From Paraburkholderia sp. ZP32-5 (GTDB taxonomy: Bacteria; Pseudomonadota; Gammaproteobacteria; Burkholderiales; Burkholderiaceae): a stretch of 64,000 nucleotides of DNA. Position 1 is the stretch's first letter. Every line of letters begins with the position of its first letter. Made by a program: the position numbers and the translations under genes. The DNA lies in assembly GCF_021390495.1 (NCBI RefSeq), contig NZ_JAJEJP010000003.1, forward strand, positions 1,054,001 through 1,118,000, read 5' to 3'. The notes under the pieces are model-generated. The model had not been told where the DNA came from. It did not search any database and saw only the letters and a list, made by a program, of their open reading frames with translations. This document shows positions 1 through 64,000 of the stretch, piece by piece.

Positions 1-300
1 TGAGTTCGGCTCGGACGAGCAATCATCCAGTAAAGCCGACCTGACGATATCCATCAGAGCGTAGCCGGCGCGAATGATCTGCTGAGTATTGGTCCGCGTT
101 CGCACGCAGATGGACGCCACATATCCGCGCATTGGTTTGCCACGACCCTTGAGATAACAACAAGCTCAGGAAGTGAGCTGTTCCCGACTCGACGCCTCAC
201 CGCATCTCGCGACGCGCACGCTTTCGCGCCGCCCGCCGACGACACCGCCGATGGCATTAACAGGCCGTCTCGTTCACCCGAATGCGCATCCGGAAATCCT
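1..300. other. Left-edge non-coding stretch
   Basis: No open frame here has a recognisable product. The only sizeable one is a short antisense frame (54-257) that looks like chance coding in GC-rich DNA. The last part must carry the promoter and leader of the LysR gene at 301. No clear Shine-Dalgarno sequence precedes that ATG. Confidence 0.5.
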
Positions 301-1290
301 ATGCTTGATCTGAACGACTTTCTCTATTTCGTGCAGGTGGTTGATACCGGTGGCATTTCCGCGGCCGCAACGGCACTTCAGCGCGCGGCCTCCACGGTCA
401 GCTACCGCATCCAGCAGCTCGAATGTGAACTCGGACTGGCGCTACTGGCCCGCACGACGCGAAGCATCGTGATGACACAGGCCGGCGAGGAGTTCTACCG
501 TTACGCGACCTCCATGCTGGAGCGCGCGAATGAAGCGGAAAGGGTCATGCGCAGTCGCTGCAAGGAACCGGCAGGCATTGTCCATTACGCGGTGGCACCG
601 GCTATCGCTCAGTTCGCGATGCCCGGCATGCTGCTTGCCTTTCTCGCCCAATATCCGAAGATCCAACTCGTACAGCACGTCGTCGATTCGCAGACGGATA
701 TCGTCGCGCGCCGGTACGATCTCGCGATTCACGCTCATTCAGGGCCGCTGCCCGACTCACAGTTGATCCAGCGGCCCCTGGCGGAAGTGCCCTGGCATCT
801 GTTTGCCTCTGCCGATTATTTGCGCCGGGTTGGTCCTTTGAAGTCTCCTGACGATCTCGACAACTGCGAGACTCTGGTTATGAAACGAGAGGATGCGAAC
901 CCGGCGTGGCGCATGCACTCGGAGCGCGACAAAACTCAATTCGCGGTGGTCCGGCTGCGTCCCCGCATCTATGGCGCGTGCACGGCGACGTTAAAAGAAG
1001 CGGCTGAGGCGGGGCTAGGCATTGTCGCGTTGCCTGCCTACATTTGCCGTCAGGAAGTCTTGTGTGGTCGCCTGCGCCGCGTATTGCCGGATTGGATTGC
1101 TCTGGAATCGACAGTCACGGCGCTGATGCCGCACCGAGGTTTGACCGCTGGTGCTCGCGCATTTATAGACCACATCGCAACGGCGTTTCCTTCCGCGGTG
1201 CGCTTCTGCGTGAGTAGCGAGTCTGAGACCGTGGAGGCGCGGGGCAATTTGCCGGAGGAGCTTGGTCTGACGTCCAGGTCGGGCCGCTAG
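301..1290 (+). CDS. LysR-family transcriptional regulator
   Basis: 329 aa. The N-terminus shows the LysR winged helix-turn-helix, about residues 2-60, with the recognition region ALQRAASTVSYRIQQLE. It is followed by an effector-binding domain of the LysR substrate-binding type (about 90-290, beginning near GIVHYAVAPAIAQFAMP). LysR proteins bind DNA as tetramers and respond to small metabolites. The resemblance is to the subgroup with short RYDLAI-type motifs seen in proteobacterial catabolic regulators. The gene converges on the cobalt permease gene, so it is not the usual divergent regulator of the next operon, and its target cannot be deduced from position. The upstream neighbour is outside the window. 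Family certain, target unknown. Confidence 0.9.
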   Translation: MLDLNDFLYFVQVVDTGGISAAATALQRAASTVSYRIQQLECELGLALLARTTRSIVMTQAGEEFYRYATSMLERANEAERVMRSRCKEPAGIVHYAVAPAIAQFAMPGMLLAFLAQYPKIQLVQHVVDSQTDIVARRYDLAIHAHSGPLPDSQLIQRPLAEVPWHLFASADYLRRVGPLKSPDDLDNCETLVMKREDANPAWRMHSERDKTQFAVVRLRPRIYGACTATLKEAAEAGLGIVALPAYICRQEVLCGRLRRVLPDWIALESTVTALMPHRGLTAGARAFIDHIATAFPSAVRFCVSSESETVEARGNLPEELGLTSRSGR

Positions 1291-1338
1291 ATTTGCGGCA
1301 CTTTTAGAGCCACCCCCTGACGCACCGCTTTTCCGCAA

Positions 1339-2412
1339 TCAGCGCGACCCCGCCGATTGAGTCTCGATGTCGTCCAGCCCTTTCGCCTTGTAGATCAGAT
1401 AAGACATTCCCCAAGCGACGACAAACACGCCAATGATGAAGAATCCCAGATTGTTGAAGTTGTTGTTGAGCGTGGCGATGGCGGTCCAGAACGCACCCGC
1501 TTCTTCCCCAAGTCCGAGTTTGTCCTGAATCAGCCCCAGTGTCTCGATGCCGCCGATCAACAGCGCAACGACGACCGACACGAGCGTGATAGTCAGGTTG
1601 TAGTAAAGCTTGCGGATCGGCCGGACGAACGCCCATTCATAGGCGCTCAACATCAGGATGCCATCCGTTGTGTCGACCAGCGACATACCCGCCGCGAAAA
1701 GCGCCGGAAAAACGAGAATGGTCCAGATCGACAAGCCCTGCGAGGCCTGAGTCGCCGAGATGCCGAGCAGACTCACCTCGGTTGCGGTATCGAAGCCAAG
1801 TCCGAAAAGGAAACCCAGCGGGAACATCCACAGCGGGTTCGAAACCAGCCGGAAAAGCGGTCGAAATAGCCGTGCAATGAGCCCCCGGTTACCCAGCAGA
1901 ATGTCCAGATCCTCTTCCACATAAGGCAGACCTCGTCGCACGCGGTTGAATGCCTTCCACACGCCACGCAAGATCACGATGTTCATCGTGGCGATCAGGA
2001 AAAGAAACAGCGCGGATACCGACGTCGACACGATCCCGCCGATGCCTCGCCACGACGCGACGTTATGCTGCAATACCGAAGCCGTTACAGCGACCAGCGC
2101 GGCAACCAGAATGACGACGGCCGAATGACCGAGCGCAAAGAAGAGCCCGACGCTGACCGGTCGCTTGCCATCCTGCATCAGCTTGCGGGTCACGTTGTCG
2201 ATCGCGGCGATATGGTCGGCGTCCACCGCGTGCCGCAGGCCAAAGCCCCATGCGATGAGGCCGGTGCTAAGAAGCAGCACCTGGGCATGGAAGGCGATAA
2301 ACGCCCAAACCCACACGCCCACGTTGAAACATGCCAACACCGTATAGATGGCGATGACACGGCCGCGCAGGCTTCGCGCGCCGGTGCCGGATACTGATGA
2401 AGTTGCTGACAA
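1339..2412 (-). CDS. NiCoT-family nickel/cobalt permease (HoxN/NixA/NhlF type)
   Basis: 357 aa, polytopic inner-membrane protein. It carries the NiCoT signature HAVDADHIAAIDN at residues 61-73; in this family the His and Asp residues of that helix select Ni(II) or Co(II). The first in-frame start is a TTG at 2412, with GGAGA about 8 nt upstream; no usable ATG exists nearby. It is the last gene of a minus-strand cluster, 49 bp after the aquaporin-like gene and downstream of a Co-type nitrile-hydratase-like enzyme. In Rhodococcus the NiCoT protein NhlF supplies cobalt to a nitrile hydratase, so cobalt is the likely substrate here. Ion preference cannot be read from sequence alone. Confidence 0.9.
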   Translation of the reverse strand: MSATSSVSGTGARSLRGRVIAIYTVLACFNVGVWVWAFIAFHAQVLLLSTGLIAWGFGLRHAVDADHIAAIDNVTRKLMQDGKRPVSVGLFFALGHSAVVILVAALVAVTASVLQHNVASWRGIGGIVSTSVSALFLFLIATMNIVILRGVWKAFNRVRRGLPYVEEDLDILLGNRGLIARLFRPLFRLVSNPLWMFPLGFLFGLGFDTATEVSLLGISATQASQGLSIWTILVFPALFAAGMSLVDTTDGILMLSAYEWAFVRPIRKLYYNLTITLVSVVVALLIGGIETLGLIQDKLGLGEEAGAFWTAIATLNNNFNNLGFFIIGVFVVAWGMSYLIYKAKGLDDIETQSAGSR

Positions 2413-2461
2413 AAGAATTTCTCCGCTTTGGTTGGCATCGACGTACGAATCGGGCCATCGC

Positions 2462-3217
2462 TCAATCTTCGTGTGGACTCAAGGCAACGATTTCCGGCTG
2501 CAGGCGTTCCGCACGTGTGCCTCCGTACGCGAACGCCACGATCGCACGCGCCACCAATCCACCAATGACCTGCGCGGGGATAAACAGCGCAATGGTCCCC
2601 AACGCGATCTTAATCGGTCCTACCGCGAAGATGGCGCCGACCACGAGTGCGGGATTCGCATACGAAGAAGGCAGGGACATGATCATTCCGACCAGCCACG
2701 CGCCTACTGCAAACGGCCCTGCTTCGCTGCGCCTGGCTCGCGAACACCCAAAGACGATGACCATCAACCCCGCCGTCGCGACCAGCTCGCTGCCCGCGAA
2801 GGCCCATCCTGCAGGACCGACTGGAATGGCCGGGATAGCCGGGACCGCGAATATACATCGCGCCAGCACTGCGCCGGCGACGGCACCGATCATCTGCCCG
2901 ACAATATAGGCGATCGTGCAACGAAGCGTCCTTTCACCGCCTATCCATTGCCCTGCTGTAATGATCGGATTGAAATGGCCGCCCGACACCGCGCCAAACG
3001 CGATGATCAAAGCGACGAGCGCGCCGCTGACCGCAAATGCCTGCAGCAAAAGCGCCGCAGCATTCGGCGCGCCGAGGCTTGCAGCGATGACGGCTGACCC
3101 CGTCGCCGCAAACATCAGCATCAACGTTCCAATCGCTTCCGTTACCGCGCGGCGCAGCAGCCCGCAATTGGGATCCCGCTCGAAGAAGCAGACTTCCGCC
3201 GGTGTCGACGCCGTCAT
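2462..3217 (-). CDS. MIP/aquaporin-family channel with atypical selectivity residues
   Basis: 251 aa with about six hydrophobic segments and the two half-helix motifs of major intrinsic proteins. The first is NPI (residues 83-85, in GGHFNPIIT) rather than NPA. The second is NPA at 188-190 but is followed by Leu191 where almost all aquaporins and glycerol channels have the arginine of the aromatic/arginine filter. The start codon overlaps the stop of the preceding gene (ATGA at 3214-3217), so the two are translationally coupled. Loss of that Arg usually widens or neutralises the pore. Lying inside a nitrile-hydratase/thiocyanate-hydrolase-like operon, it may pass the enzyme's small substrate or amide product; this is inference. 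Family placement is firm, solute unknown. Confidence 0.85.
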   Translation of the reverse strand: MTASTPAEVCFFERDPNCGLLRRAVTEAIGTLMLMFAATGSAVIAASLGAPNAAALLLQAFAVSGALVALIIAFGAVSGGHFNPIITAGQWIGGERTLRCTIAYIVGQMIGAVAGAVLARCIFAVPAIPAIPVGPAGWAFAGSELVATAGLMVIVFGCSRARRSEAGPFAVGAWLVGMIMSLPSSYANPALVVGAIFAVGPIKIALGTIALFIPAQVIGGLVARAIVAFAYGGTRAERLQPEIVALSPHED

Positions 3218-3588
3218 AAGCCGGCGCGTTCGGCCTTTGCCGCTTCGTCATGCCAGCGTTGCTGCACCTCGTCCATCTTCTGCGCCAATTGTGACGGAAC
3301 CAGAATACCCTTCGCGAACAGGATGTTCGAAAAGGCAACGAGCCAACGCTGGTAATAGGACAGTTTGTTGACCATCTCGCTACCGAGCGCTTCGACACCG
3401 CGGCGCTTTTCCTCGGTGTTGATGATCTTGTGAAAGTCCAGCACATCCGCCAATGCATGGCAGCGCTTTTCCCACGGCAGCAGTTCGTGATCGGTAATCT
3501 GCACGGGCCCCGCGCTCAGGCCGCCGAGATCATTGGGAATACGGTTGACGAGGTTCTCGGGCTGACTCATTCCCTTGTTGATGGTCAT
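3214..3588 (-). CDS. Nitrile hydratase/thiocyanate hydrolase-like subunit, N-terminal half of beta
   Basis: 124 aa. It matches in outline the N-terminal, helical half of a nitrile hydratase beta subunit: an early NDLGGL segment, then LPWEKRCHALADVL and a YYQRWLVAFSNILFAKGIL stretch like the YYERW/LL region of the family. In ordinary nitrile hydratases this is fused to an SH3-like domain. Here that domain is a separate gene at 4234-4584, as in thiocyanate hydrolase (ScnB/ScnA) and toyocamycin nitrile hydratase. The ATG at 3588 overlaps the alpha-like stop (TAATG) and has AGGAGA about 7 nt upstream. It probably forms a heterotrimer with its two neighbours. Substrate not determinable. Confidence 0.8.
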   Translation of the reverse strand: MTINKGMSQPENLVNRIPNDLGGLSAGPVQITDHELLPWEKRCHALADVLDFHKIINTEEKRRGVEALGSEMVNKLSYYQRWLVAFSNILFAKGILVPSQLAQKMDEVQQRWHDEAAKAERAGL

Positions 3589-4232
3589 TACACTGTCTCC
3601 TCAGTGGTGCGCGGGTGGACGACACCAATCATCGCGTCTCGCGTAACGAGCGCGGCCAGTTGCTCTTCGGTATAGCCGTCGGTTCCGGCTGGTCGCCGTG
3701 GAAGCACCAGATAGCGGACGACGGCGGTGGAATCGTGCACTTGTACCTGCACGTCATCGGGCAACACGGTGCCGAATTCCGCAAGCACGGCCCGCGGTTC
3801 AATGACGGCCCGCGCGCGATAGTTACGCGACTTGTACCAATCCGGCGGAAGCCCAAGAATGGGCCGCGGGTAGCAACTGCACAGCGTGCAAACGATCAGA
3901 TTGTGGACCTTGTCGGTATTCTCGATGACGATCAGATCGGTATCGTCGTAGAAATTGATGCCGAGTTCTTCGCAGGTTGCCCGTCCATTCTTCAGAAGCT
4001 TGTCGCGGAACGTCGAATCGAGCCAAGCCCGCGCGACGATCTTTGCGCCGAGTGCCGGCGTTCGCGAATCCAGTACTTCGATCTGACGCCGGATCTCGTC
4101 CGCGCTGATCAGGCTGCGTTCGATCAGAAGCTCGCGCAGTGCCGCTTCCAGTAACTCGTAATAGTCGGGCTCACCGTCCTGGGTAATCGGCGTGTGATCA
4201 TCGTGATGGTGATCGTGCAATTGGGATGCCAT
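3588..4232 (-). CDS. Cobalt-type nitrile hydratase alpha / thiocyanate hydrolase gamma-like catalytic subunit
   Basis: 214 aa catalytic subunit. Residues 115-120 read CTLCSC, the metal claw in which three Cys and two backbone amides bind low-spin metal; Thr in the second position (CTLC rather than CSLC) is the cobalt signature. The following YPRPILGLPPDWYKS and RPAGTDGYTEEQLAALVTRDAMIGV match nitrile hydratase alpha chains closely. A His/Asp-rich N-terminus (HDHHHDDH) is unusual and may bind metal. I place the start at 4232 (AAAGGAG upstream, 1 bp after the previous stop) rather than at 4268. The enzyme hydrates nitriles to amides, or thiocyanate to COS and ammonia if it is an SCNase; sequence features do not settle which. 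Confidence 0.88.
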   Translation of the reverse strand: MASQLHDHHHDDHTPITQDGEPDYYELLEAALRELLIERSLISADEIRRQIEVLDSRTPALGAKIVARAWLDSTFRDKLLKNGRATCEELGINFYDDTDLIVIENTDKVHNLIVCTLCSCYPRPILGLPPDWYKSRNYRARAVIEPRAVLAEFGTVLPDDVQVQVHDSTAVVRYLVLPRRPAGTDGYTEEQLAALVTRDAMIGVVHPRTTEETV

Positions 4233-4233
4233 A

Positions 4234-4584
4234 TCAGCTCCTTTCCAGCCAGTTTTCGAAGACTTCAATGTGCAGATTGTCGTGAGCCGGCCCCGCGTAG
4301 TCGGGCCACAGCTCCTTCAGCGAGAATGCAATCCGGTAATAGTGGCGTTTGTCGCCGCCGTTTTGCCCGTAACCTTCGCGCTCATTGTCGAACTGCATGG
4401 GTTCCAGAACCTTCTCGACCACGCCCGTTTTTCCGCGCAGGTAGATCGGAACGCGGTAGTGTCCGATCGGCGAGCGGGTCATCACTCTAACGGTTTCGCC
4501 GGGCTGAAAAAGTACTTGCTGGTCGAGAGCGATGACGGTGTTCGAGAAACCGGTCGGTGCCTGTGTCTGTGCCTGGGGCGACAT
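4234..4584 (-). CDS. Nitrile hydratase beta C-terminal (SH3-like) domain protein, ScnA/ToyK-like
   Basis: 116 aa from the ATG at 4584, chosen over an upstream in-frame start at 4770 because AGGAGA lies 6 nt before it. The body, from FQPGETVRVMTRSPIGHYRVP through GKTGVVEKV and YRIAFSLKELWPDY to the C-terminal FENWLE, is the SH3-like barrel that closes the active site in nitrile hydratase beta chains. The Arg in VRVMTR corresponds to a position normally contacting the metal-site cysteines. It is the first gene of the cluster and ends 1 bp before the catalytic subunit start. The gene order here (beta-C, alpha, beta-N) differs from scnB-scnA-scnC as I remember it for Thiobacillus. Confidence 0.82.
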   Translation of the reverse strand: MSPQAQTQAPTGFSNTVIALDQQVLFQPGETVRVMTRSPIGHYRVPIYLRGKTGVVEKVLEPMQFDNEREGYGQNGGDKRHYYRIAFSLKELWPDYAGPAHDNLHIEVFENWLERS

Positions 4585-5008
4585 TGACTTCTCCTGACAT
4601 GAGAGTAAAGCGGCTGGCTGATTATTGGCGCAGTCCCAGCGATCGAACAACCGGTGATTTCTGGATGCACCATTCGCCGTATTGGATAAACGCGTGCCGT
4701 GGGTGTCGGCAGGTTTTCCGGCGTTGTCTTCAAGTGGGGAGAATTGGGCAGCAGGGGCGTGGCGATGCACGCACCGGTATCAGGTCAACGGCGCGTCATC
4801 ATCGAGCGGGGGTATGCAGCAGGCTGACAGGTCTTGCGTGGCAAGAACCTTGCGAAAGCGCGGATAGGCAGCACGTTCAAGGGGCGGCCATGCGAGTCGT
4901 AATGATCGCAGCGGTCCGCCCAGATCAGCCGAAGAAAGTCTGGGCGTTACGAGGTCAGTTCGAACGGACTCGTCGGAATCAACCGATGTTTCCGAATAAG
5001 ACCTTCTG
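4585..5008. other. Intergenic region upstream of the nitrile-hydratase-like operon
   Basis: This 424-bp gap separates the MFS gene stop (5009) from the first subunit gene (start 4584), both on the minus strand. It should hold the promoter of the nitrile-hydratase-like operon. Only the Shine-Dalgarno next to 4584 is clear; I see no convincing hairpin or palindrome. Open frames here have no recognisable products. Confidence 0.5.
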
Positions 5009-6343
5009 CTAGTTCTTCGGAAAGCGATGCCGGGCCACGCGCGCGAGCCAGATCGTAGCCGCGCAACCGATCACCGACATGATTGCCGGCGCCCAAAAGA
5101 TCTGTGCCATGTTCATATGCATACGGATCAGCTCACCGCCAGTCAACGGACCCGCAATTGCGCCGAAGCGTCCCAGACCGTGTGCCCAGCCCGTACCCGA
5201 CGCGCGAATCTGAGTGGGGTAGCAAATGGCCATCAGCGCATTCGTACCCGACTGCGTACCCAGGATGAACAGGCCGACACCGAACACGCCAAGGGCGAGC
5301 ATCATCGAGTGTGTTTGCTGCCCGAGGAACAGAGCAGCTACAGCGCCGAGCGCCATATACAGAGGCACGACCAGAAGACGCCCTCGGTCGAGCATCACCG
5401 ACATCAGCAGGCCGCCAAGAACGCCGCCCAGGTAGTACATCGAGGCAGCGCGTTCGGCTTCGTGCGGGTTCAGGCCGAACGAATGCAGCAGGGTTGGCAT
5501 CCAGCTGTTCATGAAGAAATTCGCGAACAGGTTCGTGATCGACATCACCCAGATGAGCGGCGTAATGATGCGCAGATTGCCTTCGAAGAGTTGACTGACG
5601 TGGAACTTCTTTTCCGCGAGCTGATGGATATAAAACCTCGGATCGACCGGAATGTTCAGCTCCGGACGAATCCGGCGCGCAAGCTTCACGATCTGCGGAT
5701 CGTGCGGGTTACGCACGACCAGGAACTTGATCGACTCGGGCAGGAAGAAGTACGCGAGCAGCGCGGTCACGAGTGGAGCCAGGCCACCGATAGTGAAAAT
5801 CAGCCGCCATTGCGTCGGGTGAATGATGCTTCCGAGCTGGCCCGGCAGAGCACCACCAAAAGTCATGCCCACAAACATGATGGTGATCAACAGCGCGCGC
5901 TTACGCTGCGGTGCGTATTCGGCTGTCAGCGCCACGGTATTTGCAGGCAGGCCACCGAGCGCAATGCCGGTAAAGAAGCGGAACACGACCAGCGTGGAAA
6001 AGGATTCGGCGGTCGCACTAAGCAGCGTGAACGCACTACAAAGCACTGCGGCAGAGAGTACGGCCACACGCCGGCCCCAACGGTCACCGATGTAGCCGAA
6101 ACCCAGCGCGCCAAACAGCATGCCGAACAGACCGACACTGAACAGCGGCGCCAATGCGTGTCTCTCGATGCCGAACTCGTTGGCGATACCAATCGCCGCG
6201 AATGCCGCGGCCGACAGATCATAACCGTCACAGAGCTGGCATAGAAAGCCAATGAATACGACCGTCCAGATGAATGAGCCAATCTTCTGTTCGTCGACAA
6301 ACTCCGCGATACGAATCGTCTGTGAATTTACTTCGTAGTTCAT
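5009..6343 (-). CDS. MFS transporter, aromatic acid:H+ symporter (AAHS) type
   Basis: 444 aa, about 12 transmembrane segments. AAHS hallmarks are visible: the DGYDL motif in the first membrane helix (an Asp needed for substrate transport in PcaK-type proteins), GYIGDRWGRR after helix 2, and the RFFTGIALGG region in helix 4. The start at 6343 (MNYEVNSQ) has GGAGAG upstream; the frame extends to 6481 only by overlapping the hydrolase gene. Family members import benzoate, 4-hydroxybenzoate and other organic acids with protons. It is the last gene of a four-gene set with a hydrolase, an EutA-like ATPase and a bicupin, so it probably imports the substrate for those enzymes. Confidence 0.88.
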   Translation of the reverse strand: MNYEVNSQTIRIAEFVDEQKIGSFIWTVVFIGFLCQLCDGYDLSAAAFAAIGIANEFGIERHALAPLFSVGLFGMLFGALGFGYIGDRWGRRVAVLSAAVLCSAFTLLSATAESFSTLVVFRFFTGIALGGLPANTVALTAEYAPQRKRALLITIMFVGMTFGGALPGQLGSIIHPTQWRLIFTIGGLAPLVTALLAYFFLPESIKFLVVRNPHDPQIVKLARRIRPELNIPVDPRFYIHQLAEKKFHVSQLFEGNLRIITPLIWVMSITNLFANFFMNSWMPTLLHSFGLNPHEAERAASMYYLGGVLGGLLMSVMLDRGRLLVVPLYMALGAVAALFLGQQTHSMMLALGVFGVGLFILGTQSGTNALMAICYPTQIRASGTGWAHGLGRFGAIAGPLTGGELIRMHMNMAQIFWAPAIMSVIGCAATIWLARVARHRFPKN

Positions 6344-6392
6344 TATCGCTACTCTCCAGCGGCTGCCAGCGCAGTGTCTACACAGGTGACGG

Positions 6393-6414
6393 AGTATCGG
6401 ATGCAAACGATACT
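6393..6414. repeat. Perfect 7-bp inverted repeat between hydrolase and MFS genes
   Basis: AGTATCG and CGATACT flank an 8-nt loop in the 95-bp gap between the hydrolase stop (6439) and the MFS start (6343). It could be an operator for an internal promoter or a weak intra-operon hairpin. There is no T-tract, so a terminator is unlikely. Confidence 0.4.
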
Positions 6415-6438
6415 TAAGGAATGGGGGGGACGTACCGC

Positions 6439-7392
6439 CTATTTCAAACTCATCAACTCGACTGAGTTGCGAACAATGCAATCGATCATTCCAGCATGGT
6501 CGCTGCTTACATGGGTTCCACCTTCAACAGCGTGAAATACCGACCTTTTCCATGCCTGAATCAAGGGAAACACGCCCATAGGGGTAAGCTCATCCCTGGT
6601 ACCTTGAATCAACGTACCAGGGATGTCGTGCAATTGGTTCGCGTTATTGATCAGTTGATCAGGCGATAGAAATCCGTCATTCAGGAAGTAGTGCACGGAG
6701 ATGCGTGCCATCGCCAATTCTTGCGCCTTCGTTTGTGGGTCCGTGTCGCGTTGCTGGTCCCGGAATCCGGCCAGATGATTTTCCCAGGCACACCACTGAT
6801 AAGCCGCTTCGTATTCTTCTTCGGCGATGCCGCAATTCAATGTCTCCGCGTAGGCCTGTAGAAGACCTCGACGCTCCGCAGCCCTGGTCCAACTAGAGAA
6901 CCGCGCCCAGGCCTCGGGATGCAGGCGGCCGGCGCCTCCTCCGTAAAGCCATTCCAGTTCGTCTGCGCTGCAAAGAAAAACGCCACGCAGCAACAGAGCG
7001 CGGACTCTTTGCCGATGGGTTTGCGCATAGGCCAACGCCACGGTGGTCCCCCAGGATGCGCCCGAAACAATCCAGCGATCGATATCGAGCTGCGTGCGTA
7101 GTTGCTCGATATCGGCGATCTGATCGGCCATCGTGTTGTGTTCTATGCGGGCCGCCGGCGTAGAACAGCCGGCTCCACGCGGATGAAGGAGCACGATTCG
7201 ATAACCGATCGGGTTAAAGAATCGCGGATCCTGCCGGCTCGGAGAACCGCCAGGACCTCCGCATAGATGCAGCAACGGAATACCCACGGGATTGCCATGC
7301 GCTTCCCAGAAGACGCGATGGCCCCCACCGACATCCATCCAGCCGGATTCGCGTGCGGCGCTCGGGGGATAAAGATCGCGTAGATATGTCAT
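6439..7392 (-). CDS. Alpha/beta hydrolase of the proline iminopeptidase (S33) family
   Basis: 317 aa, the usual length for prolyl aminopeptidases. Family landmarks are an oxyanion segment GGPGGSP (about 45-51), the nucleophile elbow SGASWGTT (about 110-117, Ser in GxSxG), the AYAQTHR helix, the catalytic Asp in GTRDELTP and a His in GGTHVS. Differences from the standard enzyme are notable: the family's HGGPGGG reads CGGPGGS and the DQRGxGxS loop reads HPRGAGCS. Substrate specificity may therefore have shifted from N-terminal proline to another amide or ester. The start lies 10 bp after the EutA-like gene, with GGGGA upstream. It is a cytoplasmic enzyme in a putative four-gene operon. Confidence 0.8.
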   Translation of the reverse strand: MTYLRDLYPPSAARESGWMDVGGGHRVFWEAHGNPVGIPLLHLCGGPGGSPSRQDPRFFNPIGYRIVLLHPRGAGCSTPAARIEHNTMADQIADIEQLRTQLDIDRWIVSGASWGTTVALAYAQTHRQRVRALLLRGVFLCSADELEWLYGGGAGRLHPEAWARFSSWTRAAERRGLLQAYAETLNCGIAEEEYEAAYQWCAWENHLAGFRDQQRDTDPQTKAQELAMARISVHYFLNDGFLSPDQLINNANQLHDIPGTLIQGTRDELTPMGVFPLIQAWKRSVFHAVEGGTHVSSDHAGMIDCIVRNSVELMSLK

Positions 7393-7402
7393 CGCGAATC
7401 CC

Positions 7403-8956
7403 CTATGCGATCGTAGCTTCGGCTGTGGTTTCGGTCACGGATTCGAATGCGGTTTGGCCGAGGCCGCTCGACGTCGGGAACACCAGCGATTTGATCACGA
7501 CGGGTGCCGCCGACGCAGTGGGCAGCAGTTCGCCGATATCGACGAAATCGAATTCCTTCAGCGAGATCCCGTCGATGGAAACGATGGGCACCGGCAGATT
7601 GCGTTCCCGCTTGAAATGAATGCCGATCAAGCCGCCGACATCGCCCTCGCCGATCAGCACGATCGGTTGCCCGGCTTCGATCCGCGTGCGCATCGCGTTC
7701 ATCACGCCGACCACAAGCGCGTCCATGCGGCGATAGAATGCCGTCCCGGCAAACCGGTAGAAAAGCGCAACGGCTTGGGTGTCCTCGTGCAGGTCCATCC
7801 GCACAAGCGCGGTCGTCACTGCGTTTTCGATATCCTTCGGGTCGAGTTGGTCTGGCTCGAGATCGAAATCGAGGACCACCACCGGGAGATTGCGCAACGG
7901 CAGAACCGACTGCGGTTCGACGTAAACCGTGCTGCCGCTCACTTGCACCGTGTATTGCGACGCGCCGACGACCGTGGCCCGGATACCCTCATCCGTTTCC
8001 TTGATCTCGGCGCCCGAGGCTTCGATGCGCCTGCGAACAGCGGCGGCCAGCATCAAACCGAGGTCACCGAATACGCGCGTTTCGCGGCCGTAAACGTATT
8101 CCGAAACACCACCGGAGAACGTGACGAGATCGGGAACGCGGGCGCCTTGCAGCGGCGGCAGACGCAGCAACGATGCAGTTGCCGGATCGAGTTCCGCGCC
8201 GTTTTTCATCGACGCTTCGCACAGGTGCTCGGCCATGCGCTCGACGATGGCTTCGAGTACACCGGGAGACGGCCGATGACCCACGCTCAGCGTGGCGCCC
8301 ACCTCCTGCGCAAAACGTTCGCCCGCGGCTTCGACACGGGCCACGTGGCCTTGCTCGTCGAGCGTAATGATGCGCGCGCCGATATCGATAGCCGTCACGC
8401 TTTTAACCTCGCCTTCTTCACAGATGGCGATCTTCGTGGTCCCACCGCCGATGTCCAGGTGAAGGAGACGGGTACCTTGACGCAGTGCTCGCAACACGGC
8501 ACCGGAACCGAACGCCGCCAGCATCGATTCGAGACCGTCACCGGCCGAGACCGACACGAATTTGCCCGCCTGCGCTGCAAACAGATCTGCAATAGCGCGT
8601 GCATTGCGACGACGGACCGCCAGACCGGTGAGAATCAGCGCACCGGTATCGATCTGTTCGGGCGTGACGCCCGCCTTCCGGTATTGCTCATCGATGAACG
8701 CACCAAGCCGGGCTTCATCGATAGTCAGATCGTCGGTATAGGGGGTGAGCAGGATATCCGACTCGTGAAGGATCGTACGTTCCGCAACGATGTAGCGCGT
8801 GGTCGTGCGTTCGAGAACGATGCGCGAAACGACCATGTGGGACGTAGAAGACCCGACGTCGATGCCCACGCTGATCAGTTCGATTTCATCTTCTTCCTCC
8901 AGGCTCCGGCCGGTATCGGTAAAGAAGATGCGCCCCTCTTGCGACTCACCGCTCAT
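7403..8956 (-). CDS. eutA: EutA-family ATPase (ethanolamine ammonia-lyase reactivase-like)
   Basis: 517 aa from the ATG at 8956 (GGAGA 6 nt upstream; a longer frame from 9004 lacks support). The actin/Hsp70-type phosphate loop GIDVGSSTSHMV, the LDIGGGTTKI phosphate-2 loop and the FSGGVSEYV adenosine motif are present, in the order seen in EutA. EutA releases damaged cobalamin from ethanolamine ammonia-lyase using ATP. No EutB/EutC or other Eut gene is near; neighbours are a bicupin, a hydrolase and an AAHS transporter. It may act as a reactivase or chaperone for an unlinked enzyme, or may have been recruited to another metalloenzyme. Family assignment is good, role uncertain. Confidence 0.8.
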   Translation of the reverse strand: MSGESQEGRIFFTDTGRSLEEEDEIELISVGIDVGSSTSHMVVSRIVLERTTTRYIVAERTILHESDILLTPYTDDLTIDEARLGAFIDEQYRKAGVTPEQIDTGALILTGLAVRRRNARAIADLFAAQAGKFVSVSAGDGLESMLAAFGSGAVLRALRQGTRLLHLDIGGGTTKIAICEEGEVKSVTAIDIGARIITLDEQGHVARVEAAGERFAQEVGATLSVGHRPSPGVLEAIVERMAEHLCEASMKNGAELDPATASLLRLPPLQGARVPDLVTFSGGVSEYVYGRETRVFGDLGLMLAAAVRRRIEASGAEIKETDEGIRATVVGASQYTVQVSGSTVYVEPQSVLPLRNLPVVVLDFDLEPDQLDPKDIENAVTTALVRMDLHEDTQAVALFYRFAGTAFYRRMDALVVGVMNAMRTRIEAGQPIVLIGEGDVGGLIGIHFKRERNLPVPIVSIDGISLKEFDFVDIGELLPTASAAPVVIKSLVFPTSSGLGQTAFESVTETTAEATIA

Positions 8957-9032
8957 GCTTGTCTCCAGTGCATAAAAGTTAGGGCCGTGTCCCCAGAAGA
9001 ACACAGCCCTATGGACTCGCTACGCAAACGCG

Positions 9033-10253
9033 TCAGACCACCGAGTCACCGACATTCTTTTCCGGCTTCACGTACCACGTCGAGTCCATACGGCTTTGGA
9101 CGCCGTTCTTCGCGAGGCGCGCCTCGTATTCTTGACGGATGTACGGATCTTCCATCCAGTACGGGATCGCGGTGCCGCCGGAACCGACATCCTGAGCCGT
9201 GTAGTCGTTGTGCTTCGAGCCCGGCGCGCCCGGATCACGGCCCGGGTTGTGCGGGCCGAACCACGCGGTCAGACGGAACGGGTCTTTGGACGTGCTGAAG
9301 TGCTGGTGATACCAACGCGCGCCGCCCGGCGCCGCGGTCACGATGCCGCCGTAACCGTAGTCGAGGCGACGGACCTTGTCCGCGCGACCATCGGCCCACG
9401 GAGTTTCGCCGCATTCTTCCGGCCACGAATACGTATAGCCTTCTCCCTTCAGACAGATCAGCACGGCCGCCGACGTGTGAGCATGAGCCTTCGAGTAGCG
9501 GCCCTGTTCATGCTGGCCGATCCAGAAATAGAAGCAGTTTTCCGTCATGAACGGCTCGACGCGGCGATAGCCCGGCGAACGACGGTTATCCAGAGGCAAC
9601 TCGCAATTGACCGCATCGGTGATCAGGTTGGTACGACGGCGAGCAAGACCGCGAACCGGATCCGTTTCGATGTCATCGCGCGGCTTGTAGAAGTCTTCGT
9701 CCGCGCTGAAGCGATCGCGGAATACGAACGGATTGTTGAACACCGCTTCGACGTTGTTGATCTGGTTCATCACATTCGGTGCCGTGTTGCCCGCGAGCAG
9801 CACCGCGCCCGAGTTCGAGCCGTCGACGATACGGAACCATGCGTTCATCGGAATCGAGAACATCGAACCGGCTTGCCATTCGAACACGTGCTTGCGGCCT
9901 TCGCCTTCGAGCCAGACCTCGGTGGTGCCCCGGCCTTCGACCACCCAGTAGATTTCCTCGAACATGTGCTTTTCGGGGTTCAGTGCACTGCCCGCGGGCA
10001 CTTCAACCACATAGCAGCCCCATTTCGTTTCCGTGCCCAGCAACTGGATGTAGTGGCCACGGCCGCCCTTACGCTTCCATTCCACCATTGGCAGATCGCG
10101 CACGTCCTTGATACCGATGTCGCGGAAGACCGGCACGCCTTCGCTTTCCATGAAAAGGTCGTAAGGCGTCGGTTGCTTCTTGAACTCGCCAAAACCGGCT
10201 TTCTTGTGACCAGCGGGTTCATGCCAGTGGGCAAGGTCTTTCTCATGCGGCAT
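9033..10253 (-). CDS. Bicupin protein (cupin domain-containing, unknown substrate)
   Basis: 406 codons, about 405 aa. Two cupin barrels are visible. The first has NPEKHMFEEIYWVVEGRG (about 95-115) and the second has the metal-type motif KAHAHTSAAVLICLKGEG (about 270-290) with HxH. The start at 10253 (MPHEKDL) follows AGGAGA; the frame upstream to 10367 crosses the promoter region. Double cupins include gentisate-type dioxygenases, oxalate decarboxylases and isomerases; this one does not match a subfamily I can name. It heads the operon with the EutA-like ATPase, hydrolase and AAHS permease, so a role in degrading an aromatic or organic acid is plausible but inferred. Confidence 0.72.
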   Translation of the reverse strand: MPHEKDLAHWHEPAGHKKAGFGEFKKQPTPYDLFMESEGVPVFRDIGIKDVRDLPMVEWKRKGGRGHYIQLLGTETKWGCYVVEVPAGSALNPEKHMFEEIYWVVEGRGTTEVWLEGEGRKHVFEWQAGSMFSIPMNAWFRIVDGSNSGAVLLAGNTAPNVMNQINNVEAVFNNPFVFRDRFSADEDFYKPRDDIETDPVRGLARRRTNLITDAVNCELPLDNRRSPGYRRVEPFMTENCFYFWIGQHEQGRYSKAHAHTSAAVLICLKGEGYTYSWPEECGETPWADGRADKVRRLDYGYGGIVTAAPGGARWYHQHFSTSKDPFRLTAWFGPHNPGRDPGAPGSKHNDYTAQDVGSGGTAIPYWMEDPYIRQEYEARLAKNGVQSRMDSTWYVKPEKNVGDSVV

Positions 10254-10304
10254 CGCTTTCTCTCCTTGTATGGGCCGATCTTTCGGGCAAAGATCGCCTT
10301 GCTC

Positions 10305-10321
10305 GTTCTTATATGAAGAAC
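10305..10321. promoter_or_regulatory. Candidate operator upstream of the bicupin operon
   Basis: GTTCTT-ATATG-AAGAAC has perfect 6-bp arms around a 5-bp AT centre, 52 bp upstream of the bicupin start. A related half-site, GTTCCATAT on the minus strand, lies about 15 bp further upstream. The position suits repressor or activator binding. No regulator gene is adjacent. Confidence 0.35.
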
Positions 10322-10541
10322 GGCATACACGTATATGGAACGAGACGATTGGAGCACGATACCGCAATGGGTGTCAATGAGGGATTGACTGATAGACTTT
10401 GCGGCCGGGTCTTTCAGTAAGCGGCTCGCGTGGCATGGCAATGACCCACTGCTTTTAAGGGCGCGTTCATATCCGGGGCGGATGCCGTAAGGCATTGCAT
10501 GCCCCGTCACATAGCTGTGTTGTGTGGGGGCGGATCGTTGG

Positions 10542-10582
10542 CGCGATCAAGGTAGCCGCTGGGTCGGGCAACCTTGATCGCG
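10542..10582 (-). terminator. Candidate terminator of the 18.1-10.8 kb operon
   Basis: Perfect 12-bp arms CGCGATCAAGGT and ACCTTGATCGCG flank a 17-nt loop, about 210 bp past the enoyl-CoA hydratase stop. There is no U-tract, so the hairpin may act with Rho or be a protein-binding site. Confidence 0.4.
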
Positions 10583-10791
10583 TAGCGTAGGAGTGGGAGG
10601 TGTAGCGCCGGATGTCGGCGCGAAGGAAGAACTGCGGGAGACGTACAGAAAACTGGAGAGGCGCTAAGCGCAAGACGCGGAATTCAACGAGCCGGCATCG
10701 AAATTTACCCGCGCGTATCAGCAACGAATCGATCGACCGTGCGATCTGCCTTATCAGCGTGCGGTCGTATCTCGTTCAACGGTACATACCC

Positions 10792-11562
10792 TCATCGACG
10801 CTTGAACTCCGCAGCCCGCTTCTCCTGAAACGCCCTTCTGCCCTCCATCGCATCGGCTGTCGCAAAGCAGATCGTCTGCAGATCGCGCTCGTAGACGATT
10901 GCCTGCTCCAGCGGCATGCTCATCGCCGCGCGCAAGTTGACCTTGGCCGTTTCCGCGGCAATCGGCGCGCGCGCGGCAATCGCACCTGCGATGCTCGCGG
11001 CTCGCTCACGCAGTGCATCGGCGCTCACGACTTCGCTGACCAGCCCCCAGGTCATTGCCTGTTGCGCGGACACCGGCTCGCCTGTCATCACCATCAGCGC
11101 CGCGCTCGATGCACCGATCGAATGCAGCAACTGTGGGGTCACCCCGCCACCTCCAATCCAGCCGAGCTTGATTTCAGGCGCGGCGAGCCGTGCGTTGTCC
11201 GACGCGATACGGATGTCGCAAGCGAGTGCCATCTCCAGTCCGCCGCCGAACGCATAGCCGTTGATCGCGGCGATCGCGGGCTTCCTGAGCGCGCGAATCA
11301 GATCGCAGTAGTCGCGGCGGTTGCGAAAGTCCCAAGGCGTGGCGTAGCTATCGAGTTCCGTGATGTCGGAGCCGGCACAAAAGGCTTTGGGTCCCGCGCC
11401 CGTCAACACGACGACGCGAACGTCATCGCTGCGATTGCAGGCCTGCACCGCATCGAGCAGCAGTTCCGCCATCTCGGGCGTCATCGCATTGAGCTTTTCC
11501 GGCCGGTTCAATTCGATCCAGCCCACATGGTCCTGTACTTCAAAATTAACGAGGCAAGTCAC
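10792..11562 (-). CDS. Enoyl-CoA hydratase/isomerase (crotonase) family protein
   Basis: 256 aa. The crotonase oxyanion-hole segments are FCAGSDITEL and NGYAFGGGLEMALACD. Both catalytic glutamates of classical enoyl-CoA hydratases are present: the Glu in GGGLE and, exactly 20 residues later, the Glu in AAPEIKLG. This argues for true hydratase rather than isomerase chemistry. The start is a GTG at 11562 with GGAGGA about 7 nt upstream, 27 bp after the preceding gene's stop. Being last in an operon with a class III CoA-transferase, it probably hydrates a CoA thioester made by that enzyme. Acyl group unknown. Confidence 0.9.
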   Translation of the reverse strand: MTCLVNFEVQDHVGWIELNRPEKLNAMTPEMAELLLDAVQACNRSDDVRVVVLTGAGPKAFCAGSDITELDSYATPWDFRNRRDYCDLIRALRKPAIAAINGYAFGGGLEMALACDIRIASDNARLAAPEIKLGWIGGGGVTPQLLHSIGASSAALMVMTGEPVSAQQAMTWGLVSEVVSADALRERAASIAGAIAARAPIAAETAKVNLRAAMSMPLEQAIVYERDLQTICFATADAMEGRRAFQEKRAAEFKRR

Positions 11563-11589
11563 GAAGCATTCCTCCAGTCACGAATTCGG

Positions 11590-12714
11590 TCACGAAGCGC
11601 GCGGACGACACAGGCCGTTCAGGCGATCGGCCAGACTCGCCGCCGATGCACCGGCCAGCAATCCGTCGCGCAATAGCGCCGATGCCTTGGCTTGTATCGC
11701 GATGAATCCGTCATGGCGCGGTCGCAGGCTCGCCGCCTGCACGGTCGCGAATGTGTTCAGATAAAAGTTGCCGCTGGCCGCGTTGACGTTTGCATCGCGC
11801 CAGCTTGCGATATGGCTGGGCTGCCCCGCGTGTTGCGGGATAAAACCGCTTTGCGCGGTTTCGCTCAACAGCCACAGCAGGTGCTCGATCAATTGGGTAT
11901 CGACCTCGCAACGCTTCGTCACCGCGATTCCGGTTCCGCCAAGAATGGAACCCGGCGGCCTTGCGTCGAATCTCGGTGCGTCGTGAAATGCCAGCGGCAC
12001 ACCGTTTTGCACCTGCGTGTAATTCACGTATCCATAGACGAGCGGGCACAGCATCACGTCGTCGTGCGTCGTCATGTACTGCAGCAAACCTATCGGGTTC
12101 TCGTCGCGCACGCAGGCCGGGCTCAGCGAGGCCAACTCCACCAGCAACTCACAGGCTTCGCGAACCACGTCGGGTGAGTGCCAGCGCGCGCCATCGGCGA
12201 GCGCGAGTTGCGGATCGAGCGCCGCGCAAATCGATAGCAGCGTCAGGAATGCGTGAGGTCCCGCCAGCGACATCGCCACTTGCCCAGTGCGACGCGACAT
12301 AGCCAGCACATCGTGCCATTGCGTTGGAACGGCAGCGTCCGCGCGCGCGAGCAGATCGGCGCGCGCAGCCATCACCTGGGTCGCGGCATCCAGCGGCAGT
12401 CCCCATTGGCAACCCGCCATCCGATAGCTGGCATAGCTCAAGCCCATGCTGTCGCGTTCGATGCGCTGCAGCGCTTCACGCGTGAATAGCGTATCGAGCG
12501 GTTGCAGACAGTTTTGCGCCAACGCTTCGCCCAGATGCGGATGGTCGAGCACGATCAGATCGTATTGCTCGCACAACTGCCCGATCGGCGCCGACTCGAA
12601 GCCTTCCAGCGAATGCGTGTGCCATTCGATCAGTTCCGACTGATCCGCCGCGGCCCGCAACGCGGCATAGCCGCGCGGATGATCCCATGTCAGCCCGCGC
12701 CATCGCCGGCTCAT
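11590..12714 (-). CDS. Solute-binding-protein-like protein without signal peptide
   Basis: 374 aa from the ATG at 12714, which overlaps the CoA-transferase stop (ATGA). The open frame continues upstream to 13386, but that part is only the CoA-transferase gene read in another frame. The fold pattern, with LTWDHPRGYAAL at the start, YDLIVLDHPHLGEA, QWGLPLDAATQVMAARADLL and GGTGIAVTKRCE, is that of family 1 extracellular solute-binding proteins. Yet the N-terminus (MSRRWRGLTWDHP) has no signal peptide or lipobox. I recall similar signal-less proteins next to CoA-transferase/hydratase pairs elsewhere. It may bind a ligand in the cytoplasm or assist the enzymes. Function unknown. Confidence 0.75.
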   Translation of the reverse strand: MSRRWRGLTWDHPRGYAALRAAADQSELIEWHTHSLEGFESAPIGQLCEQYDLIVLDHPHLGEALAQNCLQPLDTLFTREALQRIERDSMGLSYASYRMAGCQWGLPLDAATQVMAARADLLARADAAVPTQWHDVLAMSRRTGQVAMSLAGPHAFLTLLSICAALDPQLALADGARWHSPDVVREACELLVELASLSPACVRDENPIGLLQYMTTHDDVMLCPLVYGYVNYTQVQNGVPLAFHDAPRFDARPPGSILGGTGIAVTKRCEVDTQLIEHLLWLLSETAQSGFIPQHAGQPSHIASWRDANVNAASGNFYLNTFATVQAASLRPRHDGFIAIQAKASALLRDGLLAGASAASLADRLNGLCRPRAS

Positions 12715-13907
12715 GCCTGCTCCCCGCGCACAATCGCACCATTGGCCTCGAACGCAGCGACCTGGTCGGCATCGAAACCGTATTCGCGCAGAATCTCCGC
12801 CGTATGCTGTCCCACCAGCGGCGCGCCGCGCTGGATCGTGGCGGGACTCTTGCCGAAACGAATCGGAAAGCCGGGCGTTTTCACGTGACCTTCGGTCGGA
12901 TGCTCGTATTCGACGAAGGTGCCGTTGTGCGCGATCTGCGGGTCCGCCACCAGCTCGGCATAGCCATACACCGGGCTGCACCAGATACCCGCGCTGCCAA
13001 GACGATCGAGCCAGTCCTGCGTCGTGCGTCGGGTCATCGCTTCGCGCACGAGGCGAAAGATATCGTCGCGCCGGGTCCAGCCGGCGGCTTCGTCGACGTA
13101 GTCGAGCAATGCCGGCTGCTCCAGTTCTCGCGCGAGCGCGGTCATGTCGGGCATCGCCAGCGCGAGATAGCCGTCGCGTGTCGCGAAGGTGCCATAGGGT
13201 GCGCGAATATAGCTGTGCGCATGCGGTTCGGCGCTGCGCGTCTGTGCCTTGCCGCCCACCGTGAATACCGAAAGCTCCTGCATTTGCAGCGTCGTAATCG
13301 CGTCGAGCATATTGACTTCGACCTTCTGCCCTTCGCCGGTGCGCTCGCGATGCAGCAGAGCGGCAAGCACGCCCTCGAACGCGCAATACGCGGTCACCGC
13401 ATCGACCAGATATTGGCCCGCGGCACGCGGCGCCTCGCCTTCGCAGCCGGTCGACAGCATCGCCCCCGACATCGCCTGCAACAGCAGATCCTGGCCGGGC
13501 CTGCGCGCATACGGGCCATCCTCGCCATAGCCGGACATCGACACATAGATGAGCCGGGGATTGATCCGCGCGAGGCTGTCATAGTCGACGCCCAGACGCT
13601 GCGCGACACCCGGCCGGTAGTTCTGGATGAACACATCGGCCTGACTGGCGAGTTGACGCATGATGGCCTGGCCGTCCGCGCTTTTCAGATCGACCGCCAG
13701 CGAGCGCTTATTGCGGTTCAGCGACAGGAACGACACATTGATCTTGTTGCCCTTGATACCGCCGGCCGGCGCGTGACGCTGCCACTCGCCTTCCTTCGGC
13801 TCGATCTTCACCACGTCGGCGCCGAGATCGCCCAGGCTCTGCGCGGCGAACGGTCCGGCCATCGCGATCGAACAGTCCAGCACCTTGTAACCCGTCAAAA
13901 TACCCAT
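12711..13907 (-). CDS. CaiB/BaiF (class III) CoA-transferase
   Basis: 398 aa, standard length. It begins GYKVLDCSIAMAGPFAAQSLGDLGADVVKIE, the family's N-terminal signature, with NRNKRSLAVDLK and NYRPGVAQRLG following. The presumed catalytic Asp lies in GQYLVDAVTAYCAFE, matching Asp169 of formyl-CoA transferase. Such enzymes move CoA between carboxylic acids through aspartyl-anhydride and thioester intermediates. The start at 13907 has AAAGGG about 8 nt upstream and lies 11 bp after the SDR stop; its own stop overlaps the next gene. It likely activates a pathway acid for the crotonase at 10792. Confidence 0.93.
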   Translation of the reverse strand: MGILTGYKVLDCSIAMAGPFAAQSLGDLGADVVKIEPKEGEWQRHAPAGGIKGNKINVSFLSLNRNKRSLAVDLKSADGQAIMRQLASQADVFIQNYRPGVAQRLGVDYDSLARINPRLIYVSMSGYGEDGPYARRPGQDLLLQAMSGAMLSTGCEGEAPRAAGQYLVDAVTAYCAFEGVLAALLHRERTGEGQKVEVNMLDAITTLQMQELSVFTVGGKAQTRSAEPHAHSYIRAPYGTFATRDGYLALAMPDMTALARELEQPALLDYVDEAAGWTRRDDIFRLVREAMTRRTTQDWLDRLGSAGIWCSPVYGYAELVADPQIAHNGTFVEYEHPTEGHVKTPGFPIRFGKSPATIQRGAPLVGQHTAEILREYGFDADQVAAFEANGAIVRGEQA

Positions 13908-13918
13908 GTAGATACCCT

Positions 13919-14692
13919 TTAGTGCATGATCCAGCCGCCATCGACGGCGAGCGTTTGTCCGGTGATGAACCCGGCTTCCTCGGAAGCGAGAAAAACGATC
14001 GCGGCGGCAATGTCGTTCGCGTGGCCGCGCCGCTTGATGGACTGGCGTTCGAGCACCATGCGCTCATAACCCGGCAAGTCCGGATGAATCGCTTCGGCGG
14101 CGGTTGGAAATGCGCCCGGAGAAATCGCATTGCAGGTGATGCCCTCGGCGCCGAACTCGCGCGCGAGCGCGCGCGTGTTGGCGACCATCGCGCCCTTCGA
14201 TTCGACATAGGGCTGCAAATGCTCCCAGCCCCCAGACAGCGTGATGGACGCGATGTTGACGATGCGGCCCCAGCCTTGCGCGCGCATGCCCGGCAGCGCC
14301 GCACGGATGATTTGCAGCGCGGCCGCAACATTCACGCGATACACGCGGGCGCGCTCGTCATCCGAATACGCGTCGAATGGCCGCGACGGATAAATGGCCG
14401 CGTTGTTGATCACCACGTCGAGCGGCGCATCGGCAGTCAACCGATCCAACGTGTGCTGCAACGCCGTCTCATCCGCCAGATCGACTTGCAGCGTTTGCAA
14501 CTGCTCTTCTACCCGTTCGGACTCCGCGGCGGCGTGTAGCCTCGCGAGCGATTCGGCATCGCGATCGAGCGCGAAGAGCCGCGCGCCCTGGCGCAACAGC
14601 GCGAGGCTCACGCCATGCCCCAAGCCTCCTCCAGCTCCCGTTAGCAGCACGCGCCGGCCGCGCAACGAAAACTGCATCGACGTGCCGTTCAT
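13919..14692 (-). CDS. Short-chain dehydrogenase/reductase (SDR)
   Basis: 257 aa classical SDR. The NAD(P)-binding motif TGAGGGLG, DVVINNAAIY in place of NNAG, a catalytic Ser in NIASITLSGG, and YVESK giving the Tyr/Lys pair are all present, with Ser 13 residues before Tyr. An acidic residue after strand 2 (ALDRD) favours NAD over NADP. The start overlaps the stop of the DUF4432 gene (ATGA at 14689-14692). In this operon it probably oxidises a sugar-derived or hydroxy-acid intermediate; the substrate is not evident. Confidence 0.92.
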   Translation of the reverse strand: MNGTSMQFSLRGRRVLLTGAGGGLGHGVSLALLRQGARLFALDRDAESLARLHAAAESERVEEQLQTLQVDLADETALQHTLDRLTADAPLDVVINNAAIYPSRPFDAYSDDERARVYRVNVAAALQIIRAALPGMRAQGWGRIVNIASITLSGGWEHLQPYVESKGAMVANTRALAREFGAEGITCNAISPGAFPTAAEAIHPDLPGYERMVLERQSIKRRGHANDIAAAIVFLASEEAGFITGQTLAVDGGWIMH

Positions 14693-15903
14693 GCCGCGCC
14701 TCCTTGCCCTTCGTGCCTTTCGCTCGCTCCGCGTCCGCTCAACGGCACGAAGCAGCCGGAGACTGGCGGATAGTCGTCGAGCGGTTGCGGCGAGATCGCG
14801 CGAATGCGCTGCTCACTGCGGAAGATGTCTTCTTCGCCAGCGAGAATGCGAATACGTGTGTCGTAGTGACGTTCATCGCCATGTTCGAGCCAGATCAACT
14901 CACCGCGCTCGCGCGCGCCGCCTTCGCCGAGCACATGATTCGTCGATGGCTCGAGACCCAACGCATACTGGCCCGCCTGAAGGTTCTGCCATTGATACTG
15001 ACAGGGAAACTGGTCCTTGCGCGTCGTGACTTCGACGCCGATGCCGAGGCGGTCGTTGACCAGCGCGACGGGTACGAGACCGGCCGCGTCGGCCTTCATC
15101 TCGTGCTGCCACACCTGCTCATGAAAGCCCATTTGCGGCGCAGGCATACGCTGATAGCCGACCCCTTGCGCACGATACGAATCGGCGTGCGCGGCCCACA
15201 CCACGTCCTGAATCGGAGCGAGGTAACGCGCACCTTCGTCGAGCACCGGATAGCCGATGTTCATGTGATAGCACAGCATGTGCGGCGTGCGATAAAAGCC
15301 GCGATTGACCACGCGATCGGTCAACTGGATGTCGTTGGTGCCCGCTTCGATCTCGATACGTCGATGCAATTCCAGATGCTCGCCGAACACCGTGCCCTGC
15401 GAAACCACGCCTTCAGCCCACAGAAAACAGCGCTCGCCTTCCCAACGCTCGCCATAGCCGCCGAGCCGCGCCGGGATCGTGCCGACCCGCCCATGAATCG
15501 AGTGCTGCACTTTCTGGCGCGGTTTGTACACGTAGTTGTCCGCCGGCGAGTCGTGCATGAACAGGATGTGATCCAGCCCGCAGGTGACCAGCAAACCCGA
15601 AAACGAACGCAGCCAACCGAGGCCGCCCTCGCCTTCATACTCGTGCAAGCCGGGATGCCGAAACCCGGCGGGCGAATGCCAGCCCACCGCATAGCCGCGA
15701 AACTCGCACTCGGCGATATCCATCGCGCGATCGACCAGCACGGTAAAACGCAGACCCGTGCCGCTGCGAAATTCGAGCATACGAATGCCGCGCTCCAGTC
15801 CATCATCCAGCGTAACTAGCCTCACACCGGCAAACTGCGCGAGCTGTCCGCAGCGCGCTTCGATCTGCCGCCTGCTCATTGCCGTGGCGTATAGCTGCAC
15901 CAT
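14689..15903 (-). CDS. DUF4432 / aldose-1-epimerase-like protein
   Basis: 404 aa. I start it at 15903 (MVQLYATAMSRRQIE) because family members begin in this way; the frame could begin at a GTG at 15930. The core GLRFTVLVDRAMDIAECEFRGYAVGW, then HGRVGTIPAR, the HMNIGYPVLDEGARYLAP segment and GLEPSTNHVLG, are typical of the DUF4432 branch of the galactose mutarotase superfamily. These proteins often sit in sugar or polyol catabolic operons. It would act in the cytoplasm on an aldose or keto-sugar; the reaction is unproven. A 100-bp gap separates it from the isomerase gene upstream. Confidence 0.85.
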   Translation of the reverse strand: MVQLYATAMSRRQIEARCGQLAQFAGVRLVTLDDGLERGIRMLEFRSGTGLRFTVLVDRAMDIAECEFRGYAVGWHSPAGFRHPGLHEYEGEGGLGWLRSFSGLLVTCGLDHILFMHDSPADNYVYKPRQKVQHSIHGRVGTIPARLGGYGERWEGERCFLWAEGVVSQGTVFGEHLELHRRIEIEAGTNDIQLTDRVVNRGFYRTPHMLCYHMNIGYPVLDEGARYLAPIQDVVWAAHADSYRAQGVGYQRMPAPQMGFHEQVWQHEMKADAAGLVPVALVNDRLGIGVEVTTRKDQFPCQYQWQNLQAGQYALGLEPSTNHVLGEGGARERGELIWLEHGDERHYDTRIRILAGEEDIFRSEQRIRAISPQPLDDYPPVSGCFVPLSGRGASERHEGQGGAA

Positions 15904-16003
15904 GTGTGCGTTGACTCCAGAAACCGGCACTCATCGTGCCAGGATGGTTGAGGAATGAGGATCGGGAAACGCGGGCAAAAGCGCCCGCGCTTCGCGCTCG
16001 AAC

Positions 16004-16918
16004 TCAAACGCCGTTGGCGCGCAGCCTGCCGTCGAGAAATGCCTTTGCGCGCGGCACATCGTCTTCGGTCAGGTGCTCGATGATGATCGGGATATTCGGG
16101 TGGTGCTTCGCAAGACGCCGCAAATACAGGTCGTAGTTCAACGCGCCCAGCCCCGGAGCAGGCAATTCGATTTCGCCCACGCCACGGAACGTGTGGCTCT
16201 CGGCGGCGTCGGCGTCGCCGATATCCGAGTGCTTTTCAGACTTGTCGCCGCCGGCGCGTTTGACATCTTTCGCGTGAGCAATGCAGATCTTGTCGGACAG
16301 CGCATCGAATACCTGGTTGAGCGTTTTGTCCATCTGATCGATGTTGTGATCTTCGAAGTAATTGGTCGGGTCCATCAGCAAACCGAGCCCCGGGTGATTG
16401 ACTTCAGCGAACATGCGCAGCGTTTCTTCCACCGATCCGACCACGTTGTTCACATAGGTTTCGAGCAGAAACACGGCGCCATGGTCGTAAGCGTATTGCG
16501 AGAGTTCCTGAATGACCGCGCGGCATTGCTCCCAGCCTTCTTCGGTCTTGTTGCGCGGATGGTGGACCCAGTCGCTGTCGGTCGCGAACGTGCCGGTTTC
16601 CGAAATCACATACGGAGAGCCCAGGTACTGCGCGTGCGCGATGATCTCCTTCAGGTAGTCATTGCGCCGCTGCCGCTCCGCCGGATCGGGATGCACGATG
16701 TTCGTATAGCCGGAAATGCACGAGACCGGCAGATTGTGATCGCGGAACGTATTGCGGATGCGCTCGCACTTGTCCAGCGTGATCTGGCCGCGACCGAGAT
16801 CCATGTCCTTGAAGTGCAGATCGAGCTGTACGGTGTTGAAGCCGTGAGCGCGAATCCTGTCTGCCGCGGTGGCGAGATCGTACGGAAAATAGCCTGAAAA
16901 GATACCGGGTTGAATCAT
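16004..16918 (-). CDS. Sugar phosphate isomerase/epimerase-like TIM-barrel protein
   Basis: 304 aa of the xylose-isomerase-like/AP endonuclease 2 superfamily. Metal-binding pattern elements include VISETGTFA (Glu), FLLETYVNNV (Glu), LLMDPTNYFE (Asp), IAHAKDVKR (His, Asp) and IIIEHLTEDD (Glu, His). The start at 16918 has AGGAGA 6 nt upstream. Members interconvert keto- and aldo-sugars or act as inosose dehydratases. Placed between a Gfo/Idh/MocA dehydrogenase and an epimerase-like gene, it fits a sugar or polyol breakdown route. Exact substrate not recognisable. Confidence 0.88.
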   Translation of the reverse strand: MIQPGIFSGYFPYDLATAADRIRAHGFNTVQLDLHFKDMDLGRGQITLDKCERIRNTFRDHNLPVSCISGYTNIVHPDPAERQRRNDYLKEIIAHAQYLGSPYVISETGTFATDSDWVHHPRNKTEEGWEQCRAVIQELSQYAYDHGAVFLLETYVNNVVGSVEETLRMFAEVNHPGLGLLMDPTNYFEDHNIDQMDKTLNQVFDALSDKICIAHAKDVKRAGGDKSEKHSDIGDADAAESHTFRGVGEIELPAPGLGALNYDLYLRRLAKHHPNIPIIIEHLTEDDVPRAKAFLDGRLRANGV

Positions 16919-17019
16919 GCTCTGTCTCCTATGGATAGGCAGGGCTCCCCTTGCAAGGGCCGCCCGTCGGCCTGCCTGGAACTGGACTTGTGCACGGAAA
17001 CCGACGCGGGGCGAAGCCC

Positions 17020-18111
17020 CTAATCGGACAGCGGAATGTCGGCCATGCGCACCGTGCGGCGCTCGGCTGCGGAGCGATACGCCGCCTCCACCAACGCCAT
17101 CGTCTTGACGTTATCGGCGACCGTCAGTGCAGGCTCGGTGCCGCTCGCCAACGCGTACTGCAACTGCTCCATCACGCCGACGAAGGCGTGCGGAAACCAC
17201 ATCGTCGACCACTCGGGCGTCACCCACTGACCGTCCGTCAGACGCTCAGACGCATAGCTCAACGTGGAAGGCTTGCCATGCGGCCAGCCGATCGTGCCTT
17301 TAGCCACGCCCTCGGTACCCTCGACGCGCCAGTGGATGTACTGATCGTCCGCGAAGCCGTCGTGGCGCGGTCCGGCCCACACATCCTCCAGCGAAAACGC
17401 GAGCAGGCCCGAGCCGAATCGCAACGTCGTTGCGACGATGCCGTCCTGATGCGCGAAGCGCGTGCGCGGATCGGTACGAACCACGCTGGTCACTTCGACA
17501 GGATCCCCAAACAGATGACGCAGCACGTCGAGGTGATGCACGCTCATGTTGGACAGCGTGAGCCGGTCGTAGCCTTCGAGAAAGCCCTGCCAGTGCGGAA
17601 TCGCATGCATGTCGATCTGCGCGAGCACCGGTTCGCCGAGCGCGCCTTGATCGAGCAATTGCTTGAGCACGCGCATCGACTGGTCATAGCGCATGTTCTG
17701 GTTGACCGATAACAGCTTGCCCGCCTTGCGTGCTTCATCGCGCAACGCCACTGCTTCGGACAACGACAGCGCCAGCGGCTTTTGCGCCAGCACCGCCTTC
17801 ACGTGCGGCGCGGCGAGAGCCGCGCGAATCAGCTCGGGCTGTTGATCGGGTGGAAACGCGATATCGACGATGTCCACCTCGGGATCCGCGATCAACGCCT
17901 GCGGCGTGTCGTACACGCGTCCGATCGACCATCGCTGCGCGACGGCTTGCGCGCGGGCAGGTGTGCGCGATGCAATCGCCGCGACATTGAAGCCCGCTTC
18001 GCGATAGGCGGCCAGATGGCACTCGGCCATGATCATGCCGGCGCCGATGCAGCCAATCGTGAAGCCTCTCTCGCGCACGGGTGCATCGGGTTGGAGCCCG
18101 GTTACGGACAT
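17020..18111 (-). CDS. Gfo/Idh/MocA-family oxidoreductase
   Basis: 363 aa. The N-terminal Rossmann domain has IGCIGAGMIM with an Ala-Ser-Arg (ASRT) end to strand 2, followed by VDIVDIAFPPDQQPELI. The family's usual EKP catalytic lysine motif appears as QKP in VLAQKPLALS, keeping the Lys. The C-terminal domain has the HHLDVLRHLFGDP motif. AGGAGA lies 6-7 nt before the ATG at 18111. Family members oxidise or reduce sugars, inositols and related compounds with NAD(P). It is the promoter-proximal gene of a seven-gene minus-strand cluster divergent from a LacI regulator, hence probably controlled by it. Confidence 0.92.
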   Translation of the reverse strand: MSVTGLQPDAPVRERGFTIGCIGAGMIMAECHLAAYREAGFNVAAIASRTPARAQAVAQRWSIGRVYDTPQALIADPEVDIVDIAFPPDQQPELIRAALAAPHVKAVLAQKPLALSLSEAVALRDEARKAGKLLSVNQNMRYDQSMRVLKQLLDQGALGEPVLAQIDMHAIPHWQGFLEGYDRLTLSNMSVHHLDVLRHLFGDPVEVTSVVRTDPRTRFAHQDGIVATTLRFGSGLLAFSLEDVWAGPRHDGFADDQYIHWRVEGTEGVAKGTIGWPHGKPSTLSYASERLTDGQWVTPEWSTMWFPHAFVGVMEQLQYALASGTEPALTVADNVKTMALVEAAYRSAAERRTVRMADIPLSD

Positions 18112-18410
18112 GCTCGTCTCCTAGTGGCCTGCTTTTCTCGGGTCAAACTATCGCATCTTTTTTATAAACAAATCACATCATTTTGCATGATCGATTTCAC
18201 GTATTGACATCAAATTGACGGTGTAAGAGCGTTGTCCGGCGGGACTATGCGGCCAAAACTCCTTTAAAAACAGCCTCCTTAGCGCTGTGATGAAAATATA
18301 CCGCGCCAGATGTTCAATCCTCAAAAACACATCAATTTGATGTAATCAAATCAAAATGATGTGATAGAGTCGATTGCATCCACCCCCCATCAAATCAATC
18401 GAATCGAACG
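18112..18410. promoter_or_regulatory. Divergent promoter region with repeated ACATCA-type operator elements
   Basis: This 299-bp AT-rich gap lies between the divergently read Gfo/Idh/MocA gene and LacI gene. It contains ATCACATCATTTTG at 18172-18185 and its exact reverse complement at 18352-18365. A 15-bp palindrome ACATCAA-T-TTGATGT is at 18329-18343, and a further ACATCAA half-site near 18207. The shared ACATCA core and the spacing of about 180 bp suggest that the LacI-family protein binds two or more sites and may loop the DNA. Confidence 0.65.
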
Positions 18411-19412
18411 ATGAGCCGAGCCACCATCACCACGATCGCCGAGGCCGCGGGCGTATCGACCGCCACCGTAGACCGCGTTCTGAACGGACGCGACGGCGTG
18501 CGCAGCCATACGCGCGACCACGTGCTGACCATCGCGCGCAAGCTCGGTCACGGTGGCGAAGCGAATTCGAACGCCATTCGCCTGAGCTTCGTTCTGCCCG
18601 CCGGCGATAACAGCTTCATGTCGCTGCTGCGCGAGCATCTGCTGGCAGAGGCTCAGTGCCGGCCGGAGGTGCACGCGCAATTGCATCTGGTCGAAGGGTT
18701 CAACGCCGAAAAGCTCGCCGCGCAACTGCATCAACTCAAAGGCCATACCGACGCCGTTGGACTCGTCGGGCTCGATCATCCACAGGTCCGCGATGCGATC
18801 GGCGCGCTCGAAGCAAGCGGCGTTCATGTGTGCACGCTGGCATCGGACATCCCGACGTCGTCGCGCATTGCGTATGTCGGCATCGACAACCGCGCGGCCG
18901 GGAGGCTCGCGGCATGGTTGCTGGGGCGCTTCCTGCCTCAGGGCGTGCCGCAGGAAGTGGCGGTGTTTCTGGGCTCGCTCGCCTATCGCGGGCACGAAGA
19001 GCGCGAAATGGGCTTTCGCGCGTTGCTCAGCGAAGAGTTTCCGCACCTCAAAATCAGTCGCATGCTGGAGATCGGCGACGACCGGGCGCGCGGCTACGAA
19101 CTGACCCGGCAACTGCTTCAGTCGGGCGTGCCCGCGGGCATCTACAACGTCGGCGCCGGCAACTCCGGCATCGGCCGCGCGTTGCAGGAAGCGGGGCTGC
19201 AGCGCCAGGTGATGTTCGTCGGCCATGACCTGACCAGCGCATCCCGGCAATTCCTGCTGGACCGCACGATGGACGCCGTCATCGAACAGAACCCCCGCGT
19301 CGAGGCGCGCGAAGCCGTCCGGCTGCTGGCATCGGCGGTGCGGGGGCAGACCGAGCCGAGTTATTTGCCCCGGCTGCAGGTCATCTTTCGGGAGAACATC
19401 CCCGTGGATTGA
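18411..19412 (+). CDS. LacI-family transcriptional regulator
   Basis: 333 aa. Residues about 5-25 (ITTIAEAAGVSTATVDRVLNG) form the LacI helix-turn-helix and hinge entry. The remainder is a periplasmic-binding-protein-like sensor (AYVGIDNRAAGRLAAWLLG, MFVGHDLTS). The sensor resembles those for sugars. The recognition sequence STATVDRVLNG is a LacI variant seen in sugar regulators such as those using VDRVLN. It lies divergent from the seven-gene operon and upstream of the DHDPS-family/ABC set, with inverted repeats in the shared promoter region, so it likely represses both sides until a ligand binds. Ligand unknown. Confidence 0.93.
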   Translation: MSRATITTIAEAAGVSTATVDRVLNGRDGVRSHTRDHVLTIARKLGHGGEANSNAIRLSFVLPAGDNSFMSLLREHLLAEAQCRPEVHAQLHLVEGFNAEKLAAQLHQLKGHTDAVGLVGLDHPQVRDAIGALEASGVHVCTLASDIPTSSRIAYVGIDNRAAGRLAAWLLGRFLPQGVPQEVAVFLGSLAYRGHEEREMGFRALLSEEFPHLKISRMLEIGDDRARGYELTRQLLQSGVPAGIYNVGAGNSGIGRALQEAGLQRQVMFVGHDLTSASRQFLLDRTMDAVIEQNPRVEAREAVRLLASAVRGQTEPSYLPRLQVIFRENIPVD

Positions 19413-19454
19413 TGCAGCACGCTTCGGAGCGTCCCAGGGTTTTCCCCTATGCCT

Positions 19455-19493
19455 GTCAAAAAATATCGTAAATATATTTGCCCAATATTTGGC
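19455..19493 (+). promoter_or_regulatory. AT-rich palindromic leader before the lyase gene
   Basis: A short AT-rich patch in GC-rich DNA contains the palindrome AAATATATTT (19470-19479) and CCAA-TAT-TTGG (19482-19492). It sits 25-60 bp before the lyase ATG at 19517. It may be a promoter -10 region plus operator. It does not share the ACATCA core of the upstream region. Confidence 0.35.
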
Positions 19494-19516
19494 GGCAGGC
19501 CACCCTGGGAGTCTCG

Positions 19517-20443
19517 ATGAGTACCGCTCTGAGCACCACTCGCTGGACCGGCGTTTTTCCGGCTATCACCACGAAGTTCCACGCCGACGAACGCATCGAC
19601 GCCGAAGGCACGATGCGTCACATCGACTTCCAGATCCGCAACGGCATCCACGGCCTCGTCACCTGCGGCTCGCTGGGCGAAGCCAGCACGCTCACGCTCG
19701 AAGAAAAACTCGAGGTCGCGCGCATCGCGCTGGAGGCGGCGGACGGCCGCATTCCGGTGCTCGCCAACGTGTCCGAAACCAGCACCCGCGAAGCACTGCG
19801 CTACATCTATGGCGCCAATAAGCTCGGCGTCGCCGGCTTCATGCTGATGCCCTCCGTGATCTACGTGGCCGACGCGCGCGAGGCGATGCTCAATGTGCGG
19901 ACCATGGCCGAAGCCGCGCAGAAGCCCTGCCTGATCTACAACAATCCGGTCGCGTACCGCGTCGACCTGCTGCCGCAGCACATGGCCGAACTGGCTAGCT
20001 GCGAATGGCTCGTCGCGATCAAGGAGAGTACCGGCGACGTGCGTCGTGTGACCGACCTGCGCAATGCGCTCGGCGAGCGCTATCAAATCTTCATGGGCGT
20101 CGACGACCTCGCGTACGAAGGCCTCGCGATCGGCTGCGACGGCCTGCTGGCCGGCGTCGGCTGCGCGTTCCCACGCGAAACGGTCGCGCTGTTCGACCTG
20201 CTGAAAGCCGGTCGCCATCAGGAGGCACTGACCCTGTACCGCTGGATGACACCGATGCTGCATCTCGACGTGTCCACCAAGCTGGTGCAGAACCTGAAGC
20301 TCATCGATGCCATCGTCGGAGTCGGTACCGAGCACGTGCGCCGCCCTCGCCTGCCACTGGCGGGCGACGAGCGCGCGCACGTCGAGCGGATCGTCCGGCA
20401 GGCCCTCGCAACGCGTCCGAAGCAGTACCAGTCGGTCGCCTGA
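19517..20443 (+). CDS. DHDPS/N-acetylneuraminate lyase family protein
   Basis: 308 aa from the ATG at 19517 (GGGAG 6 nt upstream). The class I aldolase residues are visible: Lys169 in VAIKESTGD as the Schiff-base lysine, Tyr141 in YNNP, and GSLGEAST in place of GTTGE. The whole sequence, especially WTGVFPAITTKF and the C-terminal LDVSTKLVQNLKLID, reminds me of 1-pyrroline-4-hydroxy-2-carboxylate deaminases of hydroxyproline breakdown. That likeness is from memory and not decisive. Alternatives are keto-deoxy-sugar-acid aldolases. It is followed by an ABC import system, suggesting that the transported compound feeds into its pathway. Confidence 0.88.
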   Translation: MSTALSTTRWTGVFPAITTKFHADERIDAEGTMRHIDFQIRNGIHGLVTCGSLGEASTLTLEEKLEVARIALEAADGRIPVLANVSETSTREALRYIYGANKLGVAGFMLMPSVIYVADAREAMLNVRTMAEAAQKPCLIYNNPVAYRVDLLPQHMAELASCEWLVAIKESTGDVRRVTDLRNALGERYQIFMGVDDLAYEGLAIGCDGLLAGVGCAFPRETVALFDLLKAGRHQEALTLYRWMTPMLHLDVSTKLVQNLKLIDAIVGVGTEHVRRPRLPLAGDERAHVERIVRQALATRPKQYQSVA

Positions 20444-20534
20444 CATCGCAGCCTCTCATTGCAGCAGCTTATTGAGCCGCTCATTGCAGTAGCTCAAGCA
20501 CACGATTCTCACGATCGATCAGGAGCATAGAAGA

Positions 20535-21590
20535 ATGAAACGCAGAACCTTGCTGAAGATGGTACCGGCGCTATCAGTCACGTCGCTGGCCGGCCTCGGC
20601 GCACGCTCCGCCTTCGCGGACAACGGCTCGCTGACGCTGTTGACCTGGGGCGGCCTGTGGGGCAACGGCATGGCCGAGAACGTCGACGCGCCGTTCCAGA
20701 AAGCCACCGGCTGGCGCATCGTGCAGGATCGCAGTTCGAGTCCGGTGGAGCGCGTCACCAAGATGAAACTCGCGCTGAACAACCAGATCTACGACCTGGT
20801 TCAGTTGCACGACGGCGTGGTGCCGATGGCGGAATCGCAAGGGGTACTGGAAGCGCTGTCCGAGAGCTCACCGAATCTGCCTTTCCTCAAGCAGATCCCT
20901 GCCCGCTTCAGATCGCAAGGCTGGGCCGCCAACATCTATTCGGCGCTCGGCATCGTGTACAACACCGAGAAGGTGAAGAATCCGCCGAAGCGTTACGCGG
21001 ACCTATGGAACGAAGAGTTCCGCGGCCGCATCGTGCTGCCGGAGATCACCCATTCGATCGGGCCTTACATCATCCCGATCGGCGCGATGGCTGCCGGCAA
21101 GCCGCCCACCGACGAGCAAGCCGGCTTCGACATGCTGAAGAAGATGGCGCGCCTCGACCCGATCTGGGCCAAGGACACCGACACGATGATGAGCACGCTG
21201 CAAACCGGCGAAGCAGTGGTTGGCCTGCTGTACCGCTCGCAGACTTACACGATCATGGACAAGGGCGCCAAAGTGCAATGGGTGCTGCCGACTGAAGGCG
21301 CGATCACCTATACGTCCGGCACCGGCATCGGCAAGAACACCAAGCACAAGGCGCTTGCCGAGCAGTACGTGAACATGACGCTGAACCCGCAATATCAGGC
21401 GTGGGTGGCCAAGGTGTTCAACTACGCGCCGACCAATCCGGCCGCATTGGCGCTACTGCCGCCCGAACTGCGCGCGCGGGTGGAGTTCACCCCCGAGCAG
21501 GCCAAACGGATCATCGACCTGGACCAGAAGTCGATTGCCGCGAACCGGTCGCGCTGGACCGATCAATGGAACCGTATCGTCTCGGGCTGA
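20535..21590 (+). CDS. ABC transporter periplasmic solute-binding protein, polyamine/PotD-like
   Basis: 351 aa. The N-terminus MKRRTLLKMVPALSV...SAFADNGS is an export signal with a twin arginine (KRRTLLK resembles a Tat motif), cleaved near SAFA-D. The mature part (LTLLTWGGLWGNGMAENVDAPF, then YDLVQLHDGVVPMAE) is a family 1/PotD-type binding protein. AGGAG lies 9 nt before the start. Two copies of CTCATTGCAG lie in the 91-bp leader. It would capture a cationic amine, opine or similar solute and hand it to the permeases at 24122 and 25079. Substrate uncertain. Confidence 0.9.
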   Translation: MKRRTLLKMVPALSVTSLAGLGARSAFADNGSLTLLTWGGLWGNGMAENVDAPFQKATGWRIVQDRSSSPVERVTKMKLALNNQIYDLVQLHDGVVPMAESQGVLEALSESSPNLPFLKQIPARFRSQGWAANIYSALGIVYNTEKVKNPPKRYADLWNEEFRGRIVLPEITHSIGPYIIPIGAMAAGKPPTDEQAGFDMLKKMARLDPIWAKDTDTMMSTLQTGEAVVGLLYRSQTYTIMDKGAKVQWVLPTEGAITYTSGTGIGKNTKHKALAEQYVNMTLNPQYQAWVAKVFNYAPTNPAALALLPPELRARVEFTPEQAKRIIDLDQKSIAANRSRWTDQWNRIVSG

Positions 21591-21597
21591 CGCAATC

Positions 21598-23028
21598 ATG
21601 CAACTGGAGATCGATCTGCAACGGCAGCCGCACCGGTTGGCACCGGTGGTCCTCGCGCACCGGGCTGCCGCGCATGGGTTCGCCGCGCACCTGGCGCCGG
21701 ACGCGGTCACGCTCGACAGCGGGCTTGCCGACGCGCTGCCGGAACTGGGGCTGACAGCACGAGCACAAGCGCAAGCGCAAGCCGGCGCGGCGCGCGGCCA
21801 GCGTCTGCGGCATCTGCGCGTGTTGATCTACGCGGATGCCGCCGTCGGTTATCCGTACCACGCGTACTACGCGCATGCGCTGTGGTCGCTCGGCATCGAG
21901 CATCGGCGCGTCACGGCGGCGGAGATCGTCGCTGGCGCGCTCGATCACACCGACCTGCTGATCATGCCCGGCGGCTTCGCGACCTGGGGCCTCGATCGCG
22001 CGGAAAACGTGGCTGGCGTCGACGCGGCGATCGCCCGCTTTATCGACGAAGGCGGCGCCTATATCGGCTCATGCGGCGGCGCGTTCTATCTGTCGAGCGG
22101 CCGCCCTGGCTGGCTCGGCTTGATACCGCGCAAGCCGCTGTATTCGCACGAGTACCTTCAGCCCGGCGTGGGCCTCGTCAATGTCGACCTTGCCGCGGGT
22201 CACGCACTGTGCGCCGGCTTGCCCGACCGGATCGAATTGCCCTATTACCACGGACCGATCTTTGCCGCGGCCAGCGACGATGGCTGCGACGCCCCTGCTC
22301 TGTTCGGCGGCCTCGTGATGCCGAGCCGGCTTTTCATCGACAACCCGATCGATGCCGCGCACTACCGCGCAGCGCAGCAAGGGCAAGTGGCCATCATCGC
22401 CACGCGTGCGCAGGGCCGGCGCGTGGTGCTGTTCTCACCGCATCCGGAAATGGGCGAGTTCCTGCGCCAGGGCATGGCCACCGATCACTACGTGCGGCAC
22501 TTCCTGCCGATTCGTGGCGACAAGGTGATGGAACAGACGTTGCGCTTTTACGAACGCGAGGATTGCATTGCGTTCCGGCTGATCCTCAACGCGGTGACGT
22601 ACCTCGATATTCATGCGCGGGATGCGCGTCCGGAAGCTGATGCGGACTCGCAGCACGCCTCCGCCGCCGGCATCGACTACGCACGCTGGCAACAGATCGA
22701 CCAGGCATGGCGTACCGCTGCGGTGCGCGTCGCTAAACACATTGCGGAAACCGAAGAACCCGAGTTCGCCGAGTTGCTCGATAACGAACTGACGAGGCGC
22801 CGCGACGAATGGGACGAGCTGAACGCATGGTGGTCGCGTCCGAGCAACGATGCGACGCCCGCGATCGCCGCCGAATTGATGAATGTCCTCACCGAAGCCA
22901 TACCGAGCTGGGCTCATAGCGGTCAGCGCCCGGTCGAGCAACTGACGTTGCTGGAATTGCCGCTGCGCCTCGCATCGGCCTGCAAACGCATCGCCGAGCA
23001 TGATCGAGCGATAAGGAATCTGCAATGA
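21598..23028 (+). CDS. Class I glutamine-amidotransferase-like (BPL_N-type) protein in an ABC operon
   Basis: 476 aa. After a variable N-terminus with an AQAQAQA stretch, residues about 73-285 form a class I glutaminase-like domain. The nucleophile elbow is GSCGGAFYLSS (Cys159), and SPHPEMG gives His282 and Glu284, so the Cys-His-Glu triad appears complete. The closest pattern I know is the biotin-protein-ligase N-terminal-like (BPL_N) group. About 190 further C-terminal residues are not recognised. The start at 21598 is 7 bp after the binding-protein gene, and the stop overlaps the ABC ATPase start (ATGA). It probably hydrolyses or transfers an amide of the imported compound; this is inference. 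Confidence 0.78.
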   Translation: MQLEIDLQRQPHRLAPVVLAHRAAAHGFAAHLAPDAVTLDSGLADALPELGLTARAQAQAQAGAARGQRLRHLRVLIYADAAVGYPYHAYYAHALWSLGIEHRRVTAAEIVAGALDHTDLLIMPGGFATWGLDRAENVAGVDAAIARFIDEGGAYIGSCGGAFYLSSGRPGWLGLIPRKPLYSHEYLQPGVGLVNVDLAAGHALCAGLPDRIELPYYHGPIFAAASDDGCDAPALFGGLVMPSRLFIDNPIDAAHYRAAQQGQVAIIATRAQGRRVVLFSPHPEMGEFLRQGMATDHYVRHFLPIRGDKVMEQTLRFYEREDCIAFRLILNAVTYLDIHARDARPEADADSQHASAAGIDYARWQQIDQAWRTAAVRVAKHIAETEEPEFAELLDNELTRRRDEWDELNAWWSRPSNDATPAIAAELMNVLTEAIPSWAHSGQRPVEQLTLLELPLRLASACKRIAEHDRAIRNLQ

Positions 23029-24125
23029 GCACACTGCCACACCGTCAGCCGTCCAACGAAATCGGCGTCGAGCTGAAGGGCATCGTCAAACATTTCGGCG
23101 ATTCGGTTGCGATCGACCAGCTCGATCTGCAAGTCCACGAGGGCGAGTTTTTCTCGCTGCTGGGGCCGAGCGGCTGCGGCAAGACGACCACGCTGCGCAT
23201 CGTCGCGGGCTTCGAGCAACCGACCACCGGCTCGGTGTCGATCCGGCAGCGCGACGTCACCGCATTGCCGCCGTACCAGCGCAACTTCGGCATGGTGTTC
23301 CAGAACTTCGCGCTGTTTCCGCACCTGACGATCACGCAGAACGTCGCGTTCGGGCTGAAGATGCGCAAGGTCGACGCCGCGGCCGCGGCACGCAAGGTCG
23401 AGGCCGCACTGGAACTGGTGTCGCTGGCGGGCTTCGGCAAGCGTTATCCGCGCGAACTGTCGGGCGGCCAGCAGCAACGCGTGGCGATCGCCCGCGCAAT
23501 CGTGTTCGAACCGGACGTGCTGTTGCTCGACGAATCGCTGTCGGCGCTGGACAAAGTGCTGCGCGAACAGATGCAGGTCGAACTGCGCACGCTGCAGCGC
23601 CGGCTCGGCATGACCACGATCTTCGTCACGCACGATCAGGAAGAAGCGATGACGATGTCCGACTCGATCGCGGTGATGCAGGCCGGGCGTATTCAACAGC
23701 TCGGCGCGCCGCGCGATGTCTACGAACGGCCGGCCAACGAATTCGTCGCCACCTTTCTGGGCGCGGCCAATGTGATCGAAGGCCGTCTGGCGGGACGTGA
23801 AGCCGACGCCGATCTGATCGAAGTGTTCGGCCGCACCTGCCCGGTGCCGGCAAGCGGCGACGCAAGGAGCGCGGGCTCCGCGCTGAAGCTCGCGTTGCGG
23901 CCCGAAAACCTGTTCTTGAGCGACGCCGGCTCGGGCGTGCCCGCCACGTTGACCAATGTCGTCTACAAGGGCGCGCAGACGCAGGTCTTCACCGACATCG
24001 CCGGTCAGGCGATCGTGATGGATCTGCCGACGCAGAAGCTGAGCGGCGAACTGGTGCCCGGCCAGCGCGTGCATATCGGTTGGGATCCGAAACATCTGGT
24101 ACCACTGCACGGGGAACCGGCATGA
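23025..24125 (+). CDS. ABC transporter ATP-binding protein, PotA/spermidine-putrescine type
   Basis: 366 aa. Walker A is GPSGCGKTT, the signature LSGGQQQR, Walker B VLLLDESLSALDK and the H-loop VTHDQEEAMTMSD. The C-terminal TOBE domain (ALKLALRPENLFL) is typical of polyamine/iron/sugar importers. Walker B reads DES rather than the usual DEP. The start codon overlaps the previous stop and the stop overlaps the permease start. It is the cytoplasmic ATPase of the importer encoded by 20535-25876. Confidence 0.95.
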   Translation: MSTLPHRQPSNEIGVELKGIVKHFGDSVAIDQLDLQVHEGEFFSLLGPSGCGKTTTLRIVAGFEQPTTGSVSIRQRDVTALPPYQRNFGMVFQNFALFPHLTITQNVAFGLKMRKVDAAAAARKVEAALELVSLAGFGKRYPRELSGGQQQRVAIARAIVFEPDVLLLDESLSALDKVLREQMQVELRTLQRRLGMTTIFVTHDQEEAMTMSDSIAVMQAGRIQQLGAPRDVYERPANEFVATFLGAANVIEGRLAGREADADLIEVFGRTCPVPASGDARSAGSALKLALRPENLFLSDAGSGVPATLTNVVYKGAQTQVFTDIAGQAIVMDLPTQKLSGELVPGQRVHIGWDPKHLVPLHGEPA

Positions 24126-25075
24126 CCGCACCTGTCCGCTCCCCTGCCGAAGCCGCCGAGTCCACGAAGGCCGCGTCGAAAAGCACGTCGCGGCAGCGCC
24201 CGGCAAGCGCTTCGCGCCTGCGCGTAACCCGCCGCAGCCTGATGTGGACGGTGGCGATTCCGCCGGTCGTGCTGCTGCTGGCGTTCTTCGCGTTGCCGCT
24301 CGCCTATCTGCTGTTCATCAGCGTGATGAGCAATTCGGGCACCGATCTGTACGCGTGGCCGATGACGCTCGGCAACTACACCGCGGTGCTTGCCGATCCG
24401 TTCTATCTGGGCATCATCGAACGCACGCTGCTGATTACCGTGCTGGTGCTGGCGCTATGCCTGCTGTTCGGCTATCCGGTCGCGCTGTATCTGGTCAGAA
24501 TGCCGGTCAAGCGCCGCGTGATGGCGATGCTGGTGCTGATGTTCCCGATGATGGTCAGTAACGTCGTGCGCGCGTATGGCTGGGTCAGTATTCTCAGCCG
24601 CAACGGCGTGCTGAGCAGCACGTTGCAGCATGTCGGGCTGCTCGATTATCCGAAGCAGTATCTGTATTCGGTCGGCGCGCTGACGGTCGGTCTGATGACC
24701 ATCTTGCTGCCGTTCATGATCATCTCGATCACCAATTCGCTCGCCGCGATCGATCGGCGCTATTACGAGGCGGCGGAGTCGCTGGGCGCGAGCCCGTTCC
24801 GTGTGTTTCGCGAGGTCACGTTTCCGTTGTCGACGCCGGGCGTCACCTCCGGCCTGCTGCTGGTGACCTTCCTCGCGCTGAGCGCGTATGTATCGATCTC
24901 GCTGCTCGGCGGCGCGCGCTACAAGCTGCTGGTCAGCATGGTGTTCGATGCGGCATCGACCGCGCAATGGCCGAAGGCGGCGGCGCTGTCGTTCGTGCTG
25001 CTGGTGGTGGCGCTGCTGCTGGCCAAGATCATTCAGCTGTTGCTGCGCCCGCAGCGCGTCCAGGGGAGAGCGTAA
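24122..25075 (+). CDS. ABC transporter permease, PotB-like
   Basis: 317 aa from the ATG at 24122, which overlaps the ATPase stop; the frame open further upstream lies inside the ATPase gene. After a basic, low-complexity cytoplasmic N-terminus of about 38 residues come six hydrophobic segments. The coupling-helix motif EAAESLGASPFRVFREVTFPLSTPG is the EAA loop that contacts the ATPase. Spacing to the next permease gene is 3 bp. It forms the membrane channel with the PotC-like partner. Confidence 0.93.
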   Translation: MTAPVRSPAEAAESTKAASKSTSRQRPASASRLRVTRRSLMWTVAIPPVVLLLAFFALPLAYLLFISVMSNSGTDLYAWPMTLGNYTAVLADPFYLGIIERTLLITVLVLALCLLFGYPVALYLVRMPVKRRVMAMLVLMFPMMVSNVVRAYGWVSILSRNGVLSSTLQHVGLLDYPKQYLYSVGALTVGLMTILLPFMIISITNSLAAIDRRYYEAAESLGASPFRVFREVTFPLSTPGVTSGLLLVTFLALSAYVSISLLGGARYKLLVSMVFDAASTAQWPKAAALSFVLLVVALLLAKIIQLLLRPQRVQGRA

Positions 25076-25078
25076 ATC

Positions 25079-25876
25079 ATGCGTGCAAGCAAATGGCTAC
25101 TCGGTGGCACCGCGCTCGTCGCGTTGCTGCTGATCTTCGCGCCGATCCTCGTCGTGCTGCTGCTGTCGTTCAACGGCGGCGACACGATCGCCTTTCCGCC
25201 GCATTCGCTGTCGCTGCGCTGGTTCCGGGCCTTTCTCGATTCCGACGAAATGCGCGGCTCGTTCGTGACGAGCTTCTGGCTCGCGCTGCTGGCGGCCACC
25301 GTATCGACCGCGCTGGCATTGCTCGGCGCGACCTATCTAGCGCGTCAGCGCGGCCGGCTCGCCGCGCTGCTCGAAACGCTGTTCATCGCGCCGCTGGTAT
25401 TTCCGGCGATCATCCTGGGCCTCGCGCTACTGCTGCTCTATCGCACGTTCGGCATGCCGCTGATCGCGGGTCTCGCCATCGCGCACGTGGTCGTGTGCTT
25501 TCCGTATGCGCTGCGCTCGATCTACGCGGCACTGCAATCGTTCGACTGGTCGCTGGACGAAGCGGCACTGAGCCTCGGCGCCAACCCGTGGCGCGTGTTC
25601 ACGCTGGTCGTGGTGCCGATCATCTGGCCGAGCATTATGGTTGGATGGATGTTCGCGTTCATCGTGTCGTTCGGCGAGGCCAACGTCGTGCTGTTCCTGA
25701 CCGGCCCCGGCGTTACGACGCTGCCGTTGGAGATCTTCAGCTACCTGCAATTTCAGGGCGATCAACTGGTGGTGGCCGCGGCTTCGGCGCTGCAGGTCGG
25801 CGTGGTCGTGCTGTTCCTGCTGATCGCGCAGCAGGTGCTGGGGACCAGGAACATGGTCCGCGCGGAGCAAGGCTAA
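25079..25876 (+). CDS. ABC transporter permease, PotC-like
   Basis: 265 aa inner-membrane protein with six predicted segments. The EAA-loop equivalent is DEAALSLGANPWRVFTLVVVPIIWP. It starts MRASKWLLGG at 25079. With the preceding permease, ATPase and binding protein it completes a type I importer of the polyamine/opine class. Its stop falls in a short degenerate repeat region that precedes the gamma-glutamyltransferase gene. Confidence 0.93.
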   Translation: MRASKWLLGGTALVALLLIFAPILVVLLLSFNGGDTIAFPPHSLSLRWFRAFLDSDEMRGSFVTSFWLALLAATVSTALALLGATYLARQRGRLAALLETLFIAPLVFPAIILGLALLLLYRTFGMPLIAGLAIAHVVVCFPYALRSIYAALQSFDWSLDEAALSLGANPWRVFTLVVVPIIWPSIMVGWMFAFIVSFGEANVVLFLTGPGVTTLPLEIFSYLQFQGDQLVVAAASALQVGVVVLFLLIAQQVLGTRNMVRAEQG

Positions 25877-25928
25877 ATGCGAGGCTAAATGCGGGCCTGA
25901 AATCAGGCCTAAAAGCACGGCTGAATCG
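25869..25928 (+). repeat. Degenerate 12-bp tandem repeats with a hairpin
   Basis: GGCTAAATGC occurs at 25871-25880 and again at 25883-25892, followed by more diverged copies. The hairpin GGCCTGA-AA-TCAGGCC lies at 25894-25909. The permease stop codon is in the first unit. The hairpin may attenuate read-through into the downstream gene or protect the mRNA end. Confidence 0.5.
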
Positions 25929-25961
25929 TTCACACTACATTCAAAGACAGAGGCAGACACC

Positions 25962-27746
25962 ATGAGCTTCACGACCCGTCCCGAGTTGCGTGGCACGTTC
26001 GGCGCGATCAGCAGCACGCACTGGATCGCCACGGCCGTCGGCATGGCGGTGCTCGAACGCGGCGGCAATGCGTTCGATGCCGCGGCGGCCTGCGGCTTCG
26101 CGCTGCAGATCGTCGAGCCGCATCTGAACGGTCCGGGCGGCGAAGTGCCGATCATCTTCCAGCGCGCCGGCGACGCCGAACCCACGGTGATCTGCGGCCA
26201 GGGCGTGAGCCCCGCGTTGGCCACCATCGACGCGTTCCGCGCGCAAGGTCTCGAGATGGTGCCCGGCACCGGCCTGCTGCCCGCTGTGGTGCCGGGTGCG
26301 TTCGATGCATGGATGCTGATGCTGCGCGACCACGGCACGATGCCGTTGGAGGACATCCTCGGCTATGCGATCGGCTACGCGGAAAACGGCTACCCGCTGC
26401 TGAGCCGCGCGGTCGCGTCGATCGTGCCGGTCGAACAGATGTTCCGCGAAGACTGGCCCACGTCGGCCGCTGTATGGCTGCCCGGCGGCAACGTTCCGAA
26501 GCCCGGCGCGTTGTTCCGCAACCCCGGCATCGCGGCGACCTACAAGCGCATCATCGAAGAAGCGAAGGCCGCGAGCAGCGACCGCGCGGAACAGATCGAA
26601 GCGGCTCGCAAGGTCTTTTATCAAGGCTTCGTCGCCGAAGCGATCGATCGCTTTTACCGTACCGAGTCTCTCGTCGATACGTCGGGTGAAGTGCACGGCG
26701 GTCTGCTGCGCGGCGACGACATGGCGAGCTGGCAGGCCAGCTACGAGCCCACCGTGTCGCTCGAATACGGCGGCGTGCGCGTACACAAGACCGGCCCCTG
26801 GGGACAAGGCCCGGTCATGCTGCAGCAACTGGCGTTGCTGTCGCACTTCGACCTCGCGGCGATGGATCCGCTGGGCGACGAGTTCGTCCATACCGTCACC
26901 GAGTGCGCGAAGCTCGCGATGGCGGACCGCGAGGCGTTCTACGGCGACCCCGCTACTTCGGAGGTGCCGCTGGAGCTGCTGCTATCGGCCGAGTACAACG
27001 CGCGCCGCGTCAAACTGATCGACGACCGCGCATCGATGACGGTGACCGCCAGTCACCTGGCCGGCGCAAGCGAACGCCTCGCGATGATCTGCCGCCGCGC
27101 CGGTTCGGAAACGCCGCACGGCGCGGGCGGCGGCGAAGTCACGTTCGCGCCGATCCCGGCGGTCGAGGGCGACACCGTGCATCTGGATGTGGCCGACCGC
27201 TTCGGCAACGTGGTATCGGCGACGCCGAGCGGCGGCTGGCTGCAAAGTTCTCCGGTGATCCCGGAACTCGGTTTTCCGATTACCACGCGTGGACAGATGT
27301 TCTGGCTCGACGAGGGGCTGCCCTCCAGCCTGCGTCCGCGCACGCGTCCTCGCACCACGCTGACGCCGACGCTGATGACGCGCGACGGCGCCGCGTGGCT
27401 CGCGATCGGCACGCCCGGCGGCGACCAGCAGGACCAGTGGCCGCTGTCCGTGTTCCTGCGCCATCTGTGGCACGGCTACGGCTTGCAGCGCTCGATCGAC
27501 GCGCCGATGTTCCACAACCGCCATTGCCCGACGTCGTTCTATCCGCGCGACTACGAGCCGGGCCGTCTGCTGATCGAAGGCCGCTTCGAGCCGCGCGTAA
27601 TCGAGCGCTTGCGCGAACGAGGCCACAAGGTCAGCGTGATGGACGACTGGTCACTGGGACGGGTCTGCGCGGTACAGCGCAGCGAAGGCATGCTGCGCGC
27701 CGCCGCCACGCCGCGACATATGCAGAGCTACGCGCTCGCGCGCTAG
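25962..27746 (+). CDS. Gamma-glutamyltransferase-family (Ntn hydrolase) protein 1
   Basis: 594 aa. The N-terminal region (ISSTHWIATAVGMAVLERGGNAFDAAAA) and the cleavage/catalytic site GDTVHLDVADRFGNVVSATPS (Thr405 the probable nucleophile after self-cleavage) mark the gamma-glutamyltransferase family. No export signal is visible, so it should act in the cytoplasm, unlike E. coli Ggt. Family members include glutathione hydrolases, cephalosporin acylases and amide hydrolases such as oxamate amidohydrolase. Downstream of an ABC importer and an amidotransferase-like gene, it probably cleaves an amide bond in the imported compound. A second, distant homologue is at 61132. Confidence 0.9.
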   Translation: MSFTTRPELRGTFGAISSTHWIATAVGMAVLERGGNAFDAAAACGFALQIVEPHLNGPGGEVPIIFQRAGDAEPTVICGQGVSPALATIDAFRAQGLEMVPGTGLLPAVVPGAFDAWMLMLRDHGTMPLEDILGYAIGYAENGYPLLSRAVASIVPVEQMFREDWPTSAAVWLPGGNVPKPGALFRNPGIAATYKRIIEEAKAASSDRAEQIEAARKVFYQGFVAEAIDRFYRTESLVDTSGEVHGGLLRGDDMASWQASYEPTVSLEYGGVRVHKTGPWGQGPVMLQQLALLSHFDLAAMDPLGDEFVHTVTECAKLAMADREAFYGDPATSEVPLELLLSAEYNARRVKLIDDRASMTVTASHLAGASERLAMICRRAGSETPHGAGGGEVTFAPIPAVEGDTVHLDVADRFGNVVSATPSGGWLQSSPVIPELGFPITTRGQMFWLDEGLPSSLRPRTRPRTTLTPTLMTRDGAAWLAIGTPGGDQQDQWPLSVFLRHLWHGYGLQRSIDAPMFHNRHCPTSFYPRDYEPGRLLIEGRFEPRVIERLRERGHKVSVMDDWSLGRVCAVQRSEGMLRAAATPRHMQSYALAR

Positions 27747-27816
27747 CCGATTCGATCCGGCGTCCGCCGCGTGCGTCTGCCGCGGCCGGACATTTCAACT
27801 GCCTTTGAACCGTTTG

Positions 27817-28506
27817 ATGAGGACTGTCATCACGAACCACCCCGCCATCGGCCTGTCCGGGACCGCACCGTCCAAACGGCGTGCGGCCGACGTTGCGTAC
27901 GACAGGATCGAAACGCTGATTTCGAAGCTCGTGATCGAACCCGGCAGCCCGGTCGTCGAAGCGGATCTGGCGGTGCTGACCGGTCTCGGCAGAACGCCGG
28001 TGCGCGAATCGCTGATGCGCATGGTGTCGATCGGGCTGATCGTGCAGCAGCCGCGGCGCGGGCTGATGGTGTCGGCGATCAATGTAACCGACCACCTCGA
28101 CGTGATCCAGACCCGGCGCGTGCTCGAACAGCTGATCGCCGCCAACGCCGCGCGCCGCGCAACCGCCGAGCAGCGCAAGACCATGCTGGCCTGCTCGCAG
28201 CGAATGGTCGAAGCGGCCTCGCGGGACAATCTGGATGACTACATGGAAGCCGACCAGGCGCTCGATCATGTCGTGCACAACGCGTGCCGCAACCGCTCGG
28301 CCGTCAAGGCAGTGGTCCCGCTGGTGGTGCAATGCAGACGCTTCTGGTATGCGTACCAGCACGAGGGTGACACGGCGATGGCCGCGCGTGCCCATCAGGA
28401 AATGGCGGAGGCGATCGCCAGCGGTAACGAGGCCGAGGCGACGCGGCATGCGGGGCTGTTGATGGATTATCTGGAGCGGTTTGCTCGCTGTGTGATTGAT
28501 GCTTGA
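27817..28506 (+). CDS. GntR-family regulator, FCD subfamily
   Basis: 229 aa from the ATG at 27817; an in-frame TTG at 27805 is possible. The N-terminal winged helix (AYDRIETLISKLVIEPGSPVVEADLAVLTGLGRTPVRESLMRM) is a GntR domain. The C-terminal all-helical FCD sensor keeps acidic/His residues such as DYMEADQALDHVVHNACRN that could bind a metal and carboxylate ligand. It lies 70 bp after the gamma-glutamyltransferase gene and may autoregulate that cluster. No clear operator of the TNGT-N-ACNA type was seen next to it. Confidence 0.9.
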   Translation: MRTVITNHPAIGLSGTAPSKRRAADVAYDRIETLISKLVIEPGSPVVEADLAVLTGLGRTPVRESLMRMVSIGLIVQQPRRGLMVSAINVTDHLDVIQTRRVLEQLIAANAARRATAEQRKTMLACSQRMVEAASRDNLDDYMEADQALDHVVHNACRNRSAVKAVVPLVVQCRRFWYAYQHEGDTAMAARAHQEMAEAIASGNEAEATRHAGLLMDYLERFARCVIDA

Positions 28507-28642
28507 GCGACGCTTGGCCCATACCTGAGCGACACTCGAGTCCGTATTGCGCCGCAGGCTGAACCGCAGTTGCGCGACAAACCGCATGCCACCCTGGGTG
28601 CCGTCAAGAGCTTCGGCTTACGACGGCCAACCAGCTTGATCA

Positions 28643-30412
28643 TCAACGCACCCAGAAATCGAGCTCCCTCTTCGCGTCGCTGTTGAGTTGCGCCTTCTGC
28701 CAATCACTGCTCTCAAGCAGGAAGCCGTCAGGTTGTTTACCTTTCTTCTGCAAGTCGTTCACATAGGCTAGCCAGCGGTAGTGGTGATACACCGACAGAA
28801 CGTGAGTGGCATAGTGCAACGCCAGTTCCTGATTACCACGCACGATGATGAAGTTGTCGTCATTGCTTCCGCTTGCCGAGCCTGAGAAGTTGTGGCTCCC
28901 GGTCACCACGATCGGGTTGGTAAAGGGATCGACGACGATCAGCTTTGAATGCACGATAGCGTAGCCGATAACTCCGCCGTGGCCATCTCGGCGCTTGAGA
29001 AACTCGTTGCGGGTGACGGTCGCCGCCCAGTTGGCAAACTTGTTCATGCCTTCCGGCCGCACGATGTCGAGCGTGGCGCTGGCACGCTTGTTCAAGGTGA
29101 ACGTCTCAACGGTAACCTCGCTCTCGTCGGCGCTATCGCCATCGCTGGGCGGAGTACTAACCACACCCTTGATGTAGAGCGACCTCCTTGCTGACTGCAG
29201 CGCGCGGATAGTGGCCAGCGTGGCCGTGCCACCAGGCTGGAACATCAGGAACATGACGGCTTCCTTCGCGGAATTGACCACGTCGTCCAGCGCCGCCAGA
29301 TCGACCTTCTTGTGCGTGCGCGTGAACCAGATCTCACCGGAAGAGGAATGCTTTCCGGCCTTGAATGCCGCGGGCTGATCGTTCGCTTCTACCAGCGCCG
29401 GTGGGAACGAGCTTTCGGCATCCCGGAGGCGCTCCCACTGCGCCAGATATTCGGCAGCTACGTCAGGGTTGTCGATTAGCAAACCGTTGTTGATCTGCGT
29501 GCAAAGGCCGGTAGTGGTCCAATTTGTGCTCCCGGTCCAAGCCCTCTGTGCGGTGCCTTTGCTATCGGTCAGTACGAGAAACTTGTTATGAGCGAGCGCG
29601 CCCGGAGAGACAAAGCGGTCAAAAACCTCTACTCCGTTATCCTTTAGTAGCTTGCGAGCGCTCTTGTTTTGGTCTCTCTTGCGGGCCTCTTTCGAAGTTT
29701 CGGCTTTCTTCTTAGTGATCGATCCATTGGAGAGCACCACATGCGCATTTCCCTTGAGTGCCGTCAAACCCGCAATCAACTCGTCGTCGTCGAGTTCGTA
29801 CAATGCAGCGTAGAGATGGCCTTTCGATTTTTTTGCGCTGTCGAGCAGCGCCAGCATCTCGGTCCGCAATGTGCCTGAGAGGAAGTTCCGGATGGGTAGC
29901 TCATGCTGGGCCAGGCTGTCCTTGAACAGGCTTAGTGCTTCCTTGCGTGTCTTCAGCTTGTTCTTGATTCGAAGATCTTCCAGGTAGCGCGACATGAACT
30001 GGGAAATAACCAGGCCGCGATTGAAGTACGAGGAGAAACCGTCCTGCGTACCACCCGAGAGCTTGATCCATGCGGTCCAATCGCTTTGCTCGCTGACCAG
30101 CTGGCGTAGCTTGCCTTGCGTATGGATCATAGGCGTGACGCGATATCGCACCTCATCACCGAGGTTTGCCGTAAAGTCCGCCCACCAGAATCGCTGAAAT
30201 GGCCAATCCGTCGAGGGACGAACTTCGCCAATCTTTGGCTTGTCCCGTTCAAATCCTTTCCGGTTATCGAGCGTGCTACGCACTACCTTGCCGTCGGGTG
30301 TTCTCAATTCCTTTTCGATCGCGAAACCCCAGCAGTCAGTAACAGGCTTTGCAATGGTCCAGAAGATTACCGCGTCGTCGGAATTGACGATCAAGCGAAT
30401 ATTGGTGGTCAT
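28643..30412 (-). CDS. Phospholipase D-fold (HKD) protein
   Basis: 589 aa from the ATG at 30412 (AAAGGAAG upstream). Two HKD-type motifs are visible: His275/Lys277/Asp283, followed by GSTNWT, and His487/Lys489/Asp494, followed by GSHNFSGSA. The second is the canonical HxKx4D; the first has one extra residue before Asp. Paired HKD motifs form one active site in phospholipase D-type phosphodiesterases. The N-terminal 180 residues are of unknown kind. No signal peptide is seen. Possible roles are a phospholipase, nuclease or defence/toxin effector; nearby type VI genes are suggestive but 7 kb away. The region is richer in AT than its flanks, hinting at acquisition. Confidence 0.82.
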   Translation of the reverse strand: MTTNIRLIVNSDDAVIFWTIAKPVTDCWGFAIEKELRTPDGKVVRSTLDNRKGFERDKPKIGEVRPSTDWPFQRFWWADFTANLGDEVRYRVTPMIHTQGKLRQLVSEQSDWTAWIKLSGGTQDGFSSYFNRGLVISQFMSRYLEDLRIKNKLKTRKEALSLFKDSLAQHELPIRNFLSGTLRTEMLALLDSAKKSKGHLYAALYELDDDELIAGLTALKGNAHVVLSNGSITKKKAETSKEARKRDQNKSARKLLKDNGVEVFDRFVSPGALAHNKFLVLTDSKGTAQRAWTGSTNWTTTGLCTQINNGLLIDNPDVAAEYLAQWERLRDAESSFPPALVEANDQPAAFKAGKHSSSGEIWFTRTHKKVDLAALDDVVNSAKEAVMFLMFQPGGTATLATIRALQSARRSLYIKGVVSTPPSDGDSADESEVTVETFTLNKRASATLDIVRPEGMNKFANWAATVTRNEFLKRRDGHGGVIGYAIVHSKLIVVDPFTNPIVVTGSHNFSGSASGSNDDNFIIVRGNQELALHYATHVLSVYHHYRWLAYVNDLQKKGKQPDGFLLESSDWQKAQLNSDAKRELDFWVR

Positions 30413-31192
30413 GTCGACTTCCTTTCTGGCCTGTTTCGAATCGGTGATAGGACTGGTCGTGATGCTCGATAGTCGAGTCAGCGACGCAGTCGTTGCACAG
30501 CTTGCGTCGGCACGCGTCACTACAATCGGCTACCAGGCGACCGGATAGCGTTCCTGCTTCTGATGAATTTCTTTAATTCACGTTAATTAACGGACAAGCA
30601 ATTGCACGAATTTCTCCGCACACGAGCGAAAGAGAACCGCCTCGCTCAAATCAATGCACTGTCTGGCAACTGCGCTTTGATTCCCGGTTCAAGACAAAGA
30701 AGAAGCTGCATGATGCGACCTGAACGGCAGGCTTTGAAAGTAAACGTGTAGTGTTCGCATCAGCAAAACAAAACGTTACCGTTTGGCGCAACAAGATTGC
30801 GCTCCTTCGCTTATCTGGTTGGCGCTGTGCGTGCAAGAAAGCGATGCATCAGGCGAGAATACTTTCCAACTTGAAGATAGGTAATCGAAAGGAAAGGAAC
30901 ACCAGGGACTTATCCGAATCATTTCTCGCCATGCTATGTGCGGAAGCGCACATTCAGGATCTCACACGCGTGCTGACGTTTGCGTGGCCGATTGCAGCCG
31001 CCAGGATTCGGCCAACTACGGACGATGCCTTGCACCACTGCCTGGGCCTTCGTCCGGTTCACTATTAACAACGGCCCTTCGTTGGACAATACCGGTCCGC
31101 AGGTTGTCATTCGGACGAACTCACATCGAAACTGTGCTTTCGATTCGACCTGAATATTCGTATTTCTTGAAGGACATAGCCGCAACCCGCGC
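30413..31192. other. AT-richer intergenic region
   Basis: 780 bp between two minus-strand genes. It holds the promoter of the phospholipase-D-type gene and the 3' end region of the autotransporter. ATCGAAA/TTTCGAT (31125-31144, 6-nt loop) is a weak hairpin about 50 bp beyond the autotransporter stop. The open frames have no recognisable product. Confidence 0.5.
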
Positions 31193-34100
31193 CTACCAGG
31201 AATATCGATACCCTGCCTGACCGAACACGGTGCGCGCGTATTCACCGCCAATGTTGTGTGCGTACTTGATATTGACGTACAGCTCGGACGATTTACCCAT
31301 GCTCGTCGTCACACCCACGCCCACGTCGTACCAGGTCCTCGCCGGATCGCTGTCGAACGGCGTGCCGCCCACGCTGGTCTGCCCGGCAGAGAAGAAGTCA
31401 TGCAGCACGTCGAAGGTCAGATAAGGCGTTGCGGCAGCCGTGCGACCGTCGTTTTGCAGATTCGCGCGGAACAGCCGTAAACCCACTCGCCCGCGCAAGC
31501 CATTCGTACTCGTGCTGGAAATCGGCGAAACCCCGTCGTCCGCCGCATTCATATGCAGGTACTGATAGAGCAACTGCACCTGCGGTTCAATCGCGATACC
31601 CGTCGAGCCAGGAAGCAGGAAGGGCTTGCCCATCTCGCCCGAGGCGCCGGCGCTGAAACCGTTCTGGGTTGTCTCGTCGCCGTAGATATCGCCGTATTTG
31701 TTGTAGTAATGCGTGAGTTGGCCCACGCCATCGAAATAAGTGCCGTCCGGAAGATATTTCGTCCAGTAGCCGCCAATGGATTGCGCTTGCGTTTCCACCG
31801 AGCCCGTTGCGTCGGACAGTTGTGAATTAAGGCTGCGCAGAGTGTCGTCGAAAGTCGCCGACATCGAGCCGAAGGTCACCATCACGCCCGCATGCGTGCT
31901 GCCCCCATTGGCGCCGCGCCCGAGCGTCCAGTCCTTGCCGAATTGCCCGAAGAACGTCTGTCCACTGGCCGAGAACCCGTTGTTTGAATCGACGTCGGCA
32001 TTCTGCCCGCTCACACGACCCCAGACTCCATTGCTGTTGCCGGCGCCGGTTTTATTGGCTTGTCCCGCTTCAACGCTTGCGATGTCGCCCACGCGTTCGT
32101 TCAACGTCCCCATGATCGTAAAGCCGTAGTCGGCATCAAGCAGCGGAGTCATCGAATAGCCGACCGCGCCCGGACGATATGCAACGTTTCCGGAAGGCGC
32201 GACAGAGCCGCTCGCCGCTGACGACGAAGACGACGATTCGAGCATCGAGCGCAAGTACCAGTCGTTGGCGCTCGCAGTACCACCTTGATACAGCAGATAC
32301 TGATAAGCGCCGCTCTGGATCACATTGCTCAGGCGGAAACTGTTCGCGGCCGACGTTCCATCCACCTGTACAAGCTCGATGCCGTCGCCCACCGTCTGCA
32401 CGCCCGTGCCTGTCGCGCGTACCTGAATGGTCGTGTTGCCACTCGTATTGCCCGTAACGATAAGCCGATCCGTTCTGGTGGCCGCGCCGCCCTGATTAAG
32501 CAGCGTGTTCAGTACCAGTTGCCCGTTTGCACCCGAGTAGTTTCCGCCAACGGTCAGCACGTTGCCGATTCGTCCGGATGCAGCCGCCACGTCCACCACA
32601 CCCCGATTCACGAGATTGCCGCCGATCGTGAACGAGCCGTTCGCATCGGCCGCAAACGAAGGCAATGCGTTGGCGACAGCGATCGTGCCCGCATTGGTCA
32701 CCGCGCCCGCTACCGTGCCATAACCGCCGAGCGTTGCGCCGGCCGCCACGGTCGTTGCGCCCGCACCGAGGGTGGCGTTCGCATGCGCGGCATCGCCGAC
32801 CGCGAGCGTGCCGTCCGAAACGCTCGAGCCTCCGCTATAGGTGTTCATCGCGTTCAGGACCGTGACGCCCGAACCTGTTTGCGTCACGTTGCCCGTGCCG
32901 GAAATCGTGCCGCCGAAAGTGACGCTGTCCGAACGGTCGAAGGCGAGCGTGCCGTTGTTGGTGACGTCGCCGGAAATGCTCCCCGAGGTTCCACCATTGC
33001 CGAGTTGCAACGTCCCTGCCGAAATCGTCGTGCCACCCGTGTAAGTATTGCTGGCCGTCAGGATGGTCGCGCCGGTGCCGATCTGGCCGACCGAGCCGGT
33101 GCCGGAGACGATGCCGCCAAAAATGACGTTGTCCGAGCGGTCGAAGGCCAGCGTGCCGTTGTTGGTGACATCGCCGGAAATGCTGCCCGAGGTTCCGCCA
33201 TTGCCGAGTTGCAGCGTCCCTGCCGAGATCGTCGTGCCGCCGGTGTAGGTATTGTTGGCCGTCAGGATGGTCGTGCCGGTGCCGATCTGCTCGACCGAGC
33301 CGGTGCCGGAGACGATGCCGCCGAAAGTGACGCTGTCCGAGCGGTCGAAGGCCAGCGTGCCGTTGTCGGTGACATTGCCGAGGATGCTGCCCGACGTTCC
33401 GCCGTTGCCGAGCTGCAGCGTACCCGCCGAGATCGTCGTGCCGCCGGTATAGGTGTTGTCGTCGGTGAGCGTGAGCGTGCCCGCGCCTTGCTTGGTCAGC
33501 GCGCCGACGCCCGACATGATCGTTGTGGCGGTCACATTGAAACCATTGGAATCCAGCACCATGCCGCCGGCCCCGAGAATGAAACTGTCGGGCGCAAAAC
33601 CATAGATCAGCGCTGAGTTGGGCGTGCTGTCGGCGGTCGCCCGCAGCGTGCCGTTATCGAATGTCGCCGTCGCGTCGCCGACGCCCGGCAGCAGCGCCGC
33701 TGTTTCGAGGACCCCGTTGGTGTCGACGGTCAGCGTGCCGTGGGTGCCGCGGTCGGCACCCACGACGACCCCTCCCAACGCCGAAACAAGACCGCCGTTG
33801 CTGATGATCAGTGTTCCCTGCCCTGGCGTACTCCCGAAGGGGGTTTGCCCGATGAAGAGAACGCCGGAGTCAGCGAAGCTGGAACCTGCCCCGGTCACCA
33901 GCATCGACGCGGTGCCGTTTACACCGATGCCGGCGTTGACAGCCTGGATCGTGGCGCCGTTGGAAACCGTCACATCGACACTGTTCGTCGCTCCACCCGC
34001 CGCGAAGTTGCCAGCGTTCCAGACGGTACCCGCTCCGTCTACCAGCATGGTGATGTTGGATGCCAAGGTAAATCCCGGGCCTTCGCCAATCGAGGCGTTG

Positions 34101-34765
34101 CTGGTCGTTAGCTGGGCGCCGTCTGTCAGTGCGATCGACGCATCCCCGCCCCGGCCGACGGCAAGGTAGTCTGTGGTCAAACTCGAACCGCTTCCCGTGA
34201 CCGTCAGGGTGCCCGAATTGAAGCTCAGGAAGCCGACCTCGACGGTGTCCGGAATGACGAGCTGAGCGCCGTTGGAAACGGTCAATCCGCCACTGCCCGA
34301 TCCGTTGACATCGAAGGCGCCGCCAAAGGTACCCGTATTCCAGACCGTACCTGCCCCGCTCAATGTCAGCGTGGAGGCGCCCACGTTCAGGTTCAGCCCG
34401 TTGCCGGAGCCGTTGCCAGTAGCCGTTCCGGTAGGCACCACGGTCCCGCTGGGGGTTGTGACGTTTCCCGACAGCGTAAGGTCCGGAAGGTAGTCGTTAT
34501 TGGTGTTCGCGTCTGTCATCGCACTGGTCAGATCGGACGCCGTGCCCACGGTGTACGACGTCTGCGCGTGCGCCGGACGCACGCCGGCGAACGTGCAGAA
34601 AAGCGCGGCAATCGCCGTCGATAGCATCAGGGAGCGGCTGGAACGCACTCCGATGCCAGGGTATTTCGCGGCGGCACGTCCTTTGTTGTCTCTCGATATG
34701 ACACGTGAATTGCGTGCAGAAACCGTATTTATAGTTTTCGCTGCTTTATTGCAATTTTGTTTCAT
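31193..34765 (-). CDS. Type Va autotransporter with passenger repeats
   Basis: 1,190 aa from the ATG at 34765 (GGGGA upstream), preferred to 34816. An extended 67-residue signal with a basic N-part (SRDNKGRAAAKYPG) ends in RPAHA-Q, as in long autotransporter leaders. The passenger is rich in Gly, Ser, Thr and Asn with beta-helix rungs, and includes three near-identical 68-residue units with DNTYTGGTTISAGTLQLG. About the last 290 residues form the outer-membrane beta-barrel (NGVWGRVSGQNADVDS onward), ending in the classic aromatic terminus GYRYSW. Such proteins act as surface adhesins or in aggregation. No protease or lipase motif was noticed. Confidence 0.93.
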   Translation of the reverse strand: MKQNCNKAAKTINTVSARNSRVISRDNKGRAAAKYPGIGVRSSRSLMLSTAIAALFCTFAGVRPAHAQTSYTVGTASDLTSAMTDANTNNDYLPDLTLSGNVTTPSGTVVPTGTATGNGSGNGLNLNVGASTLTLSGAGTVWNTGTFGGAFDVNGSGSGGLTVSNGAQLVIPDTVEVGFLSFNSGTLTVTGSGSSLTTDYLAVGRGGDASIALTDGAQLTTSNASIGEGPGFTLASNITMLVDGAGTVWNAGNFAAGGATNSVDVTVSNGATIQAVNAGIGVNGTASMLVTGAGSSFADSGVLFIGQTPFGSTPGQGTLIISNGGLVSALGGVVVGADRGTHGTLTVDTNGVLETAALLPGVGDATATFDNGTLRATADSTPNSALIYGFAPDSFILGAGGMVLDSNGFNVTATTIMSGVGALTKQGAGTLTLTDDNTYTGGTTISAGTLQLGNGGTSGSILGNVTDNGTLAFDRSDSVTFGGIVSGTGSVEQIGTGTTILTANNTYTGGTTISAGTLQLGNGGTSGSISGDVTNNGTLAFDRSDNVIFGGIVSGTGSVGQIGTGATILTASNTYTGGTTISAGTLQLGNGGTSGSISGDVTNNGTLAFDRSDSVTFGGTISGTGNVTQTGSGVTVLNAMNTYSGGSSVSDGTLAVGDAAHANATLGAGATTVAAGATLGGYGTVAGAVTNAGTIAVANALPSFAADANGSFTIGGNLVNRGVVDVAAASGRIGNVLTVGGNYSGANGQLVLNTLLNQGGAATRTDRLIVTGNTSGNTTIQVRATGTGVQTVGDGIELVQVDGTSAANSFRLSNVIQSGAYQYLLYQGGTASANDWYLRSMLESSSSSSAASGSVAPSGNVAYRPGAVGYSMTPLLDADYGFTIMGTLNERVGDIASVEAGQANKTGAGNSNGVWGRVSGQNADVDSNNGFSASGQTFFGQFGKDWTLGRGANGGSTHAGVMVTFGSMSATFDDTLRSLNSQLSDATGSVETQAQSIGGYWTKYLPDGTYFDGVGQLTHYYNKYGDIYGDETTQNGFSAGASGEMGKPFLLPGSTGIAIEPQVQLLYQYLHMNAADDGVSPISSTSTNGLRGRVGLRLFRANLQNDGRTAAATPYLTFDVLHDFFSAGQTSVGGTPFDSDPARTWYDVGVGVTTSMGKSSELYVNIKYAHNIGGEYARTVFGQAGYRYSW
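32840..33451 (-). repeat. Three 204-bp in-frame tandem repeats in the autotransporter
   Basis: Three consecutive units of 204 bp, about 90% or more alike by eye, encode 68-residue blocks. The central two differ at only a few codons. The exact multiple of three and the near identity point to recent unequal recombination, so copy number may vary between strains. Confidence 0.85.
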
Positions 34766-35715
34766 GATGTCCCCGATCACCGTTGTGGGCAGTACATTAT
34801 TTCTAATGCAAATCACGCCCTATTTATCGTGCCAACAGGTGCGATATGTATTTCACCATTCCCAGATGATTTCCGCGTTTTCACTATTTTGTCGCGCAAG
34901 GCATCGAGCGCACATCGACGTTAATCTCATCGATCCGCGCGGCGTTATCTTTGATGCCGAGATTTCATCTGTCTGTGGAGCCCCGTTTCGCGCCGCCTGG
35001 CGGCGGCGTTGAGTCTTTCATTTATCTGCCATGCGGATCAACCATGGCTTTGATTTTCTGTGCCAGAAGCGTAGTCTCCGGGCGGGCAAAATGCAATCCT
35101 GATAGTCACGCGCAAGACCAGCCAGTTCCGCTTAACCGGCGCGATGATCAACAATGCCGGAGATTTGCAAAGTCTGTTAATTCTTGTCAAATACTGGCGT
35201 TTGAAGCCAGGCTATCCCACGAACGTTAAATTGCGTCGACGTTTTTGACCACCAGATTCCAGACTGGATCTTCCTTCAACTGAAAGGAGATCGTCATGAA
35301 TACACTTACCGACATATCCTCGTCGTGACCCATCGCAGCCAGCCCCCGTATTAGCTAAGGAATTAGCGCGACAAGCGCCACAAATGCCCCCCTCACACCG
35401 GAATATTCATCCCTGTCATCCGTTTAGTGCACACGCTTCGCCCGCATTCGCGTTAGCCATCGGACGATCCAGTGCTAGCTGTGAATAACGCATGCCACCT
35501 TCGCCGCGCACTCGCTGGCAACGGGGCTATTTCTGCGTGGTTGACGTAATTCGCCCGACTGCTGCCGACGCTGTGCGACCCGCGTTCGAGTCGCAAGACT
35601 GCTGTGCTAGTGTCCGTTTCGCGGACACGGGCGAAATTCGCTTGCGGCGGCCGGCGCGTGATGCGTGCAGCGACAACAGACGCGCCCGCCCCGCGGCATT
35701 CGTGGAGGCGAAGTC
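34766..35715. other. Intergenic region between autotransporter and frameshifted NHL gene
   Basis: 950 bp, AT-richer near 34,790-35,000. It should contain the autotransporter promoter on the left and the promoter of the gene at 35716 on the right. The only notable item is the mini-ORF at 35296. No RNA gene or element end was recognised. Confidence 0.5.
35296..35328 (+). other. Ten-codon mini-ORF with strong Shine-Dalgarno
   Basis: AAAGGAG (35283-35289) lies 6 nt before an ATG that opens MNTLTDISSS and stops at TGA. The ribosome site is among the best in this part of the window. It may be the truncated start of a lost gene, or a leader peptide; no attenuator was seen. Confidence 0.35.
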
Positions 35716-36887
35716 ATGAATCCCCTCATGCAAAGTCTTGCTCCGATGTTCGGCTGGCAACCCTGCCACCGCGTGGCCCGTGGAAAAGGCCGCGCGCTGA
35801 AACGCTTGCTGCTGACCACGCTATATGGCACCAGTGTCGCGCTTTCTCTCGCGGGCAGCGCGATGGCCGATGACCTCACGGCGCTGTTGCCGCCCGCGTC
35901 CATCACGTCATCGACCGTGCCCGCCAACGGTGACCTCAATCCGTATGGTGTCGCGTTCGTGCCCGATGGTTTCCCCGGCTACGGCACGATCGCCACAGGC
36001 GACCTGCTCGTGTCCAATTTCAACAACTCGCAAAGCGCAGGCAACCTGCAGGCACCACCATCGTCAAGATCGTGCCGCATGGCAATCCGGTTACGTTCTT
36101 CCAGGGTCCGGCGCGTCTCGGTCTGAGCACCGCGCTCGGTGTGTTCAGAGCCGGCTTCGTACTGGTCGGCAATGTACCGACCAAGGACGGTACGTCCCCA
36201 ACGGCGGGTTCGCTGCTGGTGATCAATCGAAATGGCAGTCAAATCGCGGAATGGATGCCCGCGGCGGCAAAGATCAACGGTCCCTGGGATCTGACGATCT
36301 TCGATGCGGGCGATCATGCGAAGGTTTTTGTGTCCAACGTGCTGGATGGCACCGTCACGAGGCTCGACGTTAGCATCGACGACGACGGCGTCCATCTGAA
36401 CCGCGCCACGAAGATCGCGTCCGGCTACACGTTTCGCTCCGATCCGTCAGCGCTGGTCCTCGGCCCCACGGGACTTGCCTACGATCCGCAACGCGACGTG
36501 CTGTATGTCGCGTCGACCGCCGACAACGAGATCTTCGCTGTCTCCGGCGCGGGCAGCTCGCAACACGACGGCAGCAAGGGCGTGCTGATTTACGCGGACA
36601 ACAACCATCTGCGCGGCCCGCTTGGAATGGCCCTCGGACCGAACGGCCATCTGTTCGTCGCGAACGGCGACGCGGTCAATGCCGATCCGAAGCATCCGAG
36701 CGAAATCGTCGAATTTACGCCGCAGGGCCGCTTCGTCGCGCAGTTTTCCATCGACCCGGCAGTCGATGGTCCGTTCGGCATCGCGTTCGGGCAGCCCAAG
36801 CATGGGTTTGTGCACTTTGCGGCAGTCGATGACAACACGAACACCGTGACCGTCTGGCGTTTGCCATTCGAGGACGCGGACCACTGA
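35716..36887 (+). pseudogene. Secreted NHL/beta-propeller protein (TIGR03118-like), frameshifted
   Basis: Two overlapping frames together make one protein. The first (from 35716) has an export signal ending in SAMA-D and reads NPYGVAFVPDGFPGYGTIATGDLLVSNFNNS. It loses homology at about 36051. The second frame continues TTIVKIVPHGNPVTFFQG through GPTGLAYDPQRDVLYVAST and GPLGMALGPNGHLFVANGD to DADH at 36887. Adding one G at the GG of 36051-36052 would restore QGTTIVKIVP, so a single-base deletion explains the break. The intact product would be a periplasmic beta-propeller of about 390 residues. It could be a real pseudogene or an assembly error. Confidence 0.8.
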
Positions 36888-37283
36888 GGTGTCACTCCGC
36901 ACGCAGCGCATCACGCGATAAAGGTGCGCGCGTGCGGTTTTTCTGCGGGGATGCGCCGAAGCCCTGCTCCCCCGCTCCGCGACAGCACACCCGCAAGCAT
37001 TTCGCGCCGCCATTCCCGTTGCAATTCCCGATGCAATTCACATTGCTGCCGTCGCCCGATCGCGATGCGATCCCCGTATCGGCCTGAAATTGTGAGATTG
37101 CGTAACAGGCAGCTTGCGAACTTCAATATGTCACCTTCGCGCGGTACCAATTTACTTGCGACACATCGTGCCATGGCTATATGCGATCAGCATCTGCCAT
37201 GGAGGACCCGCGCCGGCCCAGATCATCGACGTCCGGTGTGCACGCTGAACTTTCCGCAAAAAGATATTTGCGAGAGCGCGAAA
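36888..37283. other. Leader region of vgrG
   Basis: 396 bp before the vgrG start. An in-frame extension of vgrG from 36924 exists, but its Arg/Cys/Ser-rich translation is unlike VgrG proteins and is rejected. Repeated GCAATTCC/GCAATTC stretches near 37,020 are the only feature noted. Confidence 0.5.
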
Positions 37284-40061
37284 ATGAACCTGTCTGATCT
37301 GTCTCAAGCCATCAGTGGCGGCGTGATCCAGAGTAACCGTCTGCTCAAGGCGGATATACCTGTCTTGCCCGACAACACGCTGTTGCCGCAGCGCGCCGTC
37401 ACGTATGCCGAGCTCGGCCGCGACTTCAATGTCGCGATCGATCTCGCGTCGTCGACAAGCGACCTCGAACTCAAGAAGTTGATGTCGCAATCGATGACGC
37501 TGTGGATCCAGCAGGCCGACGGCTCATACCTGCCGCTGAACGGCTACATCCAGTCGGCGCGATGCCTCGGCACGGACGGCGAGACGACCAGCTATCAGGT
37601 CACCTTCACCTCATGGCTGCACTATCTGCGGCTGCGCCGCGACATGCGCATCTGGCAGGACAAGGCGGTCGATGCGGTGCTCACCGATCTCTTCAATGAA
37701 CATCCGCAGGCGAAGGGCCGCTTCGAGTTCGCGCTGACGAAAACGCTGCCGTCACGTTCGTACATCCGGCAGAGCGAAACCGACTGGAATTTCGCTCACC
37801 GCTTGATGGAGGAGGAAGGACTGTTCGGCTTCTGGCGACATGCTTCCGACGGAAAATCGCACACGTTCGTCATCACCGACAATCTTCAGTCTGTCGATTC
37901 GATCGCGCCGGTGCGCTATTACCGGTCGGACGTGAGCGCCAGCGGCACCGACGTCGACGCGCTGAGCCTGTGGGCCGGCTCGCGCACGCTGCAAAGCGCC
38001 GCCTACGCGACGCGCACGTTCGACTACAAGAACCCGTCGTTGCCGACGAACCCGAAGGGCACGCTAGTCAAGGCGAGGCCGGATCAGGGCGATCTGCCGT
38101 CGCAGGCGGAAGTGTACGAATACACCGGCGCTTATACGTTTCCGAAGAGCGAGCGCGGCGATCACCTGTCGACGATCCGCATCGAAGAGTGGGAGTCGCG
38201 TGCGAAGCGCTTCTTCGGCATCGGTGGTGTGCGCGCGATCGACGCCGGACGTGCGTTCGAACTGACCGGTCATCCGGAGCATGACCGCGATGCTGAAGAG
38301 CAGCGGAAATTCGTGGCGATCAAGGTATGGCGCTACATCGAGAACAATCTTCCCGTCTCCGACCACGCGCCGATCTACCCGTACAGCCTGAAAAAGCAGT
38401 TGCAGCAGGCGCAGGCGGAACGAAGCGACGACGACTCGCTGAACGTCCCGCACGCCGACGGCAGCACCGGCTTCTATCTGGTCGAGATCGAGGCACAGCG
38501 CACCACCGTGCCGTATCGCAGCCCGTTCGAACACACGAAGCCTGTCGTGCATCTCGAGACGGCCATCGTCGTGGGTCCGAAGGGCGAAGAGGTCTACACC
38601 GACGAGCTGAACCGGATCAAGATCTTCTTCATGTGGGATCGGCAGAACCCCGGTGATGAAAGCGCGTCGTGCTGGGTGCGGACCGCGCAGTCGGACACAG
38701 GAGCCGGATACGGCGGCGTTCACGTGCCGCGGGTGGGCGAGGAAGTGCTGATCGGCTATGTCGGTGGCGATTGCGATCGCCCCATCGTGCTGCATCGGCT
38801 CTACAACGGCAAGGTGCAGCCGGCGTGGCACTCGCACGGCATTTTCTCGGGCTTCAAATCAAAGGAATACAACGGCTCGAACTACAGTCAATTCGTGCTC
38901 GACGACGCGACGGGCCAGACTCGTACGCAGTTGCTCAACAGTGGTGCCGACGGCGTTTCGTTACTGCACCTTGGGTACCTGATCGACCAGGGCGGGAACT
39001 CGCGCGGCGGCTATCTCGGCTCCGGCTTCGATCTGAAAACGGATTCGTGGGGCGCGGTGCGCGCGAATCTCGGCATGTATGTGAGCACGCATGCGAAGCC
39101 GGCCAGCAGCCAGCCGCTCGATGCGCAAGAAGCGCAGCAGCAGATGGTCAATTCGGAAAGCCTGCTGTCGACGCTGTCGGACGCGAGCGAGCAGTTACAG
39201 GCCGAGTCGCTCAAACCCGGCCACGATGCGCTCAAGGACTTCGCCGACGCGACGCAGCACAGTGTGGCGGGCTCGACGGCGGCCGGCCTCACCGCGGGCG
39301 GAGGGACCGGCAACGCCAATGCATTCCAGAAGCCGATCATGCTGCTCGCCAGTCCGGCCGGCATCGGGCTGTCATCGAAAGATTCCATTCATGCGGGCGC
39401 GGATCGTCACATCAACGTGGCGAGTGGCATGAGCACGTTCCTCGCGGCGGGCAAGTCGCTTGTGGCCGGCGCGGTCGAGAAGATCAGCCTGTTCGCGCAG
39501 AACGCGGGGGTCAAGGTATTTGCCGGCAAGGGGCCCGTGCAGATCCAGGCGCAGGACGACAACATCGAGGCGATCGCGCAGCAGGTGATCAAGCTGCTCG
39601 CGATCAAGGGAAACATCGAAATCGCCGCTCAGGAAGGCATCAAATTGTCGTCGGGCGGCGCGACGATCGAGATCAAGGGCGGCGACATCAATGTTCACGC
39701 GCCCGGCAAGCTCGATTTCAAGGGCACGCAGCACAGCTTCGCGGGTCCTGTCAGCGAGCCCTATCCGTTGCAGCCGTTCAAGCCGCCGTATCAGGCGCAG
39801 TACGTTCTGAAGAGCACGGCCGATGGCGCGCCGCTTGTCCAGCATCCGTACCAGATGCAGTTGCCTTCGGGACGCACGCTCGCCGGCCATACCAACGATC
39901 TGGGCGAAACGATGCCGGTGTACACGCCGAGCGCGCAGGGCGTCAATCTCAAGGCGCTGCAGCAGGACAAGGTCGATACGCAGCCGTGGCAGTTTGCAGG
40001 CGGCGGGCAGCCGGATATCTGGGCGGACTACAAGACGGACGTGAATGAAGGCAGCGCGTGA
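37284..40061 (+). CDS. vgrG: Type VI secretion spike protein VgrG with DUF2345 extension
   Basis: 925 aa from the ATG at 37284 (MNLSDLSQAI; GAGAG upstream). The gp27-like base region has SETDWNFAHRLMEEEGLFGFW. The gp5-like OB region follows with RIKIFFMWDRQNPGDESASCWVRTAQ and GYGGVHVPRVGEEVLIGYVGGDCDRPIV. A long C-terminal beta-helix/DUF2345 region (KPIMLLASPAGIGLSSKDS through VHAPGKLDFKGTQHSFAGP) ends in about 100 residues that may bind cargo. VgrG trimers tip the type VI needle and carry effectors. No other structural T6SS genes are in the window, so this is an orphan vgrG; the next gene is a likely effector, 54 bp downstream. Confidence 0.96.
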   Translation: MNLSDLSQAISGGVIQSNRLLKADIPVLPDNTLLPQRAVTYAELGRDFNVAIDLASSTSDLELKKLMSQSMTLWIQQADGSYLPLNGYIQSARCLGTDGETTSYQVTFTSWLHYLRLRRDMRIWQDKAVDAVLTDLFNEHPQAKGRFEFALTKTLPSRSYIRQSETDWNFAHRLMEEEGLFGFWRHASDGKSHTFVITDNLQSVDSIAPVRYYRSDVSASGTDVDALSLWAGSRTLQSAAYATRTFDYKNPSLPTNPKGTLVKARPDQGDLPSQAEVYEYTGAYTFPKSERGDHLSTIRIEEWESRAKRFFGIGGVRAIDAGRAFELTGHPEHDRDAEEQRKFVAIKVWRYIENNLPVSDHAPIYPYSLKKQLQQAQAERSDDDSLNVPHADGSTGFYLVEIEAQRTTVPYRSPFEHTKPVVHLETAIVVGPKGEEVYTDELNRIKIFFMWDRQNPGDESASCWVRTAQSDTGAGYGGVHVPRVGEEVLIGYVGGDCDRPIVLHRLYNGKVQPAWHSHGIFSGFKSKEYNGSNYSQFVLDDATGQTRTQLLNSGADGVSLLHLGYLIDQGGNSRGGYLGSGFDLKTDSWGAVRANLGMYVSTHAKPASSQPLDAQEAQQQMVNSESLLSTLSDASEQLQAESLKPGHDALKDFADATQHSVAGSTAAGLTAGGGTGNANAFQKPIMLLASPAGIGLSSKDSIHAGADRHINVASGMSTFLAAGKSLVAGAVEKISLFAQNAGVKVFAGKGPVQIQAQDDNIEAIAQQVIKLLAIKGNIEIAAQEGIKLSSGGATIEIKGGDINVHAPGKLDFKGTQHSFAGPVSEPYPLQPFKPPYQAQYVLKSTADGAPLVQHPYQMQLPSGRTLAGHTNDLGETMPVYTPSAQGVNLKALQQDKVDTQPWQFAGGGQPDIWADYKTDVNEGSA

Positions 40062-40115
40062 GCGCCGGCGACGCGTGAACGAAGGCGACACAAGGCCAAT
40101 GAACGGGGGAATGCC

Positions 40116-41354
40116 ATGAGTGGAACGCTTCAACCTGCTGGAAGCTGCGAAACGATTCGGGAACGCGTTCCCGAATACGCTGCATTGCCGCCGGGAACGA
40201 AAGGCTACCTGCAGGAAAAGATCGAGTTTGCGTTGAAAACGCCGAAGGTGATTCCGGTCAAGCTGCGCGATGGCTCGATCGTCTATCGGATGATGATGCA
40301 GGCCGCGATGAGTGCGCCGATGATCGCCCAGGAAGTGGCGGCCGGATGGCTGTTCGAGTACAAGGCCGAGGTCAGCTTCGACATGTCTCCCTCTGTGTCG
40401 ACGGGTGGCCTCGCTGCGCCGATACCGTTCCTCAGCAACGTCAAACCTCATGGGACCGAGCGGCGGCGCAGCCTGAACCCGTTTCCACCGGGAGGCATAC
40501 CGGGGCTTCTTCGGCGTCCCGATGTGATCATCGCAAAGAGCAGCGCCATTCTTTGGCCGGGTCGCGGCACCGTCGATCGGGAAGGCGGAGCACACGTCGA
40601 CAATATGCTGCGGCTCGTGGAGGTCAAGTTTCCCGGCGATAACTGGGGAGCCGGCCAGGAGGAAGCGTACCGCGCGATTGCTGGCGACTTCAAAACACGC
40701 ATGACGGTCATCGATGTGACGGACTGCAACGGCGATCTGCAGAGAGTGCCAGTACCCGCCCCCATCCCGGCGCCGAAGACCGAGGATGAGAAGCAGCGTC
40801 TGAGAGCGCCCGTTCGCACCGTGCCGGCGATTCCCCAGCCCGTCTGGTACGAGGACTGGTGGCAAAAGGCCGGGGATGCTGTCACCGCGATCTGGGACTC
40901 GGTCGAGCACGGTTATGCGTACGTGTCGGCGGAAACCAGCGCGTTCCTGCATCAGCATGCGCCGTGGCTCTTCACCGCGGGACACTGGATCGCCGACAAG
41001 GCGAGCGCGACGTGGACCTATGTCAGCGAAGAAGGCAAGGTACTCTACAAATATACGGCCGCGCAGTTGAAAGCCGCATGGGAGGAAATCGTGCGGCTGA
41101 CCGATCTGACGTGGCAGGTTCTCAAACAGATCGACTGGGCGCAGGTCGGTCTGACGGTACTTAAAGGTATCGGCAAGGCAGTGCTGTTCGTCGTGACGAT
41201 CGTGGTTGCCGCCGTTGTTATCATCGTGCTCCTGCCCGAGGAATTGCTGGCGGCGCTTGCCGCGCTGGTCGCGATGATCGCCACCGCGTCGGTTGAAGCG
41301 CTCGCGGGCCTTGCTACGGCAATCGGCGTCAGCGCGGCGGCGCAGGCGGCCTGA
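40116..41354 (+). CDS. Predicted type VI effector with VRR-NUC/PD-(D/E)xK-like nuclease domain
   Basis: 412 aa. Residues 131-190 hold a restriction-endonuclease-fold pattern: RRPDVI (Asp136), then RLVEVKFPGD (Glu169 and Lys171) and Gln181 in GAGQEEAYRAIAG. This order fits VRR-NUC-type toxins. The C-terminus has strongly hydrophobic stretches (about 345-412, VLFVVTIVVAAVVIIVLL and an Ala-rich segment) that could insert in a membrane to help entry. The gene lies directly between vgrG and a DUF3396 immunity-type gene, the classic cargo position. Predicted role: DNA damage in rival cells after type VI delivery. Family choice between VRR-NUC and other REase-fold toxins is tentative. Confidence 0.8.
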   Translation: MSGTLQPAGSCETIRERVPEYAALPPGTKGYLQEKIEFALKTPKVIPVKLRDGSIVYRMMMQAAMSAPMIAQEVAAGWLFEYKAEVSFDMSPSVSTGGLAAPIPFLSNVKPHGTERRRSLNPFPPGGIPGLLRRPDVIIAKSSAILWPGRGTVDREGGAHVDNMLRLVEVKFPGDNWGAGQEEAYRAIAGDFKTRMTVIDVTDCNGDLQRVPVPAPIPAPKTEDEKQRLRAPVRTVPAIPQPVWYEDWWQKAGDAVTAIWDSVEHGYAYVSAETSAFLHQHAPWLFTAGHWIADKASATWTYVSEEGKVLYKYTAAQLKAAWEEIVRLTDLTWQVLKQIDWAQVGLTVLKGIGKAVLFVVTIVVAAVVIIVLLPEELLAALAALVAMIATASVEALAGLATAIGVSAAAQAA

Positions 41355-41422
41355 GTTTGACCGCGCTTTGACCGCACGCTCGACATTCCACTTACACAAA
41401 ACCACACGACAGGCATAGCTCC

Positions 41423-42757
41423 ATGACTCTTCGCGATTCCACTCCCGTGCTGACTCCGCTACAGGCACTGTCCCGCTACCGCGAAGACCTGGGAGTCCGG
41501 CTGGCCGACAATCGCATGGGTGTGGTGCCGGGGGTCATAGGCACCGTGTTTTTCGAACGCGGCTCACAGCCCGAAGTGCGGCAAGCAATCCTTGCCTGCT
41601 TCGACCGGTTCGACGAACTGTTCGGCGAACATCTGAAGGGCGGCAAGGATGCGGACCTCGGGAAATTCTCGAAGCGCAACGCCGCGGGCGTGGAGAAAAT
41701 CCGCCGGGCGATCACCGATACGCCGTCGTATTCGCAGGTCAGCGTGTTGCGTTCGAGCGCAACCGATCAGGACACGGCCGCGGACTACAACATCCAGACG
41801 TTGACCGGCATCGCGATACCGCAGGACTACGTGTCGCCAACCGGGCGTCTGAGAGTGCCGAAGGGCAAAGAGTCGGGTCTGTCGTTGCTGAAATTCAATG
41901 TGCCGATGGAGCTCGTCACGACCGACGAGGGGCTCGCGCAATACGAGACATTCCTGCGCTTCGTATGCGAGAAGCTCGTGGTGCGAGGCGGATACGGCGG
42001 ACTTGCTCCGGTCCTCGCGTTCAGCTATCACCGCTACATGCCGCAGGAATGGGCGCTCGCGTCACGCTTCAGCGGGCTGGAAATCGACAGCACCGCGCAC
42101 CTGCAAAGCCGTGAATATGACCCGGTCTCTTACGAGGGCGAATCGACCGACGACATGACGGCCGTGTACGAAGACCTGCGCCCGGGCGCCAAGGTGGGCC
42201 GCTGGGGGTTCATCAAAGGTGTGAACTGGTACACGATACTCGGCGAACTGTTTATCGAACGCCTCGGCGGCGAGGCCGCGATTCGGGCCAGGCTCGATCG
42301 CGCGGATATCGGCGTCGAACGCGTCAATGCGTGCCTGTTGATTCGGGCTGGCGAGTTCCCTCGCCTCGGCGCTCCCGAAGAGGGCCTGCCGGAGCCCTAC
42401 GTTTTTGTGAACGGCGTGCTGCGTGTGCTGCGCGACCCGAAACCCGATGCGCTGCACACTCATATTCCGGATTTGCCGAGTGCGGACGCGAAGAATGCGC
42501 GCGCGTGGGTCGCTCGATTTGATCTGCCGGATGCGCCGGCGTTGCGGGAGATTCCGGCGATCGTTCCTCAACCGGACAGGCATGAACGCACTCGGCAGAA
42601 TGTTGCCGGCGGTAGCCCGTGCCCGGAGGCGGGCTGGTGGCAGACGCCGGCGAAGAAAGGGAGTCGACGGTACTTCAATGTTGGCGAGATCATGCCGGTC
42701 ATTGAGGGAAGTGCGTGGGGGGCGACGGTGTGGCAGTGGTCGCCAGGGGAGAGTTGA
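41423..42757 (+). CDS. Type VI immunity-type protein, DUF3396 family
   Basis: 444 aa, no signal peptide. The body from GVVPGVIGTVFFERGS through SFSYHRYMPQEWALASRFSGLEID-like text to GRWGFIKGVNWYTILGELFIERLGG is typical of DUF3396 proteins, which accompany type VI effectors. The C-terminal GSPCPEAGWWQTPAKKGSRRYFNVGEIMPVIE is a module often seen fused to such proteins. It starts 68 bp after the nuclease gene, so it probably neutralises that nuclease in the producing cell. Direct binding is inferred from position and family. The 3' end is followed by about 800 bp without a gene. Confidence 0.82.
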   Translation: MTLRDSTPVLTPLQALSRYREDLGVRLADNRMGVVPGVIGTVFFERGSQPEVRQAILACFDRFDELFGEHLKGGKDADLGKFSKRNAAGVEKIRRAITDTPSYSQVSVLRSSATDQDTAADYNIQTLTGIAIPQDYVSPTGRLRVPKGKESGLSLLKFNVPMELVTTDEGLAQYETFLRFVCEKLVVRGGYGGLAPVLAFSYHRYMPQEWALASRFSGLEIDSTAHLQSREYDPVSYEGESTDDMTAVYEDLRPGAKVGRWGFIKGVNWYTILGELFIERLGGEAAIRARLDRADIGVERVNACLLIRAGEFPRLGAPEEGLPEPYVFVNGVLRVLRDPKPDALHTHIPDLPSADAKNARAWVARFDLPDAPALREIPAIVPQPDRHERTRQNVAGGSPCPEAGWWQTPAKKGSRRYFNVGEIMPVIEGSAWGATVWQWSPGES

Positions 42758-43579
42758 GGATGGCGGCGGTGTGGGGGTGAGGTGGAAAAACAACGTCATT
42801 CGCGTTGATGATGCGGCGGATCATGGCGGTGGTTTCGTAGCTTCGTAGTGGGACACCGATGATTTTGAGGTTGGCACGGTTTCTGTCGCGCGAGTCGGTG
42901 ACACCTGCCCTGCGCGCTTTCTGGACGTCAGCCGTGCGAACACCGATAACGCGTGTTTGCGTGCAGTCAAAGGTGCATTCAACATCTCGCCGGTTAGCAA
43001 ATGGTTTTGCTTTCTTGCGGGGCGCGCGGCCGAAGGCGGCTAATTTCTGCCGCTCGGCTGGGTCATGCAGTGGGGGCACAGCTTCAGCGCGGACGCTCTC
43101 CGATCCAGGCGCCACTGCGTGAAGGTCGTCCGCTCACTCGATGCGCCCGCTCCCCCGTTTATGCCGCACCTTACCGGCTTGACGCACCGGTGCCCGGTCT
43201 CCCTCAGGGTTCGAGTTGCCACCTCAGTATCGGATGAGTCGCCTCCGTAGGCATCGCCCACACGCCGTGCGGACCAAAATCATATGACACTGCGTCCCCA
43301 GACCGAGCGTGGCGATCGGTGCGGTTGCGCGCCGCATGCAAAAGGGCACCGCCCCATTACGGCCGGTCAGGTCCTTCACGACAAAAAACAGAACTTCGCG
43401 AACAGCCTTCATCGCTGAATAACACTGCCGGTTGGATCGCGCCAATCAGTAGAGTGTTTTCGACGAACCGGCTTTCGCGTCCCACCATCGACTTATTCTT
43501 AGGCGAGATCTTTTCGATTTCCTGGCGGCCGGTGCCTGCAAACACTTAGAACATGGACATGCCGCCCGGAGGCCAAGCC
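42758..43579. other. Long gap after the immunity gene
   Basis: About 820 bp. No recognisable product is found on either strand; the frames are short, Arg-rich and mutually overlapping. It may hold decayed DNA at the edge of the effector cluster and, at its end, the promoter of the acyltransferase gene. Confidence 0.5.
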
Positions 43580-44785
43580 GTGGCCATGACTACCGACATG
43601 TCAGTGCGTCCAGCACCCCCAGGCAGAAATATCGAAGCGTTCACTTCGTTGCGCGGTATCGCATGCTTGATCGTTGTAATGGCGCACGTATGGAACATCC
43701 TTGACTGGCCGCGCCTATTTGCCAGAGACCCTTCACTTCTATCTTCGTTTCAATTTATTGGCGGATTGTTCAATGGATCGGGCGCCGTTCAGATGTTTTT
43801 CGTATTAAGCGCATGCGTGCTCGCCGTGTCGCTGTCAAATGGTCCAACGCAACAAGCGCCTTCGATCAAAAAATTTTACGTGCGGCGCTTTTTCAGGATC
43901 TATCCGGCCTTATGGGCTTCCATCGTGCTCACGCTATGCCTCTGGCATTTGATCCGATCACCACAGGCGTTTGACTCCGGCCTCTATAGCGCGTGGGCAG
44001 CAACGCAAGCTTATCCGTCTACGCCCACCCCGGAGCACATCGTGCTTTCCATGCTGGGCCTCTACGTACACCTGAACGGACCGCTCTGGACCTTGCGTGT
44101 CGAGTTGTTTTACTCGCTCGTATTTCCAGTCTTCTATCTGCTCGCCCGAAATCCACGCAAGAGGTTGACGTTGGTCGCCTGTGTTTCGCTGTTGGCTCTG
44201 GCGCCTATCCCAAGAGTGTTTTGTGTTCATTATGCGTTAGCCTTCGGCCTCGGCGCCGCCATCCCTTTCCTGCCGCGCGCGGGCGATGCTCCATACCGCA
44301 CCATGGCTGCTCTCGCATTGATTGCGCTGCTGTTATCGAAAATGGCGGCGGACCGGCTCGGCATAGATATGAAAGCCGCCGAGAACATCGAGATGCTAGT
44401 CTCGTTCGTCGCTGTATATTGCCTGTACGAAAGCCGAAGGTCGATGCGGGCAATTGAAACCAGGCCGTTCGCATTTGTTGGTGACATCTCCTACAGCGTC
44501 TATGTACTGCATTTCCCTATTCTTTTCGCGTTGACCCCGCTAGTCGTCGACGCTTTCGGAACCGCACAGGTACGCGCGCATCCGTTGGCGTCTCTGGTCG
44601 TTCTCACAGTTGTCACGCTTTGCACGACGATCGTCGTGGCAGCGCTCTCGCGACGTTACGTCGAACGGCCCGGAGAAGGCCTCGGCCGCATTGTCTACGC
44701 CGCGTTCAAGAAGCAGCCTTCGCGCGCGTCCACCACGGGGAATTCCTCAAGCGCCGCAAACGGGCGCCCGTCCGCGCGCGACTGA
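43580..44785 (+). CDS. Acyltransferase 3 (OafA/NodX-type) membrane protein
   Basis: About 401 aa. I favour the GTG at 43580, which has GGAGG 7 nt upstream, over the ATG codons at 43553 or 43586. The N-terminal FTSLRGIACLIVVMAHVWNI contains the conserved Arg and the catalytic-type His of this family. GPLWTLRVELFYSLVFPVFY matches the motif containing the conserved Glu. About ten membrane segments follow, ending in SYSVYVLHFP and RRYVERP. These proteins acetylate or acylate surface polysaccharides such as O-antigen or exopolysaccharide. It stands alone between the type VI cluster and yciH; no polysaccharide genes are nearby. Confidence 0.92.
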   Translation: MAMTTDMSVRPAPPGRNIEAFTSLRGIACLIVVMAHVWNILDWPRLFARDPSLLSSFQFIGGLFNGSGAVQMFFVLSACVLAVSLSNGPTQQAPSIKKFYVRRFFRIYPALWASIVLTLCLWHLIRSPQAFDSGLYSAWAATQAYPSTPTPEHIVLSMLGLYVHLNGPLWTLRVELFYSLVFPVFYLLARNPRKRLTLVACVSLLALAPIPRVFCVHYALAFGLGAAIPFLPRAGDAPYRTMAALALIALLLSKMAADRLGIDMKAAENIEMLVSFVAVYCLYESRRSMRAIETRPFAFVGDISYSVYVLHFPILFALTPLVVDAFGTAQVRAHPLASLVVLTVVTLCTTIVVAALSRRYVERPGEGLGRIVYAAFKKQPSRASTTGNSSSAANGRPSARD

Positions 44786-44839
44786 CATCGAAGCTTGGCG
44801 TGGGGATGTCTTGCCCAAGGCTATGCGGATCGAAATTGC

Positions 44840-44859
44840 CGTCATCGTTGGCGATGACG
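44840..44859. terminator. Perfect hairpin between convergent genes
   Basis: CGTCATCG-TTGG-CGATGACG forms an 8-bp stem with a 4-nt loop, between the acyltransferase stop and the convergent yciH stop. No T-tract follows on either strand, so termination would be weak or Rho-assisted. Confidence 0.35.
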
Positions 44860-44993
44860 TGACAGTCGAAGCCACGTGAATGTCGGCGCGCACGGTCGAC
44901 CGCTTGACGGTCACAAACCGACATTGGATGCAAGCTTGAGAGCCACCGGAGGACCGTTCCGGGCCGCACGCGGTCCATCACCTGTTCGCGCGA

Positions 44994-45356
44994 TCAACCT
45001 CCGGCCCGCTTCGCAGCGTGGCCGTCTTTTCTGAGCACTTCGATGATCTGCTCGCAATGGTCCCCCTGTACTTCAATCACGCCATTCTTGATCGTGCCGC
45101 CGGAACCACAGACCGTACGCAACCGCTTCCCGAGCAACGCCAAGTCAACAGGATCGAGCGTCAGCCCTTTAACGATCGTCACGCTTTTCCCGCCGCGGCC
45201 CTTGGTCACACGGGTTACCCGTACCGCGCCATCACCTGCCGTTTCCGCCTTGGCGACCATTTTGCACGCACACTCCGCGAGCGCGCGTCTACACTCGGGA
45301 CACATCCGTCCGCCATCGGTCGAATAGACCAGGCCGCCTTTTGAACTACTCTTCAT
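44994..45356 (-). CDS. yciH: SUI1/YciH-type translation initiation factor
   Basis: 120 aa. The N-terminal zinc-ribbon-like part has Cys in MCPECRRALAECAC, and the SUI1/eIF1 fold follows: RVTKGRGGKSVTIVKGL, then GSGGTIKNGVIEVQGDHCEQIIEVL. It is close in length and layout to E. coli YciH, which binds the small ribosomal subunit and affects start-codon fidelity. It is a single-gene unit. A decayed histidine-kinase fragment lies just upstream. Confidence 0.93.
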   Translation of the reverse strand: MKSSSKGGLVYSTDGGRMCPECRRALAECACKMVAKAETAGDGAVRVTRVTKGRGGKSVTIVKGLTLDPVDLALLGKRLRTVCGSGGTIKNGVIEVQGDHCEQIIEVLRKDGHAAKRAGG

Positions 45357-45389
45357 GATTGACTTACTGAAAGACCGATCGGAACGAGT

Positions 45390-45689
45390 TTAGCAGGGTG
45401 CATCCCAATGACCGTAGCAAACCAATGCAGACACCCTGTTCGCGGCGGGCACTCGCAGAGGGCGACCGGGCGAGACCACGTGCAACTGTGCTGCGACTGG
45501 GAGCTCACCTGGCGGATCAGTGGCAGCCACCGCCGGGCGAACAGTGAAGGTACTTCCCCGGCCGGCAACCTCGCTCTCGGCGGTGATGCTGCCACCCTGC
45601 ATCTCTGCGAGCTGCTTCGCCAGCGAGAGACCGATGCCTGGTCCGCTTGCAGAATGCGTCTGCTGATCGGAAATCCGCGAGAAGAGTTT
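45390..45689 (-). pseudogene. Remnant of a histidine kinase (C-terminal ATPase end)
   Basis: The minus-strand frame reads LFSRISDQQTHSASGPGIGL, then SLAKQLAEMQGGSITAESE and GRGSTFTVR. These are the F- and G2-box end of a HATPase_c domain. A stop codon (complement of 45690-45692) closes the frame immediately before it, and no upstream kinase domains are visible. After the domain end come about 30 unrelated residues. The kinase has been truncated to about 100 codons. Confidence 0.78.
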
Positions 45690-45745
45690 TTATCGCCGCG
45701 TGTTACGCGATCAGCCCGGCAACGTGACAACTCCGGCTATCGGTA

Positions 45746-46270
45746 TCAGCCATCGGTCAGGCTCACAACGGGCGTGCGGCTAAGTTCGTTGCTCTTTTGG
45801 ACTAGCAGCAGTTGCCTGAGAAACGTCTTGCGCTCCTCGACTGGCAGCGCGGCAATGGTTCGCTCGTGCGCTCGCGCGACGGGTGACTCCAGCCGTGCGA
45901 GCAGCGCATGTCCCACGCCAGTCAACTCCGCGATCTTCTTCCTCCGATCCGTGCGCGACACACGGCTCTGCACGAAGCGCCGCTGCGCCAACCGCGCGAT
46001 CACATCCGCCGTGTTCGCGCGATCCAACCCCACGGCGCGCGACAGCACGACCTGCTCCGAAGGTCCCAACTGCTCGAGCGCCGTGAGAATGCTGTATTGC
46101 ACCGGCGTAATGCCTTCGGCCGCGCACTCCTCCATGAAGAGAGCCACGTGAATCTGATGCAGCCGCCGGATCAGAAAGCCTGGCCGTTGACTGAGCGCCG
46201 TGTCGCGCCATTTGAGTACCGGCTCCGTGTCGTTGTCGTCGGCAAGGCCAGTTGTCGTTAAAGCGTCCAT
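45746..46270 (-). CDS. MarR-family transcriptional regulator 1
   Basis: 174 aa from the ATG at 46270. The frame is open to 46687, but the added N-terminal 139 residues are not MarR-like and cross the promoter region. The winged helix is in EGITPVQYSILTALEQLGPSEQVVLSRAVGLDRANTADVIARLAQRRFVQSR, with the wing at SRTDRRKKIAELT. It is a clear paralogue of the regulator at 59582 (shared RPGFLIRR and ITPVQYS segments). It is divergent from the amino-acid ABC importer. MarR dimers usually repress until a phenolic or similar ligand binds. Confidence 0.88.
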   Translation of the reverse strand: MDALTTTGLADDNDTEPVLKWRDTALSQRPGFLIRRLHQIHVALFMEECAAEGITPVQYSILTALEQLGPSEQVVLSRAVGLDRANTADVIARLAQRRFVQSRVSRTDRRKKIAELTGVGHALLARLESPVARAHERTIAALPVEERKTFLRQLLLVQKSNELSRTPVVSLTDG

Positions 46271-46698
46271 GTGCTGAGCGTTCCGTTTGCTTTGCATGCT
46301 GATCGTCGATGCGCTGCGCGCGATGTTCGTCAGCATACGTCGCATTTCCCTCCGGACGATGATCCCACCCGCTGAATTCCGTGCGGATCTGCCTTTCGGT
46401 AAGCAATCCGAGGATTGCCCGTATCGTATGTCGCAACTCGGTGCGCCGATGCACGAATACAAGGCTTTTAAAACATGCGTGGTGCACCACGTATTTTTGC
46501 GGCAACACCCTTTTTTGACCTTATGCCCCGCTGCATCCGTCGCTCGCGGAGAAACAGATCGTTGGCATACCCCTTGCATATTCAAAGGCAGAATCGTCAG
46601 TATCCAAACAAATTTGCGATTCGATCGCTCATCTTCGCTGATCGGGTGCGCAAGAAGCGTTGCGCGCGCGGTTGCTACCACTATCAAAGGGGCTCTTC
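46271..46698. promoter_or_regulatory. Divergent promoter region between MarR 1 and the ABC importer
   Basis: 428 bp. It contains the perfect palindrome CGTGGTGCACCACG (46478-46491) inside an AT-rich patch that includes CTTTTAAAAC just upstream. The core TGGTGCACCA at 46480-46489 matches motifs at 59283 and 59486. Its position suits control of the importer start at 46699, about 210 bp away. Confidence 0.6.
46480..46489. promoter_or_regulatory. Candidate operator TGGTGCACCA
   Basis: This perfect 10-bp palindrome extends to 14 bp (CGTGGTGCACCACG). It matches the TGGT-N2-ACCA pattern bound by GntR-FCD proteins such as UxuR/ExuR. It could alternatively be bound by the adjacent MarR protein. Related sites lie before the other operons of this island. 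Confidence 0.6.
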
Positions 46699-47568
46699 AT
46701 GTCCGTCCGTCTCACTCGCCGCGATTCTGCTCAGTCGAAACAGCGCACCGCCGTCACGTTCCTGCGCACATGTGCATTTGCGCTCGTCGCCACCTTCGGC
46801 ATCGTTCACGCGGCGCACGCTGCCAGCACCGAAGAAATCAAGGCACGCGGCTATCTGAGCGTCGCAACCGAGGACGACTACAACCCGTTCGAGTTCGTGG
46901 CTGACGGCAAGAACACGGGCTATGACAACGACCTCCTCGCGCTGGTGCGCAAAAAGATCGGCGTCGACGTGAAACAGCAGATCATGCCGTGGTCCGGCAT
47001 TTTGCCCGGTGTGACCACCGGCAAGTACGACATGGCGCTCACCGCCGTGCTCGTCACCGAAGAACGCAAGAAGACCTTTGACTTCGCCTCCCCGACCTGC
47101 GAAGCCATCACGTTCTATGCAACGAAAAAAGGGTCGCCGATCAAGACCCCGGACGATCTCGTCGGCAAGGTAGTCGGCGCAGAAACAGGCAGCGCCATGC
47201 TCGCGGACCTGAAGCTCTTCGACGAACAGCTGAAGAAGAAGCATGGCGGAAATGGCATCAAGCAGATCATCGAATACCAGTCGTATCCGGAGGCCTATCA
47301 GGATCTCGGCGTCGGTCGGGTTGACGCTGTCGCCAACACGCAGATCAGTCTGAACTCGCTGGCCAGGACCCGGCCGGATGTGTTCACCGTCGGTCAGGCG
47401 ATCGGCAAGCCGACCTATATCGCGTGGGCCGTGAAAAAGGGCAACACCGACGTGTTGAAGATGGTCGATGCCGCGCTGCTCGAACTGCGCAAGAGCGGCG
47501 AGATGTACCAGCTTCAACAGAAGTGGCTCGGTGCGAGCTACAAGGACATGCCGCCGTCGGTCAACTGA
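46699..47568 (+). CDS. ABC transporter binding protein, polar amino acid (family 3) type
   Basis: 289 aa from the ATG at 46699 (AAAGGGG upstream). A secretion signal ends near AAHA-AS. The mature protein follows the family 3 pattern: ARGYLSVATEDDYNPFEFVADGKNTGYDNDLL, then GILPGVTTGKYDMALTAVLVTEERKKTFDF. It would capture a small amine- or amide-bearing solute in the periplasm. It is first of a four-gene importer on the plus strand, divergent from MarR 1. Confidence 0.92.
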   Translation: MSVRLTRRDSAQSKQRTAVTFLRTCAFALVATFGIVHAAHAASTEEIKARGYLSVATEDDYNPFEFVADGKNTGYDNDLLALVRKKIGVDVKQQIMPWSGILPGVTTGKYDMALTAVLVTEERKKTFDFASPTCEAITFYATKKGSPIKTPDDLVGKVVGAETGSAMLADLKLFDEQLKKKHGGNGIKQIIEYQSYPEAYQDLGVGRVDAVANTQISLNSLARTRPDVFTVGQAIGKPTYIAWAVKKGNTDVLKMVDAALLELRKSGEMYQLQQKWLGASYKDMPPSVN

Positions 47569-47591
47569 CGTCTTCGTGATCTCCCGCATCG

Positions 47592-48236
47592 ATGAACGCC
47601 TTCGACTATTGGAGCATCGCTCAGGGCGCGCTGGCGACCGTGGTTCTTTCGGTCGTCAGCATCGTGCTCGGTGTCCCGCTGGGGCTCGGCCTCGCACTGA
47701 TCCGCTGGGCACGCGTGCCGTTCCTGAACCGCATCGTCGTCGGCTATGTGAGCCTCATCCGCTCATGTCCGGCCGTGACGCTCACGCTGCTGATCTTTTT
47801 TGCGCTGCCGCAGTTCGGCATCTCGCTCGATCCGACACCGGCCGCGATACTCGCACTCACCATCAGCACCGCCGCATTCAACTGCGAGATATGGCGCGCG
47901 GCCCTGATCAACTTTCCGCGCGATCAATATGACGCGGCGCTCGCCTTCGCGATGCCGCGGACAGTGCGCTTTCGCCGCATCGTGATGCCACAGATCTGGC
48001 GTGCAAGCCTGCCGGGCCTCGTCAACGAAATGACCTTGCAGATCAAGTCGACGCCCGCAGTCGCCGTGATCGGCATCGTCGAGATCACGCGCGCGGCTTT
48101 GCGCGTCGGCGCCCGCACCTATGATCCATTACCGCCCTTCGTTTTTGCGCTCGTGCTTTACGGGCTGATCGTGTTCGTGCTCGTCAAGGCTCAACGCATC
48201 ATCGAGCGCCGCCAACCCGTGGAGGCTCGCACATGA
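47592..48236 (+). CDS. ABC transporter permease 1 (HisM/GlnP type)
   Basis: 214 aa with four to five membrane segments. The EAA-like region is DAALAFAMPRTVRFRRIVMPQIWRASLPGLVNE, ending with the LKSTP-like IKSTPAVAVIG motif of polar amino-acid permeases. It starts 23 bp after the binding protein, and the stop overlaps the next permease start (ATGA at 48233-48236). Confidence 0.93.
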   Translation: MNAFDYWSIAQGALATVVLSVVSIVLGVPLGLGLALIRWARVPFLNRIVVGYVSLIRSCPAVTLTLLIFFALPQFGISLDPTPAAILALTISTAAFNCEIWRAALINFPRDQYDAALAFAMPRTVRFRRIVMPQIWRASLPGLVNEMTLQIKSTPAVAVIGIVEITRAALRVGARTYDPLPPFVFALVLYGLIVFVLVKAQRIIERRQPVEART

Positions 48237-48892
48237 CGGAGGACTTCCTGATCGTCTGGCAACAGCGCGCGGACGTGCTGTCCGGCCTGCTCGACACACT
48301 CGGTATGCTTGCGGTGGCGGCGGTCGCCTCGCTCGTGCTCGGCGCGCTGCTGACGCCCGCGTTGATGTCGAAACGCCCGGCAATCGCGCGGCTCGCGATG
48401 CTCTATGTCGACGCGATGCGCTGCGCGCCCTTCCTGCTGTTCGTCTATCTGATCTATTTCGGCCTCCCCACGGCGGGCATTCGTCTGTCGAACTGGTGGG
48501 CCGGCGCCATCGCGCTGATTCTCTACAACGCCGCCTACATGGCCGAGCTATTACGCGGTGCGTGGGCCGGTCTGCCCACGCCGATGATCGAAGCCGCGCG
48601 TGCCTATGGCTTTCATGGCTTCAGTCTGGTTCGCCGGATCATCCTGCCGCAGGTCTTCACGGTCGCCTTGCCGATGATCGGCAATCAGCTCGTGCAGATC
48701 GTCAAGGACAGCGCGTTCCTCACGGTCATCGCAGTCGGCGAACTCACGCATCAGATGAACGGCATTCAGGCAACCTATTTCATTCCGTTTGCCGCGTTCG
48801 TCACGGCTGTGCTGCTGTACTGGGCCATCTGCCTCGTGATCGAAAGCGGCAGCAGCTTACTCTCGAGATTTGCCGAGGAACGCAGAGCATGA
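48233..48892 (+). CDS. ABC transporter permease 2 (HisQ/GlnP type)
   Basis: 219 aa. Motifs include RCAPFLLFVYLIYFGLP, YNAAYMAELLRGAW and EAARAYGFHGFSLVRRIILPQVFTVALPMIGNQ with VKDSAFLTVIA, typical of paired polar amino-acid permeases. It is translationally coupled at both ends by ATGA overlaps. With permease 1 it forms the channel. Confidence 0.93.
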   Translation: MTEDFLIVWQQRADVLSGLLDTLGMLAVAAVASLVLGALLTPALMSKRPAIARLAMLYVDAMRCAPFLLFVYLIYFGLPTAGIRLSNWWAGAIALILYNAAYMAELLRGAWAGLPTPMIEAARAYGFHGFSLVRRIILPQVFTVALPMIGNQLVQIVKDSAFLTVIAVGELTHQMNGIQATYFIPFAAFVTAVLLYWAICLVIESGSSLLSRFAEERRA

Positions 48893-49788
48893 ACATTTCG
48901 AACGACGTCCCGCCCACCATCATGCGCGCAGCCGATGCAGCCGGGCCATCGTCCAGCCTTTCCGGCGAAGCGGCGCGGCCGGGCACCGAAACAGTCCTGC
49001 AACTCAACGGTATCTCGAAGTCGTTCGGCGAGAATAAAGTGCTGCGCGACGTGTCGCTCACCGTGCACAAGGGCGAGACCGTGTGCCTGCTCGGACCTTC
49101 GGGTTGCGGCAAGTCGACGCTGCTGCGCTGTGTGAACTGGCTTGAAATTCCCGACGCGGGCACGGTCCATGTGTCAAACCGGCGCATGGGCGTGCGCGAA
49201 GGCTCGTCCATCAAGATGAGCGACGCCGAACTCGCGCGTTCGCGTGCGCGCATCGGCATGGTGTTTCAACACTTCGCGCTGTGGCCGCATCTGACGGTGC
49301 TGCAGAACGTGATGGAAGCGCCTTTGCATGTTCTCGGTCGATCGCGCGACGAAGTGAGTGCGGAAGCGCAACGGCTGCTGGAGCGCGTCGGTCTCGCGGG
49401 CAAGATGGATGCGTTCCCGTCGCGGCTGTCGGGCGGGCAGAAACAGCGCGTGGGCATCGCGCGCGCGCTCGCGATAAAGCCCGACATCCTGCTGTTCGAC
49501 GAACCCACCAGCGCGCTCGACCCGATGCTCGTCGGCGAAGTGCTGCACGTAATGCGTTCGCTCGCGCAAGAGGGAGCGACGATGGTGATCGTCACGCACG
49601 AGATGGAGTTCGCACGCCAGGTAGCAAGCCGGATCGTGTTCATGGATGCGGGCCAGATCGTCGAGACAGCGCCGCCCGAGCAGTTCTTCAGCGCGCCGCA
49701 AACGCCGCGCGCGCGGCAGTTTCTTGCACGTTTTCGCGCGCCGCATCAGACGGCCGACGACTGCAGCGAGACCTCGAAGCTCGCCTGA
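48889..49788 (+). CDS. ABC transporter ATPase, polar amino acid type
   Basis: 299 aa from the ATG at 48889; the frame open further upstream is inside the permease gene. Walker A GPSGCGKST, signature LSGGQKQR, Walker B ILLFDEPTSALDP and switch His in VTHEMEFARQ are intact. An N-terminal extension of about 38 residues is unusual for this class. The operon ends here at a strong hairpin. Confidence 0.95.
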   Translation: MNISNDVPPTIMRAADAAGPSSSLSGEAARPGTETVLQLNGISKSFGENKVLRDVSLTVHKGETVCLLGPSGCGKSTLLRCVNWLEIPDAGTVHVSNRRMGVREGSSIKMSDAELARSRARIGMVFQHFALWPHLTVLQNVMEAPLHVLGRSRDEVSAEAQRLLERVGLAGKMDAFPSRLSGGQKQRVGIARALAIKPDILLFDEPTSALDPMLVGEVLHVMRSLAQEGATMVIVTHEMEFARQVASRIVFMDAGQIVETAPPEQFFSAPQTPRARQFLARFRAPHQTADDCSETSKLA

Positions 49789-49794
49789 GGCGAA

Positions 49795-49831
49795 CCCTGA
49801 ATCGCAGCGTGTCGAGCGTTGCGATTCAGGG
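49795..49831. terminator. Bidirectional hairpin between convergent operons
   Basis: CCCTGAATCGCA and TGCGATTCAGGG are perfect 12-bp arms around a 13-nt loop. They sit exactly between the importer ATPase stop (49788) and the dioxygenase stop (49841), the expected place for a terminator used from both sides. No T-run follows. Confidence 0.7.
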
Positions 49832-49840
49832 CGGCGTCAT

Positions 49841-50671
49841 TCATTGCGGTGCGGCCATGTCCGCTGCCTGCTTCACTTCACCGTCCTTATATTTGCCCCA
49901 CGTTTGCGCGAGTTCGCTCATCGAGCGCGGATCGCAATCGTATTCGGGCAGCGTGTCGGCGTCCCAGTGATCAAAGCGGTCGACGCCGCGCACGAGCGTC
50001 GCGCGACGCCGGCCCGAGGCCGAGCGGACATGCGCCGGCACGTAGAAGAATGCGAAGCCGATACGTCGGTCATCCGAACGATTCGGCAACGAACTGTGCG
50101 CGGTGCGTTCGTGATGCATCGAAAATTCACCCGGCTGCAGCGGCATTTCGACGGCGAGGTTCTCGTCGATACCGACAAGCGTCTGCCCTTTCGCGAGCAT
50201 GTTGTCCTTTGCGTAGGTTTCGACGTGCTTCAGATCAGGGCCGCTGTGTGAACCGGGCAGCACGCGCAGCACACCGTTGATCGAATTCGCGGGTGTGAGC
50301 GCGACCCACACCGTCACTTCCTCATGCGGCGTGAGCCCAAAATAGGTCGAGTCCTGATGCCACGACACATAACGCGGATCGCGTCCGTTCTTCGCGAAAA
50401 TGGACGCGCCGAACAGCATGATGTCCGGCCCAATGAGATCTTCGACAGCATCGAGAATGACGGGATGACGCGCGAGCTCGACGATAGCGGGCAGCGCCAG
50501 ATGACCCTTGATTTTCAGCGTCTTGTTGACGTCCTCGCCGGAAGACGCCTCGTATTGCTCGACGATGCGTCGATATTCCGCGGCCTCTTCCGCGCTGATC
50601 GCGCGCATCGGGTAGACATAGCCGTGCTGTTTGAAATGCGCAACCTGCGCTTCGCTCAAGTGCTTCGTCAT
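49841..50671 (-). CDS. Phytanoyl-CoA dioxygenase (PhyH)-family Fe(II)/2-oxoglutarate oxygenase
   Basis: 276 aa. The iron-binding His105 and Asp107 are in SWHQDSTY; the distal His is probably His192 in HHERTAHSS, and an Arg in DRRIGFAF could hold 2-oxoglutarate. PhyH relatives hydroxylate varied small molecules, not only phytanoyl-CoA. AAGGAAC precedes the ATG at 50671. It is the last gene of the nine-gene minus-strand operon, 73 bp after the amidase. A side chain or N-alkyl group of the pathway substrate is a plausible target, by inference. Confidence 0.88.
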   Translation of the reverse strand: MTKHLSEAQVAHFKQHGYVYPMRAISAEEAAEYRRIVEQYEASSGEDVNKTLKIKGHLALPAIVELARHPVILDAVEDLIGPDIMLFGASIFAKNGRDPRYVSWHQDSTYFGLTPHEEVTVWVALTPANSINGVLRVLPGSHSGPDLKHVETYAKDNMLAKGQTLVGIDENLAVEMPLQPGEFSMHHERTAHSSLPNRSDDRRIGFAFFYVPAHVRSASGRRRATLVRGVDRFDHWDADTLPEYDCDPRSMSELAQTWGKYKDGEVKQAADMAAPQ

Positions 50672-50744
50672 CGACGTTCCTTTTGGTGTGCTTCAATCGG
50701 AGAACCGCTTTGCTCATCCATCGCCAGGCAACGTCCCGGCGAGA

Positions 50745-51947
50745 CTACCGCATGGCTTCGTGCACCGCGCGTGCGGCGCGCAGCACACCTTCGTCCGAGC
50801 CGCGCGCGCCGATCAGCGACAAGCCGACGGGCGCGCCCTCGAAGCTCGTCCACGGCATGCTGACTTGCGGCAGGCCTGCGAGGCCCGCGACGCACAGCAT
50901 CTGCTGCGAGCGCGAGCGCGCGCGATCGACTGCTTCCGCTGAAGCATCCGCGCGGGGCGCGATGCCGGGCACGGTCGGCACGAGCCAGTACGTGCCTTGC
51001 GGCAGCGCATCGGCCATCGCGCGGATCGCTTCTATGCGAACGCGCTGCGCGTCGGCGACCTGTTCGCGGGTGACGGTCCGGCTCATCGCAAAGCGCGCGC
51101 CGACGTCGGGCCCAAGGCTCGCGGCGTGCTCGTGCGCCCATGCGCCATAGCGTTGCGCGATTTCCGCCGCTTGCAGCACGCGAAATGCCTGAGCCCAATC
51201 GGCAAGCGACGCCTTGGGCTCGACGAACGTCACCGCGTCGCCGAGTGCCGGCAGCGATGCTTCGAAGCGCGCCAACACCGGCGCATCGACGCAGGCAAGC
51301 AGGTTGCGCGGCACGTGCAGGCCGAACGGTTCGTCGCGCTCCATAACGATGCTGCGCGCCAGCACTTCGAACACATCGGCGAGCCTGCGAGCGTCCCTCG
51401 CAAACCAGCCGACCGTGTCGAAGCTGTGCGCAAGCGTGAGACAGCCGTCCGTCGCGATGCGCCCGTGTGTGGGCCGCATGCCCCACACGCCGCAATAGCT
51501 CGCCGGCAACCGCACCGAGCCGCCGCAATCGGTGCCGAGCGCGATGTCCGCGTGCTCCGCCGCCACGGCCACCACCGATCCCGACGACGATCCGCCCGGA
51601 ATGCGCGCGGGATCGGCGGGATTGACGGGCGTGCCATAGTGCGCGTTCACGCCGGCGAGGCTGTAGGTCAGTTCATCGGTGACCGTTTTACCGATCCATT
51701 GCGCGCCTTCTTCGAGCAACGCGCGAACAGCCAGCGCCGTCCTGGCGGCGACCGGCTGTTCGTCGCGCCATGCAATATTGCCGCTGCCCGTACGAAGCCC
51801 GCGGATATCGAACACGTCCTTCACCGCGATGCGCAGGCCCGCGAGTTTGTCGCCCGAGCACAGCGGCCGCGCGCCGGCAGGCAACGCATCGAAGCCGTCG
51901 GCAACGAAGGCCCCGTGCAGCCCCGGCTGCAGCAGATCGTTTTGCAT
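50745..51947 (-). CDS. Amidase-signature-family hydrolase (AtzE/HpxY-like)
   Basis: 400 aa from the ATG at 51947, which overlaps the preceding stop; the frame from 52013 lies inside that gene. The Ser-cisSer-Lys triad is visible: Lys43 in IAVKDVFDIRG, the GGSSSGS loop at 118-124 and nucleophile Ser144 in GTDCGGSVRLPAS. Pairing with an AtzH-like gene mirrors atzE-atzH and hpxY-hpxZ, whose amidases act on carboxybiuret or oxalurate-type ureides. The small AtzG/HpxX partner normally found with such amidases is absent here. Substrate therefore uncertain. Confidence 0.88.
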   Translation of the reverse strand: MQNDLLQPGLHGAFVADGFDALPAGARPLCSGDKLAGLRIAVKDVFDIRGLRTGSGNIAWRDEQPVAARTALAVRALLEEGAQWIGKTVTDELTYSLAGVNAHYGTPVNPADPARIPGGSSSGSVVAVAAEHADIALGTDCGGSVRLPASYCGVWGMRPTHGRIATDGCLTLAHSFDTVGWFARDARRLADVFEVLARSIVMERDEPFGLHVPRNLLACVDAPVLARFEASLPALGDAVTFVEPKASLADWAQAFRVLQAAEIAQRYGAWAHEHAASLGPDVGARFAMSRTVTREQVADAQRVRIEAIRAMADALPQGTYWLVPTVPGIAPRADASAEAVDRARSRSQQMLCVAGLAGLPQVSMPWTSFEGAPVGLSLIGARGSDEGVLRAARAVHEAMR

Positions 51948-52336
51948 CACGACGGGTCCATCCAGCTGACATGCGCCGCGACCACGCGCCATTGCCCGTC
52001 GATCCGTATCCACGTCTGCGACTGCCGCCCGATGCGCGCCTCGCCTTCGCGCGTGAACGCAATGTTCGTGACGGCGAAGTCCGCCCCGAAGGTCGTCACC
52101 GATCGACTCACGATCGTGCGCATCAGTCCCTTGCCCGGGCGCTGCGCACGAAAATCGCGGATCGCCTCGTAGCCATGCAGGTTTTCCGTCGCGCCGAAGC
52201 GCAGCGTATGCGTGCTGTTCCAGAAGAGCGTGTCGAGCACGGCAACATCGTTGGTCGTGAGCGCGAGCTCGTATTGATCGGATACGGCTTCGACGGCCGC
52301 GAGCGTCTCGGGATCGTTAACCGGCTCTACGCTCAT
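51947..52336 (-). CDS. AtzH/HpxZ-like (DUF3225, SnoaL-fold) protein
   Basis: 129 aa. The fold pattern (YELALTTNDVAVLDTLFWNSTHTLRFGATENLHGYEAIRDFRAQRP, ending IDGQWRVVAAHVSWMD) is the AtzH/HpxZ branch of the NTF2/SnoaL superfamily. AtzH was reported to hydrolyse 1,3-dicarboxyurea; HpxZ belongs to oxalurate breakdown in Klebsiella. It overlaps both neighbours (DUF1116 stop, ATGA; amidase start, TGATG). Together with the amidase it points to a ureide-type intermediate. Confidence 0.85.
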   Translation of the reverse strand: MSVEPVNDPETLAAVEAVSDQYELALTTNDVAVLDTLFWNSTHTLRFGATENLHGYEAIRDFRAQRPGKGLMRTIVSRSVTTFGADFAVTNIAFTREGEARIGRQSQTWIRIDGQWRVVAAHVSWMDPS

Positions 52337-53526
52337 ACGGCATCACCCGATAGTGTGGTCAGTGCGCGCGCGAAGAGTTCGGGCGGGGCCGCGTAAAGGC
52401 CTCGGCCCAGCAAGCCCGCGTGTCCGTCGGCGCCGATCATTGCAATCGCGGCAAGGGGCGCGATACCTTCCCGAACCACACGCGCCGCATCCAGCACTCC
52501 GGGCAATCCGTCGAACGCGGGATGTGGACCTGTATGGATGCGCGCTTGCCGATCGCGCCACCCCGCCGGCAGGTATGTCTCGAACGCTTGCGCGGATTCC
52601 GGCGCGAACGCGAGCGCCTGCGCACCGAAACCTGCCGCGTCGATGACGCCGCTGTCGCCCGTGAGCAACGCGGCGGCTGTCTGCTGTTGTGGATCGATGC
52701 GGGGCCCCTCCGGCGCGTGCGCAGCGGCGGTAACCCAGCGCGACGGGGCGCCCGCGAGCCGGATACCCACGCGTTCTCCGTTGCCCGCCAGTGCCACGAC
52801 GAGCGTCGACGCGGAGTGTCCATCGCTCGCGGCCGCCGACAGCATCAGCGCGCATCCGGCCATCCAGAGCGTCAGAAAAAAGAGCGGCGTCTGCGCCAGC
52901 ATCGCGTCGACTTCCCCATGATCCAGACGCGAGGCGAGCAGCGCGCGCAACGCGGCGGTCGCGCCCGTGGTGCGCGCATGGAGGTCGTCGCCGTTATCGA
53001 GACCGGCTCGCGCCAGTGCGAGCAGATCGACTGGACCTCGCGCGAGCGCTTCGTCGAGCGCGGGCGCGAGCACCGCGTCACGCCACTTCATGCGTTCGAG
53101 TATGCGTACATCGCGGCTGCCGAAACGGATTTGCGGACCCGCGCCGCTGCCGAGCAACGACCACGCGCGGGCCGTGGGATCGTTCGCATCCGCGACTTCG
53201 ACGAGCATCGTGCGCGGAGAAACGACAGCCGCGAGCGGCGTCACCACGCCATACGCCTGCGCACATTCGAGGCGCACGTCGCCTTGCTCGATCAGGCGTT
53301 CGGCCTGAGCTTCGTCCTTCGCCCAGCCTTCGTACAGGCAGCACAGGACCGCCGACGAGCGCACGGGCACCGAAGGCTTGCGCGGATCGTCGAACGAAGG
53401 CCCCGCGTGCAGCAGCGTGAAGTCCGGAAGCCGCACCGCGTCGCACGCCGCCACGACGCCGCGCCATTGCGGACGGACCGCATGCACGCGGCTTAGGGCC
53501 AGCACGTTAGCATCGTTGGCGCGCAT
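52333..53526 (-). CDS. DUF1116 protein (AllG/YlbE-like)
   Basis: 397 aa from the ATG at 53526, 2 bp after the CoxG stop. DUF1116 landmarks are DFTLLHAGPSFDD, VLCCLYEGWAKDEAQAERLI, VVSPRTMLVEV, GPQIRFGSRDVRILERMKW and GNGERVGIRLAGAPSRWVTAAA. AllG of this family is one part of the oxamate carbamoyltransferase (AllFGH), which splits oxalurate into oxamate and carbamoyl phosphate. The FdrA/AllF and AllH partners are not in this operon. It may act alone, use unlinked partners or do a different reaction on a carbamoyl compound. Confidence 0.85.
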   Translation of the reverse strand: MRANDANVLALSRVHAVRPQWRGVVAACDAVRLPDFTLLHAGPSFDDPRKPSVPVRSSAVLCCLYEGWAKDEAQAERLIEQGDVRLECAQAYGVVTPLAAVVSPRTMLVEVADANDPTARAWSLLGSGAGPQIRFGSRDVRILERMKWRDAVLAPALDEALARGPVDLLALARAGLDNGDDLHARTTGATAALRALLASRLDHGEVDAMLAQTPLFFLTLWMAGCALMLSAAASDGHSASTLVVALAGNGERVGIRLAGAPSRWVTAAAHAPEGPRIDPQQQTAAALLTGDSGVIDAAGFGAQALAFAPESAQAFETYLPAGWRDRQARIHTGPHPAFDGLPGVLDAARVVREGIAPLAAIAMIGADGHAGLLGRGLYAAPPELFARALTTLSGDAV

Positions 53527-53528
53527 GG

Positions 53529-54188
53529 TCAGCGGCTTGCGAAGCTGAAGAGTCCGCGCAGGCGCGACCACAGGATTCTCCAGAACAGGTTGCCGACATC
53601 GAGCGGCGCGTTGGCCGGCCGCGCTTCCACACGCGGCGTGGGCACGTCGGCTTCAGGATCGGGCAACGCCGTTGCAGCGGCTTCCGGCACGACGGGCGCA
53701 AGCTCTCTTTGGACAGCGTCGCTGCTAGCCGCCGCGCCCGCTTCCTGCAGCTTCGCCTTGAGATTGTCCGCGAAGGCCTCGGTCAAACGCGTGGCCAGTT
53801 CCTTCACGATGCCGCCTCGCGAGAACTGCGCGAGGCTGCCGCTGATCGCATAATCCACCTTCACGTCGACGCGCGTTTCGCGCGCCTGCGTCTCTCCGAG
53901 CGCGAACGACGCCACGCCCTTGACGCGAGACGCGCTCTTGCGATCCACGCCGGTTCCGGTGATGCTGCCGCAATGCTGAGCGTCATCGAGCTTCATTTCA
54001 CCGTCGCCTGCGAACGAAGCGACGATCGGCCCGAGCTTCACGGTCATTGCGAGCTTGAGCATCCCATTGTCGACGGGCGTCGCGAGCGATGCACCCGGCA
54101 GGCATGCGACGATACCGGGCGTATCGTGAAAGCGCGCCCACACGGCGTCGCGGGGATAAGGCACGGTGAAGCTTTGTTCGATTTCCAT
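53529..54188 (-). CDS. coxG: CoxG-type SRPBCC protein
   Basis: 219 aa. The CoxG core is MEIEQSFTVPYPRDAVWARFHDTPGIVACLPGA, then MTVKLGPIVASFAGDGEM and VDYAISGSLAQFSRGGIVKELATRL. The last 50 residues are Ala/Pro-rich and variable and end in a hydrophobic, basic tail. CoxG anchors or helps mature molybdenum hydroxylases at the membrane. It follows the three hydroxylase subunit genes with a 25-bp gap. Confidence 0.9.
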   Translation of the reverse strand: MEIEQSFTVPYPRDAVWARFHDTPGIVACLPGASLATPVDNGMLKLAMTVKLGPIVASFAGDGEMKLDDAQHCGSITGTGVDRKSASRVKGVASFALGETQARETRVDVKVDYAISGSLAQFSRGGIVKELATRLTEAFADNLKAKLQEAGAAASSDAVQRELAPVVPEAAATALPDPEADVPTPRVEARPANAPLDVGNLFWRILWSRLRGLFSFASR

Positions 54189-54213
54189 AGTGCGTCGGTC
54201 CGTATTCGATGAT

Positions 54214-54732
54214 TCAGGCAGTCACTGCAAGCGGCGCCGGGGCGGCCGTGAGCGCAAGGCGCGCATCGAGCACTCGTCGAATTGCGCGCACGATGCCCAC
54301 ATATCCGGTGCAGCGGCACAGGTTGCCCGATAGTTCGAGACGCACACGCGCGTCATCGGCGTCGGGCAGGCGGGTGACGATATCCCGTGCGGTCACCAGC
54401 ATGCCCGCCGTGCAGTAACCGCATTGCAGCGCGTGCTCGGCCGTGAACGCGGCGCGCAGCTCATTCATGGTCCGGTCGTCGTCGAAGCCTTCGATGGTGC
54501 GCACCGCACTGCTCGCGCAGCTGATCGCCGGCGTGATGCAGGAGCGTGTCGGCACACCGTCCACGTCGATCGTGCATGCGCCGCACACGCCCTGCTCGCA
54601 GCCGATGTTGGTGCCGCACAGCATGCGCTGCTCGCGCAGAAAATCCGCGAGGCTGGTGCGCGGCTCGACGCGGTCCGCGACGGGAACGTGATTGACGACG
54701 AGTTCAATTGTCTCGATGAATGCGCCGTTCAT
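54214..54732 (-). CDS. Molybdenum hydroxylase small subunit, two [2Fe-2S] clusters
   Basis: 172 aa. The plant-type cluster site has CGTNIGCEQGVCGACTIDVD, with a further Cys in VPTRSC. The second cluster has CGYCTAGM and GNLCRCTGY. These are the hallmarks of CoxS/XdhC-type subunits, passing electrons from the Mo centre to FAD. It overlaps the FAD subunit gene by ATGA. Confidence 0.94.
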   Translation of the reverse strand: MNGAFIETIELVVNHVPVADRVEPRTSLADFLREQRMLCGTNIGCEQGVCGACTIDVDGVPTRSCITPAISCASSAVRTIEGFDDDRTMNELRAAFTAEHALQCGYCTAGMLVTARDIVTRLPDADDARVRLELSGNLCRCTGYVGIVRAIRRVLDARLALTAAPAPLAVTA

Positions 54733-55565
54733 GATGCTTTCCCGTTCTGATTGCGAATGCCCGCCGCCGCGCGCACGAGCGCGACGCGATGCACTTCATG
54801 TTCGTAGCTATCCGCTTCGATGCCCGCCGCTTCGAGATGTACATCGAAACACGCTGTGTCCGGATCGGCGTCGCGCAGCAACACGCGGGCATCGTCGATT
54901 GCGTAAGGCGGCGCATCGATAGCGCCGATTACCGCACGGCACACGCCGCGTGCTGCGTCGTCGATGAACACGGCAATCGCCTCCGCGAATTCGCCCGGCT
55001 TCCGGTTGACCTTGTAGTAGCTCCAGCGCGCCGTCGGCGAGAGCCGCGCAAAGCGCACGCCTGTGAGGATCTCGTCCGGTTCCAGCGCGGTCGTGAATGC
55101 GCCCGCCATCCACGCGCGATTGCCGATCGTGCGCGCGCCACCCGGCCCCGCGACGAGAAAGGTTGCATCGAGCGCGCACATCGTATTGATCCAGTCGGCA
55201 GCGGGATCGGCATGCGCGAGACTACCGCCGAGCGTGCCGCGATTGCGCACCGCGCGATAGGCGATACCGCCCGCGACATATTCCATGAGCCCACGCGTAC
55301 CGGTTTCGACCTTGCCGTCCTCGATCTCCGCATGCGTGACGCACGCGCCGAGCGTGACGGTTTCGCCTTCGACGCAGCATGCGCGCAACGCCGCGATGGC
55401 GCGCAGATCAACAAGCATTTCCGGCTGCGCAAGCCGCAGGTTCATCATCGGTCCAAGCGACTGGCTGCCTGCCACGAATTTGCCCATGCCTTCCGTGGGA
55501 CTGATGAGCGCGATCGCCTCATCGCAGGCTGCCGGCTTTGCATAATCGTAGATAGCGGCTTTCAT
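54729..55565 (-). CDS. Molybdenum hydroxylase FAD-binding medium subunit
   Basis: 278 aa. FAD-binding features of CoxM/XdhB-type subunits are FVAGSQSLGPMMNLRLAQPE near the start and RNRGTLGGSLAHADPAADW in the middle (the family's TIGG-type loop as TLGG). The C-terminal domain follows. Translationally coupled to both neighbours. It accepts electrons from the iron-sulfur subunit. Confidence 0.93.
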   Translation of the reverse strand: MKAAIYDYAKPAACDEAIALISPTEGMGKFVAGSQSLGPMMNLRLAQPEMLVDLRAIAALRACCVEGETVTLGACVTHAEIEDGKVETGTRGLMEYVAGGIAYRAVRNRGTLGGSLAHADPAADWINTMCALDATFLVAGPGGARTIGNRAWMAGAFTTALEPDEILTGVRFARLSPTARWSYYKVNRKPGEFAEAIAVFIDDAARGVCRAVIGAIDAPPYAIDDARVLLRDADPDTACFDVHLEAAGIEADSYEHEVHRVALVRAAAGIRNQNGKAS

Positions 55566-57970
55566 GCGGGCATTCCTTTGCGCGTATCGGCTTGCCGCGC
55601 ACGCGGCCTCGCGAGGGCTTCGACAATCAGACGCGGCGTGATGGGCAACTGGTCGATACGCACGCCGAGTCCGCGCAATGCATCGTTGACGGCATTGGCG
55701 AGCGCGGCGGGCGGACCGATCGCCCCGCTTTCGCCGATGCCCTTCTGCCCGAACTCCGTATAAGGCGCCGGCGTCTCCATGTGTTCGATGCGAATCGCGG
55801 GCACCTCTGTCGCGCCCGGCAGAATATAGTCGGCGAGCGTCGAAGCGAGCGGCTGGCCGTCCTCGCTATAGGGCATGGCTTCATAGAGCGCCGTGCCGAT
55901 ACCTTGCGCCGCGCCGCCGTAAACCTGTCCATCGACGACCATCGGATTGATGAGCACGCCGCCGTCTTCCACGATCGCGTAATCGAGGATTTCGGTCTGG
56001 CCGAGCGCCGGATCGACCGCAACGACCACGGCATGACATGCATAGCTGAAGGTGCCCGAATCGCGTTTTGCCTGATAGGACGTCGAGACTTCGAGGCCGC
56101 GCGGGTCGACGTCGGGCGGCAGCAATTGCGGCGCGAGATACCACGTGCGCGCGATCTCCCGCAAGGTGCGCCGCCCCGCCTTACCGACCACCGCGCCGCT
56201 TTCCCAGCGCACTTCGCTGATGGGTTCCCGTAGCAGATGCGCGCCGATTTTCATCAACCGCTCCCTGAGTTCCTTCGAAGCGCGGCCGACTGCTCCACCC
56301 GCCATCACGATCGAGCGCGAGCCCCACGTTCCGGTGGAGTACGGCGTGACGCCCGTGTCGCCGAGCACGATGCGCACGCGGTCCGTGTCGATGCCGAGCA
56401 CTTCGTGGGCAATCTGCGCGAGCGTGGTCTCCATGCTCTGCCCATGCGAATGGACGCCCGCGCGCACTTCGAGCACGCCGTCTGGCGTGAGGCGGATCAC
56501 AGCGGGCTCGTAGCCCGGCACCATCGGAATGCCCCAGCCGTGATACACCGACGTCCCGTGCGCGCCCTGCTCGCAGAAGACCGACATGCCGAAGCCGATG
56601 CGCCTGCCGTCCGGCTCGCCGCGCCGCTGACGCGCGCGCACCGCGGGCAGGTCGATTGCGGCCATCGCACGGCGCACTGCCTCGGGATAGTCGCCGCTGT
56701 CGAAATGCTTTTTCGTGATGTTGTCGTAGGGCATCTCGTGCGGCTGCACGAGATTGCGCAGACGTACCTCGTAAGGTTCGAGACCCGCTTCGAGCGCAAT
56801 TGCATCCATGATCGTTTCGATCGCATAGCACACTCCCGTTCGCGCCACGCCGCGATAGGGAAGAATCGGCGGCTTGTTGGTTGCGACCGACCACGTGCGG
56901 CAGCGGAATCGATCCATCTTGTACGGTCCCGGCAGAATGCTGCCGACCTGCGCCGCTTCCAGGCACGCTGAAAACGGATATGACGAGTACGCGCCCGAAT
57001 CCACGTGCGCATTGCATTCGACCGCGAGCAAGCGGCCGTCGCGATCCGCATAGCCGGTGATGTCGTAATCGTGTTCGCGGCAATTCGCATTCGCGGTGAG
57101 CTGCTCGCGGCGGTCCTCGATCCAGCGCACCGGCTTTTCCAGTTGCATCGCGAGCCAGCCGCAGCAGACTTCCTCGGGCAGCAGAATGCCCTTGTAACCG
57201 AAGCCGCCGCCGACATCGGGGGCGATCACGCGTACCTGGCCTTCGTCGAGGCCGAGACATTCCGCGAGTCCCGTGCGCGTGATGTGCGGCATTTGCGCGG
57301 ACGTATGCACGATCAGTTGCGACAGGCGGCGGTCCCAGTGCGCGACGACGCCGCGCCCTTCCATCGGCGCCATGCTCTGGCGCGCGGTGCGCAACTTGCG
57401 ATGCACGCGGATCGGCGCATCGCGGCGAATGGCGTCGAGATCGACGTCGGGATTCGCATCGACGAAGGTTTCGAGAAACACGTTGTCGCCCCAGTGCTCG
57501 TGCACCAGCGCTGAATCTTCGCGACGCGCGTCGAGCATGTCGACCACGGCGGGCAGTTCCTCGAAATCGACGAAGACCTGCGCGGCGATATCCTCGGCCG
57601 CGGCGCGCGTCGCCGCCACGCACATCGCGATGGTTTCGCCGACCTGGCGCACCTTGCCGCTCGCGAGCACGGGTTGCTGCGAGCTTTTGAAGCCCGCCAG
57701 GCCCGAGTTCGCTACGATGGGCTTCACGCCCTCCAGATCGGCGAGCGTATAGACGGCGTGCGCGTGCGCTTCCGGCTTTTCGATCCCGACGATATGGCCA
57801 TGCGCAATCGGGCTGCGCACGAATGCCACGTCAACCATGCCGACCATGCGAATGTTGGGAACATATTCACCGCGCCCGTGCATGAAGCGTTCGTCTTCCT
57901 TGCGGGTCAGCGAGGCGCCGATGCCTTGCGGACGATGGATGTCGCTGCGTGTGTGGGGCCGTTTGATCAT
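55562..57970 (-). CDS. Molybdenum hydroxylase large subunit (form II, xanthine-dehydrogenase superfamily)
   Basis: 802 aa. Mo-cofactor regions include GGGFGYKG (about 254-261), the active-site loop PYRGVARTG (371-379) and the catalytic Glu in GQKGIGESGAIGPPAAL (about 740). True aerobic CO dehydrogenases carry AYRCSFR; form II members carry AYRGAGR. Here it reads PYRGVAR, so CO is not the substrate. Such enzymes hydroxylate carbon next to nitrogen in heterocycles or oxidise aldehydes. Lying with an amidohydrolase, amidase and AtzH-like gene, hydroxylation of an N-heterocycle is the likely job. It is 18 bp after the amidohydrolase. Confidence 0.93.
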   Translation of the reverse strand: MIKRPHTRSDIHRPQGIGASLTRKEDERFMHGRGEYVPNIRMVGMVDVAFVRSPIAHGHIVGIEKPEAHAHAVYTLADLEGVKPIVANSGLAGFKSSQQPVLASGKVRQVGETIAMCVAATRAAAEDIAAQVFVDFEELPAVVDMLDARREDSALVHEHWGDNVFLETFVDANPDVDLDAIRRDAPIRVHRKLRTARQSMAPMEGRGVVAHWDRRLSQLIVHTSAQMPHITRTGLAECLGLDEGQVRVIAPDVGGGFGYKGILLPEEVCCGWLAMQLEKPVRWIEDRREQLTANANCREHDYDITGYADRDGRLLAVECNAHVDSGAYSSYPFSACLEAAQVGSILPGPYKMDRFRCRTWSVATNKPPILPYRGVARTGVCYAIETIMDAIALEAGLEPYEVRLRNLVQPHEMPYDNITKKHFDSGDYPEAVRRAMAAIDLPAVRARQRRGEPDGRRIGFGMSVFCEQGAHGTSVYHGWGIPMVPGYEPAVIRLTPDGVLEVRAGVHSHGQSMETTLAQIAHEVLGIDTDRVRIVLGDTGVTPYSTGTWGSRSIVMAGGAVGRASKELRERLMKIGAHLLREPISEVRWESGAVVGKAGRRTLREIARTWYLAPQLLPPDVDPRGLEVSTSYQAKRDSGTFSYACHAVVVAVDPALGQTEILDYAIVEDGGVLINPMVVDGQVYGGAAQGIGTALYEAMPYSEDGQPLASTLADYILPGATEVPAIRIEHMETPAPYTEFGQKGIGESGAIGPPAALANAVNDALRGLGVRIDQLPITPRLIVEALARPRARQADTRKGMPA

Positions 57971-57988
57971 CGTATGAGCCTCGCGTTC

Positions 57989-59251
57989 TCAGGCGGCGCG
58001 CGCGAGCGGCAGCGTCGGTGAGACAGCGTCGTGACGCACGCCGTCGCGCAGGCAGAAAAGCGGCGACAGCATGCGCTCGGCGATGACCTGCGTGCCTTCG
58101 TTGTCCTCCAGAATCCAGCGGCCACGACGGTCGTCCAGCACGCTGATGTCCGCGCCCCGCCCCACTTGCAGCGAGCCGATCTGATCTTCCATGCCGACCA
58201 TCTTCGCTGCGTTGCAGGTCGCCATCGCGACGACGTGCTGCAGCGGCAGGCCGAGCGCGAGCATGCTGGTCATCGCGCTGACGAGACTGAACTGCGTGCG
58301 GCCGAGGAACGAGTGTTCCTCGTCGGGATGGCTGTCGGGCGTGCCGGCGGGCGCGGGTACGTGCGTGTTGTAGCCGTGCATGTCGGCGCCGAGCGTGTCG
58401 GGCACGACGCCCGCATCGAGCACGATGCGCGCCGTCTTGAAGCTGAAATGCGAACCATGACCGACGTCGATCTTCAGGCCACGCGCGACCGCTTCATGCA
58501 CGAGCGGATGCACTTGCCCGTTCTCCTCGACGAAGCCGCCCGGATGACGGCTGAACGGATGCGCGAGGATATCGCCGGGCTTGAGCGTCTCGACCACCTG
58601 ATTGAAGATGGAATCGGCTTGCACCGGCAGCCCGCCGCTTTCAGGCTTCGGCCACAGCTGGCCGAAGTGGATATACAGCGGCAGTTCAGCGCCATGGCCG
58701 ATCTTCGCGGCGATCTTCATCACGTCGAGACCCCAGCGCGCGAAGCCGCCGATTTCAGCGTGGGCCTTGATGCCCTTGACCAGATCGGCATTGGCGCGGA
58801 TCGACTTGATGGTTGCGTCAACGTCGAGACATTCGGGGCGATACAGGTCCGGGTAGTAGTGACCTTCGAGCCCGCCAACGAGGTAAGCGGAAATGAAGGC
58901 CAGCACGCGCGTGGCCGAGCGTTCCGCCACGTAATGCCGGAAGCCAGGAATCGTGATGCAGCTTGGTCCGCCCTGATCGATGATTGTCGTCACGCCCGAT
59001 TGCACGCCGCACTGATCCGCGTTGAGGCCGAAGCGGCCCGTGACGTACTGATAGACGTGGCTGTGCGTATCGATAAGGCCCGGCAGCACGAGCTTTCCGC
59101 TGCAGTCGAGCACCTCCGCCTGGCGCGCGTGAACCGCAATATCGGAGCCGATCCCGGCGATGATGCCGTTGTCCACCAGAACGTCGAGCGTGGCGTCGAT
59201 CTTCTGGGCCGGGTCGACGACGCGGCCCCCTTTCAGCAGAACTTGTGACAT
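57989..59251 (-). CDS. Amidohydrolase-superfamily (dihydroorotase/deacetylase-like) metallohydrolase
   Basis: 420 aa. The metal-binding HxH motif occurs in LPGLIDTHSHVYQY, with GIKAHAEIG carrying a probable bridging Lys, followed by His in LYIHFGQ and DVGHGSHFS and Asp in GADMHGYNTH. This set fits the cyclic-amide-opening dihydroorotase/hydantoinase relatives or the deacetylase group. As first gene of the operon and next to the Mo-hydroxylase it could open a ring made more reactive by hydroxylation. Substrate unknown. Confidence 0.9.
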   Translation of the reverse strand: MSQVLLKGGRVVDPAQKIDATLDVLVDNGIIAGIGSDIAVHARQAEVLDCSGKLVLPGLIDTHSHVYQYVTGRFGLNADQCGVQSGVTTIIDQGGPSCITIPGFRHYVAERSATRVLAFISAYLVGGLEGHYYPDLYRPECLDVDATIKSIRANADLVKGIKAHAEIGGFARWGLDVMKIAAKIGHGAELPLYIHFGQLWPKPESGGLPVQADSIFNQVVETLKPGDILAHPFSRHPGGFVEENGQVHPLVHEAVARGLKIDVGHGSHFSFKTARIVLDAGVVPDTLGADMHGYNTHVPAPAGTPDSHPDEEHSFLGRTQFSLVSAMTSMLALGLPLQHVVAMATCNAAKMVGMEDQIGSLQVGRGADISVLDDRRGRWILEDNEGTQVIAERMLSPLFCLRDGVRHDAVSPTLPLARAA

Positions 59252-59282
59252 GTACGGTGCGATAGGCGAGTTGGAAGATGCG

Positions 59283-59292
59283 TGGTGTACCG
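59283..59292. promoter_or_regulatory. Candidate operator TGGTGTACCG near the amidohydrolase start
   Basis: Eight-base core GGTGTACC. The longer context ATGCGTGGTG-ACC is shared with the site at 46475-46489, upstream of the importer. Located where it could block transcription of the nine-gene operon. Confidence 0.55.
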
Positions 59293-59485
59293 CAAATTGT
59301 GTGCCGATTTTTCATCACCGCATGAATAGTCGAATTTTCCATTTTCAATCATGGAGTTATCGGGATGCATCGGTTGTAGATGCGTGCCGTACCACGGAGT
59401 TCTCCATTCACGCCTCGCACCAACTCGGACACAGCCGGAGCATGCCCGCACCATGTGCAAGCGCGATGCATTGTTATGGTGACTC

Positions 59486-59495
59486 GTTGGTGTAC
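59486..59495. promoter_or_regulatory. Candidate operator TGGTGTACCT near the MarR 2 start
   Basis: The nine bases TGGTGTACC are identical to those at 59283-59291, 203 bp apart on the same region. Suits autoregulation of MarR 2 or looping between the two sites. Confidence 0.5.
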
Positions 59496-59581
59496 CTCAT
59501 ATTTGCGACCGGCGATGAATTCGGCCTAGAATGCGCATTGAAGCGTCTTTCGCTCGCCCCTCTTTCTTCCGAGTCGCTTAC

Positions 59582-60148
59582 ATGCGAACCACTGTCACCG
59601 ATCACATCGACATCAAAAGCATTCGTGCAGAGCTTGCGGAACGGCAAGCGCGCTCGCCGCTGTTTTCGCGGCCGGGCTTTCTGATCCGCCGTATGCATCA
59701 GATCCACACGTTCCTGTTCGTGCAGGAAACGAGCGAATTCAACATCACGCCGGTGCAATACAGTCTGCTCACCGCGCTGGAATCGCTCGGCGAGATGGAT
59801 CAGAACTCGCTTGCCATCGAAGTCGGACTCGAGCGCTCCAGCGTCGCGGAAGTCATTCCGCGACTCAACGCACGCGGGCTCGTGACCCGCACGCAAGCCG
59901 CCCATGACAAGCGGCTGCGGCTCGTCAGGCTCTCGCCCGCGGGCAAGCGTCTGGTCAGAAAGATGGCCGACGCCGTGCAGCGCGCGCACGATCGCACCAT
60001 CGAGCATCTGTCGCCCGTCGAGCGGGATGTCTTCATGCTCCAGATGATCCGGCTGGTGGAAGCCAACCACTCGGACGACCTCGTGCCCTTCCGGCTGCCC
60101 GACAGCCAGTTGCTCGCACAGGACGAAAGCGAAGCCGACGCGCCCTGA
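59582..60148 (+). CDS. MarR-family transcriptional regulator 2
   Basis: 188 aa from the ATG at 59582; a longer frame from 59531 is possible. Winged helix: NITPVQYSLLTALESLGEMDQNSLAIEVGLERSSVAEVIPRLNARGLVTRT, wing AHDKRLRLVRLS. It shares RPGFLIRRMHQIH with MarR 1 (RPGFLIRRLHQIH), so the two are paralogues. They stand at the two ends of the importer-plus-catabolic-operon block. It is divergent from the nine-gene operon and likely controls it. Confidence 0.9.
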   Translation: MRTTVTDHIDIKSIRAELAERQARSPLFSRPGFLIRRMHQIHTFLFVQETSEFNITPVQYSLLTALESLGEMDQNSLAIEVGLERSSVAEVIPRLNARGLVTRTQAAHDKRLRLVRLSPAGKRLVRKMADAVQRAHDRTIEHLSPVERDVFMLQMIRLVEANHSDDLVPFRLPDSQLLAQDESEADAP

Positions 60149-60213
60149 TTTTTCCCGCTTGCCGGCGGCCTGCGTTTTTTGCGACGCGCGTTCCTTTGAT
60201 AAGCTCTTCGGTC

Positions 60214-60996
60214 ATGCCAGACATCAAGCTGAACATGACGCCCGACGAGCGCCCTGCTATCGCGCCACACGCGACGCTCACACGGGCGGATCGCGTCTAC
60301 TACGCCCTGCGCGACGAAATCTTCGACATGCACCTTCTGCCGGGCGACCGGCTCACGGAAGGCGCCATCGCCGAACGCTTTGCGGTCTCGCGCACGCCCG
60401 CGCGAGAAGCACTGCAGCGCCTGCAAAGCGATGGCCTGATGCAAGGTTATGTGCGCGGCGGCTGGGAAGTCGTGCCGATCGACAACAAGCGGTTCGACGA
60501 TCTCTACGAGATGCGTCAGATGATCGAAACCTTCGCCGTGCGGAAGCTTTGCAACAGCGAAACACCGCCGCCCGGACTGCAGCTCCTGCTCGATGCGCTC
60601 GACCGCGTCTGGAACGTCGGGCGCGCGCGGCGCATCGCCGATGGCCGCAAGCTCGTCGAGCTGGACGAAGCATTTCACCATGCGCTGGTCGCGGCCGCGG
60701 GCAACGACGAACTGACTTCGACGATGCAGCGCGTCACCGATCGCATTCGTGTCGTGCGTCGACTCGATCTCGTACGCGGCGACGGCATCGCAGAAACGTA
60801 TGACGAGCACGCCGCCATTCTCGACGCCATTCGCCGCGGCGACGGCGCCCTGAGCGTCGAACGCGTGTCGCGTCACATTGGCGGCAGCCAGGCCAGCGTG
60901 CGCGGCCTCACCATGCAACGCCTGCTCGCCGCGCGCACCGCAGCAGGGCGTGAAGCCACCGCGCGCGCACCGGCGAGGCCTCGGCGCACCATCTGA
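60214..60996 (+). CDS. GntR-family regulator, FCD subfamily
   Basis: 260 aa from the ATG at 60214; an upstream in-frame TTG at 60196 and an ATG at 60235 are alternatives. Winged helix: YYALRDEIFDMHLLPGDRLTEGAIAERFAVSRTPAREALQRLQSDGLMQ. The FCD-type sensor has Asp/His positions in ELDEAFHHALVAAAGN and YDEHAAILDAI. The Ala/Arg-rich C-terminus is probably disordered. A TTGTATACAA site just upstream of the next gene fits the operator style of this subfamily. Confidence 0.92.
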   Translation: MPDIKLNMTPDERPAIAPHATLTRADRVYYALRDEIFDMHLLPGDRLTEGAIAERFAVSRTPAREALQRLQSDGLMQGYVRGGWEVVPIDNKRFDDLYEMRQMIETFAVRKLCNSETPPPGLQLLLDALDRVWNVGRARRIADGRKLVELDEAFHHALVAAAGNDELTSTMQRVTDRIRVVRRLDLVRGDGIAETYDEHAAILDAIRRGDGALSVERVSRHIGGSQASVRGLTMQRLLAARTAAGREATARAPARPRRTI

Positions 60997-61111
60997 CGAC
61001 GTAACCTGCCGTCGCTCCGGGTTCGCTGAGACAGCGCTGAAAGCCTTACCCGGCAAGCTTGATCAGGGTTTCCACCATGCCTTGGCACGGATCTCGCGTT
61101 GACTCCTTTCG

Positions 61112-61121
61112 TTGTATACAA
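61112..61121 (+). promoter_or_regulatory. Candidate GntR operator TTGTATACAA over the ribosome site
   Basis: Perfect 10-bp palindrome of the TNGT-N2-ACNA type, 11 bp before the ATG at 61132, and abutting the ribosome site AAGGAAA. A bound repressor would block the leader of the gamma-glutamyltransferase/antiporter unit. Confidence 0.6.
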
Positions 61122-61131
61122 GGAAACGTCA

Positions 61132-62763
61132 ATGCCTCTGGAACACGCGCACGTCGCGGCCAACACACTCAATCCCACACGCGGATCGCGCGGCATGGCG
61201 GTCGCGCCGCACTCGCTCGCATCACAAAGCGCCCTCGCCGTCCTGCGTGAAGGCGGCAACGCAGTCGAGGCGATGATCGCCGCCGCCGCGACCATCGCGG
61301 TGGTCTATCCGCACATGAACAGCATCGGCGGAGACGGCTTCTGGCTGATCTCGCGCCCCGGTTACGCGCCCATCGGCATCGAAGCGTGCGGCGCGGCGGC
61401 GATGCGCGCCGACATCGAAACGTATCGCGCGCTGGGCCTGAGCGCGATTCCCGCACGCGGTCCGCTCGCGGCCAACACGGTCGCGGGCACCGTGTCCGGC
61501 TGGGACTTCGCGCAGCGCTTCTCGAAAGACACGCTCGGCGGCCGCTTGCCCGTCGCGCGACTACTCGAAGACGCCATTCATTACGCGCAGAGCGGCGTTC
61601 CCGTCACGCGCAGCCAGGCCGAGTGCATCTCAAGCAAGCGCGGTGAACTGGAAAGCGTGGCGGGCTTCGCGCAAACCTTCTTGCCCGATTCAAGCGCACC
61701 GCGCAGCGGCGAGCGCTTTGTCAACGCACGTCTCGCCGCCACGCTCCGACAACTCGCCGATGCCGGTCTCGACGACTTCTATCGCGGCGATCTCGCGCGC
61801 AGCATCGCGAGCGATCTCGCGTCGCTGGAAACACTCGTCACGCTCGGCGATCTCGAACGGCACAGCGCCCGCGAACGCGCTCCGCTCGCCCTCAAGCACA
61901 CGCTCGGCACCGTCTACAACATGCCGCCGCCGACGCAAGGACTCGTCTCGCTGCTGATTCTCGGCGTGCTGGATCGCGTGCTCACCGACGACATGGACCC
62001 GCTCGGCCCCGAGTTCGTACATGCGTGCGTCGAGGCGACCAAGCTCGCTTTCAAGGTGCGCGACCAACACGTGACCGATCCGGACCATATGCGAATCGAT
62101 CCGGTTACGCAGCTCGGGCACGCGGCACTCGACGCGATGGCGAGCGAGCTGTCGATGTCGCACGCCGCGCCGTGGGGTAAAGGCCGTGGCCCTGGCGACA
62201 CGGTCTGGATGGGTGTCATCGATAACGAAGGTATCGCGGTCAGCTTCATCCAGAGCATCTATCACGAGTTCGGCAGCGGCATCGTGCTGCCGCAGTCGGG
62301 CATCAACTGGCAGAACCGCGGCTGCAGCTTCTCGCTCGATGCATCGTCGCTCAATCCGCTGATGCCGGGCCGCCGCCCGTTCCACACGCTCAATCCGGCG
62401 CTCGCCCAGTTCGCCGATGGCCGCACGATGGTCTACGGCAACATGGGCGGCGATGGCCAGCCGCAGTCGCAAAGCGCGGTGTTCTCGCGCATCGCGCGCT
62501 TCGGCTGGAATCCGCAGGCCGCGATCGATGCGCCGCGCTGGCTGCTTGGCCGCACCTGGGGCCAGTCCACCGATTCGCTCAAGCTGGAAGCACGCTTCCC
62601 GGCCGAGACCATCGACGCGTTGCGCGCGCTCGGCCACGACGTGGAAGTGCTCGCCGCCTACGACGAAGCGATGGGCCATGCAGGCGCAATCGTTCGCTAT
62701 CCCGATGGCTTGTTCGAAGCGGGAAGCGATCCGCGCAGCGACGGCGCCGCCGCGGGCTGGTAA
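61132..62763 (+). CDS. Gamma-glutamyltransferase-family (Ntn hydrolase) protein 2, possible oxamate/amide hydrolase
   Basis: 543 aa from the ATG at 61132 (AAGGAAA upstream). The family's first region is GMAVAPHSLASQSALAVLREGGNAVEAMIAAA; the self-cleavage/catalytic site is GPGDTVWMGVIDNEG with Thr357. No signal peptide, so cytoplasmic. The oxamate amidohydrolase HpxW of Klebsiella belongs to this family. With AtzH-like, amidase and DUF1116 genes nearby and an oxalate-type antiporter next, hydrolysis of an oxamate-like amide is plausible but unproven. It is only distantly like the homologue at 25962. Confidence 0.88.
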   Translation: MPLEHAHVAANTLNPTRGSRGMAVAPHSLASQSALAVLREGGNAVEAMIAAAATIAVVYPHMNSIGGDGFWLISRPGYAPIGIEACGAAAMRADIETYRALGLSAIPARGPLAANTVAGTVSGWDFAQRFSKDTLGGRLPVARLLEDAIHYAQSGVPVTRSQAECISSKRGELESVAGFAQTFLPDSSAPRSGERFVNARLAATLRQLADAGLDDFYRGDLARSIASDLASLETLVTLGDLERHSARERAPLALKHTLGTVYNMPPPTQGLVSLLILGVLDRVLTDDMDPLGPEFVHACVEATKLAFKVRDQHVTDPDHMRIDPVTQLGHAALDAMASELSMSHAAPWGKGRGPGDTVWMGVIDNEGIAVSFIQSIYHEFGSGIVLPQSGINWQNRGCSFSLDASSLNPLMPGRRPFHTLNPALAQFADGRTMVYGNMGGDGQPQSQSAVFSRIARFGWNPQAAIDAPRWLLGRTWGQSTDSLKLEARFPAETIDALRALGHDVEVLAAYDEAMGHAGAIVRYPDGLFEAGSDPRSDGAAAGW

Positions 62764-62874
62764 CGCCTCAGGCTGCATCGACCATGAAATGTTGTCTCAC
62801 GTCCGGTCCGGCGTTTCGTCGGACTGCAGGGCATTTCTCATTCTTCTGATTCGCAAGGTAACCGGGGAACGCAT

Positions 62875-64000
62875 ATGAACACACGCATCCAGACGATGCA
62901 CGACAATGCCGCCGCAAGCGCGCGCGCCGCCGCGACACATAATCGCTGGCTTCAGCTCGGCCTCGGCCTGCTCTGCATGATGGCCATCTCCAGCCCGCAA
63001 TACGTGTGGACGCTGCTGACCAAACCGCTGTCGGCAAAGCTCGGCGTGCCGCTGCCGGAATTGCAGGTGACCTTCTCGCTGCTCATCATCTTGCAGACCT
63101 TCTTTTCGCCGTTCCAGGGCAAGCTGATCGACCGCTTCGGTCCGCGTATCCTGATCTCGCTCGGCACGGTGATGTCCGGTCTGAGCTGGGTGCTCGCGTC
63201 GATGGCCACGAGCACAACGATGCTCTATCTCACGTACGGTCTCGTCGGCGGCCTGGGCACGGGTATCGTGTATGTCGGTGTGGTCGGGTTGATGGTGCGC
63301 TGGTTCCCGGACCGCCGCGGCTTCGCGGCCGGCGCGGTGGCAGCGGGCTACGGCATGGGTGCGATCGTGACCACGTTTCCGATCTCGGCATCGCTGGCGG
63401 CGCGCGGCATCGACGCCACGCTATGGATTTACGGCATTGCGTTCGCGATCGTGGGCTTCGTCGCGTCGCAGGGCCTGCGCGTACCGCGCGATGTGGCGCC
63501 GGCGAAAGCATCGGCTGACGCGGCCTCAAGCGTGCCGAACCTTCGTCCTTCGCAGATGATCAGATCGCCGCTCTTCTGGCTGATGTTCGCGATGATGACG
63601 ATGATGTCCACCTCGGGCCTCATGGTCACCTCGCAAATGGCAACCTTCGCGGCAGACTTCGGCATCACGAAGGTCGTCGTGTTCGGCATGGCCGCGTTGC
63701 CGCTCGCGCTGACCATCGATCGCTTCACGAATGGCCTTACGCGTCCGCTGTTCGGCTGGGTGTCCGATCACTTCGGCCGCGAAAACACGATGTTCGTCGC
63801 ATTCGGGCTGGAAGGCGTGGCGATGGCGCTGTGGCTCCTGACGCGCGACAATGCCGTGCTGTTCGTGCTGCTTTCGGGTGTGGTGTTCTTTGGCTGGGGT
63901 GAGATCTTCTCGCTGTTCCCGTCCACGCTCACGGATACGTTTGGCACCCGCCACGCCACCGAGAACTACGGCTGGCTTTACATCTCGCAGGGCATCGGCT
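62875..64000 (+). CDS. MFS transporter, oxalate/formate antiporter (OxlT/OFA) family, truncated by window end
   Basis: About 375 residues are visible from the ATG at 62875; the frame is open at the window edge. NRWLQLGLGLLCMMAISSPQYVWTLLTKPL at the start is the OFA/OxlT signature region. GKLIDRFGPR follows helix 2, and RPLFGWVSDHFGRENTMF lies in the middle loop. OxlT swaps oxalate for formate; relatives move other mono- and dicarboxylates. It is 111 bp after the gamma-glutamyltransferase-like gene. Export of oxalate or a similar acid made by the island is a reasonable inference. Confidence 0.88.
   Translation, partial: MNTRIQTMHDNAAASARAAATHNRWLQLGLGLLCMMAISSPQYVWTLLTKPLSAKLGVPLPELQVTFSLLIILQTFFSPFQGKLIDRFGPRILISLGTVMSGLSWVLASMATSTTMLYLTYGLVGGLGTGIVYVGVVGLMVRWFPDRRGFAAGAVAAGYGMGAIVTTFPISASLAARGIDATLWIYGIAFAIVGFVASQGLRVPRDVAPAKASADAASSVPNLRPSQMIRSPLFWLMFAMMTMMSTSGLMVTSQMATFAADFGITKVVVFGMAALPLALTIDRFTNGLTRPLFGWVSDHFGRENTMFVAFGLEGVAMALWLLTRDNAVLFVLLSGVVFFGWGEIFSLFPSTLTDTFGTRHATENYGWLYISQGIG

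Follow-up and report, generated by a model that had tools for sequence, protein, structure and literature searches.

A widespread gene island of Paraburkholderia with a possible role in degrading a nitrogen heterocycle to oxamate and oxalate

Bacterial systems that share parts with the locus analyzed here are known from several pathways. In the purine (HPX) pathway of Klebsiella, whose tail is encoded by hpxWXYZ, oxamate is a late intermediate. E. coli has an AllFGH oxamic transcarbamylase (PMC11326118), and the atz pathway of cyanuric acid includes AtzE, AtzG and AtzH, among them an amidase-signature enzyme and the AtzH-type fold. Molybdenum hydroxylases of the quinoline 2-oxidoreductase and CO-dehydrogenase types have a three-subunit (L/M/S) layout and a CoxG partner. 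In riboflavin/lumichrome catabolism, an N-heterocycle is oxidized by both xanthine-oxidase-like and Rieske enzymes within one pathway, together with a P450, a ThDP enzyme and a catechol dioxygenase (PMC12746152).

The window, by which we mean the whole 64,000-nt stretch of Paraburkholderia sp. ZP32-5 DNA that was analyzed, holds the locus. The region under study (49841-64000) contains, by Pfam and NCBIfam models, every part that a preliminary description had named when it proposed a catabolic island at this site, and that proposal is supported. Nine minus-strand genes encode a cog3964-type amidohydrolase, the L, M and S subunits of a Mo-hydroxylase, CoxG, a DUF1116 protein, HpxZ, an amidase and a PhyH protein, and they are adjoined by genes for MarR, GntR, HpxW and OxlT proteins (Table 1). 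With gene starts assigned manually, the successive gaps between the nine genes are 18, -4, -4, 25, 2, -4, -4 and 73 bases, and this close spacing makes a single operon likely. The island extends leftward to an amino-acid-type ABC transporter that belongs to it and is likely the importer that the preliminary description had left open. The gene set is widely shared, and it is apparently catabolic and not described so far. Among 5.39 million open-access papers, just 6 contain the term DUF1116, and no description of this cluster was found in the accessible portions of the open-access literature on DUF1116, AllG/oxamate, Hpx/AtzH, oxamate amidohydrolase, parabanic/oxaluric acid, Atu3266, NtrC regulons or the pairing of Rieske enzymes with Mo-hydroxylases.

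Table 1. Genes and candidate regulatory sites of the island (window coordinates)
Feature	Position	Strand	Basis or remark
ABC solute-binding protein, family 3	46660..47568	+	PF00497; ATG likely 46699
ABC permease, amino-acid type	47592..48236	+	PF00528, TIGR01726
ABC permease, amino-acid type	48233..48892	+	PF00528, TIGR01726
ORF with ABC ATPase	48496..49788	+	ATPase assigned by gene order with Caballeronia; true start probably ~48889
PhyH-type Fe(II)/2-oxoglutarate oxygenase	49841..50671	-	PF05721
Amidase-signature hydrolase, PRK08310 family	50745..52013	-	PF01425; NF006169 534.6 bits, cut-off 391; start ~51950
HpxZ / AtzH-like protein	51947..52336	-	NF033625 177.8, cut-off 135
DUF1116 (AllG-family) protein	52333..53571	-	PF06545 200.5, cut-off 27; start ~53526
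CoxG (SRPBCC) protein	53529..54188	-	PF06240
Mo-hydroxylase small [2Fe-2S] subunit	54214..54732	-	PF01799
Mo-hydroxylase medium FAD subunit	54729..55565	-	PF00941
Mo-hydroxylase large subunit	55562..57970	-	PF02738/PF20256
Amidohydrolase-superfamily enzyme, cog3964/PRK09237 type	57989..59251	-	First gene of operon; NF006689 428.9, cut-off 371
MarR-family regulator	59531..60148	+	PF01047; divergent from operon
GntR/FCD regulator	60196..60996	+	PF07729 + PF00392
HpxW-type Ntn-hydrolase, gamma-glutamyltransferase family, oxamate amidohydrolase-like	61132..62763	+	ORF 61099-62763, ATG at 61132
OxlT-type oxalate/formate MFS transporter	62875..64000	+	Continues to 64152 beyond window end; TIGR04259 368.3 (from the 375 aa inside the window), cut-off 335
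Operator-like palindrome TGCGTGGTGCACCACGTA	46476..46493	.	Upstream of transporter
Predicted sigma54-type promoter TGGCATACCCCTTGCA	46563..46578	+	Transporter operon
Operator-like box GCGGTACACCACGCA	59279..59293	-	Start of catabolic operon
Predicted sigma54-type promoter CGGCACACAATTTGCG	59291..59306	-	Catabolic operon; 9/12 consensus positions
Two TGGTGC half-sites	59417..59453	-	59448-59453, 59417-59422
Possible weaker sigma54-type site TGGCACGGATCTCGCG	61083..61098	+	Before hpxW
Palindrome TTGTATACAA, candidate GntR operator	61112..61121	.	10 bases before hpxW ATG

Compared with an unannotated K. pneumoniae record, whose ORFs lie in hpxW-Y-Z order, the HpxW-type protein shows 61% identity and the HpxZ protein 54% identity to the corresponding ORFs. 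The island gene is the sole match to the HpxZ model in the whole genome. The island differs from the Klebsiella tail in its amidase, which shares just 33% identity with the ORF occupying the HpxY position and belongs to the PRK08310 family instead of AtzE, and in the addition of the Mo-hydroxylase, amidohydrolase, DUF1116 and PhyH genes. A complete hpx or atz tail was rejected on the model for AtzE, the carboxybiuret hydrolase (TIGR02715): the island amidase scores 186.9 against a cut-off of 425.75, and the 16 weaker matches in the genome all fall below that cut-off. No separate HpxX gene was found among the called genes of the island, and the island genes that were scanned include no member of a cyanuric-acid hydrolase family. 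The set as a whole is neither hpx, all nor atz, as had been suggested earlier.

Related DUF1116 proteins define 75 loci, namely the window and 74 others detected by scanning genome contigs. Partners were counted within about 10 kb using phmmer bit thresholds, with loci cut by contig ends retained. The amidohydrolase was present in 54 of the 75, CoxG in 46, the Mo large subunit in 44, the amidase in 37, HpxZ in 36, PhyH in 20 and an HpxW-like protein in 16, and the grouping is not due to chance. Loci with the set come from Burkholderiales and other Betaproteobacteria, Gammaproteobacteria, and relatives of Azospirillum in the Alphaproteobacteria, and record titles place relatives of the operon in soil, plant-associated and marine genera. 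In the non-proteobacterial loci of the scan (such as L074, L075 and L079-L081), DUF1116 neighbors an AllF-type gene and the set is absent. An NMT1/THI5-type binding protein lies beside the core in L060 and L076. Some unlabelled clusters of neighboring ORFs (e.g. c16) are apparently shadow ORFs and were left uninterpreted.

The hydroxylation step of the earlier model is upheld by a Mo-hydroxylase whose large subunit finds its best PDB match in quinoline 2-oxidoreductase (1t3q, 487.6 bits), ahead of CO dehydrogenase (438.4). The highest-scoring NCBIfam model for this subunit is a CO-dehydrogenase model, far under its cut-off (551.2 against 950), and a second such model also falls short (471 against 991.15). 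The motif AYxCSFR, the active-site motif of CO dehydrogenase, is found in 0 of 49 large-subunit sequences, and YRGVAR appears instead in 47 of them, which argues that the enzyme is not CO dehydrogenase; an aerobic CO dehydrogenase was accordingly rejected. A xanthine dehydrogenase operon was also rejected (XdhA 381.8 against 780, PucD 265.3 against 783.65). Large subunits 77-97% identical to that of the window occur in 34 loci, with 63-68% identity in 17 more. In S. meliloti GR4, where CoxG is fused to the 2Fe-2S subunit, a similar Mo-hydroxylase (68%) has different neighbors, among them genes for a luciferase-like oxygenase, a CoA transferase and a PLP enzyme.

Beyond what the preliminary description contained, the front end of the pathway is exchangeable. 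A VanA-type Rieske oxygenase with a reductase is found at 10 of the 75 loci, none of which has any match to the Mo large subunit at any score, and no locus carries both. Judged on about 10 kb on each side of DUF1116, a span that would miss an oxygenase encoded farther away, the exclusion has P = 5e-5, or 4e-6 among amidohydrolase loci, with the relatedness of the loci ignored. It is strengthened by the presence of both types within Pseudomonas (Mo in L030, L033 and L051; Rieske in L032, L038, L040 and L041) and by the mixing of Mo and Rieske loci in the DUF1116 tree (midpoint rooted; supports not inspected). Nine amidohydrolase-DUF1116 loci have neither type; among them, L061, L063 and L065 have Mo-hydroxylases that are only distantly related (34-36%), and L062, on a cut contig, has a reductase cluster without a Rieske gene. 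The Rieske proteins are nearest to SxtT/SxtDIOX and the methylxanthine demethylase NdmA, which act on nitrogen-rich rings.

The same architecture could act on a six-membered ring, with a pyrazine, pteridine or quinoxaline converted to a 2,3-dione (a cyclic oxamide) that opens to oxamide or oxamate. This would suit the likeness to quinoline 2-oxidoreductase, and a precedent exists in riboflavin catabolism, where a quinoxaline dione from the xanthine-oxidase-like enzyme is then opened by a Rieske dioxygenase (PMC12746152). We consider it unlikely: the two enzymes act serially there but are mutually exclusive here, the scanned island genes include no P450, ThDP enzyme, catechol dioxygenase or hydratase, and HpxZ and the DUF1116 protein point to ureides.

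The oxamate end of the predicted pathway is well supported, in agreement with the oxamate or oxalate end proposed earlier. In addition to the Klebsiella relationships, the HpxW-type protein has its best PDB match in 5hft (chains A and B, 367.5 and 283.1 bits); its nucleophile threonine, the putative catalytic Thr368 (554-aa ORF numbering), is aligned. The transporter at 62875 passes the OxlT model and is accordingly assigned to the OxlT-type oxalate/formate family, and the genome also encodes, outside the island, an oxalyl-CoA decarboxylase (994.2 bits; cut-off, 739.4). One could nevertheless suppose that Burkholderiales simply hold two unrelated neighbors, a MarR-controlled operon for a heterocycle or aromatic acid and a GntR-controlled oxamate module (hpxW-oxlT). 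Indeed, GntR-hpxW-oxlT is separated from the island in P. largidicola and is located on the opposite flank in L015, L016 and L025, hpxW is near few of the cores, and the module has its own candidate GntR operator, a palindrome that occurs upstream of hpxW in 5 of 17 cases (the window among them), all of them Burkholderiales. Such a coincidence is quite unlikely, however, given that seven loci of Gammaproteobacteria (L030, L032, L033, L035, L041, L043 and L051) have hpxW directly after the amidase inside the core operon, that it also lies within the Azospirillum cluster, and that HpxZ, an hpx-family protein, sits inside the core operon. The amidase and HpxZ occur in a different gene context in Roseomonas.

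Candidate sigma54 promoters, likewise new relative to the preliminary description, were detected at both the transporter and the catabolic operon by scoring the GG-N10-GC (-24/-12) consensus out of 12, as given in PMC5491218. Transporter sites scoring at least 10 are present in 30 of 36 loci, compared to 2.0% of shuffled upstreams; the transporter site in the window is by itself not significant (1 found, 1.46 expected). Operon sites occur in 17 of 53 cases at the strict score, and at a loose score of at least 9 they precede 30 of 58 amidohydrolase genes. Sites are also found before the Rieske gene in 6 of 10 cases and are rare before internal genes, and hpxW sites scoring at least 10 occur in 5 of 15 loci, window included (random, 2.6%). 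No activator gene was found within 100 kb, and together with the sigma54-type sites this points to nitrogen control. TGGTGC half-sites are enriched, and GGTGC is invariant across the 17 aligned loci, the window among them. The enrichment and the lack of a nearby activator gene suggest that NtrC may activate the operon under nitrogen limitation. None of the six upstream regions of Rieske genes had these half-sites. Xanthine dehydrogenase, urate oxidase, allantoicase and dihydropyrimidinase are among the genes listed as sigma54/NtrC-dependent in B. cenocepacia (PMC5491218). The palindrome upstream of the transporter shows 2 and 3 mismatches when compared with the amidohydrolase promoter's box, and GTGGnnnnCCAC precedes 18 of the 30 transporter promoters, compared to 0.4% of random segments. 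Other palindromes of the window were dropped as lying within coding sequence or not conserved (1/31).

The middle of the pathway is where the earlier model fared less well: its catabolic island, Mo-hydroxylation and oxamate or oxalate end are supported, but ring opening by the amidohydrolase and the AllG reaction for the DUF1116 protein are not supported or are unproved. The nearest solved relative of the amidohydrolase is 2ogj, a cog3964 member that removes the acetyl group of acetyl-(R)-mandelate. The metal-ligand positions align with 2ogj, and an arginine common to three solved relatives is histidine in the island enzyme. A protein search gave generic names only among the 120 matches listed (5819 at E <= 1e-40; 8000 scored), and a DxHxH count of 40/58 was set aside, having been made in a fixed window with uncertain ORF starts. 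The MarR protein best matches PcaV and then 6pcp/6pco (BpsR), relatives that may hint at an aromatic acid or a pyridine acid; a urate-sensing MarR was considered, but no such name appears among the 20 PDB matches listed, several of which have generic names. A core that works on acylated hydroxy acids or on aromatic acids, with an Atu3266-like deacylase and incidental nitrogen release, would accommodate 2ogj, the PcaV resemblance and a more distant Massilia homologue (43% identity) among CoA-ligase and thiolase genes, but is improbable in view of the sigma54-type promoters, which lack an activator gene close by, the presence of HpxW, HpxZ and the amidase, and a 2ogj match that is moderate (144.7 bits) with a different residue beside the lysine ligand.

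The DUF1116 protein belongs to the AllG family and is 31.8% identical to E. coli AllG. In contrast to the E. coli system, the genome has no match to AllH (PF11392; E. coli control positive) and, with one AllF (FdrA) query taken from L081, no good match to AllF, the single match being partial (31%, residues 109-307 of 497) and probably a succinyl-CoA synthetase. A complete AllFGH enzyme was therefore rejected, and the DUF1116 protein is apparently not part of one. AllF-linked DUF1116 proteins form a separate branch of the tree.

With a confidence only slightly past even, we lean toward a nitrogen-regulated island that degrades a small N-heterocycle to oxamate, ammonia and oxalate. In the order of reactions that we infer, the ABC transporter would import the ring compound, and the Mo-hydroxylase (or the Rieske oxygenase in relatives) would oxygenate a ring carbon next to nitrogen, with CoxG probably assisting electron transfer to quinone and PhyH perhaps carrying out a second oxidation. 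The cog3964-type amidohydrolase would then open the resulting cyclic amide or imide to an open-chain ureide or amide, from which the DUF1116 protein and the amidase with HpxZ would produce oxamate by cleavage. Hydrolysis of oxamate by HpxW would release ammonia and leave oxalate, which OxlT would carry across the membrane and which the oxalyl-CoA decarboxylase may use. The sigma54-type promoters point to use of the compound as a nitrogen source. Counting against this model are the low recurrence of hpxW and PhyH, the separate GntR-hpxW-oxlT genes of P. largidicola, the Roseomonas and S. meliloti GR4 contexts, the Arg-to-His change and deacetylase relative of the amidohydrolase, the top-scoring CO-dehydrogenase model, the MarR relatives, the missing TGGTGC before Rieske genes, and window sigma54 sites that alone are not significant.

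A more specific and less likely reading is an undescribed and widespread route for a common N-heterocycle in which the unrelated Mo-hydroxylase and Rieske enzymes are interchangeable first enzymes and the stand-alone DUF1116 protein, without AllF or AllH, would be a new enzyme that attacks an oxalurate-like ureide before oxamate. Our best guess for the ring, though a doubtful one, is the imidazolone or hydantoin type, degraded via a parabanate- or oxalurate-like intermediate. If the model is true, the island would represent a new bacterial route for drawing nitrogen from ring compounds, and the orphan DUF1116 family and the cog3964 amidohydrolase clade would gain a testable role. It would also provide a clear case of two unrelated oxidizing enzymes feeding one downstream pathway.

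Gene calling by codon composition and family scans recovered every island component named in the preliminary description. The window lies in a genome of 9.09 Mb assembled as four contigs, and among named members of the plasmid collection Caballeronia and Paraburkholderia come closest to that genome. Nine of the genes form an operon with intergenic gaps of -4 to 73 bases. A scan of genome contigs by DUF1116 alignment yielded 74 further loci, 75 with the window, and an ABC binding protein lies within about 10 kb of DUF1116 in 34 of these. On this basis the amino-acid-type ABC transporter to the left of the operon is part of the catabolic unit.

Features of the window and its right-hand neighbor
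Feature	Coordinates	Strand	Remarks
EutA-like ethanolamine ammonia-lyase reactivase	7403-9004		
Second gamma-glutamyltranspeptidase-family gene (PF01019)	25962-27746	+	far from HpxW, in a plus-strand gene run (18411 to 28506) in which an ABC solute-binding protein is also encoded
Large autotransporter	31193-34816		passenger repeats
VgrG-type type VI secretion gene	36924-40061		
TsiV-type immunity gene	41423-42757		one gene beyond the VgrG-type gene
Sigma54-type site of transporter, TGGCATACCCCTTGCA	46563		not significant within window alone (1 found, 1.46 expected)
Amino-acid-type ABC transporter	from 46660	+	left of operon
Nine-gene operon	59251 to 49841	-	amidohydrolase, Mo-hydroxylase large, FAD and 2Fe-2S subunits, CoxG, DUF1116, HpxZ, amidase, PhyH
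MarR regulator			opposite strand to operon
GntR regulator			opposite strand to operon
HpxW-like protein	61132 (ATG)	+	opposite strand to operon
OxlT-type transporter			opposite strand to operon
Adjoining locus L003, directly right of window	278-7965 of L003		binding-protein ABC transporter, isocitrate/isopropylmalate-type dehydrogenase, two-part aconitase-family enzyme; probably another catabolic unit

The operon is also present in Paraburkholderia xenovorans LB400 (L014), and its genes recur together to varying degrees. Counted by phmmer bit thresholds against the window proteins, with loci at contig ends retained, the amidohydrolase is present in 54 of the 75 loci, the Mo-hydroxylase large, FAD and 2Fe-2S subunits in 44, 47 and 48, CoxG in 46, PhyH in 20 and HpxW in 16. 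The amidase occurs in 37, of which 35 also carry HpxZ (36 in all). Within the genus, DUF1116 was found in 33 of 144 genomes searched, so the island can be no more frequent than that and is accessory; several much higher-scoring matches among these may be of the AllFGH type. Plasmids of Methylobacterium and Geminicoccaceae carry the amidohydrolase and Mo-hydroxylase alongside an alpha/beta hydrolase, with no annotated DUF1116 protein in the stretch examined. Eight Burkholderiales loci (L019, L020, L021, L023, L024, L026, L027, L059) contain a gene cluster represented by DUF1989, a family associated with urea-carboxylase clusters. A Rhodococcus ruber plasmid (L087) has a related but distinct cluster with two DUF1116 genes, two Rieske/VanB pairs, formate dehydrogenase and malate synthase G; these neighboring genes suggest formate and glyoxylate as possible products.

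The oxidizing front end of the unit is exchangeable. A VanA-type Rieske oxygenase with a VanB-type reductase replaces the Mo-hydroxylase in ten loci, all gammaproteobacterial (L032, L035, L036, L038, L040, L041, L043, L052, L057, L058), and an eleventh (L062) has the reductase without a Rieske gene. None of the 75 loci has both systems (P = 5e-5 for no overlap, ignoring relatedness), and the ten Rieske loci lack a Mo large-subunit match at any score. The two types are interspersed in the DUF1116 tree. Nine loci have the amidohydrolase and DUF1116 but neither system at the thresholds used; three of them encode distant Mo-hydroxylases (34-36%), and in another of the nine, L076, DUF1116 is immediately followed by genes for an SDR dehydrogenase and a 2-oxoglutarate oxygenase. 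The closest PDB entries to the Rieske protein are SxtT/SxtDIOX and NdmA. In Sinorhizobium meliloti GR4 (L006, 6842-8053) a CoxG domain is fused to the 2Fe-2S subunit, suggesting that CoxG has a functional role within the Mo-hydroxylase.

Promoter comparisons point to nitrogen control. Alignment of the amidohydrolase-MarR intergenic region from 17 loci, including the window, revealed strongly conserved blocks. One of them, CGGCAC-N5-TTGCG, is a sigma54 site of the -24/-12 kind and closely resembles the published form GGcacg-N4-ttGC (PMC5491218). Sites scoring at least 10 of 12, a level reached by 2.6% of random segments and 2.0% of shuffled upstream sequences, precede 29 of 36 transporters (30 of 36 using a longer stretch); for amidohydrolases the count is 17 of 53, and for Rieske genes 6 of 10. 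They are rare before internal operon genes (Mo large subunit 1/56, FAD 0/51, 2Fe-2S 0/56, CoxG 0/49, DUF1116 2/82, HpxZ 0/28, amidase 1/41). The window's own operon site scores 9 of 12, and at this looser score a site is within reach of 30 of 58 amidohydrolase genes, with shuffles giving 11% over the whole stretch. NtrC-like TGGTGC half-sites occur upstream of 24 of 30 transporter promoters and 24 of 35 amidohydrolase promoters, compared with 13.5% at random, and of none of six Rieske promoters. The contig has no sigma54-activator gene nearer than about 113 kb, making control by a global activator, most simply NtrC, likely. The palindrome GTGGnnnnCCAC is found before 18 of 30 transporters, against 0.4% at random, but before only 2 of 35 amidohydrolases; the window has a related box where the operon begins. 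A TTGTATACAA box, likely a GntR site, stands before hpxW in 5 of 17 loci, and 5 of 15 have a weaker sigma54-like site there.

At the other end of the route, the direction of interpretation in the preliminary description, toward oxamate, is right, as protein relationships show. The best PDB match of the HpxW-like protein is 5hft, Klebsiella HpxW (367.5 and 283.1 bits for the two chains; next entry, 248.3). An ORF in an unannotated K. pneumoniae record is 61% identical to the same protein and is followed by ORFs matching the island amidase (33%) and then HpxZ (54%), the order expected of the hpx operon (PMC3560190). The island HpxZ scores above its equivalog cut-off and is the sole match in the genome, and OxlT exceeds its own model cut-off; an oxalyl-CoA decarboxylase gene lies on a different contig. 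Compared with hpx, the island keeps two hpx-type proteins, whereas a PRK08310-family amidase replaces the oxalurate amidase HpxY. No gene genome-wide passes the AtzE model cut-off.

The DUF1116 protein was compared with oxamic transcarbamylase, which in E. coli requires AllF, AllG and AllH together (PMC11326118). AllH is absent from the genome (the E. coli control was positive), and an AllF-type query gave just one partial match, at 31%. A phylogeny of 46 DUF1116 proteins places the AllF-linked members (E. coli, L074, L075, L077, L079, L080, L081 and also L073, though no AllF is labeled at that locus) on one branch, separate from the stand-alone members that include the island protein. These comparisons appear to rule out a role as an AllFGH subunit, and the stand-alone protein must therefore function alone or with other island enzymes.

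The gene families and their regulation lead to a proposed route in which an N-heterocycle would be imported, oxidized next to a ring nitrogen and opened by hydrolysis, after which the open chain would be cut to oxamate and the oxamate converted to oxalate and ammonia. A ring of the pyrazine or pteridine type is a serious rival, and MarR, together with a match of the amidohydrolase to PDB entry 2ogj, could point to another substrate class. An imidazolone or hydantoin is tentatively favored because a cyclic imide of that class, once opened, yields oxalurate in a single step, and because the families of DUF1116, HpxZ and HpxW are all associated with oxalurate or oxamate. In the island, known enzyme families are combined in a new way.
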